From: Azoarcus sp.
GTDB taxonomy: Bacteria > Pseudomonadota > Gammaproteobacteria > Burkholderiales > Rhodocyclaceae
Length of the DNA: 44,089 nt
Direction of reading: 5' to 3'
Assembly: GCA_030656215.1 (NCBI GenBank)
Contig: JAUSOD010000065.1
Span: 1 to 44,089, forward strand
The position numbers and the translations under genes are program-made. The notes beneath the pieces are model-generated. The model searched no databases. It worked only from the letters and a program-made list of their open reading frames with translations, and was not told the DNA's origin. This document shows, one piece after another, positions 1 to 44,089 of the stretch. Numbering within the stretch: position 1 is the first letter of the stretch; each line of letters opens with the position of its first letter.

Positions 1-55
1 AGCCGCCCATGAGCACTGCGCAGAGCGTAACGAGGATGAGTAGATTCCGTTTCAT
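1..55 (-). CDS. N-terminus of an exported protein, cut by the window edge
   Basis: Reading leftwards from an ATG at 55-53, the first 18 residues are MKRNLLILVTLCAVLMGG. This is a short basic start followed by a hydrophobic stretch, typical of a secretion or lipoprotein signal peptide. A good ribosome binding site (GGAGG, complement of about 60-64) lies 4-5 bases before the ATG, which supports a real start. The gene continues off the left edge, so neither its function nor its length can be judged. It is divergent from the FecR/LysM gene that begins about 295 bases away. The space between holds no credible gene. Confidence 0.6.
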   Translation of the reverse strand, partial: MKRNLLILVTLCAVLMGG

Positions 56-349
56 GAGACCTCCATGCAGCAAGTTTCTGTTCCTCGATCGCGGCAGGGC
101 GGTGCGGCCCTGCAGTGACCCCGTCCGGGTGCGTGGTGCGTGGTGCGAAGCAGCTTACTGCGAACGGATATGACAGTACAGAGTTTGCAATATCTTGCGG
201 CAGGGCGCCGGGGCGTACGTTTTATCGATGTGCGCAGTATGCCCCGACGTCTGGATGCGCCCGAATGAACGACCGGGCGACTGAATCCCCGTCATTTATG
301 CACTATTATTAACCCAGGATCATCGAGATCAAGAGGCGGGGCAATAACC

Positions 350-2014
350 ATGAGCGATATCGCCAGCATGTCTGCCAACCATCTGCCTGGCTGGCGCCTT
401 TCCCGAACGCTCGTCCTTGCACTCTTCGTCGCGGCATCCAGTGGACTGGTTTCAACCCGAGCCCAGGCTGAGGACGTCGATTATGTGGTTCAGCCGGGCG
501 ACAATCCTTGGAGCATCACCGAGCGTTATCTGAGAGGCATCAAGTACTGGCCCCGAATCCAGGATTACAACCGCATTCTGGCACCCAGGGCGATCCCGCC
601 CGGCACCGTCCTTCGCATCCCCTTGGCCTGGATGCGCACCGAGGATCTGAGTGCGCGCATCGTCGACCTGCGTGGCGTGGTCACCCTTGATCGGGGCCAT
701 GAGTCCGTCGAGCTGAAGCCCGGGACGACGGTATATTCGGGCGCGCTCTTGCAGACCGGCGCCGACAGCAGTTTTACCCTTGCCTTGCCCGATGGCACGC
801 ACTGTCTGGTTGGCGCAGATGCCGAGCTTCGTCTTGTGAGCCTGCTGCGGATCGAGGGCTCGGGCGCGCAGCAGGTCGAGATCGAACTGTTGCGCGGCGA
901 TATCGAGAACTGGGTGCAGCCAAACCGACGCAGCGGTGGCCGTTTTTTGATTCGCAGCCCCGCGGCGGTGGCAGCAGTGCGGGGCACCGAATTCCATGCC
1001 GCGGCAAGTGCGGAACACACCCGGGTCGCGACCCTCACGGGAGAAGTCGCGCTGCGCAACCGGCGGGGTGAAGTCCGGCTGCCTGCCGGTGTCGGCTCGA
1101 TTGCACAAGCCGACCGCAGGCCCGAACCTGCCCGGCCCTTGCTGCCGGCGCCCGACCTGGCCGGACTGCCCGACCGTATCGAACGCCTGCCGATCGATCT
1201 GCCCATTCCAGCGCTTGCAGGCGCCGTCGGCTATCGCTCACGGATTGCACTGCCCGAAGGCGTTGCGGCGATCGAATCCGATCGGACGGCAACGCGTGCG
1301 GCGGTGCTGGGTCGTGCCGAACTGGCGGATGGCCGTTACCGGTTTCGGGTTCGGGCGATCGACGAACGGGGCCTGGAAGGCCTTGCTGCCGAGCGCGAGA
1401 TCGTCATCGACGCCCGTCCCGAACCGCCGTTCCCGATCCATCCGCGACCGGACGGGGTCGCCTCCGACGAGCACGTCGGCTTCAGCTGGGCAGCCAACCC
1501 GCAGGCCCTTCAGTATCACTTCGAACTGGCGGCCGACAGTCTCTTCGGATCGCCGATCCTGCGTGAAGACGCGCTGCGCGAGCCCGGGCTCGAGGTCACC
1601 ACCGCGCTTGAGCCCGGCATCTACTATTGGCGAATCGCGGTCACCACGGCGGACGAGGGGCGTGGCCCGTACTCCGATCCGCAGCGCTTGCGCCGCCCGG
1701 CGCCGGGGCCCGTGCCCGACGCGAGGGTCGACGGCGAACGGCTCGAGCTGCGCTGGCGTGCGAACGAGGCCAGTGTTCGTTATCTGGTGCAGTTCAGTAC
1801 ATCGGCAAATTTCAGTGCACCCGAGTTCGAATTCGAAACCGCCGAGGCGCAACTCGCCATCGACCAACCGCCACCCGGCACCTATCACGTGCGTATTCGT
1901 GGTGTTGAAGCTGACGGCAGCATAAGCCCGTGGGGCCGGGCGCAAATCGTGGAGGTGCCTTACAACCACTGGCGTGCCTTGCTCATTTTTGTGCCCCTGC
2001 TGTTGCTGCTATGA
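350..2014 (+). CDS. Exported FecR-domain / LysM-domain protein
   Basis: This 554-residue protein has a signal peptide (about 1-40, ending near AQA|ED). A LysM-like peptidoglycan-binding segment follows (about 45-95, beginning YVVQPGDNPWSI). A FecR-type beta domain spans about 115-250, with the characteristic stretch AAVAAVRGTEFHA. Two fibronectin-like beta modules lie around 280-540. The chain ends in a very hydrophobic tail (LLIFVPLLLLL), which could anchor it to the membrane. LysM plus FecR architecture is known in periplasmic proteins that bind the cell wall and pair with membrane signalling enzymes. The stop codon overlaps the start of the downstream CHASE2 gene (ATGA), so the two are translationally coupled. 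I infer that it feeds an envelope signal to that enzyme. The ligand is unknown. Confidence 0.85.
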   Translation: MSDIASMSANHLPGWRLSRTLVLALFVAASSGLVSTRAQAEDVDYVVQPGDNPWSITERYLRGIKYWPRIQDYNRILAPRAIPPGTVLRIPLAWMRTEDLSARIVDLRGVVTLDRGHESVELKPGTTVYSGALLQTGADSSFTLALPDGTHCLVGADAELRLVSLLRIEGSGAQQVEIELLRGDIENWVQPNRRSGGRFLIRSPAAVAAVRGTEFHAAASAEHTRVATLTGEVALRNRRGEVRLPAGVGSIAQADRRPEPARPLLPAPDLAGLPDRIERLPIDLPIPALAGAVGYRSRIALPEGVAAIESDRTATRAAVLGRAELADGRYRFRVRAIDERGLEGLAAEREIVIDARPEPPFPIHPRPDGVASDEHVGFSWAANPQALQYHFELAADSLFGSPILREDALREPGLEVTTALEPGIYYWRIAVTTADEGRGPYSDPQRLRRPAPGPVPDARVDGERLELRWRANEASVRYLVQFSTSANFSAPEFEFETAEAQLAIDQPPPGTYHVRIRGVEADGSISPWGRAQIVEVPYNHWRALLIFVPLLLLL

Positions 2015-4914
2015 AGCACACTCCCCTGAGGCGCGTGCTGCTTGGTCGCCTCACTTGGTTGCTGGCGTGCGCGCTCTCGGTGCTCCTTGGTCTTGCGGAC
2101 TGGTCACCGATCAAGCGGCTCGATCTTGCCGCTTATGACACGCTCGAACCCTCGTTTCGGGCGGCGGCGCTGCCGGCGGCTTCCGCCGTGCTTGCCATCG
2201 ATGAGCGTACGATTTCGGCGCTGGGGCGGTGGCCATGGCATCGCGACGTGCACTCCGAAGTGGTCGAACGCCTGTCCGCTGCCGGCGCTGCCGCGGTCGG
2301 GATGCCCATTCTGTTTGCAGAGACCTCGCCCGGCGACGAGCAGTTTGCAGCGACCCTCGCACGCTCGGGCAAGGTCGTGCTGGCGGTCGCACCGCGCGCC
2401 CCTGATCCCGGCTCGCCCGAGGTATTCGAGATCCTGCCCACACCGGTGCTTGCCGATGCGGCCGCAGCACTCGGCCACGTGGACGTCGAGCTCGATGCCG
2501 ACGCTCTCACTCGTCGGATCTACCTGCGTGCCGGCAGTGGCGGGCCTAGCTGGGAGGCGCTTGCGCTCGCCACGCTGCACCTCGCCCGGGGCGCACCTCA
2601 GTTCGAACCGAAATTCTCCCGTCAGGGGGCCACGCACGAAGCACCCCTTACGTCTGCCGCTAGTGGCTGGCATCGTCAGGATGGAGTGCTGCTGCCGTAT
2701 CCTGACGCGCATTCGGCACCACGCACGCTGTCGTATCTCGACCTGTACCAGCAGCCCGAGCTTGCACGCACACTGGCCGGGCACGCCGTCTTCATCGGGG
2801 TCACTGCGGCAGGCCTGGACGCGGGTCTCATCACACCGGCCTCGTCCCTGGGTCAACCGATGGCTGCCGTGGAGTTTCATGCCCGCGCGTTCGAAGCATT
2901 ACGCAGTGGCCTGACCTATCACACCGCCACCCCCGCGCTGACGGTGGGCTTGAGCCTGCTTCTGCTGCTGATCCCGACCGTCCTCTTCCCGCATCTGCGC
3001 ACGGGTGCGGCGATCGCTTTCGGCAGCCTGATTCTGGTGCCCCCGCTCGTGAGCGGGATGGCGATCGGCCTGCTGCAGCTGTGGATTCCGCCCACTGCGG
3101 CCATGATTGCCTTCCTGGCCGGCTATCTGGGTTGGTTCGGCGCCTTGCTGAGCAAAACCCTTGGCTCGCTGCGCCATGCCCGACGTCATGCGACGGCGAC
3201 CCTTTGCTCCATCACCGACGCGGTCATCACCGTTGATGGCGACAAGCGCGTGGTCTTCATGAACCCGGTAGCCGAGCGATTGGCCGGGCTGCGACTGGCG
3301 GAGTCAAAGGGCCGCTTGGTGGACGAGGTCCTTGGTCAATTCACCGATCAGACCGAAAACGTTTCCAGCGCGCTGTCTGTCTGTCTGCAGCTTGGCGAGT
3401 CTCAACGCCTGCCGGACCCCATCCATTGGCGCTCGCCCGAAGGCCGCCAACGCGCGCTACAGCTTACGGTCGCGCCGATCGGCGAGGGAGGTGGCGGCGA
3501 GGGTGCGGTACTTGCCTTCAACGACCTCACCGAAATCCTTGAGGCGGGCGCGCGCTTGCGTCACGAAGCGACCCACGACGCCATGACCGGACTGCCAAAC
3601 CGCAGCCTGCTGCTCGAGCGCCTGGACCATGCCTTGCTGCAGGCCCAGCGCAGCGGTGAAATGGTCGCGATCCTGTTCGTCGATCTCGATCGCTTCAAAC
3701 GCATCAACGACAGCCTGGGCCACCATGCCGGCGATGCCGCGTTGCGCATCGTGGCCGACAGGTTGGTCTCTTCCATCCGCCAGGGAGACACCGTATCGCG
3801 CTGGGGCGGCGACGAGTTCATCATCCTGATGGAATCGCTCAAGGATCGGTTCGCCGTGGTCTCGGTCGCGGAAAAGATCATCGGTATCGCCGAGCAGGAG
3901 TTCAGCATCGACAAGCAATCCAATCTGGTGCTCTCGTGCTGCATCGGCATTGCCATCGCGCCGCAGGACGGCACCGATGCCCAGACCCTGTTGTCGGTTG
4001 CAGACCAGGCCATGTATAGCGGCAAGCTCGAAGGTGGCGGCAGCTACAACTTCTACGCCGCGGAAATGAACAACTGGTCGCGTGATCGCCTTGAACTCGA
4101 GGGGGCCTTGCGGCAGGCGCTGCTACAAGGCCAATTCGAACTCTATTATCAGCCGCAGATCGACATCGCCAACGGCCAACTCGTGGGTATGGAAGCGCTC
4201 ATCCGCTGGCATCAACCCGGCGTCGGCCTGATCAGTCCAGGGGCTTTCATCCCGACGGCGGAGGAGAGCGGAATCATCCGGGCAATTGGAGACTGGGTAA
4301 TCCAGGAGGCGGTCGGGCAGGCGTCCCGCTGGCAGGCCGAAGGTCTGACCGTAGTCCCGATTGCAATCAATCTGTCGGCGCGTCAGTGCGTCGATACGAG
4401 CGTGGAAAACACGTTGCGCACCGCCTTGCATGACCACAAGCTCGACGCCGCGCTGGTCAAGATAGAGCTCACCGAATCGATCGCCATGAATACCACCGGG
4501 CGTACCGCCGACCTCATGCACAACATCAATCAACTCGGTATCGACATCGAACTGGACGATTTCGGAACCGGGTACTCTTCACTCTCCCTCCTGCGGCGCT
4601 TTCAGATCTCACAGCTCAAGATCGACCGTACATTTGTCGATGCCATCGCGGCCGATAGCGATGACGCAGCCATCGTCAGAGGGACGATCGCACTCGCCCA
4701 CGGGCTGGGCATGACCGTTGTCGCCGAAGGCGTCGAAACCGAGCGGCAACTGTGCTTCCTCGCCCAGCACCAGTGCGACAAGGCCCAGGGCTACCTGTTT
4801 TCCCCACCCCGTCCGGCGAGCGAGATGCGCGCCTGGCTCATTGCGTTGCCGCCGCACGCGATCCAGGCACTCGCTAGTCTCCGCTCATCTCCAACCAGCA
4901 CTTTGGGGCACTGA
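2011..4914 (+). CDS. CHASE2-PAS-GGDEF-EAL cyclic-di-GMP enzyme
   Basis: A 967-residue inner-membrane protein. One membrane helix is followed by an extracytoplasmic CHASE2 sensor (about 40-300), then two or three membrane helices (about 305-385) and a PAS-like segment (about 395-510). The GGDEF domain carries an intact RWGGDEF motif (residues 599-603). The EAL domain carries MEAL at 728-730, with the later DDFGTGYSSL and KIDRTFV motifs also present. Both catalytic domains look intact by motif, so it may make and break c-di-GMP, or one half may be regulatory. The start at 2011 was chosen because it overlaps the upstream stop (ATGA) and begins just before the first membrane helix. An in-frame start at 1930 would add 27 non-conserved residues. 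CHASE2 is a periplasmic sensory domain, and the FecR/LysM neighbour is the obvious input partner. Confidence 0.92.
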   Translation: MKHTPLRRVLLGRLTWLLACALSVLLGLADWSPIKRLDLAAYDTLEPSFRAAALPAASAVLAIDERTISALGRWPWHRDVHSEVVERLSAAGAAAVGMPILFAETSPGDEQFAATLARSGKVVLAVAPRAPDPGSPEVFEILPTPVLADAAAALGHVDVELDADALTRRIYLRAGSGGPSWEALALATLHLARGAPQFEPKFSRQGATHEAPLTSAASGWHRQDGVLLPYPDAHSAPRTLSYLDLYQQPELARTLAGHAVFIGVTAAGLDAGLITPASSLGQPMAAVEFHARAFEALRSGLTYHTATPALTVGLSLLLLLIPTVLFPHLRTGAAIAFGSLILVPPLVSGMAIGLLQLWIPPTAAMIAFLAGYLGWFGALLSKTLGSLRHARRHATATLCSITDAVITVDGDKRVVFMNPVAERLAGLRLAESKGRLVDEVLGQFTDQTENVSSALSVCLQLGESQRLPDPIHWRSPEGRQRALQLTVAPIGEGGGGEGAVLAFNDLTEILEAGARLRHEATHDAMTGLPNRSLLLERLDHALLQAQRSGEMVAILFVDLDRFKRINDSLGHHAGDAALRIVADRLVSSIRQGDTVSRWGGDEFIILMESLKDRFAVVSVAEKIIGIAEQEFSIDKQSNLVLSCCIGIAIAPQDGTDAQTLLSVADQAMYSGKLEGGGSYNFYAAEMNNWSRDRLELEGALRQALLQGQFELYYQPQIDIANGQLVGMEALIRWHQPGVGLISPGAFIPTAEESGIIRAIGDWVIQEAVGQASRWQAEGLTVVPIAINLSARQCVDTSVENTLRTALHDHKLDAALVKIELTESIAMNTTGRTADLMHNINQLGIDIELDDFGTGYSSLSLLRRFQISQLKIDRTFVDAIAADSDDAAIVRGTIALAHGLGMTVVAEGVETERQLCFLAQHQCDKAQGYLFSPPRPASEMRAWLIALPPHAIQALASLRSSPTSTLGH

Positions 4915-4915
4915 A

Positions 4916-5467
4916 ATGACACTCGCACCGCCCTTCATCGCATTCCTGAGCTGGCCACAGCGCTGGCTGCTATTGGCCGTGCTGCTCGGGGTGGCTGCGC
5001 TCGTCATGTTCGGGCGCCTCGGGCCGCTGGATCAACTCCTCAAGGCACGCGAACCGGGTGGCATCTTTGCCCTTGAGTTCGCCTGGACCGGCAGGCGGGC
5101 AACAGAAATCCTTATCGCCTGGCAGGGGCTGGAGGAGGTGGTGCGCCTGCAGACGTGGTGGGACTACCTGTTTCTGCTGTGCTACCCACTCGGCCTCGCG
5201 CTCGCCTGCGCCATGCTCGCCGATGCACCACACAACCCGGTTCCCCTGATCGGGGCGTTTGTTGCCTGGGCGGTGCTGGCGGCGGCACCGCTGGATGCGA
5301 TCGAGAATCTGGGGATGTTGCTGATGGTTGAATACGGAGCGAGCGAGGCGTTGGCCAAGCTGACGACCTGGTGCGCGGGGCTCAAGTTCACGCTGCTGCT
5401 TGCCGCGGTGGGCTATCTGCTCACGGCAGGGGCGGCAACGTTCGTTCAGCGAGTGCTGCAGCCCTGA
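4916..5467 (+). CDS. Small integral membrane protein of unknown function
   Basis: This 183-residue protein starts one base after the stop of the c-di-GMP enzyme, so it is probably co-transcribed with it. It has about four hydrophobic helices (near residues 15-35, 75-100, 110-135 and 150-175). I recognise no catalytic motif. A longer in-frame ORF begins at 4718, but that part lies entirely inside the upstream gene, so the ATG at 4916 is the sensible start. The only functional hint is its position in the FecR/CHASE2 unit. Confidence 0.75.
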   Translation: MTLAPPFIAFLSWPQRWLLLAVLLGVAALVMFGRLGPLDQLLKAREPGGIFALEFAWTGRRATEILIAWQGLEEVVRLQTWWDYLFLLCYPLGLALACAMLADAPHNPVPLIGAFVAWAVLAAAPLDAIENLGMLLMVEYGASEALAKLTTWCAGLKFTLLLAAVGYLLTAGAATFVQRVLQP

Positions 5468-5655
5468 ACGAGATCCCCTGTGTCGCGCCAACGCCGTGTG
5501 GGCGAGCGCGCAAGTATTTCCATGGATGCTGGCGTACTACCTCCAATGGCACATGCAAAGTCGGCTGAAGGCGGTGTTCGCCGACTGAGCGCACTGGACA
5601 AGCGCCTTGCTTAGGGGTGAAATAAGCCTTTTGCCATAGATAATAAAAGGGCGCC

Positions 5656-6768
5656 ATGGTTACAACAAAAAAGAAAGCCGCAGAACCGGCGACGCCGGTC
5701 CGCACAACGCGCACCCGGACCCCGCGTCAGCGTCCGGCAGCCAGCGGTGATGTGGCGCCCAGGCAGACACCGGAGGGGATCGAGGCGTTTTCCGTGCACG
5801 CTGCGGTAGACGCCGCGCTGGAATCGAAAATGGCCGCGATCCGCGACATCATTGCCAACTCGGCGCCCGAGGAGTCGCTGTCCTTGCTCAAGGGCCTGAT
5901 ACGCCAGCAGCGGGTGGTGGTGGATGACGGTACGGTCAATCCCGACGAAGAGCTGACCAAGGGCTGGCGCGACGGCGTTTATCCCTACAAGAACCTGATG
6001 CAGCGCCGCGGTTACGAGCGCCAGAAGTACCGTCTGCAGGTGGAGCTGCTGAAGTTGCAGGCCTGGGTCAAGGAGACCGGGCAGAAGGTGGTGATCCTGT
6101 TTGAAGGCCGCGACGCGGCGGGCAAGGGGGGTACCATCAAGCGTTTCATGGAACACCTGAATCCACGCGGTGCGCGGGTTGTCGCGCTGGAAAAACCGAG
6201 CGAGCTGGAACGCGGCCAGTGGTATTTTCAGCGTTACGTGCAGCATCTGCCGACCAATGGCGAGATCGTGCTGTTTGACCGCTCCTGGTACAACCGGGCC
6301 GGCGTCGAGCGGGTGATGGGCTTTTGCTCCGATCAGGAATACGGCGAGTTCGTTCGCCAGGCGCCGGAGTTCGAGCGCATGCTGGTTCGCAATGGCACGC
6401 ATCTGATCAAGTTCTGGTTTTCGGTCAGCCAGGAAGAGCAACGGCGCCGCTTCCGTGAACGCAAGGTGCATCCGCTCAAACAGTGGAAACTGTCGCCGAT
6501 CGACATGGCCTCGCTGGACAAATGGGCTGATTACACCAAGGCCAAGGAAGCGATGTTCTTCCATACCGACACCGCCGATGCACCGTGGACGGTGATCAAG
6601 TCAAACTGCAAGAAGCGCGCGCGGCTCAATGCCATGCGCTACATCCTGCACAAGCTGCCCTATACCAACAAGGACACGTCGCGCATCGGCAATCTCGATC
6701 CCCTGATCGTCGGCCGTGCCAACGTGGTGTACGAGCGTGGCGAACATCAGGGCGTGCCTATCCTCTGA
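5656..6768 (+). CDS. ppk2: Polyphosphate kinase 2 (PPK2 family)
   Basis: A 370-residue cytoplasmic enzyme that transfers phosphate between polyphosphate and nucleoside diphosphates or triphosphates. The first 100 or so residues are a Lys/Arg/Ala/Pro-rich extension with low complexity. The PPK2 core follows, with Walker A EGRDAAGKGGTIK (near residue 150), the lid and Walker B segment LFDRSWYNRAGVE (near 205) and the KFWFSVSQEEQRRRF block (near 255). These motifs are diagnostic of single-domain (class I) PPK2. A run of A/G (aaaagggcgcc) precedes the ATG at 5656. It stands alone, with 188 bases of non-coding sequence upstream and a convergent operon downstream. Confidence 0.95.
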   Translation: MVTTKKKAAEPATPVRTTRTRTPRQRPAASGDVAPRQTPEGIEAFSVHAAVDAALESKMAAIRDIIANSAPEESLSLLKGLIRQQRVVVDDGTVNPDEELTKGWRDGVYPYKNLMQRRGYERQKYRLQVELLKLQAWVKETGQKVVILFEGRDAAGKGGTIKRFMEHLNPRGARVVALEKPSELERGQWYFQRYVQHLPTNGEIVLFDRSWYNRAGVERVMGFCSDQEYGEFVRQAPEFERMLVRNGTHLIKFWFSVSQEEQRRRFRERKVHPLKQWKLSPIDMASLDKWADYTKAKEAMFFHTDTADAPWTVIKSNCKKRARLNAMRYILHKLPYTNKDTSRIGNLDPLIVGRANVVYERGEHQGVPIL

Positions 6769-6790
6769 TGTAAAAAGAAGGCGAGGAATC

Positions 6791-6823
6791 GCGAGCTCAG
6801 GCGTCAAGCGCACCTGAGCTCGC
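6791..6823. terminator. Perfect inverted repeat between convergent genes
   Basis: GCGAGCTCAGG at 6791-6801 and CCTGAGCTCGC at 6813-6823 form a perfect 11-bp stem with an 11-base loop. It lies between ppk2 (plus) and the metal-efflux operon (minus). No T-run follows on either strand, so it may be a factor-assisted or bidirectional stop rather than a classical intrinsic terminator. Confidence 0.45.
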
Positions 6824-6900
6824 AGACCACACAGCAGAAGGCGTAAGCAGGGGTATTCAACGAACCGGCGGAAAAGCTCGAGCTCCGCGCTTACTTTTGG

Positions 6901-7275
6901 CTATTTGACGGCAAACCGCACCGTAATCGACTTTTGTTCGGCCGTCTTCAGGTTGGCCACCACCTTGCTGCCCTTGTTCAGTTTTACGCCTTTGGCCTCG
7001 AGCTTGTCGCCTGCAACCACCAGCGGCGCCTCGGTTTTTTCCGAACCATTGAGGATGGTCAGCTTGCCGCTCATGCCCGTGGGTGACAGCGGTTGCCCGT
7101 GATCTTCGACATAAATCGTGGCCCCTTCCTGTCCGGGCACCAGTTCGAATGACAGGTCACTGGCAAGCTGGACGATGCCGCCATGTTTGGCCACCGCATC
7201 GCCGTGGGCCAGCGCCGGGCCAGCACCTGCCGTGGCAAGGGTGATCATGGCGACAAGTGCATATCTCTTCAGCAT
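6901..7275 (-). CDS. Small periplasmic protein of the metal-efflux operon
   Basis: A 124-residue protein with a signal peptide (about 1-23, ending ALA|HGD). The mature N-terminus carries two histidines next to glycines (HGDAVAKHGG), a plausible metal-binding start. The rest is a beta-rich domain with no catalytic motif. It is the last gene of a minus-strand operon, 54 bases after the RND pump, so a periplasmic metal-binding or accessory role is inferred from context. I do not recognise a named family. Confidence 0.75.
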   Translation of the reverse strand: MLKRYALVAMITLATAGAGPALAHGDAVAKHGGIVQLASDLSFELVPGQEGATIYVEDHGQPLSPTGMSGKLTILNGSEKTEAPLVVAGDKLEAKGVKLNKGSKVVANLKTAEQKSITVRFAVK

Positions 7276-7329
7276 TGAATTAATCCCAAGGTGTGGGCGG
7301 CGCTTGAGCAGGCGGCCGCCCGATGCCTG

Positions 7330-10300
7330 TCAGAAGGCTTCCGAGTTGGCTTCGCGCTCCGGCGTATCAGCCAGCAGGCGCGCCGTCGGCTCGCGACCGA
7401 ACAAGCCGTAGAGGACCGGTGTCAGCAAGGTGTCGAGCAAGGTCGAACTGACCAGCCCGCCAAAGATTACCACTGCCACCGGATGCAGGATCTCCTTGCC
7501 AGGCGCATCGGCCGCCAGCAGCAGTGGGGTCAGCGCGAAGGCTGCGACCAGCGCCGTCATCAGCACCGGCGTCAGGCGTTCCAGCGAGCCGCGCACGATC
7601 ATCGCCTGCGAGAACTGCTCGCCCTCGAACTTGCACAGATTGATGTAGTGACTGATCTTGAGGATGCCGTTCCGGGTGGAGATGCCGGCCAAGGTGATGA
7701 AGCCGACCATCGAGGCGACCGATAGCTGGACGCCGGCCAGCCACATGGCGGCGACCGAGCCGATCAGCGCCAGTGGGATGTTGGCCATCACGATACCCGC
7801 CAGCACCGCGGAGCGGTAGCGCGAATAGAGGACCAGGAAGATCATCACCAGCGACACCAGCGACAAACCGGCGATCAGCCGCATCGCCTGCTCCTGGGCC
7901 TGAAACTGACCCTCCAGGCTGATGAAATAGCCGGTGGGCAGTGCCTGGGCGGCGACGATGGCGCGGATGTCGGCGATCACCTCGCCCATGTCGCCGCCAT
8001 CGGTATTGGCGTAAACGACAATACGGCGGCGGCCATTCTCGCGGCCGATCTGGTTCGGTCCGTCGCCTTCCTCGATGCTGGCGAAGCTTGATACGGGCAC
8101 CCGGCCGGCGGGCGTGTCGACCAGCGTCTGCGCCAGATCCTGCGGGCTGCGCCGTTCGTCGGGCAGGCGTAGAACCAGTTCGTAGCGGCGGGCGCCGTCC
8201 ACGATCTGGGCGCCGTGGGCGCCGTCAGTCAGCGCCTGCAGCACGCGAATTGCCTCGCCCGGCGCCAGGCCAAGCTGCGCCGCTTTGCGGTGGTCGAGGC
8301 GAACGGTGATCTGCGGGATCAGCACCAGCTTCTCGACGCTCAGATCGACCAGGCCCGGCACGCCAGCGAGCTGGCCGCGCAGCGTCTCGGCCAGGCCGCG
8401 CAGGGTGTCGGTATCGTCACCGAACACCTTCAGCGCGATCTGTGCCCGCACGCCCGACAGCAGGTGGTCTAGGCGGTGGCTGATCGGCTGGCCGATAGCC
8501 ACCTGCGCAGGCAGGGTCGACAGCCGGTCGCGGATGTCGGCCATGACCGCCTCGCGGCTGCGTTCGGAACGCTTCAGGTCCACGTCGATCTCGGCCGAGT
8601 GCACGCCTTCGGCGTGTTCATCGAGCTCGGCCCGACCGGTTCGGCGACCGACCTGGGTCACCTCCGGCACTTCGCCGATCAGCGTTTCGGCCACACTGCC
8701 GATGCGATTGGCCTCGGCCAGCGAGGTGCCCGGCTGCATCACCAGGCCGAGCACCAGCGAGCCCTCGTTGAAAGCCGGCAGGAAGGCGCGCGGGAAGAAG
8801 GGCAGCGTCGCCGCGGCGGTGGCCACGGCCAGCACGGCAATCAGGATCAGGCCGCGGGCGCGGGCGAAGGACCAATGCAGCAGGCGCGTGTCCTGACGCT
8901 TGAGCCAGGCAACCAGCGGACTGTCGCCATGGTCCAGGTTCTTCATCGTCGGCAGCAGGTAGTAGCACATCACCGGCGTCACCGTCATGGCGACCAGCAG
9001 CGAGGCCGCGATGGAGACGATGTAGGCGATACCGAGCGGCGTGAACAGCCGCCCCTCGATGCCCGGCAGGGCGAACAGCGGGACGAAGACGAGGACGACG
9101 ATGACGGTCGCGTAGACCACGCCGCTGCGCACCTCCACACTGGCCCGCCGCACCACTTCCAGCAGCGACAAGGGGTTGCCTGCCAGGCGGTTCTGCTTGA
9201 GCCGGCGCAGGATGTTCTCGACATCGACCACCGCGTCATCGACCAGCTCGCCGATGGCAATCGCCAGGCCACCCAGGGTCATCACGTTGATCGACTGCTC
9301 CAGCCACTGGAAGACCAGCGCCGTCACCGCCAGCGACAGCGGGATCGCGGTCAGCGAGATGACCGTCGTGCGTACCGACAGCAGGAAGGCGAAGAGCACG
9401 ATGGCCACCATGATGGCGCCGTCGCGCAGGGCCTCGGCGACGTTGCCGATCGAGGCCTGGATGAAGTCAGCCTGGCGGAACAGCACGCGCGGCGCGGCCA
9501 GCCCCATGGGCAGGCCCTGCTTGAGTTCATCCAGCGCCTGCTGGATCTGGCCGGTGAGCTCCACGGTGTCGGCCTGGGGCTGCTTCTGCACGCTGACAAC
9601 CACTGCGGGCAGGCCGTTGTAACCGGCATCGCCACGCTTCAGGCCGGCGGCAAAGGAGACCCCGGCTACCTGTTCGAGCAGGATAGGCCGGCCGTCCTTC
9701 CAGGCCACCGCGATGCCGGCCAGGTCCTCCACCCGGTTGCTGTGGCCGAGGTGGCGGATCAGGTATTCACGGCTCTTCAGGTCGATGAAGCCGCCGCCGG
9801 CATTGCCCGCATAGCCCTTGATCGCCTGCTCGATCTGCGTCAGCGAGACGTCGAACAGCGCCATCCGGGCGGTATCCGGCGCCACGCGCAGGGTGCGCAC
9901 CTCGCCACCGATCGGGATCACCTGCGAGACGCCGGGGATCGACAGCAGACGGGGGCGAAGCACAAAATCGGCATACTCGCGCGCCTGCATCGGCGTCGCC
10001 GCCGGGCTGCTGCCGTCGCCAGGCACTAGCGGCAGCGCGACCAGCATGATCTCGCCCATGATCGACGACACCGGCCCCATCACTGGCGTGATGTCGCCCG
10101 GCATCTGCTCGCGGACCAGCGCCAGGCGCTCGGCGACTAGCTGGCGGTTGCGGTAGATGTCGGTGCCCCAGTCGAACTCGGCATAGACGATGGACAGCCC
10201 CACGCCCGAGGTCGAACGCACGCGGGTCACGCCCGGCATGCCGTTCAAGGCGGTTTCGAGCGGGAAGGTGACCAGTTGCTCGACTTCCTGCGGTGCCATG

Positions 10301-10464
10301 CCACCAGCTTCGGTGAGTATGGTGATCACCGGCTTGTTGAGGTCGGGGAAGACATCGACCGGCGTGCGCCAGGCGGTCAGCGCCCCGTAGGCCATCAGCA
10401 GGGCGGCGACGGCGAGCACGAACAGCCGGTTGTGCAGGCTGTAGCGAACGATCCAGTTGAACAT
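7330..10464 (-). CDS. Heavy-metal-type RND efflux pump (CusA/CzcA family)
   Basis: A 1044-residue inner-membrane proton-driven exporter of RND size. It has an N-terminal membrane helix (about 10-30), two large periplasmic porter regions (about 40-335 and 560-860) and clusters of membrane helices. The helix-4 motif [16 protein letters not shown] (near 400-415) has the paired acidic residues used for proton relay in the heavy-metal branch. In the second porter region the sequence [15 protein letters not shown] replaces the methionine-rich surroundings of the CusA copper site, so copper or silver specificity should not be assumed. The start lies 12 bases after the adaptor gene. The pump works with the adaptor and the TolC-like channel encoded just upstream. 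Confidence 0.93.
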
Positions 10465-10476
10465 GCGTGGCCCCGT

Positions 10477-11607
10477 TCAGCGGATCTGCGCGACCAGGGC
10501 AGCGCCCTCGGTCACCACGCGGTTGTCGGCACCCAGGCCGTGGGTGATCACCACCCGCGCTGCGTCGAGCGTACGGAACTGAACCGGCTGCGGAATGAAG
10601 CGGTGGGCGCCGGACTTGATCCAGACGATGGGCTCGTTGGCCGGATTGCGCACCACCGCCTGTGCCGGCAGCACGATGCCCTTGATCTCGTCGTTGAGGC
10701 GGACGACCAGGCTGACTGGCTGGCCGACGGCGAGCGGCAGGCGTTCGCTGCCGGTCACCGAAAAGCGCAGCGGCAATCGCCCCTCGCGCAGTGCCGCGCC
10801 GACACCGACCAGCGCCAGTTGCGCCGTGCCCGCTTCCTTCAGCGCGGCACCGGCAATGCGCCCGGCCAATGCCGGGTCGGCGATGCGGGCCTCGACCATC
10901 AGCCGCTGTGGGTCAATGATCTCGAACAGGAGGTCGCGCGGTTCGACGACCTGGCCCACGATCACGTCGGCCCGGGCGACGACGCCAGCGACCGGTGCGC
11001 GCAGCGCCTCACGGGCACCAATGCCGGCGCCGATGCTGCGTTCCTGCTCAACCAGCGCCTGGGCTTCGGCCCGTGCGGCGTCGATGTCCTTGCGTGCCAC
11101 CGAGCCTTCCAGCCCGGCCAGCCGTGTTGCCCGTTGCTCGGCAACCAGACGGCGGGCGCGCACTTCGGCCAGTTGCGCCTGCTGACCGGCGAGCGCGTAG
11201 GGATCACCCTCGTAGCGCACATACGCAAGCACCTCACCGCGCTGCACCGTTTTGCCGATGCTCGCCAGTCCCTGATTGCCAGCCTCGACGCGTCCACCGT
11301 GGATGGTCTGGACAAGGCCGCCGGCATTCGGATCGACGATCACCACTGCCGGCAGCTCCAGCGTCGCTGCAGCCTCGCCGTCCATCGACAGTTCGGTGCG
11401 GATGTTCATCCGCCGCTGCGCCGCCTTGGGAATGGTCACGCTACCGTCCGGCAAGCGGGCCAAGCCGGAGGCATTGACCGCGCTGCCGGGGGCGTCGAGA
11501 TGTTCGCCGTTCGGGCCGTGGGCGCCGGGCGCAGCCTGGGCGGTAGACAGCGTCAGCAGACAGAGCAGGCCGACGAGGCGTTGGCGTGTCGTTTGTGCGG
11601 GGCTCAT
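10477..11607 (-). CDS. RND periplasmic adaptor (HlyD/CusB type)
   Basis: This 376-residue membrane-fusion protein links the pump to the outer-membrane channel. It has a signal peptide (about 1-25), then a mature start containing AHGPNGEHLDAP. A lipoyl/barrel-sandwich half (VVIVDPNAGGLVQTIHGGRV...) follows, then a helical hairpin (about 135-190) and beta-barrel and membrane-proximal domains. The start at 11607 is chosen because it overlaps the upstream stop (ATGA) and begins directly before the signal peptide. A longer in-frame start at 11703 adds Arg-rich sequence that reads as out-of-frame translation of the neighbour. The His-containing mature N-terminus is nearly identical to that of the upstream protein. 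Confidence 0.9.
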   Translation of the reverse strand: MSPAQTTRQRLVGLLCLLTLSTAQAAPGAHGPNGEHLDAPGSAVNASGLARLPDGSVTIPKAAQRRMNIRTELSMDGEAAATLELPAVVIVDPNAGGLVQTIHGGRVEAGNQGLASIGKTVQRGEVLAYVRYEGDPYALAGQQAQLAEVRARRLVAEQRATRLAGLEGSVARKDIDAARAEAQALVEQERSIGAGIGAREALRAPVAGVVARADVIVGQVVEPRDLLFEIIDPQRLMVEARIADPALAGRIAGAALKEAGTAQLALVGVGAALREGRLPLRFSVTGSERLPLAVGQPVSLVVRLNDEIKGIVLPAQAVVRNPANEPIVWIKSGAHRFIPQPVQFRTLDAARVVITHGLGADNRVVTEGAALVAQIR

Positions 11608-12197
11608 TGATGGGCTCCGGCTTCCATCCGCGGTTGCCGGCGGCGCAGCGCGACGATGATCAGGCCGGTGGCGAGCAGGCCGCCGACGCCCCAGGCTGCC
11701 CATTCCAGACCATGGCCGTGATCGTGCCCGTTTCCGGCGTCAGCACTGCGCGTATCAAGGGTGCCGTTGAGCAGGTCGGCGTCGTCGCCCGCCAGGATCG
11801 TGAACACCAGCGGATGTTCGCCGGCTTCGCTAAGCGCCTTGAGGAAGTCGGGGGATTCCAGCAGATAGTGCCCCTCAGCCGCCTGGTAGGCAGCCAGCCC
11901 CTTGAAATTGCCCGATTCGACCTCGACCGAGGCATCGACCACCGGCTCATTGCTGACATAGCGGTCCACGTAGATGCGTAACTGCCCATTTTTCAACTCG
12001 GCGACCAGTTCAAACAGGTCGGAACTGGCCTCCATGCGCGGCAGCATGGGGCCGCCGACGGCACTGGTCGGGGCGTCGAGGTGTTCGCCGTTGGGGCCGT
12101 GGGCGCCGGGGCCGGCGGCCAGCGGCAGGGCAAGGGCCAGCGCCAGGGCAGCCAGGCAGCCGCGCAGCGCGGGCGGTTGGAAGAAGCTTGGGTTCAT
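11604..12197 (-). CDS. Membrane-anchored accessory protein of the metal-efflux operon
   Basis: A 197-residue protein with a signal peptide (about 1-28). The mature start contains AHGPNGEHLDAP, the same block found in the adaptor. A beta-rich domain spans about 50-140. A His-rich linker GNGHDHGHG precedes one C-terminal membrane helix (about 160-183) and a short basic tail. The topology suggests a periplasmic domain tethered to the inner membrane. Overlaps at both ends (ATGA with each neighbour) place it firmly in the operon. I infer metal capture or adaptor assistance. No enzyme motif is visible. Confidence 0.8.
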   Translation of the reverse strand: MNPSFFQPPALRGCLAALALALALPLAAGPGAHGPNGEHLDAPTSAVGGPMLPRMEASSDLFELVAELKNGQLRIYVDRYVSNEPVVDASVEVESGNFKGLAAYQAAEGHYLLESPDFLKALSEAGEHPLVFTILAGDDADLLNGTLDTRSADAGNGHDHGHGLEWAAWGVGGLLATGLIIVALRRRQPRMEAGAHQ

Positions 12198-13408
12198 GGG
12201 TGTTGTCCCAGGGATTGCAGTAATTGGGCGCGCGCCAAGCCAAGCAGGGCCTGCTGGCGGGCGGCGTTCGCATCGGCCGCGCTGGCTGCCTCCAGCGCGC
12301 GCAAGAGTTCGGGTAAGGCCAGTTCACCTGCGCCGAAGGCGCGTTCGAGCAGCGTGCTGCGCTCGCGTAGCAGGCGAGCCTGTTCGCTGGCGGATGCCGC
12401 TTGTGCGTCGGCAACACCCAGGGCGTCGCGGGCATTGGCGATGCTGGCCGCGACCTGTTCCCGCTGCCGCTGCTCGCGCGTGCGGGCCACGTCGGCTGCC
12501 GCTTCTGCGCGGGCCAGCAGCGGCTTGTTGCGATCGTCGGTGCCAAAGGGCAGGCGCACGCCAAGCACTACGCTCTCTTCGCCAGAGGCACCATGGCCGC
12601 CAATGTCGCGCCGCCAGCCGATGGTCAGCTCCGGTGGCGCGCCGCGCGAGGTGCGAGCCAGATCGAGCTGGCGTGCGGCGCTTTCCGCTTCGCCGGCCGC
12701 TTCCTGCAAGGCGGGGTGATCGTCGCCGATGGTGACATCGGCGGGAACGGTTTCGGCCAGGGCTGCGGTTTGTGGATGATGGTCAAGTCCGGTCAAGGTG
12801 CGCCACTGCAGCGCGGCTTCGCGCAGTTGCAGGTCGGCGCTGGCCAACCGGTTGCGGGCGGCGAGTTCCTCGGCCTGCGCGGCCAGCAGATCGGTGCGCG
12901 GCAGCTCACCCGCGTCCACCCTGCGGCGGACGTCGGCGGCGAGCTGCGTCAGGCTGCTGGCGGCGGTGGCCATCTGCACCGCTTCGGCCTGCAGCGCGGC
13001 CAGCCGCCAGGCGCTTTCGCGCACTTCGCCTGCCAGTCGCCAACGGGCTGCGCGTTGCGACGCGTCGGCCCGCGCCAGCCCGGCGGCGGCGGCCTGGCCA
13101 TGGGCGTTGCGCTGCCCGGGTAACCACAGCGGCAGGCTCAGGTCCACGCCCGTCTCACGCTTGCCGAAATCGGTGTGCCAGCGGTCGTCGCGGTGGCTGA
13201 GGGCGATGGAGGGCGATTCTGCCCACCAGCGCCCGGCGCTGTCGGAGACGGCCTCGGCCGCGCGCAGCTCGCCGATCGCCACGCGCGCCACGGCGGCGCG
13301 TTGCCAGGCCGCATCCAAGGCGCTTGCCAGCGTGCCCCCGGCCCGCGCCGGGAGCGCGAGCAGGCCGACGATAAACAAGCAGCCCAGTTTGATACGTGTT
13401 CGATTCAT
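12194..13408 (-). CDS. TolC-family outer-membrane efflux protein
   Basis: This 404-residue protein has a signal peptide (about 1-24, ending ARA|GG) followed by the long heptad-patterned, Ala-rich helices of an outer-membrane efflux channel in two repeats (about 25-210 and 220-400). It is the first gene of the minus-strand efflux operon and should form the exit duct for the RND pump. The start at 13408 is preferred. The in-frame extension to 13468 is His/Thr/Ser-rich and would displace the signal peptide. Its stop overlaps the next start (ATGA). About 315 bases separate it from the divergent katG. That region holds both promoters but no clear gene. Confidence 0.9.
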   Translation of the reverse strand: MNRTRIKLGCLFIVGLLALPARAGGTLASALDAAWQRAAVARVAIGELRAAEAVSDSAGRWWAESPSIALSHRDDRWHTDFGKRETGVDLSLPLWLPGQRNAHGQAAAAGLARADASQRAARWRLAGEVRESAWRLAALQAEAVQMATAASSLTQLAADVRRRVDAGELPRTDLLAAQAEELAARNRLASADLQLREAALQWRTLTGLDHHPQTAALAETVPADVTIGDDHPALQEAAGEAESAARQLDLARTSRGAPPELTIGWRRDIGGHGASGEESVVLGVRLPFGTDDRNKPLLARAEAAADVARTREQRQREQVAASIANARDALGVADAQAASASEQARLLRERSTLLERAFGAGELALPELLRALEAASAADANAARQQALLGLARAQLLQSLGQHP

Positions 13409-13663
13409 GCAGTGATTTCCATCAGAGGAGGCTGTCGTGCTGTGCGTCCGGTGCCACCGGTGCAGCATTGCAGGCGTTCACCGTCAAAGCGCTGACCGGG
13501 TGATTACATTCCTGTCAGCTTTCTCGTGCGAGCACGAGCTTGGCGATGAAGTTTTCCTATGATCCCGATTACATCGTATTGACCGGCACGGCGGCACAAA
13601 ATGGCGCTTTCAGGCCTATAGTAGAAACAGCTGATGCTTTTCATGAGCCCGCCAGCATACTGA

Positions 13664-15898
<2,235 letters not shown>

Positions 15899-15915
15899 TA
15901 CCGTAAGCGGCCAAG

Positions 15916-15958
15916 TCCCCCACACTGGAAATTGCTTCCGGTGTGGGGGATTCTTTTT
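15916..15958 (+). terminator. Intrinsic terminator of katG
   Basis: TCCCCCACAC (15916-15925) pairs perfectly with GTGTGGGGGA (15941-15950). The hairpin is followed by TTCTTTTTT. It starts 17 bases after the katG stop and is a classical Rho-independent terminator. Confidence 0.93.
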
Positions 15959-16096
15959 TGGGGCGCTGTTTTGCAGGGTACGACGTTCGTGCCTTTACGC
16001 GGCCGTAAGCGCGGATTCGATCAGGGTCGCGGACAGGCGCGTCTGCCGGGGGCCTTGCATTGTCGTTCTCCGGAAATGGTGAGGAAGGAGGTCCTG

Positions 16097-16129
16097 ATGC
16101 ATTTAATCGCCTACGCCAACTGGTGTTAG
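16097..16129 (+). CDS. Ten-residue mini-ORF with a strong ribosome binding site
   Basis: The sequence AAGGAGG at 16085-16091, 5 bases before ATG, is close to an ideal Shine-Dalgarno sequence. The ORF encodes MHLIAYANWC and then stops. It lies after the katG terminator and 88 bases before the next gene. A small palindrome (TTACG-CGGC-CGTAA, 15995-16008) lies about 90 bases upstream. I do not recognise the peptide. It could be a leader peptide controlling the two genes downstream or a very small protein. Expression is inferred only from the ribosome binding site. Confidence 0.45.
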   Translation: MHLIAYANWC

Positions 16130-16217
16130 CCGTTGTGCAGCCGGCGGCGGGTGATTTGCCCGGGACGCGGTGCATCATCTCTTTCTAGAATCGGAGGGGC
16201 GAATACGGGGGAAGATC

Positions 16218-16415
16218 ATGAAACGAATCGTGGTAGGGATGGTGCTAGGGGGAACGGCAGGTGCCGTGTTGTCGCTTCTGGCGCTTTTCCAGGCAGCGGT
16301 GAAGCGTTGCAACAGTGCCGCAGCGGAATCCTTGCTCACCGGATTGCATGCTGTCTGGCGACAGGTGGAAGGCAGCTTATTCCGCGATCCCGATTTCGCG
16401 GGCGCGCAGCCATGA
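16218..16415 (+). CDS. Small single-span membrane protein
   Basis: A 65-residue protein with one hydrophobic helix (about 4-27, rich in Gly/Ala/Val/Leu) and a short soluble tail. A GGGGGAA purine run precedes the ATG at 16218. Its stop overlaps the start of the Sel1-repeat gene (ATGA), so the two are probably co-translated. No known family is recognised. Confidence 0.65.
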   Translation: MKRIVVGMVLGGTAGAVLSLLALFQAAVKRCNSAAAESLLTGLHAVWRQVEGSLFRDPDFAGAQP

Positions 16416-16900
16416 GGCGGCGGGCTCGGGTCGCCCTGGCGGCTGCGCTCATGTTGTCGCAGCCCCAGTTGGCGCCGGCCGGCGACGAGGGAGATCTGAG
16501 CTATCGCCATTTCATCGATAGCCCGCGCCGGATCAAGTGCCTCTATGGCTATGTTGCCGATAAAACCGGCGATCATGCATCGGCGATCCGGATCTTCGAG
16601 GATTGTATTGCGCGCTGGAACGATGTGTATTCGATGATCTGGTTGGCGCAGATCCTGGAGTCGGGCATAGGCGTGCCGCGCGATGAAGGCCGCGCAGCAC
16701 GCTTGATGGAGCGCGGAGCGATGACGGACGAGCAGGGCGGTTACGCGACCCTGGCCCGGTACCACTGGGGCGTGGCGCTGGCCGAAGGGCGCGGCGTGGC
16801 AGCCGACCCGGTTCGTGCCCGCTACTGGCTGCAGCGGGCGGCCGACGAAGGGGATACTCAGGCTGCGGACTACCTTCACCGTTTGGGCGCAGGGCACTGA
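16412..16900 (+). CDS. Exported Sel1-repeat protein
   Basis: This 162-residue protein has a signal peptide (about 1-23, ending APA|GD). It is followed by helical TPR-like Sel1 repeats, visible as MIWLAQILESGIGVPRDEGRA and then YHWGVALAEGRGVAADPVRA followed by RYWLQRAADEGD. Such repeats bind protein partners. The start at 16412 was chosen for the ATGA overlap and signal peptide. The open frame extends further upstream (to 16133) without credible sequence. It is convergent with the response-regulator gene that ends at 16943. A periplasmic scaffold role near the alcohol-sensing regulators is inferred. Confidence 0.8.
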   Translation: MRRRARVALAAALMLSQPQLAPAGDEGDLSYRHFIDSPRRIKCLYGYVADKTGDHASAIRIFEDCIARWNDVYSMIWLAQILESGIGVPRDEGRAARLMERGAMTDEQGGYATLARYHWGVALAEGRGVAADPVRARYWLQRAADEGDTQAADYLHRLGAGH

Positions 16901-16942
16901 TGCTTTACCCCAGGGTTGTCAGCGAACCGGGCCGGCGCCGGG

Positions 16943-17572
16943 TCAGGGTTCGAAGCTGATCCTGCGTGCGGCGCGCACGAGTTCGAAGTCGTTGCCCGCG
17001 CCGAGTTTGGTCTTGATCTGGTAGTGCGTGTTATGCACGGTCTTCGGACTGAGCGAGAGGATTTGGGCAATATCTGCGGCTGTGCGGCCGTCGAGCAGCA
17101 ATCTCAGGATTTCGGTTTCGCGGGGCGTCAGTGCGTCGGCCATACGCCCGTCGCCTTCGCCACGCAGGCGCCGGACGTCCTGGGCGAGGTCGGGGCTGAT
17201 GAACGAGCGTCGTCCGGCAATCTCGTTGACTGCCTTGAGCAGAACTTCCGGAGGACTGCTCTTGGTGACATAGCCCAGGGCACCGGCTTCCAGTGCGCGG
17301 CACGCCCATAGCGCGTCGCGGTGCATGCTGAAGGCCAGCAGACGGGCGTCGCGGTCGCGTTGGCGGATGCGCGTGATCAATTCAAGACCGCCAAGGTCCG
17401 GAAGGGCCAGATCGACGATGCACAGATCGGGTTGGCGCTCGCGCCACAGAAGCATGCCGTCGGCGCCGGTGCCGGCCTCGCCCACGACCGTCATCGTGCC
17501 CTGCAGTTCGAGCAGGCGGCGATAGCCCTGGCGGACGACTGCGTGATCGTCGATCAACAAGAGACGGATCAT
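16943..17572 (-). CDS. LuxR/NarL-type response regulator
   Basis: A 209-residue transcription regulator. The receiver domain occupies about 1-120, with the acidic pair near residues 8-9, phospho-acceptor Asp54 in CIVDLALPD, and the conserved late Lys in the GYVTKSS stretch. A C-terminal LuxR helix-turn-helix follows (about 143-205, LTPRETEILRLLLDGRTAAD). The ATG at 17572 overlaps the stop of the histidine kinase (ATGA), so the pair is co-translated. An in-frame open extension to 17947 is antisense-like sequence within the kinase gene. LuxR regulators with this kind of kinase partner control PQQ-dependent ethanol oxidation in pseudomonads and Rhodocyclales, which fits the pqq genes 10 kb away. 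Direct target genes cannot be seen. Confidence 0.92.
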   Translation of the reverse strand: MIRLLLIDDHAVVRQGYRRLLELQGTMTVVGEAGTGADGMLLWRERQPDLCIVDLALPDLGGLELITRIRQRDRDARLLAFSMHRDALWACRALEAGALGYVTKSSPPEVLLKAVNEIAGRRSFISPDLAQDVRRLRGEGDGRMADALTPRETEILRLLLDGRTAADIAQILSLSPKTVHNTHYQIKTKLGAGNDFELVRAARRISFEP

Positions 17573-19026
17573 GGCGCCTCCGTGCCAAGGGACCGAGACG
17601 GGAGTTCGACGGCGAGGTGCGTGCCCATCCCCGCAGCGGATTGCCACGCGACGCTGCCACCCAAGGCGGAAACGCGTTCGCGGATGCCCAGTCGGCCGTG
17701 CCCGTCCGTTGCTGGGCAGGTGGCGTCGTCGCCTTTGCCATCGTCCCGGATGGACAGCGTAAGTCGATCTTCGTCCCACCCCAGGTCGATCTCGATGAGG
17801 CTGGCCGCAGCGTGACGGAGGGCATTGGTAAGCCCTTCCTGCACGATGCGATAGAGATGGATTGCCAGAGCTGGGGGCAGGGTGTCGAGTGGTCCGTGAT
17901 GGCGGAATTCGATACCGGGGGTGCCCGTAACAGGGGCACGAGCGCATTCGGAGACCAGGTGTTCCAGGCTGGCGATGAGGCCGAAAGCTTCCAGCCGGGC
18001 CGGACGCAGGCGGTGGACGATGTTCTGGATACTCTCATGCATGCGCGCAAGGGTGTCGCTGAGACTGTCGAGTACCGCGCCAAGGGGCGACGCAGACGCG
18101 GCGAGAGACTGCCGCAGGTAGGCGGTGTCCGCCCGCAGCGAAGTCAGGTGCTGGCCCATGTCGTCGTGCAGTTCGCGCGCAAGGTAGTGGCGTTCGCGTT
18201 CGCGGACGTCGAGCAGCCTCGTGGCCAGCCTGCGTTCCGCGGAACGGGTTTCGGCCAGTTGGGCGGCGAGGCTGTTGAACTCGTTTGCGATCTTGCGGAA
18301 CTCGTGAAGCTCGAAAGGCGGCAGGCGTACATCGGTATCTCCCGCTTCAAGGCGGCCGATCGCCGCCAGGATGTGGTCGGCCGGGCGCAGGGCACGGCGG
18401 ACCGGCAGCACGATGGCCGCCGCCAGGATGCCCAGCGCCACCCAGCTTGCCACGACCAGGTAAACCGCGAACAACCAGCGCGACGCTTCCGACTGCCAAT
18501 CCGGCCGTACGCGGATCTCTCCTATGGTGACGCCAGGTGGTCGCAGCAGGGGGCGTTGCGTCGCATCGCTTGCAGCGTGGGCTGCTTGCAGCCAGCGTGC
18601 GAGTGTTACCGCGCCGGGTCGCGGCGGCGAGGGGCGCATGCATGCCGCACCAATGCTGCGCACCCACAGGTCTTCGACCTCGACGCAGAAGGCCAGGCGC
18701 CGTGCGAGGGGCTCGAGTACCGCAAGATCCACCTGGATCGATTCGCGGTTGAATATGTCGGCCTGACGGAGCTGATCCTGGTTCAGTAGTTGCTGGACGA
18801 TGGCCGTTGTCGGGGCTACATCGGCAAGCGCTTCGCGCCGCACCTGCCAGGCGTGGAGGGCGAGCAGGACGAGCGCCGAGATCAAGGCAAAGGCCAGCAG
18901 ACGCAACAGCAGGCTGTGCTGCAGATCGAGCGCAGCAGCGGTGGGCCCGACAGGCGGCGCATCCGTCACCCCATTGCGTGGAAGTCTGGTGCTTGAAGCG
19001 TCAGGGCTGGCGGTGTTGGCTTGCAT
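17569..19026 (-). CDS. Membrane histidine kinase of the NarL/HisKA_3 class
   Basis: This 485-residue sensor has two membrane helices (about 38-60 and 184-208) flanking a periplasmic sensor region of about 120 residues. A HAMP linker spans about 209-260. The dimerisation/phospho-acceptor motif ARELHDDMGQHL has His287. An ATPase domain contains the N box ALRHAAAS and the G box GHGRLGIRERV. HisKA_3 kinases pair with LuxR-type regulators such as the one encoded immediately downstream with an overlapping start. The periplasmic domain is not one I can name, so the ligand is unknown. It is divergent from the DUF3047-like gene, with a 173-base shared promoter region. Confidence 0.92.
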   Translation of the reverse strand: MQANTASPDASSTRLPRNGVTDAPPVGPTAAALDLQHSLLLRLLAFALISALVLLALHAWQVRREALADVAPTTAIVQQLLNQDQLRQADIFNRESIQVDLAVLEPLARRLAFCVEVEDLWVRSIGAACMRPSPPRPGAVTLARWLQAAHAASDATQRPLLRPPGVTIGEIRVRPDWQSEASRWLFAVYLVVASWVALGILAAAIVLPVRRALRPADHILAAIGRLEAGDTDVRLPPFELHEFRKIANEFNSLAAQLAETRSAERRLATRLLDVRERERHYLARELHDDMGQHLTSLRADTAYLRQSLAASASPLGAVLDSLSDTLARMHESIQNIVHRLRPARLEAFGLIASLEHLVSECARAPVTGTPGIEFRHHGPLDTLPPALAIHLYRIVQEGLTNALRHAAASLIEIDLGWDEDRLTLSIRDDGKGDDATCPATDGHGRLGIRERVSALGGSVAWQSAAGMGTHLAVELPSRSLGTEAP

Positions 19027-19199
19027 GGTGCGCTATCTTCCCGCCTACGCCTCGCTGACGGAAGCCCTCTGTGCCATTCCGGGCAAATTGCCCGCTGTCG
19101 GGTCGCTCGGCGCTTGCCGCTCGTGGCCGGCGCTACCATGGGTCGCAGCTCGGATGCATATCGTTTGCAGGGCCGAGCCCAAGATCAAGGAGACGCCTG

Positions 19200-20489
19200 G
19201 TGTCACTACACGAAAATAGCACCCCGACCGCTGATGTGCAGCCAGCGGGGGCATGCGTAACATCCCCTGCGGCTTGTGCTCACGATCATGGTCAGCACGG
19301 CCTTATCAACGCCGGACGTCGGCAATGGGTGAAAGGGCTGGTCGCCGCGCCGCTTCTTGCCGGACCGTGCGCCTTGGCCTATGCGGACAGGCAGTCGCCG
19401 GCGCCTGACTCCTGCGCCAGCGCCGCAGCCCTGGCGTCGCGCTTTGCCCGCCTGGCCGAAGGGATCGCCGCGGTGGCCCGGATCGAGCATTTCACCATCA
19501 CGCCGGCGAACCTGCCCTGGAGCCAGACGCTGGGGGCGCTCGAGGCCGGACAGCAGGTGTCGTTCTTTCTCGACGGCTTATGGTGGTTCAGCAAGGACCA
19601 CGGGCGTTGGCTGGAGCCCGGCTTCGTGTTCTTCGCCCGCGTGGCGGGGCACACCGGGAACAGTGCCATCCACAACTGCATGCAGAACACGGGCACCTTG
19701 ACCGCAGATCGGGGCGGCAGCCTGCAGATCGCACGCTCGGTAGGCGAGTTTGCCAGTCCGCAGGGCGAACTGTGGGTGCCGGTCGAGCAGTATCTCGCCG
19801 CGCAGGGACAGGTGGAGGGGGTGGCTGTCGTGTGGAACGGCGAAGCGCAGGAGGGGTTGCTGGCCCTGTCGGCGCAGGGAGATGTGAACGGCATGGTGCG
19901 CGCCGAACTGCAGCGCATGCGACAGGCGCGCTTGATGCCGGCAGGCTGGAATAATTTCTTTGCCTTTGGCGACGGCGGCATCTTTACCGAAGCGCCGGGT
20001 GGCGACATCGCCTGCGAGACGCACAAGAACGTCGGCATCCTGCAGTACCCGCTTGCGGATCAGCCCTTGCGCCCAGGGCTGCAGCTCGACTGGCGTTGGG
20101 TGGTAGACCGTCTGCCATCGACCGTGCCCGAAGACCAGTTGCTCAACCACGACTATCTGTCGATCGCGGTCGAGTTCGACGACGGTCAGGACATCACCTA
20201 TATGTGGAGTTCGAGCCTGCCGGTCGGCAAGGTGTTTCGTTGCCCGATCCCTGGCTGGGATGCAGTCGAGACCCATGTGGTGCAGCGTAGCGGGGTGAGC
20301 GAGCTGGGCGTGGAACTCAATGAACGCCGCGACCTGTTCGACGACTATGGGCGCATCGTCGGCGGCAAAGCGACGCGGGTGGTAAGGGTCTGGCTGATTG
20401 CGAATTCGCTGTTCATGCGTCAGCACGGTCGTTGCGCATACCGCCGGATCGCGATTGGTCAGTCGGGCCGCCAGCAGGTGGTGCTTTAG
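19200..20489 (+). CDS. Exported DUF3047-like protein
   Basis: A 429-residue protein. A GTG start at 19200 is preferred because it follows CAAGGAG by a good distance. The open frame extends to 19071, but with low-quality sequence. The N-terminus carries twin arginines in GRRQWVKGLVAAPLL (about residues 39-53), resembling a Tat-type signal after an unusually long His/Cys-containing leader. The C-terminal half has the DUF3047 pattern (YMWSSSLPVG, then ELNERRDLFDDYGRI, then VVRVWLIANS). DUF3047 proteins are periplasmic and of unknown function. Their occurrence near PQQ-dependent alcohol oxidation regulators is, from memory, recurrent. Divergence from the kinase suggests joint regulation. Confidence 0.75.
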   Translation: MSLHENSTPTADVQPAGACVTSPAACAHDHGQHGLINAGRRQWVKGLVAAPLLAGPCALAYADRQSPAPDSCASAAALASRFARLAEGIAAVARIEHFTITPANLPWSQTLGALEAGQQVSFFLDGLWWFSKDHGRWLEPGFVFFARVAGHTGNSAIHNCMQNTGTLTADRGGSLQIARSVGEFASPQGELWVPVEQYLAAQGQVEGVAVVWNGEAQEGLLALSAQGDVNGMVRAELQRMRQARLMPAGWNNFFAFGDGGIFTEAPGGDIACETHKNVGILQYPLADQPLRPGLQLDWRWVVDRLPSTVPEDQLLNHDYLSIAVEFDDGQDITYMWSSSLPVGKVFRCPIPGWDAVETHVVQRSGVSELGVELNERRDLFDDYGRIVGGKATRVVRVWLIANSLFMRQHGRCAYRRIAIGQSGRQQVVL

Positions 20490-20552
20490 CCGGCCCTCGG
20501 CGGCGACGCCTTGTCGAAGTCGATGCGCGTGACCTTGTAGGGCGCAAGAAAA

Positions 20553-20573
20553 GCCTAGGGAAAACCCCTAGGC
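20553..20573. promoter_or_regulatory. Palindrome GCCTAGGG-N5-CCCTAGGC upstream of a LuxR gene
   Basis: GCCTAGGG (20553-20560) and CCCTAGGC (20566-20573) are a perfect 8-bp inverted repeat around AAAAC. It lies 64 bases after the DUF3047 stop and 79 bases before the next start. The AT-rich centre and the lack of a following T-run fit a dimeric regulator operator at least as well as a terminator. No second copy was found in the window. Confidence 0.5.
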
Positions 20574-20651
20574 ATAAAGACAGATGCTTATCCGATGCCG
20601 CCGGTCTAGGGTGATCCATAGGCACACTGTGCTCATGGATAACGACCAGCA

Positions 20652-21701
20652 ATGGAAGAGAAAATTGCATCCGTGGTATCGGCGGAGGGCGCATCCGCGT
20701 GGCTCGCGCACATCGCCGACATGCTCGGCGCCGAGGCCAGCGGCATGCTCACGCTGCACCCGGACGGCACCCAGTCGCTGATCGCAAATGGCCACGCCGA
20801 TAGTGCAATAGCCGCCTACCGCGACCACTTCTGCCGCCTCGACCCGCTCGCGGGTCTGCTCGCCACCCGCCCCGCCGGCCGCGCCCTGATCCTCGACACC
20901 ACCACCCACCCTGCGTACGTGGCCCAGCGCGAACTCAGCGAGGACTACCTCCATCCCCACGGCATCGACCACGTCGCCGCAGCCCAGTGGCGTCAACCGG
21001 ACGGCACCCTGCACCTGATCGGCGTCCAGCGCTTCCGCGGCGCAGCACCCTTCACCGTGGACCAGGCCCGGGAGCTCGACAGCCTCATCCACCACTGGCG
21101 CATCGGCAACGCCCTGCCGCACCCGGCAGGGTTTGAAGACGCACACACCACCTCGCGCCGCAACTGCGACATCGCCGCGCAATTACACATGCCCCTAGTC
21201 GTGGTCGATGCCCACCTGTCCATCGTGTGGTGCAACCTGGCCGCGCTCGAAGAGAACGGCGATATCTGGACCGGACTGCGCAAACGCGGGGCGAAGAGCA
21301 AGAGTGAGGAAGCCCTACTGCGGCGCCTGCGCGAACTGGTGACCGCCAGCCTGCGCACCCGGACCGATACCGAGGCCCTGATCGAGACAACCGGCGGAGC
21401 ATGGTTTGCGCTGGTGTCACCGCTGGTGGGCAAACCCGGGCTGAGCCTGTTGCGGCTGACGGCGATGAATGGATTGGCGCGCGGGATTCGTGGGCGATTG
21501 CAGCGCGTTTATGGGCTGACGGTGGCCGAGGCTGAATTGGCGGTGTTGCTGGCGAATGGAGATAGCCTGGAGCGGATTGCGGAGTTGCGGGCGGTTACGG
21601 TGGAAACGGTGCGGACGCAATTGAAGACGGTGTTCAGGAAGACCGGCGCGAATCGGCAGGGGCAGTTGGTGGGGTGGGTGGTTAAGTTGGGGCGGGGGTG
21701 A
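20652..21701 (+). CDS. LuxR-type transcription regulator without a receiver domain
   Basis: This 349-residue protein has an N-terminal region of about 280 residues with no receiver Asp pattern. It may be a small-molecule-sensing fold. A C-terminal LuxR helix-turn-helix lies at about 285-349 (YGLTVAEAELAVLLANGDSL, then VETVRTQLKTVFRKTG). This resembles LuxR-family solo regulators. The start is an ATG at 20652, after a weak ribosome binding site. The base composition is normal for the genome, whereas the islet of different composition begins directly afterwards. The palindrome at 20553 may be its own operator. Targets are unknown. Confidence 0.85.
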   Translation: MEEKIASVVSAEGASAWLAHIADMLGAEASGMLTLHPDGTQSLIANGHADSAIAAYRDHFCRLDPLAGLLATRPAGRALILDTTTHPAYVAQRELSEDYLHPHGIDHVAAAQWRQPDGTLHLIGVQRFRGAAPFTVDQARELDSLIHHWRIGNALPHPAGFEDAHTTSRRNCDIAAQLHMPLVVVDAHLSIVWCNLAALEENGDIWTGLRKRGAKSKSEEALLRRLRELVTASLRTRTDTEALIETTGGAWFALVSPLVGKPGLSLLRLTAMNGLARGIRGRLQRVYGLTVAEAELAVLLANGDSLERIAELRAVTVETVRTQLKTVFRKTGANRQGQLVGWVVKLGRG

Positions 21702-21975
21702 CGGATGCGTGCGGGTGGGATACCTCAGATGGGTGATGCTTTGCAGTTGGTTACGTTTGTAATATTCGCGATAAGGGAGGGCGGTTATGTGCTCAATGAG
21801 GTGTGGTCATTTGGCTCAATGCCAGGTTTGGCGATAGGTGAATGTCGCGTTCGAGCACGGACAGCGAGTCGTTGGTGTTGCAAAGTTGAGGCCGGACAGA
21901 GATCTAGAACTCAATATTTTACAACTCACTATATAAATTCTAGTTTTGCAATCGCAGTTATTTTGGGAGGCTCCA

Positions 21976-23112
21976 GTGATTTACAATGGGCTATCAACCA
22001 CACACATCTACAGAGCTTGCATCCTTGTCTTGATCTTGTCCGTTCCCGTGACCGCGACTGCAGCCGACAACGTCAACCCGAATCAAGCCGCCATCGATGA
22101 AATTAATCACGAGAAAGCGCTGATCGAAGCACAAGACGCACTCCTCAAAGCGCAGGCTTCATTAATAAAGGACAAGTTCCCTGCGTTTCCAGAGGGATTT
22201 GGCAAGGCTGGGGAACTAATCATCGAAGGTGCGGAACGTGATAAATTCCATGTGACCGCTAGGTCAGCCGAATCCTTCACATCCGCCGCCAAACATATTG
22301 CTGAGGTGGTAAAGGCTGAGGTGGTAAAGGCTGAGGCGGAAAAGGAAGACCGCAAGCGGCTGGTTCTGATCACCGACGCCGATCGGGCATCTATCCCGAT
22401 CTACTGGGCTGAGCAATCTGCGCTAGATGGACTAGATACTGCGGTTAATGAACTCCTCGGTCCTCTTCCGGCGGCGTCAACAAAGGAGGGACCGCAATAT
22501 CTTCTTGGCATTGGAACTCTGCTTGCGCAGGTTGCGCAATTTGGTCAGCTGGTGCGAACTGATCGCAATTTGGCATTCGCGGATTCGCTTCTCCCCGATG
22601 AATTGCTTAATGACTTGGTGGCGATAGAACTGCCGCAGATGTTGCTATACCCGGCCGGCGCCCTAGATGGTTTGATCGCTGGTGGAGCGACGTCACCTTT
22701 CGGAACGAAGCTTGACTCCGTCTTGAAGCGGCGCGCGTCTCTTGAACTTAAAGCCGTTGACGGCAACTCCAAGGAGAGGGCTTCGGCATTGATCTCCGAT
22801 CTCGATACACTCGAAAGTCGCCTTTCTGCACCTGATGCCAATACGAAGATGCCTGTACTGCTTTCGGTCCTGCGAGGCGAACTTGTCGATCAGTACTTAT
22901 CGGCAGCCGACGGGAGGACACTTACGCTCAAAGTTATAGCGAAAGGCGGCGCCTCCCTTAAGACAACGTCTATATGGCGAAGTGATCGGCTCTATGCCTC
23001 TGGCGGCGTGGTAGCCACGTACCGTTTGACGAATGCAGCCCCCGGCGGCAGCGTCGCCAAGGCCGGGGTCGTTGTGTCGGAAACGGCGTTCAAACGCATT
23101 CCGCTTGATTGA
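21976..23112 (+). CDS. Exported protein of unknown function in the polyphenol oxidase islet
   Basis: A 378-residue protein. The GTG at 21976 follows GGGAGG by 5 bases and directly precedes a signal peptide (about 1-30, ending ATAADN), so it is preferred to the in-frame TTG at 21946. An Ala/Lys/Glu-rich coiled-coil-like region covers about 35-110, followed by a mixed region without recognisable motifs. The codons are visibly lower in GC than in the flanking genes. It is 63 bases upstream of the polyphenol oxidase gene and on the same strand. I do not recognise the family. A helper or scaffold for the oxidase is possible but unproven. Confidence 0.7.
   Translation: MIYNGLSTTHIYRACILVLILSVPVTATAADNVNPNQAAIDEINHEKALIEAQDALLKAQASLIKDKFPAFPEGFGKAGELIIEGAERDKFHVTARSAESFTSAAKHIAEVVKAEVVKAEAEKEDRKRLVLITDADRASIPIYWAEQSALDGLDTAVNELLGPLPAASTKEGPQYLLGIGTLLAQVAQFGQLVRTDRNLAFADSLLPDELLNDLVAIELPQMLLYPAGALDGLIAGGATSPFGTKLDSVLKRRASLELKAVDGNSKERASALISDLDTLESRLSAPDANTKMPVLLSVLRGELVDQYLSAADGRTLTLKVIAKGGASLKTTSIWRSDRLYASGGVVATYRLTNAAPGGSVAKAGVVVSETAFKRIPLD
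22300..22344 (+). repeat. Tandem 15-base repeat within the exported protein gene
   Basis: GCTGAGGTGGTAAAG occurs at 22300-22314 and again at 22315-22329. A degenerate third copy follows at 22330-22344. It encodes AEVVK repeats in the coiled-coil region, so copy changes would keep the reading frame. Confidence 0.8.
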
Positions 23113-23175
23113 AACGCGAAGTGGCGGGCGCGTGCCGTCACAAAGTCATTACTGCTCTTAACATTTGGGTTCAGT

Positions 23176-24507
23176 ATGCTTGAGAATTCATATAGTCCCG
23201 AGCGTAGAAAACTCTTAACTAGCGGAATAGCATTCGGTGTTGGCGCAGCAGTCGGTACGCTGTTTTCAACGGCCTCGGTGTCTCAGCCAAGCATCCCGAC
23301 ACGCGAGTCGATCGAACGGATCGATGCTATAAAGTTGTCCAAGATCGAGGCTGCGATCCAAGAAATGATGGACCGTTCGGATAAAGATAAAAAAGACCCA
23401 AGAGGTTGGCTCGCAAACGCTGAGCCTCACAACGCTTTCTGTGCCGCAACTGATTCAAGAGGCTTCAGCCAGATTCATTTTTGTTATTGGTTTCTTCCTT
23501 GGCACCGGGCCTATTTAGCTATTACCGAACGAAAAATTCGGGAGATCGCTGGCGATGCAAGTTTGGCATTCCCCTACTGGAATTGGTCAATAGATCGAAG
23601 AATACCTACGCGCTTTTCGACAATGGGTAGTTCACTTTCTAAAGCCGTCCGATTCACGCCCGACAGAGAACTGGAATCTGGCGAGGTCGACTATATCGAC
23701 TCCGATTCGGTTCTTCGTAAGCTTGGAGTAGCAGCACTCGCCGCGAGGAAATTTGTTGCAACGCCGTTCACAGACCGTATCGCACTGGCGCGAGAGCTAC
23801 GGGGTAGCTTTGGTGGACTTGCACGTCCAAATGCCCTCGAGCGATATGGTAATAGCCGAATCGAAGGTACTCCGCACGGCCCAGTGCATGTTTACGTCGG
23901 CGGAGTTGACGATGTAACTGGCCGTTTTGGCGATATGACCGATTTCGCCACGGCTGGACGCGATCCAATATTTTTTTCACACCATGGAAATATTGATAGG
24001 CTTTGGGAAAATTGGCGATCCAATCCGAGTCAAAGGGCTGCAGAACCCAACGATAGAGACTTTCTGGAGCACAAGTTTGTATTTCCATGGCTTGACGGTT
24101 CATCGATAGAAGTCGCCTGCTCGGAAACCCTAGATACTACAAAGCTTGGATATACATATGATTCACTTGAGGTAGTTGGTGCCACAGGAGGGGGCTCATT
24201 AGTCAAAGAAGGCGTTATTGAAAGGAAGAGGCTCCCTGCCGTTGTCGATTCAATAGTGAACGTGCCTGCGACACCGGAGGCATTCGCGAAAACATCGCGC
24301 TACGTACTGATAATCTCAGGCGTGGAGTCACCAGGCCGTCCGATGTCGGCAGGCGTCTACGTTGCCCCCCGGGGGCAGATGATTCGCAAAGTATTTTGGT
24401 TGGCAGTATTTCGGTTATGCGCAGTGGCGCTGTCTATGCATTCCCGAGCGATGTATTGTATTTTGACGTTACGGCGGCAGTTTCAGCACTTGGAACGCAA
24501 CATTTAG
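23176..24507 (+). CDS. Tyrosinase / polyphenol oxidase-like copper enzyme, C-terminus frameshifted
   Basis: A type-3 copper oxidase that would hydroxylate or oxidise phenols outside the cytoplasm. A Tat-like signal ERRKLLTSGIAFGVG lies at about 9-23. CuA ligands His85, His101 and His110 fit the spacing H-x3-C...H-x8-H of plant-type catechol oxidases, with Cys89 in the position that forms a thioether to the middle His. CuB has His234 and His238 (TPHGPVHVYVGG) and His269/His270 (FFSHHGNIDRLW). A C-terminal domain like that of plant enzymes begins near residue 325 (LGYTYDSL). After VYVAPR the frame reads unrelated sequence to the stop at 24507. The true C-terminus continues in another frame (see the next entry). 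The composition is AT-richer than in neighbouring regions. Confidence 0.85.
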   Translation: MLENSYSPERRKLLTSGIAFGVGAAVGTLFSTASVSQPSIPTRESIERIDAIKLSKIEAAIQEMMDRSDKDKKDPRGWLANAEPHNAFCAATDSRGFSQIHFCYWFLPWHRAYLAITERKIREIAGDASLAFPYWNWSIDRRIPTRFSTMGSSLSKAVRFTPDRELESGEVDYIDSDSVLRKLGVAALAARKFVATPFTDRIALARELRGSFGGLARPNALERYGNSRIEGTPHGPVHVYVGGVDDVTGRFGDMTDFATAGRDPIFFSHHGNIDRLWENWRSNPSQRAAEPNDRDFLEHKFVFPWLDGSSIEVACSETLDTTKLGYTYDSLEVVGATGGGSLVKEGVIERKRLPAVVDSIVNVPATPEAFAKTSRYVLIISGVESPGRPMSAGVYVAPRGQMIRKVFWLAVFRLCAVALSMHSRAMYCILTLRRQFQHLERNI

Positions 24508-24599
24508 CTGTACGTGTGGTGCCAAATCAGATCGGCGGTGAAGCACGGAGCGCATACAGTCCCCTTAGATACCAGGCGATTAGCATAGTGCGGGAGTAG
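24363..24599 (+). pseudogene. Displaced C-terminal end of the polyphenol oxidase
   Basis: The -1 frame gives APPGADDSQSILVGSISV followed by a beta-rich segment (AVYAFPSDVLYFDVTAAV) and ends at TAG 24597-24599. This reads as a natural continuation of the beta-barrel lid domain that breaks off after VYVAP in the main frame. The switch falls in the run CCCCCCGGGGG at 24366-24376. Seven C residues instead of six would restore one frame of about 474 residues. Either a one-base deletion has damaged the gene or the run was misread. Confidence 0.75.
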
Positions 24600-24676
24600 G
24601 TGGTTTGTGGGTTTGATCGACATTCGACGTTTCTTGCCATTCTGGCGTAGATGCACATTTAAAGGCTTGGCTCGAT

Positions 24677-26014
24677 ATGAAAATCACTCAAGGGAGAGTT
24701 TGCCACAGTGGGGCAGCACTTGGACTGAGCAGCCTACTGGCTCTTACGTTAGTTGCCCCTGCTGCGCACTCTCAGGATTTCGGTGTTATCCTGCGCAACG
24801 GCATGGTAAATGCAAATGCGGTGGTGCGGGCTGCCGCGGACGAAGTTAGGAGACGGAACGAGCCTTCTCCGCCTGCTCTACCAGGGCAGCCACTCCCCGC
24901 TTCTGACGGTGATTCGGCCACCCAGGCGACAACAGTAGCTCCCGCTGCGTTAGCACTGACACTCGAGCGCCAGTCCCCAGAGCAACGACAGGCGCTTCTC
25001 GCAGCGATTGATCGCGAAGTCACACAATTGCAGCTTGAGTTGGCAAAGCGTAATGCAATCTTAGAAAAATCGGCCGCCATCCATCTAGAAATTTCCGGCA
25101 TTAATGACGCAATTACCGCAAAGCAGCAAGCACGCGAGTTTGCTGCAGGAGAAATTGGGAACGTCAGCTTGGCTGCTGCAGAGTCGTTTGCAGCACTATT
25201 AAATCCATACTTTCTCATGTGCAAGGATGAACTGTGGGCGCCGAAGGATCCCATCAGGTGGATTGACAAGCTTTCAAATAGAAAACAGCAGCTTATTAGA
25301 TTTGGCCGAAGTGTTGGATTATTGACTTCAAATGATCGCCCGGCGGGCACTGGGTTTGTTGTCGGTCCAAACCACATTATAACCAACATGCATGTCATCA
25401 AAAGTATAGCGTCTTTTGATCCGGGGACGGAGGTGTGGACGATACGCCCTGGCTCTAAGATTACATTCGATCTCGAATATCCGCTTGGAGAGGATGCTCA
25501 TTGTGACGAACCGAACAAATCGAGATCTTATTTTCTGAATGCTGTCTTTGCTGTGCCAAAGGGCACTGACGATGATCTCGCCATTATATTGACATCCACA
25601 GATCCGCTATTTCCGCAGCCGCTAACGATGACCGAGAAGCCGGTTGCGAATTATGAGGGAAACATGGTTGTTGCAGTAATCGGTTATCCGGGCCCACCGG
25701 CCGATATGACTGTTGCTGAACAAATGGAGTTCTTCAGGACTCCAGATAAGATTTCGCCTCAATTTCCCTACAAGCGGCTTTCTAGTGGATTCACCGGCCC
25801 TGAGAAGGTCGGGAGCGATGGCTTTTTTATTCATAGGGCCAATACTTCAGGTGGTAACTCAGGTAGTCCGCTTTTCGACTTGGAGGATGGTTCAGTGGTT
25901 GGGATACATGTCGAAGGCTTCAATCGCCGCCAGGAGACTCTCGGATATAATCGCGCGTTGACCGCAAACAGGATAATAAAATTATTAAATGACTCCGGAT
26001 TGGCAGGAAGGTAA
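24677..26014 (+). CDS. Exported trypsin-like serine protease
   Basis: A 445-residue protein with a signal peptide (about 1-32, ending AHS|QD). A Pro/Ala linker is followed by a long helical, probably coiled-coil segment (about 98-165). A chymotrypsin-fold protease domain spans about 205-440. The catalytic triad is His239 in IITNMHVIKS, Asp300 in TDDDLAIIL and Ser395 in TSGGNSGSPLF. No PDZ domain is present, unlike DegP. It follows the polyphenol oxidase on the same strand in the low-GC islet. Processing of the oxidase or of the first exported protein is an attractive inference, since many polyphenol oxidases are activated by removal of the C-terminal lid. Confidence 0.85.
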   Translation: MKITQGRVCHSGAALGLSSLLALTLVAPAAHSQDFGVILRNGMVNANAVVRAAADEVRRRNEPSPPALPGQPLPASDGDSATQATTVAPAALALTLERQSPEQRQALLAAIDREVTQLQLELAKRNAILEKSAAIHLEISGINDAITAKQQAREFAAGEIGNVSLAAAESFAALLNPYFLMCKDELWAPKDPIRWIDKLSNRKQQLIRFGRSVGLLTSNDRPAGTGFVVGPNHIITNMHVIKSIASFDPGTEVWTIRPGSKITFDLEYPLGEDAHCDEPNKSRSYFLNAVFAVPKGTDDDLAIILTSTDPLFPQPLTMTEKPVANYEGNMVVAVIGYPGPPADMTVAEQMEFFRTPDKISPQFPYKRLSSGFTGPEKVGSDGFFIHRANTSGGNSGSPLFDLEDGSVVGIHVEGFNRRQETLGYNRALTANRIIKLLNDSGLAGR

Positions 26015-26019
26015 ATCGC

Positions 26020-26198
26020 CCTGCATTGACACCGTTCGCCCCCGCGCGGCGAGCCCATTTCAGTACCGTAGCCACATGCACGCCAACCACTTCGGCAATA
26101 TGCACCCACCCGTAACCCTGCTGGCGAAGGACAAACGCTTGCCGGCGAATGTGTTCGAGCGCTTCCCGTAGGAGCTTTCGGGCATCGATCTTTTCCAT
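26020..26198 (-). pseudogene. Remnant of an IS630-type transposase (N-terminal part)
   Basis: From an ATG at 26198 the first 57 or so residues (MEKIDARKLLREALEHIRRQ, then VLRQQGYGWVHIAEVVGVHV and TVLKWARR) form the helix-turn-helix start typical of IS630-family transposases. After about 26027 the reading turns into antisense of the protease gene end, so the catalytic DDE part is missing. The element was cut off at or by the protease gene, marking a recombination edge of the islet. Confidence 0.65.
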
Positions 26199-26283
26199 GC
26201 CCCAGTTATATCAAAATCTATTTGATTGCCGGGTTAATAAGTGCGGCTGAGAAGTTCACAGAACACAATGACGAGGACAATCC

Positions 26284-26502
26284 ATGTTTAAGTGGGAAGA
26301 GCTTGAAAAATCCGGTCCGGCTTCGGGTAATGTTGGTCAGTGGTATTACACTCACCGAACCCGTTTGCCTCATGGCTGGCTCGTAAGGCAGATCATTCTG
26401 CAACGCGAAGTTGCTCAGCCCGCGGGGGGAGCTGCGGATATGGAGCTAGCGGTAGCCACTAGCATAGCGTTTGTGCCGCTGGGGTCAGGGGTATGGGCGT
26501 AA
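26284..26502 (+). CDS. Small hypothetical protein
   Basis: A 72-residue ORF beginning MFKWEELEKSG, with the central motif RLPHGWLVRQ and the end SIAFVPLGSGVW. The pattern of a Trp-rich start, PxGWLVR and a late FVP resembles a widespread group of very small bacterial proteins of unknown function, so I consider it real. The preceding GAGGACA is a passable ribosome binding site. It lies between the transposase remnant and 253 bases of non-coding DNA with an imperfect hairpin near 26540. Confidence 0.5.
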   Translation: MFKWEELEKSGPASGNVGQWYYTHRTRLPHGWLVRQIILQREVAQPAGGAADMELAVATSIAFVPLGSGVWA

Positions 26503-26755
26503 GAGCTTTCCGTGACGCCAACCTCTCGGTCAACCGGACCACCTGCCAGCTACGCTTGCAGGTTCCCCCGGTGGCTGGTTACCGCAAACGTTGAGCGGCT
26601 CCTTGTTTAGCTCAGCTACTTCCGCTTTGGGGCGTCATGCAGTTCAGTTTCCCTGATCTATCAGGATGACGCACGTCGCCCCAGTGCAAGGCACTGCACT
26701 AGTTCATGTTCTACGAAATTATCTGGTTGCAAGATCAACAATCAAACTTCGGAGC

Positions 26756-27721
26756 TCACGCCGAGAAGCTTCCGTAGCGGTGAAAGTGGGTAGCCGCCCC
26801 AATCAATGCCTCAGACATTCGCGCATCGAACGGGCTGTGCCCCGCATCGTGTACGAAACGAAGTTGGCTACCCGGCAGCGCACGACTCAGTTTCAGCGCA
26901 TTCTCCGGCCTACACACCAGATCCAGCCTGCCATGCAAAATGGCCGTCGGTATCCCGCCCATTGCCCGGGCGAACGTTAGTGCTGCGTCTTCGCCAATGA
27001 AGCACTCATGCGCGAGGTAGTGCGCCTGCAGACGATACTTGTCGAGCGCGGCCTCGATCGCATCGCCTTCCAGCTTGGGCAACTCGGGTGCCCCGCGCCC
27101 CGGACTCGATAGCGCCGCTTCCCACTGCATCCACCTCTCAACCGCGGTAATCGCCGCGTGGCGGTCCGGAGCACGGACGGTGTTCAGATAATGCTCGGCA
27201 ATGTTAGCCCGCTGCACGTCGCTCAAAGGCGCAACGAGACGCGCCCAGGCCTCGGGGCGCAATGAACCCGCGCCGCGAAAGAACCAGTCAATGTCCGCAT
27301 GCCCGGTCAGAAAAATCCCGCGCAGGATGGCGCCGAGGCAGGCCACCGGGTGCTGCGCGCAGTAGGCAAGCGCCAGGCTCGAGCCCCACGAGCCGCCGAA
27401 TACCAGCCAGCGGTCGATCCCCAGGTGCTGCCGCAGGCGCTCGATGTCGGCGACCAGGTACGCGGTGGTGTTCGCCGCCAGTTCGCCGCGCGGGGTGCTG
27501 CGGCCGCAGCCGCGCTGGTCGAACAGTACGATGAGGAATTGCTCGGGGTCGATGAGCTGGCGGTGGCGGGGGCTGCAGCCGCTGCCGGGGCCGCCGTGCA
27601 GGACGATCAGGGGCATGCCGTGGGGGTTGCCGCATTGCTCGACGTACAGTTGGTGGCCGTCGCCGACGTCCAGCCTGTCTTGTGCGTAGGGCTCGATCGG
27701 CGGGAAAAGCGTGCCCTCCAT
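26756..27721 (-). CDS. pip: Proline iminopeptidase
   Basis: An alpha/beta-hydrolase that removes N-terminal proline from peptides. Counted from the ATG at 27721 it has 321 residues, the usual family length, and begins MEGTLFPPIEPYAQ. The oxyanion motif HGGPGSG, the nucleophile elbow GGSWGSSLALAY (Ser), the catalytic Asp region (HGRLDLVC) and the His in DAGHSPFD are all present. The frame stays open to 27832 and 27898 with a Pro/Ser-rich, non-conserved extension. Neither of these starts has a clear ribosome binding site, so the start is uncertain. It is divergent from pqqA. Confidence 0.92.
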   Translation of the reverse strand: MEGTLFPPIEPYAQDRLDVGDGHQLYVEQCGNPHGMPLIVLHGGPGSGCSPRHRQLIDPEQFLIVLFDQRGCGRSTPRGELAANTTAYLVADIERLRQHLGIDRWLVFGGSWGSSLALAYCAQHPVACLGAILRGIFLTGHADIDWFFRGAGSLRPEAWARLVAPLSDVQRANIAEHYLNTVRAPDRHAAITAVERWMQWEAALSSPGRGAPELPKLEGDAIEAALDKYRLQAHYLAHECFIGEDAALTFARAMGGIPTAILHGRLDLVCRPENALKLSRALPGSQLRFVHDAGHSPFDARMSEALIGAATHFHRYGSFSA

Positions 27722-27912
27722 GCGGCGGGGGGCGGGCGTGGGTGGGGGTGCCTGCAACGAGGGGAGCGTAGCCGACGATGTCGGCGCGGTTTCGCCAGGC
27801 AGCGGGGAGGACGGTTTGCGGATGGGGGGCATGGGCTGATCATAGTCCGGGGAACCGGGGCTGGGCCATGCCGTCAACAAGATTAGCGCGAGTGTCACGC
27901 CGCGGCCGTGAT

Positions 27913-27947
27913 CTCATGAAAATCATGAGTCGATTCCGGTCGGAATC
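27913..27947. promoter_or_regulatory. Two adjacent palindromes upstream of pqqA
   Basis: CTCATGA-AAA-TCATGAG (27913-27929) is followed two bases later by GATTCCG-GT-CGGAATC (27932-27947). Both are perfect 7-bp inverted repeats. They lie about 95-130 bases upstream of the pqqA start, in the divergent space with pip, where operators would be expected. The cognate regulator is unknown. Confidence 0.5.
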
Positions 27948-28041
27948 CTGATGCGCCGGATGCGTAGCCGGAGGCACACTAAGGTCGCGAGTTGTCATGG
28001 CGGCAACCGCGCAGCTTCATCATCCACACAGGAGACAAATC

Positions 28042-28116
28042 ATGAAATGGGAAACCCCAGCAGCCTGCGATTTTCGTTTTGGTTTTGAAATCACGATGTA
28101 CATCGCCAACCGCTAA
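28042..28116 (+). CDS. pqqA: PQQ precursor peptide PqqA
   Basis: A 24-codon ORF starting MKWETPAACDFRFGFEITMY. The conserved Glu16 and Tyr20, in the E-x3-Y arrangement, are the two residues fused by PqqE to build pyrroloquinoline quinone. The peptide ends IANR, like other PqqA peptides. A good ribosome binding site (CAGGAGA) precedes the ATG. It is too short for routine gene callers but is certain from the Glu/Tyr pattern and from pqqB following directly. Confidence 0.97.
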   Translation: MKWETPAACDFRFGFEITMYIANR

Positions 28117-28125
28117 GGTGTTGGG

Positions 28126-28155
28126 GCGAGGCGGTGCACATATTGGCCGCCTCGC
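28126..28155 (+). promoter_or_regulatory. Hairpin between pqqA and pqqB
   Basis: GCGAGGCGG (28126-28134) pairs perfectly with CCGCCTCGC (28147-28155), leaving a 12-base loop. No T-run follows. It starts 9 bases after the pqqA stop. I infer partial termination or protection of the 3' end of the short message, so that much more PqqA peptide is made than enzymes, as suggested for other pqq operons. Confidence 0.7.
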
Positions 28156-28170
28156 TCGTATGGGGGCAAT

Positions 28171-29085
28171 GTGAGAATACGCGTACTCGGTGCCGCAGCA
28201 GGCGGTGGATTTCCGCAGTGGAACTGCAATTGCCCCAACTGCGACGGCTTGCGTAAGGGGACGATTCGCGCGCAGGCGAGGACGCAGTCGTCCATCGTCG
28301 TCTCTGGCGACAACGAACATTGGGTGCTGTTCAACGCGTCTCCCGACGTGCTGCAACAGATCCGCAGTTTCCCCGGATTGCAGCCGGCGCGCGCACTGCG
28401 CGACACCGCGATTGCGGCGATCGTGCTGATCGACGCGCAGATCGACCACACCACCGGGCTCTACATGCTGCGCGAGCATCGGCAGCCGTGGCCTGTTTGG
28501 TGCACGCCGGGCGTGCGCGAAGACCTGTCGGTGGGCAACCCCGTGTTCGGCGTGCTCGGCCACTATGCCGGCATCGACTGGCGCGAGGTGCCGCTGGCCG
28601 GTGCGTTCGCCATCGACGGTTGCCCGGGGCTGGGCTTCGAGGCGCTGGCGCTGATCAGTAATGCGCCGCCGTATTCGCCGCACCGCGACCATCCGCAGCC
28701 GGGCGACAACATCGGCGTCAGCCTGATCGATGCGCGTAGCGGCAAGCGCGTGTTCTACGCGCCCGGCCTGGGCCAGATGGAACCGCATGTGTGGGCCGCG
28801 ATGCAGCAGGCGGACTGCGTGCTGGTCGATGGCACCTTGTGGACCGATGACGAGATGATCCGCCTCGGCGCGTCGGGCAAGACTTCGCGCGCGATGGGGC
28901 ACCTGCCGCAGTCGGGCGCAGGCGGGCTGCTCGAATGGCTCGACCAGCTGCCGGCGACCACGCGCAAGGTGCTGATCCACATCAACAACACCAACCCGAT
29001 ACTCGACGAAGACAGCCCGCAGCGCGCCGAACTGACTGCGCGCGGTATCGAGGTGGCCTTCGACGGCATGGAGATCGCGCTTTGA
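28171..29085 (+). CDS. pqqB: PQQ biosynthesis protein PqqB
   Basis: A 304-residue metallo-beta-lactamase-fold protein that acts as a hydroxylase on the PqqA-derived glutamate-tyrosine intermediate. The GTG start follows a GGGGG run. The start [19 protein letters not shown] with its paired Cys residues, and the INNTNPIL block near the C-terminus, are hallmarks. The metal-region sequence [16 protein letters not shown] is also present. The stop overlaps the pqqC start (TTGA), so translation is coupled. Confidence 0.97.
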
Positions 29086-29906
29086 ATACCATCGACACGG
29101 TGAACGCCTTCCAGACCGCAAGCACCATCGAACATATCGCCGACCTCACCGTCAGCCCGCAGGAGGCGCCGTGGAGCAAGGAGGTGTTCGAGGGCATGTT
29201 GCGTGAGAAGGGCACCAGTTACCACATCTACCACCCCTTCCACGTGATGATGGCCGAGGGCAAGCTCACCCGTGAGCAGTTGCAGGGCTGGGTGGCGAAC
29301 CGCTTCTATTACCAGATCGCGATTCCGGTGAAGGATGCGGCGATCCTGTCGAACTGCCCCGACCGCGAGATCCGCCGCGAGTGGATCCAGCGCATCCTCG
29401 ACCACGACGGCTGCGAGATCGGCGGCATTCACGATGCGGGCGGCATCGAGGCCTGGATCCGCCTCGGCGAAGCGGTCGGCCTGAGCCGCGACGACGTGAC
29501 CTCGCTGCGCTACCTGGCGCCGGCAGCACGCTTCGCGGTCGATGCCTACATCAACTTCGCTCGTCAGCGCCCGTGGCAGGAAGCGGTGGCATCGAGCCTG
29601 ACCGAATTGTTCGCGCCCCATATCCACCAGCAGCGCATCGAAACTTGGCCGACGCAATACCCTTGGGTCGACACGGCCGGGCTGCAGTACTTCAAGAACC
29701 GGCTGACCCAGGCGCGGCGCGATGTGGCCCACGGCCTGCGTTTCACCCTGGATTACTTCAGCCAGAGCCGGGCGATGCAGCAGCGCGCGCTCGACATCCT
29801 GCAGTTCAAGCTCGACGTGTTGTGGGCGCTGGCCGACGCGATCATGCTCAGCCAGTGCGAGATCGAGATCAAGGGGCCGCGCGTGCGTACAGGGTCGGCG
29901 CAATGA
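29082..29906 (+). CDS. pqqC: PQQ synthase PqqC
   Basis: This cofactorless oxidase carries out the last ring closure and eight-electron oxidation to PQQ. It is 274 residues if read from the TTG at 29082, which overlaps the pqqB stop. A GTG at 29100 would give 268. The helical-bundle hallmarks are visible: [34 protein letters not shown], and the C-terminal half [12 protein letters not shown] then [12 protein letters not shown]. It ends in an ATGA overlap with pqqD. Confidence 0.96.
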
Positions 29907-30184
29907 ATGCAGTGCCCGAGATCCGCCCCGAGATGCAGCCCAGGGTGTCGCGCAAGTTCCGCCTGCAGTGGGAAGACGCCCAGCAGGCCTGGGTGTTGCT
30001 CTACCCCGAGGGCATGGTCAAGCTCAACCAGAGCGCGGGCGAGATCCTGAAGCGCTGCGACGGGGCGCATTCGGTGGATGAGTTGGTGGCTGACCTGGAG
30101 CGGACCTTCGGCACCACCGGCCTGCACGCTGACGTCATCGCTTTTCTCGCCATGGCGAGACAACAGCATTGGGTCGAGGTCTGA
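29903..30184 (+). CDS. pqqD: PQQ peptide chaperone PqqD
   Basis: A 93-residue protein that binds the PqqA peptide and presents it to PqqE. It shows the family pattern of winged-helix RiPP recognition proteins: [20 protein letters not shown], then [16 protein letters not shown], then [15 protein letters not shown]. The length is normal for free-standing PqqD. It overlaps pqqC (ATGA) and is followed after 1 base by pqqE. Confidence 0.97.
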
Positions 30185-30185
30185 C

Positions 30186-31364
30186 ATGAACGCACCTGCT
30201 CCGGTGACCGCACAGCCTGGCCCACCCCTCTGGCTGCTGGCCGAGCTCACCTATCGCTGTCCGCTGCACTGCGTGTTCTGCTACAACCCGGTCGATTTCG
30301 CGCATACCCCGGACGAGCTCTCCACCGACGAATGGCTGCGCGTACTGCGCGAAGCGCGGGCGGCGGGCAGCGTGCAGTGTGGTTTTTCCGGCGGCGAGCC
30401 GCTGCTGCGCGACGATCTCGAGGTGCTGGTGGCGGAGGCGCATCGGCTGGGCTTCTACACCAATCTGCTGACTTCCGGCGTCGGGCTCACCGCGACGCGT
30501 GCCGCCGCGCTGAAGCAGGCGGGGCTGGACCACATCCAGCTCTCGTTCCAGGATTCGACCCGCGAGCTCAACGATTTCCTGTCCCATACCCGCACCTTCG
30601 ATCTGAAGCAGCGAGTGGCGGCCATCATCAAGGACAACGACTGGCCGATGGTGATGAACTGCGTGATCCACCGGCTCAATATTGACTACATCGGCGAGAT
30701 TATCGACATGGCGGTGGCGCTCGATGCCGAGTATCTCGAGCTCGCCAACAGCCAGTACTACTCCTGGGCCATGCTCAACCGCGACCAGCTGCTGCCGTCG
30801 CGCGAGCAGATCGAACGCGCCGAACGCATCACCAACGAGCGGCGCGAGCGCTACGGCGATCGCATCCGGATCTTCTTCGTGGTGCCCGACTACTACGAGA
30901 ACCGCCCCAAGAAGTGCATGAACGGCTGGGGCAATGTGTTCCTTACCATTACCCCGGATGGCACCGCCTTGCCCTGTCATACGGCGCGAATGTTGCCGGG
31001 GCTGAACTTCCCCAACGTGCGCGACATGGACGTGAAGCGCATCTGGTTCGAGTCCGAAGGCTTCAACCGTTACCGCGGCCATGGCTGGATGAAGGAGCCG
31101 TGCCAGAGCTGTCCGGAGAAGGAAAAGGATCACGGTGGTTGCCGCTGCCAGGCGTACATGCTGACCGGTGATGCGGCCGCGGCCGACCCGGTGTGCGACA
31201 AGTCGCCACGCCACGACGTGGTGATGGCGGCAGTGGCGCGTGCGCAGAGTGACGAAGTCGTCGTCCGTGATATACCGTTGGTGTTCCGAACGCCCGAGGA
31301 GTCGCGCCGCAGGCCGGTGCTGGCAATTGCACCGTCTGCGGATCCCGCGCACGAGCCCAGGTAG
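30186..31364 (+). CDS. pqqE: PqqA peptide cyclase PqqE (radical SAM)
   Basis: A 392-residue radical SAM enzyme that makes the carbon-carbon bond between Glu and Tyr of PqqA. The cluster-binding CPLHCVFC (Cys25, Cys29, Cys32) is intact, as is the SAM-binding GFSGGEPLLRDD. The C-terminal SPASM region has the expected cysteines (PKKCMNGWGN, ALPCHTARM, EPCQSCPEKEKDHGGCRC). It closes the pqqABCDE order. No pqqF-type protease follows, although the proline iminopeptidase lies on the other side of pqqA. Confidence 0.97.
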   Translation: MNAPAPVTAQPGPPLWLLAELTYRCPLHCVFCYNPVDFAHTPDELSTDEWLRVLREARAAGSVQCGFSGGEPLLRDDLEVLVAEAHRLGFYTNLLTSGVGLTATRAAALKQAGLDHIQLSFQDSTRELNDFLSHTRTFDLKQRVAAIIKDNDWPMVMNCVIHRLNIDYIGEIIDMAVALDAEYLELANSQYYSWAMLNRDQLLPSREQIERAERITNERRERYGDRIRIFFVVPDYYENRPKKCMNGWGNVFLTITPDGTALPCHTARMLPGLNFPNVRDMDVKRIWFESEGFNRYRGHGWMKEPCQSCPEKEKDHGGCRCQAYMLTGDAAAADPVCDKSPRHDVVMAAVARAQSDEVVVRDIPLVFRTPEESRRRPVLAIAPSADPAHEPR

Positions 31365-31407
31365 GGTGATGATGAGTGGCATCGCCGCGCAGATTGCAAC
31401 AGCCGCC

Positions 31408-31494
31408 GTAGGGCGGGTTTCAACCCGCCGCAGGACGTGATGCGGACACCTGCCCCAACTATCGCCACCTGTGGCCGACTGAAGTCGGCCCTAC
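31408..31494. repeat. REP-like pair of inverted short palindromes
   Basis: Left unit: GTA followed by GGCGGGTT-TC-AACCCGCC (31412-31429). Right unit: GGCCGACT-GA-AGTCGGCC (31473-31490) followed by CTAC. The outer GTAGGG (31408-31413) and CCCTAC (31489-31494) are inverted to each other. A GTAG head with a small palindrome is typical of REP elements mobilised by RAYT transposases, and two in inverted orientation form a BIME. It sits in the 197-base gap between pqqE and the ABC genes. Confidence 0.7.
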
Positions 31495-31561
31495 AAGAAC
31501 CGGCTACAGACGTCGCTTACTACCCTCGGGTGCGCTGCGAACAAGAACGGAGGAGAGCACC

Positions 31562-32551
31562 ATGATGTCGTTTCTGAGAGCTGGTCTGGCGCTCGTCGCG
31601 CTGCTATGCGTCGCGGCGGCGCCCGTTCGAGCCGCCGAACTGCCGGTGGTTCGGGTCGGCGTGCTGCAGTTCGGCACCGTAAGCTGGGAACTCGAGGTAA
31701 TGCAGAAGGGTGGTTTCGCCGAGCGCGAGGGCGTGCGTATCGAAGTGGTGCCGCTGGCCCTGAAGGATGCGGCCAACATCGCCATGCTCGGCAGCGCGGT
31801 GGACATCGTGGTCAACGACTGGATCTGGGTCGCGCGTCAGCGTGCCGAGGGGCAGGACTTCACCTTTGTGCCGTATTCGCTTGCCGTGGGTGGGGTGATG
31901 GTGCGTCCCGACGCCGGGGTGAAGCAATTCTCCGACCTGAAGGGCAAGCGCCTGGGGGTGGCCGGCGGGCCGCTCGACAAGAGCTGGCTGCTGCTGCGCG
32001 CCTACGCCCGCCGTACCGTGGGTGCGGACGCCGCGGGCTGGTTGGAGCCTGCTTTCGTTGCGCCGCCGCTGCTCAACGAGCTGATGCTGCGCGGGGAGTT
32101 TCCCGCGGCAATGAACTTCTGGCACTACAGTGCGCGCCTGCAGGCTGCCGGCATGGTGCCGCTGCTGAGCATGGACGAGATCCTGCGCACGCTCGACGTG
32201 CACACCGAGCTGCCGCTGGTGGGCTGGGTCTTCCGCGAAAAATGGGCGACGCAACATCCGCAGACGATACGCGGCTTTTTGCGCGCCTCGGCCGCAGCCA
32301 AGCAACACATGCGTGAATCGGATGCGGTGTGGGACGAACTTCGGCCGATGATGAAGATTGCGGACGACGCCACCTTCGCTGCGCTGCGCGAGGGTTTCCG
32401 TGCCGGCATTCCCGCGGCGACCATGGGCGAGGCCGAGCAGGTGGCGCGCAAGGTGTTCGGCATCCTCGCCGCCGAGGGCGGGCCGGCCCTGGTGGGCAAG
32501 GCCGGATCGCTCGCCGATGGCACCTTCTGGGCCGGGGGCATGGAGCGGTGA
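31562..32551 (+). CDS. Periplasmic binding protein of a NitT/TauT-type ABC importer
   Basis: A 329-residue protein with a signal peptide (about 1-24, ending VRA|AEL) and an SsuA/NMT1-like two-lobed binding fold (VGVLQFGTVSWELEVMQKGG, then VVNDWIWVARQRAEG). The ligand is not evident. Family members bind taurine, nitrate, pyrimidines or aromatic acids. A GGAGGAG ribosome binding site precedes tandem ATGs at 31562. The stop overlaps the permease start (GTGA). Its place between pqqE and the PQQ-associated ABC set suggests a role in alcohol catabolism. Confidence 0.88.
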   Translation: MMSFLRAGLALVALLCVAAAPVRAAELPVVRVGVLQFGTVSWELEVMQKGGFAEREGVRIEVVPLALKDAANIAMLGSAVDIVVNDWIWVARQRAEGQDFTFVPYSLAVGGVMVRPDAGVKQFSDLKGKRLGVAGGPLDKSWLLLRAYARRTVGADAAGWLEPAFVAPPLLNELMLRGEFPAAMNFWHYSARLQAAGMVPLLSMDEILRTLDVHTELPLVGWVFREKWATQHPQTIRGFLRASAAAKQHMRESDAVWDELRPMMKIADDATFAALREGFRAGIPAATMGEAEQVARKVFGILAAEGGPALVGKAGSLADGTFWAGGMER

Positions 32552-33381
32552 CGGGAAAGGCAGAGCGCGCCGGTCGTGACACCGCGGCCCTGCGTCTGGC
32601 TGCGGCGCCTGTGGGGCCGCGCGTGAGGCGGTTCTGGCATGGCGGCGACGCCGGCGTGCGCCTCGCGTCCTTGCTCGTGTTCGTGGTTTTGTGGCATGTG
32701 CTGGCGGTAGTGTTGCAGAGCAATTCGCTGCCGCTGCCGCTGACGGTGTTTGGTCGGGTCGTGGACGAGACCCTGTCGCTGGCCATGCCGTATCACCTCG
32801 GCATCACCCTGACGCGGGTGGTGATCGCTTTCGCCGCCGCGATGGTGATCGGTACCGTGATCGGCATCGCGATGGGGCACTGGCGCAAGCTCGATCTGTT
32901 TCTCGACGGCTGGCTGGTGCTCGGGCTCAACGTGCCGGCGTTGGTTACGATCATCCTGTGTTATGTGTGGTTCGGCCTCAACGATACGGCCGCGATTATC
33001 GCGGTGGCGATCAACAAGATTCCCACCGTGATCGTCACCGTGCGTGAGGGTGCCCGCGCGGTCGATCCGCGCCTGATGCAGGTCGCCAGCGCCTACCGCC
33101 TGCCGCGCTGGCGCACGCTGTCGCGGGTGTATCTGCCGCAGCTCTATCCTTATCTGATGGCGGCTGCGCGCACCGGGCTGTCGCTGATCTGGAAGATCGT
33201 GCTGGTGGTGGAGCTGCTCGGGCGCAGCAACGGCATCGGCTTTCAGCTCAATGTCTTCTTCCAGTTCTTCGACATCGCCGGCATTCTGGCCTACACGCTG
33301 GTGTTCGCCGCCATCGTGCTGGTCGTGGAGGCCTTCGTGCTGCGCCCGCTGGAGCGCCGGCTGACGCGGTGGAGGGGCTGA
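32548..33381 (+). CDS. ABC importer permease, NitT/TauT type
   Basis: A 277-residue inner-membrane protein with about six helices and the cytoplasmic coupling loop ASAYRLPRWRTLSRVYLPQLYPY (contact with the ATPase). The GTG at 32548 overlaps the binding-protein stop (GTGA). The open frame extends upstream to 32329 only as an overlapping frame of that gene. It is followed by the ATPase gene after 3 bases. It carries the substrate delivered by the upstream binding protein. Confidence 0.9.
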   Translation: MTGKAERAGRDTAALRLAAAPVGPRVRRFWHGGDAGVRLASLLVFVVLWHVLAVVLQSNSLPLPLTVFGRVVDETLSLAMPYHLGITLTRVVIAFAAAMVIGTVIGIAMGHWRKLDLFLDGWLVLGLNVPALVTIILCYVWFGLNDTAAIIAVAINKIPTVIVTVREGARAVDPRLMQVASAYRLPRWRTLSRVYLPQLYPYLMAAARTGLSLIWKIVLVVELLGRSNGIGFQLNVFFQFFDIAGILAYTLVFAAIVLVVEAFVLRPLERRLTRWRG

Positions 33382-33384
33382 GCG

Positions 33385-34167
33385 ATGCTCGATATCGACA
33401 TCTCGCGCAAATGCTATCCGGACCGCGGCGGGCGCAAGCACGTCGCCCTGGCCGACCTGCGACTCCAAGTCCAGACGGGCGAATTCGTCTGTGTGGTCGG
33501 GCCCTCGGGTTGCGGTAAAAGCACCTTGCTCAACGTCGTCGGCGGGCTCGATAGCGATGTCACCGGGCGCGTCATCCTGGACGGACAGCCGCCGCAGGGC
33601 GGTATCGGCTTCATGTTCCAGGAGCCGCGTCTGATGCCCTGGCTGACCGTGCTCGAGAACGTGTTGCTGGTGGCCGGCGACGATCCGACGGCACCGGCAC
33701 GGGCGCGCGACTTGCTGCAGGCGATGGAACTCGGCGATGTGTTCGACGCCTATCCGGGGCGACTGTCGGGCGGCATGCAGCGCCGGGTGGCACTGGCCCG
33801 GGCCTTCGTGATCGAGCCCCGACTGCTGCTGATGGACGAGCCCTTCGTTTCGCTCGATGCGCCCACTGCCGACCGCCTGCGCGCGATGTTGGTCAATCTT
33901 TGGCGACGGTGCAATTCCACCGTATTATTCGTGACCCACGATCTGCGCGAAGCGCTGGCGCTGGGCGACCGCGTGTGTTTCATGTCCGGCGCGCCGGGCC
34001 GGGTGGTGCTCGAGTGGAGCACCGGACTTACCGGGCCACGCTCACCCAATGATGCCGCGGTGCTCGCCTTGCAGCGGGAGTTGCTGGAGCGCTATCCCGA
34101 GTTGCTGGCCGGTTTGCCCGATCACACCAATAATGAAAACGACTGGGAGGTGCGCGCAGATGCATGA
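33385..34167 (+). CDS. ABC importer ATPase, NitT/TauT type
   Basis: A 260-residue cytoplasmic ATPase with Walker A GPSGCGKST, Q-loop FMFQEPRLMPW, signature LSGGMQRRVALARA, Walker B LLLMDEPF and switch His in FVTHDLREAL. These are all the parts of a working NitT/TauT-class ATPase. It overlaps the start of the next ATPase gene by 8 bases, so the importer and the PQQ-associated ABC set are one transcription unit. Confidence 0.92.
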   Translation: MLDIDISRKCYPDRGGRKHVALADLRLQVQTGEFVCVVGPSGCGKSTLLNVVGGLDSDVTGRVILDGQPPQGGIGFMFQEPRLMPWLTVLENVLLVAGDDPTAPARARDLLQAMELGDVFDAYPGRLSGGMQRRVALARAFVIEPRLLLMDEPFVSLDAPTADRLRAMLVNLWRRCNSTVLFVTHDLREALALGDRVCFMSGAPGRVVLEWSTGLTGPRSPNDAAVLALQRELLERYPELLAGLPDHTNNENDWEVRADA

Positions 34168-34930
34168 GCAGGCCATTGCGACCGAGTGGTCGCTGCAGGT
34201 CGAAGACGTGCGCAAGTCCTATGGTGAGCGCGAGGCGCTCAAGGGCGTCAGCCTGGCGGTGGCGCCGGGCGAGTTCGTTGCATTGCTGGGGCCGAACGGG
34301 GCGGGCAAGAGCACGCTGTTCCAGCTGCTCACCGGTCTGTTCAACGCCGACGGCGGGGTGGTGCGGGTGTGCGGTCACGACATGCGCCGCGAACCGGTGC
34401 GGGCGCTGGGCCGGATCGGCGTGGTGTTCCAGCAGATGACCCTGGACCTCGACTTGAGCGTGGAGGCCAATCTGGTGTTTCATGCGCGCCTGCATGGCAT
34501 CGCCGGGCGCGAGTCGAAGGCACGGATTGCGGATGCGCTGCAGCGGCTCGGGCTGACCGAACGCGCGCGCGACCGGGTGCGCGAGCTCTCGGGTGGCAAC
34601 CGGCGCAAGGTCGAACTGGCACGGGCGCTGGTGCATCGGCCCTCGGTGCTGCTGATGGACGAGGCCACGGTCGGGCTCGACCCGGCGTCGCGCCGGCAAT
34701 TGCTCGATGAGGTGCTGGCATTGCGCGAGAGCGAGGTGGGCATCCTGTGGGCGTCGCATCTGGTGGATGAGGCCGAGGCGGCCGACCGTGTGATCGTGCT
34801 GCATCGGGGGAAGATTCTTGCCGAAGGGACGCCACAGGGGCTGGTGGCCGCATCCGCGACCACCTCGCTGGCGGAGGCCTTTCTGCAGATGACAGGCGGT
34901 GGCGAACGATCGCCAGGACCGCCGCAATAA
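34160..34930 (+). CDS. ABC ATPase of the PQQ-linked alcohol oxidation system (PedA-like)
   Basis: This 256-residue ATPase has Walker A GPNGAGKST, signature LSGGNRRKVELARA, Walker B LLMDEATVGLDP and switch His in ASHLVDEAEA. It is of the ABC-2/DrrA class rather than the importer class encoded before it. It belongs with the ABC-2 permease at 37275. This type is known as the ATPase that accompanies PQQ-dependent alcohol dehydrogenase clusters. What it moves is not settled. The start at 34160 follows GGGAGG. Confidence 0.9.
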   Translation: MHEQAIATEWSLQVEDVRKSYGEREALKGVSLAVAPGEFVALLGPNGAGKSTLFQLLTGLFNADGGVVRVCGHDMRREPVRALGRIGVVFQQMTLDLDLSVEANLVFHARLHGIAGRESKARIADALQRLGLTERARDRVRELSGGNRRKVELARALVHRPSVLLMDEATVGLDPASRRQLLDEVLALRESEVGILWASHLVDEAEAADRVIVLHRGKILAEGTPQGLVAASATTSLAEAFLQMTGGGERSPGPPQ

Positions 34931-34962
34931 CAAGCCTTGAGCGACAACAGGAGACCTTGAAC

Positions 34963-35949
34963 ATGCGATTGAAATCCTTGAGCGCCGCACTCGTTGCCGG
35001 CGTGCTGCTCTCCCTGCCGATGAGCAACGTGCTGGCCAAAGGCACCGGCCAGATCTTCGTCAGCAGCGAGAACGACAACGCGGTGACCGTGCTCGACGGC
35101 AAGACCTATGCCGTGGTCAAGACCATCCCCACCGGCGAGCGGCCGCGCGACATGAAGCTCAGCGCCAATGGCGAAAAGCTGTTCGTGATCGCGAGCAATT
35201 CCGAACGGGTGGACGTGATCGACATCGCCAAACTGGAAGTGGAGCGCTCGATCGAAGTCGGCGAAGATCCTGAGATGTTCGCCTTCAGCCCGGACAGCAA
35301 GCGCTTCTATGTCTCCATGGAAGAAGATGCCAAGGTTTCGGTGGTCGATGTCGCGGCTGGCAAGGTGGTGGCCGAGATCGAGGTCGGCGAGGAGCCGGAG
35401 GGCGTCATGATGAGCCCGGACGGCAAGCGCCTGTACGTGACCTCGGAAGTCGCCAACATGGTGCACGTGATCGATACGGCAACCAACAAGATTACCGCCA
35501 ACATCGTGGTCGGCAATCGTCCGCGCCGCTTTGCCGCCACCCCGGACAGCAGCGAGATCTGGGTCACCAACGAGCTCGGCGGCTCGGTCACCATCATCGA
35601 TGCCACCAAGAACGAGATCAAGGGCACGGTCTCGTTCGCGCCCAAGGGATTTCGGGCCGACGACGTAACCCCGGTCGGCATCACCATGACCCGCGATGGC
35701 AAGACCGCCTACGTGACCCTCGGGCGTGCCAACCATTTCGCCGTGGTCGATGTCGCCAGCCGTACGGTGAAGGACTACGTCCTCGTTGGTCAGCGCGCGT
35801 GGGGGGTGACGCTCAGTCGTGACGAAAGCCGCCTGTTCGTGGTGAACGGATTGTCGGACGACATGTCGATCGTCGATACCAAGACCAACAAGGTGCTGCG
35901 TTCGGTGCCGGTCGGGCGCGTGCCGCACACTGCGGTGATCGACGACTGA
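34963..35949 (+). CDS. PQQ-associated YVTN beta-propeller protein
   Basis: A 328-residue periplasmic protein. The signal peptide (about 1-25, ending VLA|KGT) is followed by about seven propeller blades of the type VGEDPEMFAFSPDSKRFYVS. This matches the PQQ-dependent catabolism-associated beta-propeller family. The ATG at 34963 has a good ribosome binding site (AGGAGA). An in-frame TTG at 34957 lies too close to that site. The protein could bind a partner protein or cofactor. No catalytic residues are apparent. Confidence 0.92.
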   Translation: MRLKSLSAALVAGVLLSLPMSNVLAKGTGQIFVSSENDNAVTVLDGKTYAVVKTIPTGERPRDMKLSANGEKLFVIASNSERVDVIDIAKLEVERSIEVGEDPEMFAFSPDSKRFYVSMEEDAKVSVVDVAAGKVVAEIEVGEEPEGVMMSPDGKRLYVTSEVANMVHVIDTATNKITANIVVGNRPRRFAATPDSSEIWVTNELGGSVTIIDATKNEIKGTVSFAPKGFRADDVTPVGITMTRDGKTAYVTLGRANHFAVVDVASRTVKDYVLVGQRAWGVTLSRDESRLFVVNGLSDDMSIVDTKTNKVLRSVPVGRVPHTAVIDD

Positions 35950-36028
35950 TGGCTACGCAGCCTGCGTCACGCATGAGTGCCGTCGCCGGGGCGAGGTGCG
36001 CGGCGGTCTCTGTCTCAAGGAGTTCCTC

Positions 36029-37210
36029 ATGACCCTATCGAGTCTGCTCCGCCAGACCTTGGCCATCTTCGCCATTCTGTTGTTCAGCCTGCCTGCGGCG
36101 GCCGAAACCATACGCTTTGCCTTTCTCGAACTCGACAAGGATGTGCGCTACGACGAGAAGCGCAGCTTCCATCGAAACCTGTCGCAACCCTTCGGTCAGC
36201 CATTCGCCGGCGCGGAGGTGGCGATGCGCGAGTCGCGCTTCGTTGGCCAGGCGCTCAAGCTCGAGTTCGCGCTCGAACGCGTCAAAGGTGCCGACGCCGC
36301 GGCGCTGCTCGCGCAAGTGAACCGCCTGCAGGCCGCGGGGGTGCGCTATTTCCTCGTCGACGCGCCGGCCGAGGTCGTGGCCGAACTGGCCAAGGCAACC
36401 CGCGGCAAGGAGATGCTGCTGTTCAACGTGTCGGCGGCGGACGATGTGCTGCGTCAGGAGCAGTGCCAGCCGCACCTGTTCCACACCCTGCCCAACCATG
36501 CGATGCAGACCGACGCGATGGCGCAGTACCTGGTGTCGCGCAAGTGGCGTTCGGTGCTGCTGCTCGAAGGGCCGCTGGCGGCCGACAAGCTGCTGGGCGC
36601 GGCCTTCGAGGCGTCAGCGAAACGCTTCGGCCTCAAGGTCGTGGACAAGCGTAGCTTCGTGCTCAGCAATGATCCGCGCCAGCGCGACCAGGGCAACGCC
36701 TTGCTGCTGACCGGCGGGGCCGACCACGATGTGGTGTTCGTTGCCGACAGCGATGGCGAGTTTGCCCGCAACCTGCCGTATCGAACCGTGCGTCCGCGCC
36801 CGGTGGTGGGCAGCGAAGGGCTGGTGGCCGAAGCGTGGCACTGGGCGTGGGAGCGTCATGGCGCGCCGCAACTCTCGAGTCGCATGCAGAAGCAGGCCGA
36901 GCGCCAGCCGTCGAGCCCCGACTGGGCGGCGTGGATTGCGATCAAGGCTGTGGTCGAGGCGGTGGTGCGTACCGACAACGCGCCATTCGCAAAACTCGTG
37001 AGCTACATCAGCGGCGACGAGATCACCATCGATGGCTTCAAGGGCAACCGGCTGGGCTTCCGCGCCTGGGACCGGCAGTTGCGCCAGCCCATCCTGCTCG
37101 CCACCCACAACGCGGTGATCGAGCGCGCGCCGATCCAGGGCTTCCTGCATCAGCAGAACAATATGGACACGCTGGGCTTCGATCAGCGCGACAGCCGCTG
37201 CAAACCGTAA
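36029..37210 (+). CDS. Periplasmic binding protein of the PQQ-linked ABC system
   Basis: This 393-residue protein has a signal peptide (about 1-25, ending AAA|ETI) and a type-1 periplasmic binding fold similar to branched-chain amino-acid receptors (VRYFLVDAPAEVVAELAKAT, then RKWRSVLLLEGPLAADKLLG). It resembles the ABC substrate-binding family specific to PQQ-dependent alcohol dehydrogenase systems. An AAGGAG site precedes the ATG at 36029. It is 79 bases after the propeller gene and precedes the permease. It is unusual that an ABC-2-type transporter is accompanied by a binding protein, so it may act as a sensor. Confidence 0.9.
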   Translation: MTLSSLLRQTLAIFAILLFSLPAAAETIRFAFLELDKDVRYDEKRSFHRNLSQPFGQPFAGAEVAMRESRFVGQALKLEFALERVKGADAAALLAQVNRLQAAGVRYFLVDAPAEVVAELAKATRGKEMLLFNVSAADDVLRQEQCQPHLFHTLPNHAMQTDAMAQYLVSRKWRSVLLLEGPLAADKLLGAAFEASAKRFGLKVVDKRSFVLSNDPRQRDQGNALLLTGGADHDVVFVADSDGEFARNLPYRTVRPRPVVGSEGLVAEAWHWAWERHGAPQLSSRMQKQAERQPSSPDWAAWIAIKAVVEAVVRTDNAPFAKLVSYISGDEITIDGFKGNRLGFRAWDRQLRQPILLATHNAVIERAPIQGFLHQQNNMDTLGFDQRDSRCKP

Positions 37211-37274
37211 ACTCGCACTCTGAGTCCACGCTGAAACCCAACCCCGAACCCACCGGCCGCACTGGAACCCCGTC

Positions 37275-38090
37275 ATGAAACTGCGCCATGCGCTCCTCGC
37301 CCTGCAGGCCGTCACCAGTCGCGAAGTGGCCAAGTTCGTCCGTCAGGGCGGTCGCCTGGCCTCGGCGCTGGTGCGTCCGCTGCTGTGGCTGGTGGTGTTT
37401 GCCGCCGGCTTCCAGAATGTGTTCGGGGTGTCGATCATCCCGCCCTACGACACCTACATCCCGTACCAGACCTATATCGTGCCCGGCCTGCTCGGCATGG
37501 TGCTGCTGTTCAACGGCATGCAGTCGTCGCTGGCGATGGTGTACGACCGTGAGATGGGGGTGATGAGGCTGCTTCTCACCGCGCCGCTGCCGCGTTCCTA
37601 TCTGCTGTTTGCCAAGTTGCTCGCGGGCACGTTGCTGTCGGTGTTGCAGGCCTACGTGTTTCTCGCCATCGCAGCGCTGTTCGACGTGGGGGTGCCGTGG
37701 TCGGGCTGGCTGTATGCGCTGCCGGTGCTGGTGCTGTCGGGGATGATGCTGGGTGCGCTCGGGCTGCTGCTGTCGGTACATGTGAAGCAGCTGGAGAACT
37801 TTGCCGGCACGATGAACTTCGTCATCTTCCCGATGTTCTTTGTGTCGCCGGCGCTGTACCCGCTGTGGAAGCTCGAAGAGTCCGGCGCCACCGTGATCCA
37901 CTTCATCGCGACCTGGAACCCCTTCAGCCACGCAGTGGAGGCGACGCGCTTTGCTCTTTACGGGCAGTGGGCGCCGCAATCGCTGGCCATCGTCGTCGGT
38001 TGCCTGGCGGGGTTCTTCCTGCTTGCTGCATGGGGTTACGACCCGCAGCGCGGCATCGTCAAGCGTGCAGGGAAACCGGGCGGAGCCTGA
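37275..38090 (+). CDS. ABC-2 permease of the PQQ-linked system (PedC-like)
   Basis: A 271-residue inner-membrane protein with about six helices and the ABC-2 family signature region (YIVPGLLGMVLLFNGMQSSL then REMGVMRLLLTAPLPRSYLL). It partners the ATPase at 34160. ABC-2 permeases normally export. In the ped/exa type clusters the pair is found beside PQQ alcohol oxidation genes and its cargo is unknown. It ends the plus-strand unit that began at pqqA and is convergent with the lanthipeptide cluster, 80 bases away. Confidence 0.9.
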   Translation: MKLRHALLALQAVTSREVAKFVRQGGRLASALVRPLLWLVVFAAGFQNVFGVSIIPPYDTYIPYQTYIVPGLLGMVLLFNGMQSSLAMVYDREMGVMRLLLTAPLPRSYLLFAKLLAGTLLSVLQAYVFLAIAALFDVGVPWSGWLYALPVLVLSGMMLGALGLLLSVHVKQLENFAGTMNFVIFPMFFVSPALYPLWKLEESGATVIHFIATWNPFSHAVEATRFALYGQWAPQSLAIVVGCLAGFFLLAAWGYDPQRGIVKRAGKPGGA

Positions 38091-38170
38091 TCGGGCGTGA
38101 ACCGTAGCCTGACGTCCGATGTTGCTTGCCATCAAGCTGGGGGCGTTGGCCCATCTGCATTATTGCCACG

Positions 38171-39868
38171 TTATCCGGCCAGCATCACCTCGCGCACGGC
38201 GAGCAGTGCCACCAGCAGTTTGTCTTGTCCGTTCCGCGCGAAGTGGTGGCCGAGCATGCTGAAATAACGAGCGACACCGGTGGACGTGCAGCTTGCCTCA
38301 AGCACGAAGGCCGCGATGCGATCGAGTTCGGCGCAGAAGTCCACAGGGGATTGCGCCGAGACCGATGCAAGGCAGCGCTCCGGCAATTGGTCGCGAATGG
38401 TCGCGGCCACCTGAGCGGCCATTGCCGGCATGCGCGAACCGGTATGCTGCTGCCCGCACAGTGCGTAGCCGTTCTTGATTACGTGTTCGGGGCGCAGGAT
38501 CTGCAAGAACGGCCGGCCCTGGCTCGTCATCAGGTTGGCCGCAGCCTGCCCTTCGATCACGCTGGGTAAATCGCTGTTCGTCACGCAATGATGGAACACG
38601 TCCATCGGTACCGACCCCAGTTCGACAAAGTGAACCGTGGGCGAGACCATCTCGCGGAGCGTCGAATCCAGATCGCCGCTGATGTCCATCCACTGCTTGG
38701 TGTTCGCGTCGTAGCCTCGGTGCACCCGGATGCAGGCGGTATCGGAGCGATCGTGGATCCATGCACCGAGTGTTCGAATCAGGGGGTCGAGCTTGGCGGT
38801 CGACAGGACACCTTCGCCGAACTCGCGCGTATGGCGGGCGGCCAGTGTGGTTCGCAGTGCAGGCAGATCGGTACTGCCCACGCCAAGATCGTCGGCAAGT
38901 GCGTCGATAAGACTCGCCCAGCCGGTCAGTTCTGCGTGGGGGCTACAGGAGCAGATCACGATTGACCGTGGCGCATCGCGCTGACAACGCAGCGCGGCAA
39001 GCACACAGACGAGGAACATCTCGGGCGCCGTGGCGGTGAAATGCTGCAGCCCGTACATCGTCCACAGCAATGGCGAGTCGACATCCTCCGCGCGCGTGCG
39101 ACCGCAGGCCGCCAGGATGGCCCGTGCATTCCGCGTGCGGCGAGCCAGGTCTTCGTCGAAGGTCTGGCCGTCGGCATACCAGTCCCAGATGACGGAATCC
39201 AGGACATAGGTTTCCGTCCGCGGGGGCTTGATTGGCAGGTCTTGAAACGCAGGGAAGGCGTCGACCATGTACAGATGACGTCCGTCGGGCTGTTCGACGC
39301 GTGAGCTTTCATAGTAGGAATCCGCCTTTTTCGACGGCGGATCGTCCCAGAGATAGGGTTGAATGCGGGCGAAGAAGCGCACGTTGAGCTGCAACGCATA
39401 GTTCGTCGACATGTCGTCGGCTCCGCCGGTGAAGCCGAAGGCGACCGCTTCGGTCAGTGCAGATCGGCATTCGTACGGTAGAAACCGGATGTTCCTGCAT
39501 GTGCCGTAGGCAGCAAATCCATCGGCCATCCGCGCGGGATCCAGGCCAGGAAACATCAGCGCCAGCTTTGCCGCCGTGTTTCCCAGCAGCGCACGGCCGT
39601 AATCGGCATAGAGGACCACGACGCAGCCGGTAAATGCGGTCAGTTCGATCAGGCGGCGCAGGATCATTACGGTTGAGGCCTGGTGCCCGAGATTGCGTGT
39701 GCCATCAACGAACACGCGCCATTCCGTCTGGTCGGCGAGAAGTGCGAGCATCTCGGCAAGCTCCGGCGTCATCTCATCGGCATCGAAGCCTTGGCGGTCC
39801 ACAAAAGCGAGCGCTGACCGTGCGAACTGCTCCGCGGCGAACTGCAGGGTGTTGTGCCTGTCATTCAT
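38171..39868 (-). CDS. Protein of unknown function in the lanthipeptide cluster
   Basis: A 565-residue, probably cytoplasmic protein with no signal peptide or membrane helix. The start at 39868 overlaps the dioxygenase gene by 8 bases. A frame open to 39991 lies inside that gene. The N-terminal half has a Rossmann-like start (WRVFVDGTRNLGHQASTVMI then FTGCVVVLYADYG). The C-terminal half contains HFVELGSVPMDVFHHCVTNS then DLPSVIEGQAAANLMTSQGR. The two-lobe look and the late acidic/Gly loop recall GT-B glycosyltransferases, but this is weak pattern recognition and I cannot name a family. As the last gene of the operon it is a candidate tailoring enzyme for the peptide. Confidence 0.75.
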   Translation of the reverse strand: MNDRHNTLQFAAEQFARSALAFVDRQGFDADEMTPELAEMLALLADQTEWRVFVDGTRNLGHQASTVMILRRLIELTAFTGCVVVLYADYGRALLGNTAAKLALMFPGLDPARMADGFAAYGTCRNIRFLPYECRSALTEAVAFGFTGGADDMSTNYALQLNVRFFARIQPYLWDDPPSKKADSYYESSRVEQPDGRHLYMVDAFPAFQDLPIKPPRTETYVLDSVIWDWYADGQTFDEDLARRTRNARAILAACGRTRAEDVDSPLLWTMYGLQHFTATAPEMFLVCVLAALRCQRDAPRSIVICSCSPHAELTGWASLIDALADDLGVGSTDLPALRTTLAARHTREFGEGVLSTAKLDPLIRTLGAWIHDRSDTACIRVHRGYDANTKQWMDISGDLDSTLREMVSPTVHFVELGSVPMDVFHHCVTNSDLPSVIEGQAAANLMTSQGRPFLQILRPEHVIKNGYALCGQQHTGSRMPAMAAQVAATIRDQLPERCLASVSAQSPVDFCAELDRIAAFVLEASCTSTGVARYFSMLGHHFARNGQDKLLVALLAVREVMLAG

Positions 39869-40775
39869 GGCTGGCGCGAATCCCGCTAGTCGCACCATCA
39901 GGCGAGCGCAGGCAGCGGAAGCCCGGATGGCGAAAAAGTGTTCCAGCGGGCTGGCGCGCCATCGCCACCATCGGATCGCCGCTGCCGTCATCGGTCGTCA
40001 ATCGGTCGATCTCGTGCACACCGGACTCCGGTCGGGGCATGCAGACCGTGTCATCCCCGAAGAAACGCAAGGAAATCGTTCGTCGTTGTTCGCCAGCACG
40101 TGTCGGCGCGCCGCCATGCAGCACCGCCGGATGGAACACCACGATATCCCCTGGCTCGATCGCCGTGGACACGATCGGCCACGCATCGCGCCGGGCCTCG
40201 ATGTCGGGCAGGGCCGGCCACACCCCCGGGGCGTACATCGCGGCAGTGGGGTCGTCGGGATCAAATGCCGTGGGGTTGTAAAGCAGCCCGCGATGCGAGC
40301 CGCGCACGAATTCCAGCGAACGCTCGCGCTCGACCGGGTCGAGATTGATCCAGGCGGTCGCGACTTGTTCTCCCGCCATCGGCACATAGGCCAGATCCTG
40401 GTGCCAAGGCGTACGAAGCGTGCGCCCCCGCTTCAGCCAAATCTGCTCGTAGAGCAGCCAGAGCCCCTGGCTGCCGATCAGATTGCCAACCAACTCGGTG
40501 AGGCCGGTCTCGCACAGCAGATCGTGGTACGCAGGAAATGCAGCCGGGTTGGCATGATCCTGATAGAACGCGCCGGCAATGCCAGCCAGCACTGTATGAG
40601 CGCGGGGACCCGGGTGCTGGAGTGACCAGTGAAAGGCCCGTTGCGCGTGGCGCATGGCGTGGGTGTCGAGCGCCCCGCGAATGACGACCACGCCTTCGTC
40701 GGCCAGTGTCGTGCGCCATTCGTGAAGTTGCGAGGGTTCCGTCAGGGTAGACGGCAACTTCTGGTCTGGTGTCAT
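39861..40775 (-). CDS. Phytanoyl-CoA-dioxygenase-like Fe(II)/2-oxoglutarate oxygenase
   Basis: A 304-residue enzyme of the PhyH fold, which hydroxylates its substrate using iron and 2-oxoglutarate. The iron ligands are His125 and Asp127 in TPWHQDLAYV and His220 in VFHPAVLHGG. Arg231/Arg232 in EQRRTISLRFFGDD would hold 2-oxoglutarate. All key residues are therefore present. It begins 9 bases after the lanthionine synthetase stop and overlaps the next gene, so it probably hydroxylates the cluster's peptide, by analogy with oxygenases in other RiPP pathways. A separate small-molecule substrate cannot be excluded. Confidence 0.9.
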   Translation of the reverse strand: MTPDQKLPSTLTEPSQLHEWRTTLADEGVVVIRGALDTHAMRHAQRAFHWSLQHPGPRAHTVLAGIAGAFYQDHANPAAFPAYHDLLCETGLTELVGNLIGSQGLWLLYEQIWLKRGRTLRTPWHQDLAYVPMAGEQVATAWINLDPVERERSLEFVRGSHRGLLYNPTAFDPDDPTAAMYAPGVWPALPDIEARRDAWPIVSTAIEPGDIVVFHPAVLHGGAPTRAGEQRRTISLRFFGDDTVCMPRPESGVHEIDRLTTDDGSGDPMVAMARQPAGTLFRHPGFRCLRSPDGATSGIRASHE

Positions 40776-40784
40776 GGGAATCGC

Positions 40785-43442
40785 TCACCAACGGCGCCGC
40801 ATGCCGCTCCCCGGAGCGGATTCCGGCGGCCGGGCGCAATCAGCTAGCCAGGGCGACGAAAGCAGTGGGTGGCAGACCCCGGCGGAGTGCATCGCGAGTG
40901 CGCTCGCGGGACCCAGGAAGCCGATCCAGAGGTCGGGGGTGACAATATCCCGATCGTCCGATGTCCAGGTGCAGCTTTCATTCACCTTCAGATGCATCAG
41001 TCGCAGCGCGCGTGCCACCTTGCCCGAACGCGCCCTGGCAAGGGACTGAAACCGTGGCACAGCCCCGAGCATATGCCATAGCTCGAGCTGTCCGGCCAGG
41101 CCGTGACAGTAAGTTGGCGTACCCACCGACATCGCGTCGGCCAGCACGCCCACGGCCCAGTCGACCTCGTCGTGCAAGCCAGGATCGTCACCCAGTCCGA
41201 CCAGGAGAGCCCACAGATAGCCAGCTACACCATGACACCAGTTGCCGATCGCATGATGCCGGGACTCCTGGGGGCCAATGCGCAGGGCTGCCCCGTCGGC
41301 AGTTCGGGCATGGCGCGCGAGGCTACGGAAGGTGTCGCGGGCCTGGTCGGTGGATGCGACATCGCCACAAGTGCGGCCCCAACAGGCAAGTGCCATTGCG
41401 ATGCCTGCCGAACCATGCGCACAGCCGAAATGAGTCGTGTCTGAACCGGTACCCCAGACCGGCACCATGGACGCGTTTGTTGCGTGCTTGTCGAGGTGGG
41501 AGACGACATCGCGCACTGCATCGATGGGCCAGTCCGCGGCCACGAGTTCGTGGAGCATACAGGCCGCCCACACCACGCCGGCACCCCCTGAAAATAGGTC
41601 GAGTTCTCGGCGATCGGCGGCCGCTGCCTCAAAACGCACCCGCGCCGCCATCAGATATCCACCGTTGCTCAGATGCAGCCCCGCAACCGCCAGCGCGAGT
41701 GCCACCCCCGCGTTACCGGTGAACAGGCCGGCTGCCTTTCCTGCGGCAGAACGTGTTGAAAGCCAGCGTGCACCCAGATCGATCGCATCGTAATGGTCGT
41801 TGCGCCCCAGGGCGCGATCAACGCTCCGCAGGCCGAGCATGATGCCTGCGGCTCCGATGTTGATTGCTTCGCAGTCGAAAGGGCGCATGAAGTGCTCGTT
41901 GCGCCAGCACGCGCCATGATCGCATGGGTGCATGAACGACCCGGCCAGCCTGGCCGCATCGCTGCTTGCCCGCCGGTACCAGCGCAGTTCGGCGTCCGTG
42001 CTAGGACTTCCGGCCGAGGCTGTGATCGTGCGCCAGTCGCCGACGCGCTCATGCAAGGTGGCTGCCGCGGCGCGGGCAGCCGGTCGGCGTTCGGGTACAG
42101 GGGCAAGCCATGATGCAATTCGGTTCGCAATGTCAGCGGCCTCCTCGTTGCGAAGCATGGCGGCCATCCGCCCCGGGCCGGCGGGAAACAGTCCGGGTGG
42201 AAAGTCCAGCACAGCCTGAACGACGCACCCCGCCAATGCGAACACATCACGCGAAGCGTCGGCGTCATGGGTATCGTCCTGTGCTTCGGGGGCGAGGTAG
42301 CCCAGCGTGCCGCAGGGACGCATCGGATCGCCGACCGGCGCTGCCAGCTCGAAGTCGATCAGCCCGACGCCCCTGTGCCGGCGAACGGCATTCTCCAGCT
42401 TGATATCGCCATGCACGAATCCCGCCTCGTGGACACGGGCAAGCGTATCGCCGAGTAGCGGCAAACAGTCGATACGCGCGCACCGCGGCAACTCGCTCAC
42501 GGGCTCACCGCGAAAGTCCTCGGCGACGAGGGCCGGCCAGTCACCATCATGCCATGTCAGTGCCCTCGGTGCGGTGTCTGGCCACGCCTGCAGCGACCGT
42601 AGAATGGCAAACTCGGTCCGGAGCAGATTACGAATGCTGCCTCCCCTCGTGTCGCTAGCGACACCATGTCGCCCGGCCTTGATGACGACGGTGTCGAGCG
42701 TGGAGACATCGGCGGCGAGAAAGGTGCGCGCCCGCGGCGTCTCGCCAAGCACGGTCAGTGGAATGTATTCGGACGCGCCGAGCCACACCGGCTCGTCGAG
42801 CCGGATCCAGTGTGCGGTGGGCGGGTAGCCGGGTACGGGTGGAAGAGGCGCCCATGGTGGTTGCTCTCCATTCGTCGATCGAACATCGGCGCACACTGCG
42901 CCGTTCCCGGCTACGAGCGCAAAATCGTGAATGCCGGTGCTGCCGATGACTTCGGTTTCAGCGTGGAATACTCCGTAGCGGAACGAAACCGCGGAGCCCG
43001 GCCGCACATGAAGATCGGACTGCACTTCGGGTCCCTGGCTTGCGGGCCATACTCGATCGAGTTGAGCGATGGCCTCGCAGGCAGCCTGGTCGTCGAAGGG
43101 GTAGAGCGTCAGCACCTTGCCGAGTTGCGTCATACCCGTATCGCCCGAGTTGAGGAACACTATGTCGCGGATACGGCGTGGGACTTTGAATGGTATTCGC
43201 AGCCGTGCCAGAACGTCCGCCAACATCTCCAGGAAGGCGGGCGATTCGTGCGGCGCAGCGCTGACGTGGATTTTCCAGCCTTGGGCAACCGATGGCGCAT
43301 GTGTGAGCCGATAAAAGCGCCAGCCTAAAGAACGGTCGGTCCAGTCGGTAACAGTCCAGTCGCACCCGAGACTGGATTCCAGATAATCAAGCGCGGCACA
43401 GTAGGCCTGCGCCGCGTCCGTCGCCACAATGGCGGTGCTCAC
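40785..43442 (-). CDS. Class III/IV-type lanthionine synthetase (LanKC/LanL), zinc site retained
   Basis: An 885-residue three-domain enzyme that phosphorylates Ser/Thr in a precursor peptide, eliminates phosphate and closes thioether rings. The N-terminal lyase part (about 1-215) has QGWKIHVSA (54-62) and the FLNSG block followed by GKVLTLYP (about 96-115). The kinase part (about 220-470) has Lys255, HGDIKLEN (His344, Asp346, Asn351) and DFE at 363-365. The LanC-like cyclase (about 490-870) has His676 in CAHGSAG and the zinc ligands Cys736 (NWCHG) and Cys779-His780 (YCHG). Class III enzymes lack this zinc site, so class IV is the closer match. GTG start, 9 bases after the precursor stop. Rare outside actinobacteria. 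Confidence 0.93.
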   Translation of the reverse strand: MSTAIVATDAAQAYCAALDYLESSLGCDWTVTDWTDRSLGWRFYRLTHAPSVAQGWKIHVSAAPHESPAFLEMLADVLARLRIPFKVPRRIRDIVFLNSGDTGMTQLGKVLTLYPFDDQAACEAIAQLDRVWPASQGPEVQSDLHVRPGSAVSFRYGVFHAETEVIGSTGIHDFALVAGNGAVCADVRSTNGEQPPWAPLPPVPGYPPTAHWIRLDEPVWLGASEYIPLTVLGETPRARTFLAADVSTLDTVVIKAGRHGVASDTRGGSIRNLLRTEFAILRSLQAWPDTAPRALTWHDGDWPALVAEDFRGEPVSELPRCARIDCLPLLGDTLARVHEAGFVHGDIKLENAVRRHRGVGLIDFELAAPVGDPMRPCGTLGYLAPEAQDDTHDADASRDVFALAGCVVQAVLDFPPGLFPAGPGRMAAMLRNEEAADIANRIASWLAPVPERRPAARAAAATLHERVGDWRTITASAGSPSTDAELRWYRRASSDAARLAGSFMHPCDHGACWRNEHFMRPFDCEAINIGAAGIMLGLRSVDRALGRNDHYDAIDLGARWLSTRSAAGKAAGLFTGNAGVALALAVAGLHLSNGGYLMAARVRFEAAAADRRELDLFSGGAGVVWAACMLHELVAADWPIDAVRDVVSHLDKHATNASMVPVWGTGSDTTHFGCAHGSAGIAMALACWGRTCGDVASTDQARDTFRSLARHARTADGAALRIGPQESRHHAIGNWCHGVAGYLWALLVGLGDDPGLHDEVDWAVGVLADAMSVGTPTYCHGLAGQLELWHMLGAVPRFQSLARARSGKVARALRLMHLKVNESCTWTSDDRDIVTPDLWIGFLGPASALAMHSAGVCHPLLSSPWLADCARPPESAPGSGMRRRW

Positions 43443-43451
43443 TCCCGGATG

Positions 43452-43655
43452 TCAGCCGTGACGTGTCGCTGCACAGGTCTGCCATGGGCACATGTGGACC
43501 GGGCCGCGGTGCACGTCCATGGCATTGGCTGGCATCGGTATCGACCCCGACCCGGTCAATGCTGCGACAACGTCCTCCCGGCGGTGTCCTTGCCGACGCG
43601 CTACTGCGCGCATATCGTCGACCTTCGCGCGCACAATTTCCCGAACTTGCTGCAT
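43452..43655 (-). CDS. Putative lanthipeptide precursor
   Basis: A 67-residue ORF with a near-ideal ribosome binding site, 9 bases upstream of the synthetase gene. Residues 1-33 are charged and helix-forming (MQQVREIVRAKVDDMRAVAR...), like a RiPP leader. The tail follows a TGSGSIPMPA stretch and ends GPVHMCPWQTCAATRHG. It has two Cys (56, 61) and dehydratable Thr34, Ser36, Ser38, Thr60 and Thr64. Rings could link Ser36/Ser38 to Cys56, or join Cys61 and Thr64. The class III Ser-x2-Ser-x3-Cys labionin pattern is absent. A longer frame to 43745 has no ribosome binding site. I know of no described relative. Confidence 0.75.
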   Translation of the reverse strand: MQQVREIVRAKVDDMRAVARRQGHRREDVVAALTGSGSIPMPANAMDVHRGPVHMCPWQTCAATRHG

Positions 43656-43661
43656 GTCGTA

Positions 43662-43670
43662 TCTCCTTTT
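43662..43670 (-). promoter_or_regulatory. Ribosome binding site of the precursor gene
   Basis: AAAAGGAGA on the minus strand ends 6 bases before the ATG at 43655-43653. It decides that start over the longer open frame reaching 43745 and is much stronger than the site of the synthetase gene, which fits the need for more peptide than enzyme. Confidence 0.8.
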
Positions 43671-43879
43671 CGAGGAACAGATGTTCTGGCGAGTCGACAG
43701 CGGTGTAGCGAAGATATGACGTTGACCACAATCGACCTCTTTCAACTTAGCATGCCGTGCTGAAGTTGCCAGGCGTCTTTACGGCGAGCAAGGTGCACCA
43801 TCGACCGTACGTACGGCCGTGGCCGTCGAGACAGAAGCGCGGGAGAGCGAGCCTAGCCTGCGCGGGAATCATCTGCCGC

Positions 43880-44089
43880 GGCGGCAGTCTGGAAAGGGTG
43901 GTGCATCTGGATGGGCGCAAGGCGCAGATGCGGGAGCACGCCCGCCTCAAGGCGCGGCAACTCGGCTTGAAGAAGCTCTTTCCCGGCTTCGAACCGATGC
44001 AGACAAGTCTGGGCGAAGCCAACGGCGAGGTGGATCTGCGTGGCACCGGCAACTCCATCGCTGCGCTGCTCGGCAGTGCCGACGGCGAG
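43880..44089 (+). pseudogene. AsmA-family fragment, 5' end missing, running off the right edge
   Basis: The frame starting near 43880 reads GGSLERVVHLDGRKAQMREH, then ARLKARQLGLKKLFPGFEPM, then GEANGEVDLRGTGNSIAALL and SADGE to the window end. This is the repeat-like C-terminal region of AsmA-family envelope proteins (D/N-G-x-[VI]-x-L-x-G-T-G-x-S-[IV]). Upstream of about 43880 the same frame (CAGIICR and earlier) no longer looks like AsmA. No plausible start or ribosome binding site precedes it, so the 5' part appears lost by recombination beside the lanthipeptide cluster. Confidence 0.65.

Follow-up and report, generated by a model that had tools for sequence, protein, structure and literature searches.

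A putative class IV-type lanthipeptide gene cluster with a nearly fixed core peptide in Azoarcus sp. and three other genomes

What does a lanthionine synthetase make when it is encoded with a small precursor-like reading frame, an oxygenase and a protein that matches no catalogued family, and is such a gene set peculiar to its host? We address this question in a contig of Azoarcus sp. (the window, 44,089 nucleotides, which is the whole contig), where four minus-strand genes span positions 43655 to 38171. By the gene coordinates, the precursor and synthetase genes are 9 bases apart, the synthetase and PhyH-type oxygenase genes are another 9 bases apart, and the oxygenase gene and ORF3 overlap by 8 bases. 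The coordinates confirm the original prediction of a precursor-like reading frame, a three-domain synthetase, a 2-oxoglutarate oxygenase and a 565-residue protein on one strand, and the operon indeed has neither a transporter nor a peptidase gene. The contig stops 434 bases beyond the precursor start, so further upstream genes could be missing; downstream, the next gene (37275-38090, opposite strand) encodes an ABC permease of PedC type that belongs to a PQQ alcohol-oxidation system.

The original prediction proposed searching for the same gene set elsewhere, and all four genes (precursor, synthetase, PhyH and ORF3) stand together in three other genomes: an Acidobacteria MAG (L024, on a 9.3-kb contig), a Gimesia MAG (L037) and a genome of the host's family (L060). 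Because the set, rare as it is, recurs in this way, complete in all four known clusters, it is more than a chance assembly. The idea of a four-gene cluster stands insofar as the same four genes recur, but four may be only the smallest version, since three of the four clusters have a P450 gene alongside. The window's genome has two P450s, but at 25-31% identity to the cluster P450s, which are 36-41% identical among themselves, neither is counted as an ortholog.

The four carriers appear to belong to three phyla, with the phyla of L024 and L037 resting on MAG binning, and from this patchy and mobile-looking distribution we infer that the pathway has spread horizontally. A genome of the same genus, which also has the PedC-type permease, lacks the cluster at that junction. 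In L060 the cluster lies between two IS66 transposase genes of opposite orientation, and the cluster's G+C content is 65.4% as against 59-60% in the IS-bearing flanks; the corresponding values in L037 are 50.2% and 40.0%, and the window cluster, at 64.2%, is not odd beside the 63.4% of the sequence to its left. A reading frame of L037 that looks integrase-like (11330-12868) has no Pfam match and is left out of the argument for mobility. Residence on a plasmid or in a phage was considered and rejected. None of the 63 plasmid records matching the synthetase covers 80% of it, and the best 40 of the 63 reach at most 46%. The best plasmid DNA match of the window's PQQ genes is to Variovorax, in keeping with a betaproteobacterial host. 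ORF3 has no match in phages and no relative in viral contigs, where the core pattern likewise gave 0 matches.

The precursor gene (43452..43655, minus strand, ATG start) encodes 67 residues and, by direct reading, is preceded by a ribosome-binding site, AAAGGAG (43663..43669), with 7 bases between it and the start codon at 43655. We divide the peptide into a leader (residues 1-53) and a core region (residues 54-67, HMCPWQTCAATRHG) that reaches the stop codon; the 14 core codons occupy 43455..43496 on the minus strand, with the consensus HxCPWxTCxATRHG in the four genomes. A chance reading frame is ruled out: homologous frames with the same tail lie at the same place, beside homologous synthetases, in L024, L037 and L060. 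The original prediction would have been abandoned had the precursor not been kept next to such synthetases, and it is kept in all three other genomes.

Lanthipeptide precursors commonly diversify, and varied tails had been expected to accompany the conserved gene order. The core is instead nearly invariant, with 11-13 of 14 residues identical in each of the six pairs and its His, Cys, Thr, Trp and Arg residues unchanged in all four genomes. A literature search with the core motifs gave no paper. Since nearly the same peptide is found in four genomes, one fixed job is suggested rather than a variable antibiotic, and we infer a fixed function for the constant core (as a cofactor, a signal or a metal ligand), not the role of a diversifying bacteriocin. 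The competing view is that of an ordinary lanthipeptide bacteriocin that relies on exporter, protease and immunity genes at other loci and whose cores are alike only through recent spread of the cluster. The patchy, mobile look of the cluster agrees with this, as does the occurrence of class III leader proteases outside the cluster, reported in an extract of PMC10604976. Recent spread is nevertheless contradicted by the divergence around the core: the four synthetases differ pairwise by 46-58%, the leaders differ by 59-85% (8-21 identical of 51-54 residues, 15-41% identity), and the core codons carry 5-9 synonymous differences per pair, while the core itself has stayed fixed. No dedicated exporter or immunity gene, moreover, was recognised beside any of the four clusters within the stretches examined, and we regard a bacteriocin of this kind as unlikely.

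The synthetase (40785..43442, minus strand, GTG start, 885 residues) matches Pfam RamC_N (117.8 bits), Pkinase (39 bits) and LANC_like (78.4 bits), all above cut-off, with lyase, kinase and LanC cyclase in that order in one chain, the order by which LanL is recognised. All four synthetases keep the lyase residues K57, H59, K86, D143 and R155, the kinase residues K255, D346, N351 and D363, and the cyclase residues D615, H676, C736, C779 and H780, which comprise the zinc ligands and the acid-base Asp and His. This cyclase set is lost in a Deinococcus LanKC and in two class III-like proteins (L055 and L056). Of the solved class III LanKC structures, 8sao/8sap are taken here to be ThurKC. The lyase residues align with positions of ThurKC at which mutation impairs or stops dehydration, and the cyclase ligand and acid-base roles are those of NisC residues, both as reported in extracts of PMC10604976. 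Class III LanKC enzymes (8sao/8sap; 9ugq, SalKC) share the three-domain layout and lyase residues of the window enzyme (see also PMC10604976), but their cyclases are without the zinc ligands that the window enzyme has. Class III is thus ruled out by the intact ligands, and the three-domain class of the original prediction is narrowed to class IV-like, because a zinc-type cyclase is present. The enzyme shares with LanL (best solved relative 8car/8cav) the lyase-kinase-cyclase order and all active-site residues tested, but scores 342 bits against the LanL model NF038150 (298-370 for the other three), below the cut-off of 650, so we call it class IV-type and do not name it LanL. The four synthetases form one group (branch support 100) apart from six comparison enzymes; the window enzyme is 43-54% identical to those of the three other clusters, and its group is separate from the enzymes of Haematobacter, Streptomyces and Kitasatospora, at 22-27% identity. 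The tailoring set of the cluster also differs from that of LanL systems. Judged from its residues, the protein seems to be a class IV-type, LanL-like enzyme with predicted activity. A search for class IV lanthipeptides of planctomycetes gave no paper. A role as a defence system was rejected, as PADLOC matches the kinase part of the synthetase alone (24-42 bits).

We propose that the synthetase would bind the leader, phosphorylate the invariant T60 and T64 and eliminate phosphate to give dehydrobutyrines at both positions, to which the zinc-type cyclase would add the invariant C56 and C61. In the window's core the sole Thr N-terminal to a Cys is T60, and because it is directly adjacent to C61, the rings are most likely reverse, with Cys N-terminal of dehydrobutyrine (C56-T60 and C61-T64), an order read from residue spacing. 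The same spacing, which makes Thr-before-Cys rings hardly possible in three of the four cores (L024 has an extra Ser59), also leaves room for another outcome, in which the rings at the two dehydrated threonines are closed by a different nucleophile, such as the invariant His54 or His66 (giving histidinobutyrine), the cysteines stay free and the peptide binds metal. His, Cys and Thr are invariant in all four cores, and noursin, made by LanKC-type enzymes, has such a crosslink and binds copper, according to an extract of PMC10206099. NorKC, though, is reported as putative class III, in contrast to the zinc-type cyclase residues intact in all four synthetases here, and in the part of the flanking reading frames that was scanned no metal-transport gene was recognised beside the clusters. 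Histidinobutyrine closure is in our judgement distinctly improbable, and reverse lanthionine-type rings are preferred.

The next gene (39861..40775, minus strand) encodes a PhyH-type Fe(II)/2-oxoglutarate oxygenase of 304 residues (PF05721, 62.5 bits, above cut-off), 54-68% identical to those of the other clusters. H125, D127, H220 and R231, which we take to be the functional residues of the HxD...H...R pattern, are invariant in the three aligned clusters and readable in the fourth. This enzyme would hydroxylate a core residue, and the P450, where present, may oxidise the product further.

ORF3 (38171..39868, minus strand) has 565 residues from the ATG at 39868 and 606 in its longest reading, and is 37-49% identical to its counterparts in the other clusters. 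It has no Pfam or NCBIfam match at E 0.1, the EarP family PF10093 included. The original prediction left the kind of this protein unassigned; its AlphaFold model (pLDDT 87, pTM 0.88) now suggests a GT-B-fold protein closest to EarP, the GT104 enzyme that attaches rhamnose to an EF-P arginine. Foldseek places two EarP structures first and second (6j7l, E 2.0e-5; 6j7j, E 4.3e-5; probability 1.00), at a low TM of 0.31-0.45 and a high rmsd of 12-12.7 Å for this one model, followed mostly by other GT-B enzymes. EarP has about 380 residues as against 565, and kinship by sequence was rejected: a profile comparison with 22 EarPs was negative, with 16 and 26 of 200 column shuffles reaching the real score. 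EarP's catalytic residues are D13, D17 and E273, with D17 essential (PMC5615199, in extract). By eye these would fall on D55, N59 and E439/G440 of ORF3, so that D17 seems not to be kept; no alignment to EarP is significant. The host's true EarP is a separate gene (L068; PF10093, 503 bits).

Instead of glycosylating a peptide, ORF3 may act as a different GT-B or Rossmann-type enzyme, or serve for binding. As a lone query it matched its own copy only, in searches of 369 genomes from the class and 150 from the order, and it drew a blank in a first scan of genomes; a second scan, made with a two-row alignment, yielded 19 loci, of which 17 are non-cluster. At each of the 11 loci inspected, namely L023 and 10 of those 17, the ORF3 relative forms the N-terminal part of a protein at least 3,300 residues long, in unrelated operons, which fits a domain of other function, as does the missing sequence match to EarP. 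Against this stand the EarP ranking, the fact that five of six Foldseek matches at E <=0.001 are glycosyltransferases (the exception, 8tz0_B, is an E1-E2-Ubl complex), and the GHQ and EGQ-type motifs conserved in both halves of ORF3. We hold such a different role to be doubtful, though well worth keeping in mind.

As a glycosyltransferase, ORF3 would modify a side chain of the core. Arg65, which is invariant, is the first candidate, and Trp58 or the newly made hydroxyl the next. Trp and His are invariant as well, and the class III peptide NAI-112 carries a deoxyhexose N-linked to Trp (PMC10373908, in extract), so a sugar on Trp58 or on the PhyH-made hydroxyl is quite plausible, if somewhat short of an even chance; the nearest predicted fold, being that of an arginine enzyme, points to Arg65 instead. 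An unlinked host peptidase would remove the leader.

On the whole, we lean towards a lanthipeptide pathway of class IV type that has spread horizontally and whose nearly fixed product is hydroxylated and probably glycosylated. The original prediction of a hydroxylated, perhaps further modified lanthionine peptide is upheld in its own precursor, its 2-oxoglutarate oxygenase and the conserved gene content, with the chemistry predicted. Single tailoring steps of NAI-112, noursin and cinnamycin/duramycin (2-oxoglutarate-dependent hydroxylation) resemble those proposed, but none is described in the source extracts with the window's gene set, and their cores presumably differ from the window core. 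The most specific version is a long shot: a lanthipeptide with two reverse rings and one sequence kept in distant bacteria, serving as a cofactor, as a metal ligand or as a signal inside the cell, with its invariant Arg glycosylated by an EarP-like enzyme. If true, it would be the first RiPP with a glycosylated arginine, provided no earlier case exists; searches of the open-licence PMC papers gave no arginine-glycosylated (rhamnosyl) lanthipeptide or RiPP.

A core that is nearly fixed while leaders and enzymes diverge points to a product that has a defined target or acts much as a cofactor does. The pathway would bring an unassigned GT-B-like family into RiPP chemistry, and, with a core of 14 residues and four genes, it offers a short substrate for asking if peptide arginine is glycosylated outside EF-P.

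In the window, a complete contig of 44,089 b from a host genome of 5.08 Mb, four genes run along the minus strand: a 67-aa precursor ORF (43655-43452) with AAAGGAG 7 bases upstream of its start, an 885-aa synthetase (43442-40785) with RamC_N, Pkinase and LANC_like domains each above the Pfam cut-off, a 304-aa oxygenase (40775-39861) with PhyH above the Pfam cut-off, and ORF3, a 565-aa protein (39868-38171) with no Pfam match. Two gaps of 9 b each separate the first three genes, and PhyH and ORF3 overlap by 8 b; the original prediction described this four-gene set correctly. Past ORF3, the adjacent gene (37275-38090) lies on the opposite strand and encodes a PedC-type ABC permease.

Plasmid records searched with ORF3 yielded a single relative, which is the N-terminal region of a 4,096-aa protein on an Azospirillum plasmid (28% identity). 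A scan of 84,980 species genomes with an alignment of these two returned 19 loci, two of which carry the whole cluster: L024, on a 9.3-kb contig of an Acidobacteria MAG, and L037, on a 35.6-kb contig of a Gimesia MAG; the taxonomy of both rests on MAG binning, and the cross-taxon spread depends on it. Among 120 other members of the host's family that were sampled, a three-synthetase profile then found a fourth synthetase in one genome (G1222, locus L060). Identities to the window (tblastn) in L024, L037 and L060 are 49%, 43% and 54% for the synthetase, 58%, 54% and 68% for PhyH, and 37%, 37% and 49% for ORF3.

The four precursors share a nearly constant 14-residue core, whose tails read HMCPWQTCAATRHG in the window, HACPWHTCQATRHG in L060, HLCPWSTCQATRHG followed by SNK in L024 (where the precursor has a TTG start) and HMCPWHTCQATRHG in L037. 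Core identity is 11-13 of 14 residues in all six pairs, and 11 positions are common to all four (H54, C56, P57, W58, T60, C61, A63, T64, R65, H66 and G67, window numbering), while the leaders have 8-21 identical of 51-54 aligned residues, i.e., 15-41%. The varied precursor tails that had been expected are therefore not what these loci carry. With Met and Trp left out, the codon differs at 5/10 to 9/11 identical core residues, and because identical residues often use different codons, the core is held as protein sequence rather than DNA. Such constancy, read from only a few sequences (n = 4), argues against a quickly diversifying bacteriocin.

The best solved relative of the synthetase is 8car/8cav, which we take to be the class IV enzyme CuvL, aligned across lyase, kinase and cyclase (profile positions 50-795, E 7e-50). 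NCBIfam class IV scores exceed class III scores in all four synthetases (342/226 bits in the window, 298/216 in L060, 352/228 in L024 and 370/267 in L037), yet all fall under the class IV cut-off of 650. The lyase, kinase and zinc-cyclase residue sets are complete in the four cluster synthetases, as they are in the Haematobacter and Streptomyces enzymes; the Kitasatospora enzyme has Cys in place of the last His of the cyclase set, and that set is missing from the Deinococcus LanKC and from two class III-like proteins, L055 and L056, from the phylum of the cluster carrier G515. The lyase residues of the cluster synthetases align with those of 8sao/8sap, presumably ThurKC. In ThurKC, mutants of K65, H67, K94, D152 and R163 are impaired or stopped in dehydration (PMC10604976). 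An unrooted tree of 10 sequences, whose few comparison enzymes were drawn from hits in plasmids and genomes, splits the four cluster synthetases from six other enzymes with support of 100. The synthetase is therefore called class IV-type.

In the window, L060 and L037 cores, the sole Thr or Ser ahead of a Cys belongs to the adjacent pair T60-C61, which cannot easily close a ring; the L024 core has an additional Ser59. Given this adjacency, if the cyclase uses both Cys, the rings would join C56 to T60 and C61 to T64, with Cys as the N-terminal partner. Reverse rings of this kind are known in cinnamycin-type peptides. An alternative to thioether rings would be His addition, for which noursin is a reported precedent (PMC10206099).

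ORF3 gave an AlphaFold model with mean pLDDT 87 and pTM 0.88 (20-row alignment, one model). Pseudomonas aeruginosa EarP, the EF-P arginine rhamnosyltransferase, takes ranks 1 and 2 in Foldseek against the PDB (6j7l, E 2.0e-5; 6j7j, E 4.3e-5; probability 1.00), with TM 0.31-0.33 by query and 0.43-0.45 by target and rmsd 12.0-12.7 Å. Five of the six matches at E <=0.001 are glycosyltransferases (the two EarP entries, sucrose synthase, trehalose-6-phosphate synthase and glycogen synthase), the sixth being 8tz0_B, an E1-E2-Ubl complex; O-GlcNAc transferase and more GT-B enzymes follow lower down. EarP is described as a GT-B-fold enzyme that rhamnosylates Arg32 of EF-P and is inactive as alanine variants of D13, D17 or E273 (PMC5615199). 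Sequence comparison does not confirm kinship: the EarP Pfam does not match ORF3, a profile of 17 ORF3 relatives reaches E 0.15 against 22 EarPs, and 16 and 26 of 200 shuffled controls reach the segment scores. The host encodes its true EarP in a separate gene (503 bits), and no EarP was found in the other three carrier genomes, G1222, G515 and G516. From its model, ORF3 is likely a GT-B-type enzyme; because it is linked in four of four clusters, action on the cluster peptide is probable, and action on Arg65 is speculative. An ORF3-like domain also makes up the N-terminal portion of giant proteins, each of 3,300 aa or more, at all 11 such loci looked at (L023, L025, L027, L028, L032, L033, L035, L038, L039, L040 and L042; 7 further scan loci lie outside this count). 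Immediately upstream of each giant gene, and in the same orientation, is an ORF of 900-1,260 aa, which at L035 is cut by the contig end; the carriers are Bacteroidota, Azospirillum, other alphaproteobacteria and Methanosarcina.

According to a 2020 survey, LanKC (class III) and LanL (class IV) came mostly from Actinobacteria and Firmicutes, class IV lanthipeptides were then without any reported secondary modification, and P450, 2OG oxygenase and glycosyltransferase genes do occur in lanthipeptide clusters (PMC7268733). We found no paper on the core motifs or on an arginine-glycosylated lanthipeptide in the open-licence literature, most subscription papers being outside the scope.

L024, L037 and L060 each have a P450 gene next to the cluster (36-41% identity among the three); two P450s encoded on other contigs of the host genome are more distant from them (25-31%). 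Since an AsmA-like gene piece occupies the position of L060's P450, the window cluster's P450 is absent or elsewhere. This C-terminal piece (43757-44089, plus strand) starts mid-profile (positions 481-551 of 607), as if the gene had been truncated by cluster insertion. In a genome of the same genus that lacks the synthetase, DNA identity to the window is 86% from 33644, the limit of the stretch compared, to 38091, where the PedC-like gene and the match both end; ORF3 ends about 80 b further on. Two IS66 transposase genes (477 aa, opposite orientation) flank the L060 cluster; the window cluster is unremarkable in G+C. Within the IS66 pair, downstream of ORF3, L060 encodes a TauD-type oxygenase together with a protein of 674 aa that has no Pfam hit (4127-7040). 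L037 has a DMFA2_C (N,N-dimethylformamidase-like) protein between PhyH and ORF3 (4678-7266) that was not seen in the other three gene orders. Elsewhere in the window lie a peroxidase-family (PF00141) protein (13664-15898), a tyrosinase-domain protein (23176-24507) and a radical SAM/SPASM protein (30078-31364), the last fairly near PQQ-dependent alcohol oxidation genes; for the PQQ genes of the host, plasmid DNA from Variovorax matches best (66.8% over 65%).

The cluster group is rare. Beyond their own known members, none more was found in 343 genomes of G516's phylum, 347 of G515's phylum, 130 of G516's family or 128 relatives of G1222, samples that overlap one another; in the two phylum sets, runner-up matches to the synthetase profile reach at most 157 bits over part of the profile, against more than 1,100 bits for members. 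When 369 genomes of the host's class were searched with a single protein, the window's own was the sole full-length match, and 39 other genomes gave short, mostly kinase stretches at E 1e-6 or worse.

Among the flanking ORFs scanned, a part of the total, none at any of the four clusters was recognised as a dedicated exporter, protease or immunity gene; contig ends that cut the window and L024 limit this survey. In the window, an RND pump (7330-13468), a trypsin-like peptidase (24677-26014) and the PedC-type permease have an unproven relation to the cluster. An M48-type peptidase with a zinc ribbon lies past the L024 precursor and divergent from it (8042-8776), a possible leader peptidase in the Acidobacteria MAG. 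Together, the near-constant core, the lack of a recognised dedicated exporter, protease or immunity gene and the patchy spread suggest that the product is portable and has a fixed, perhaps internal, role.
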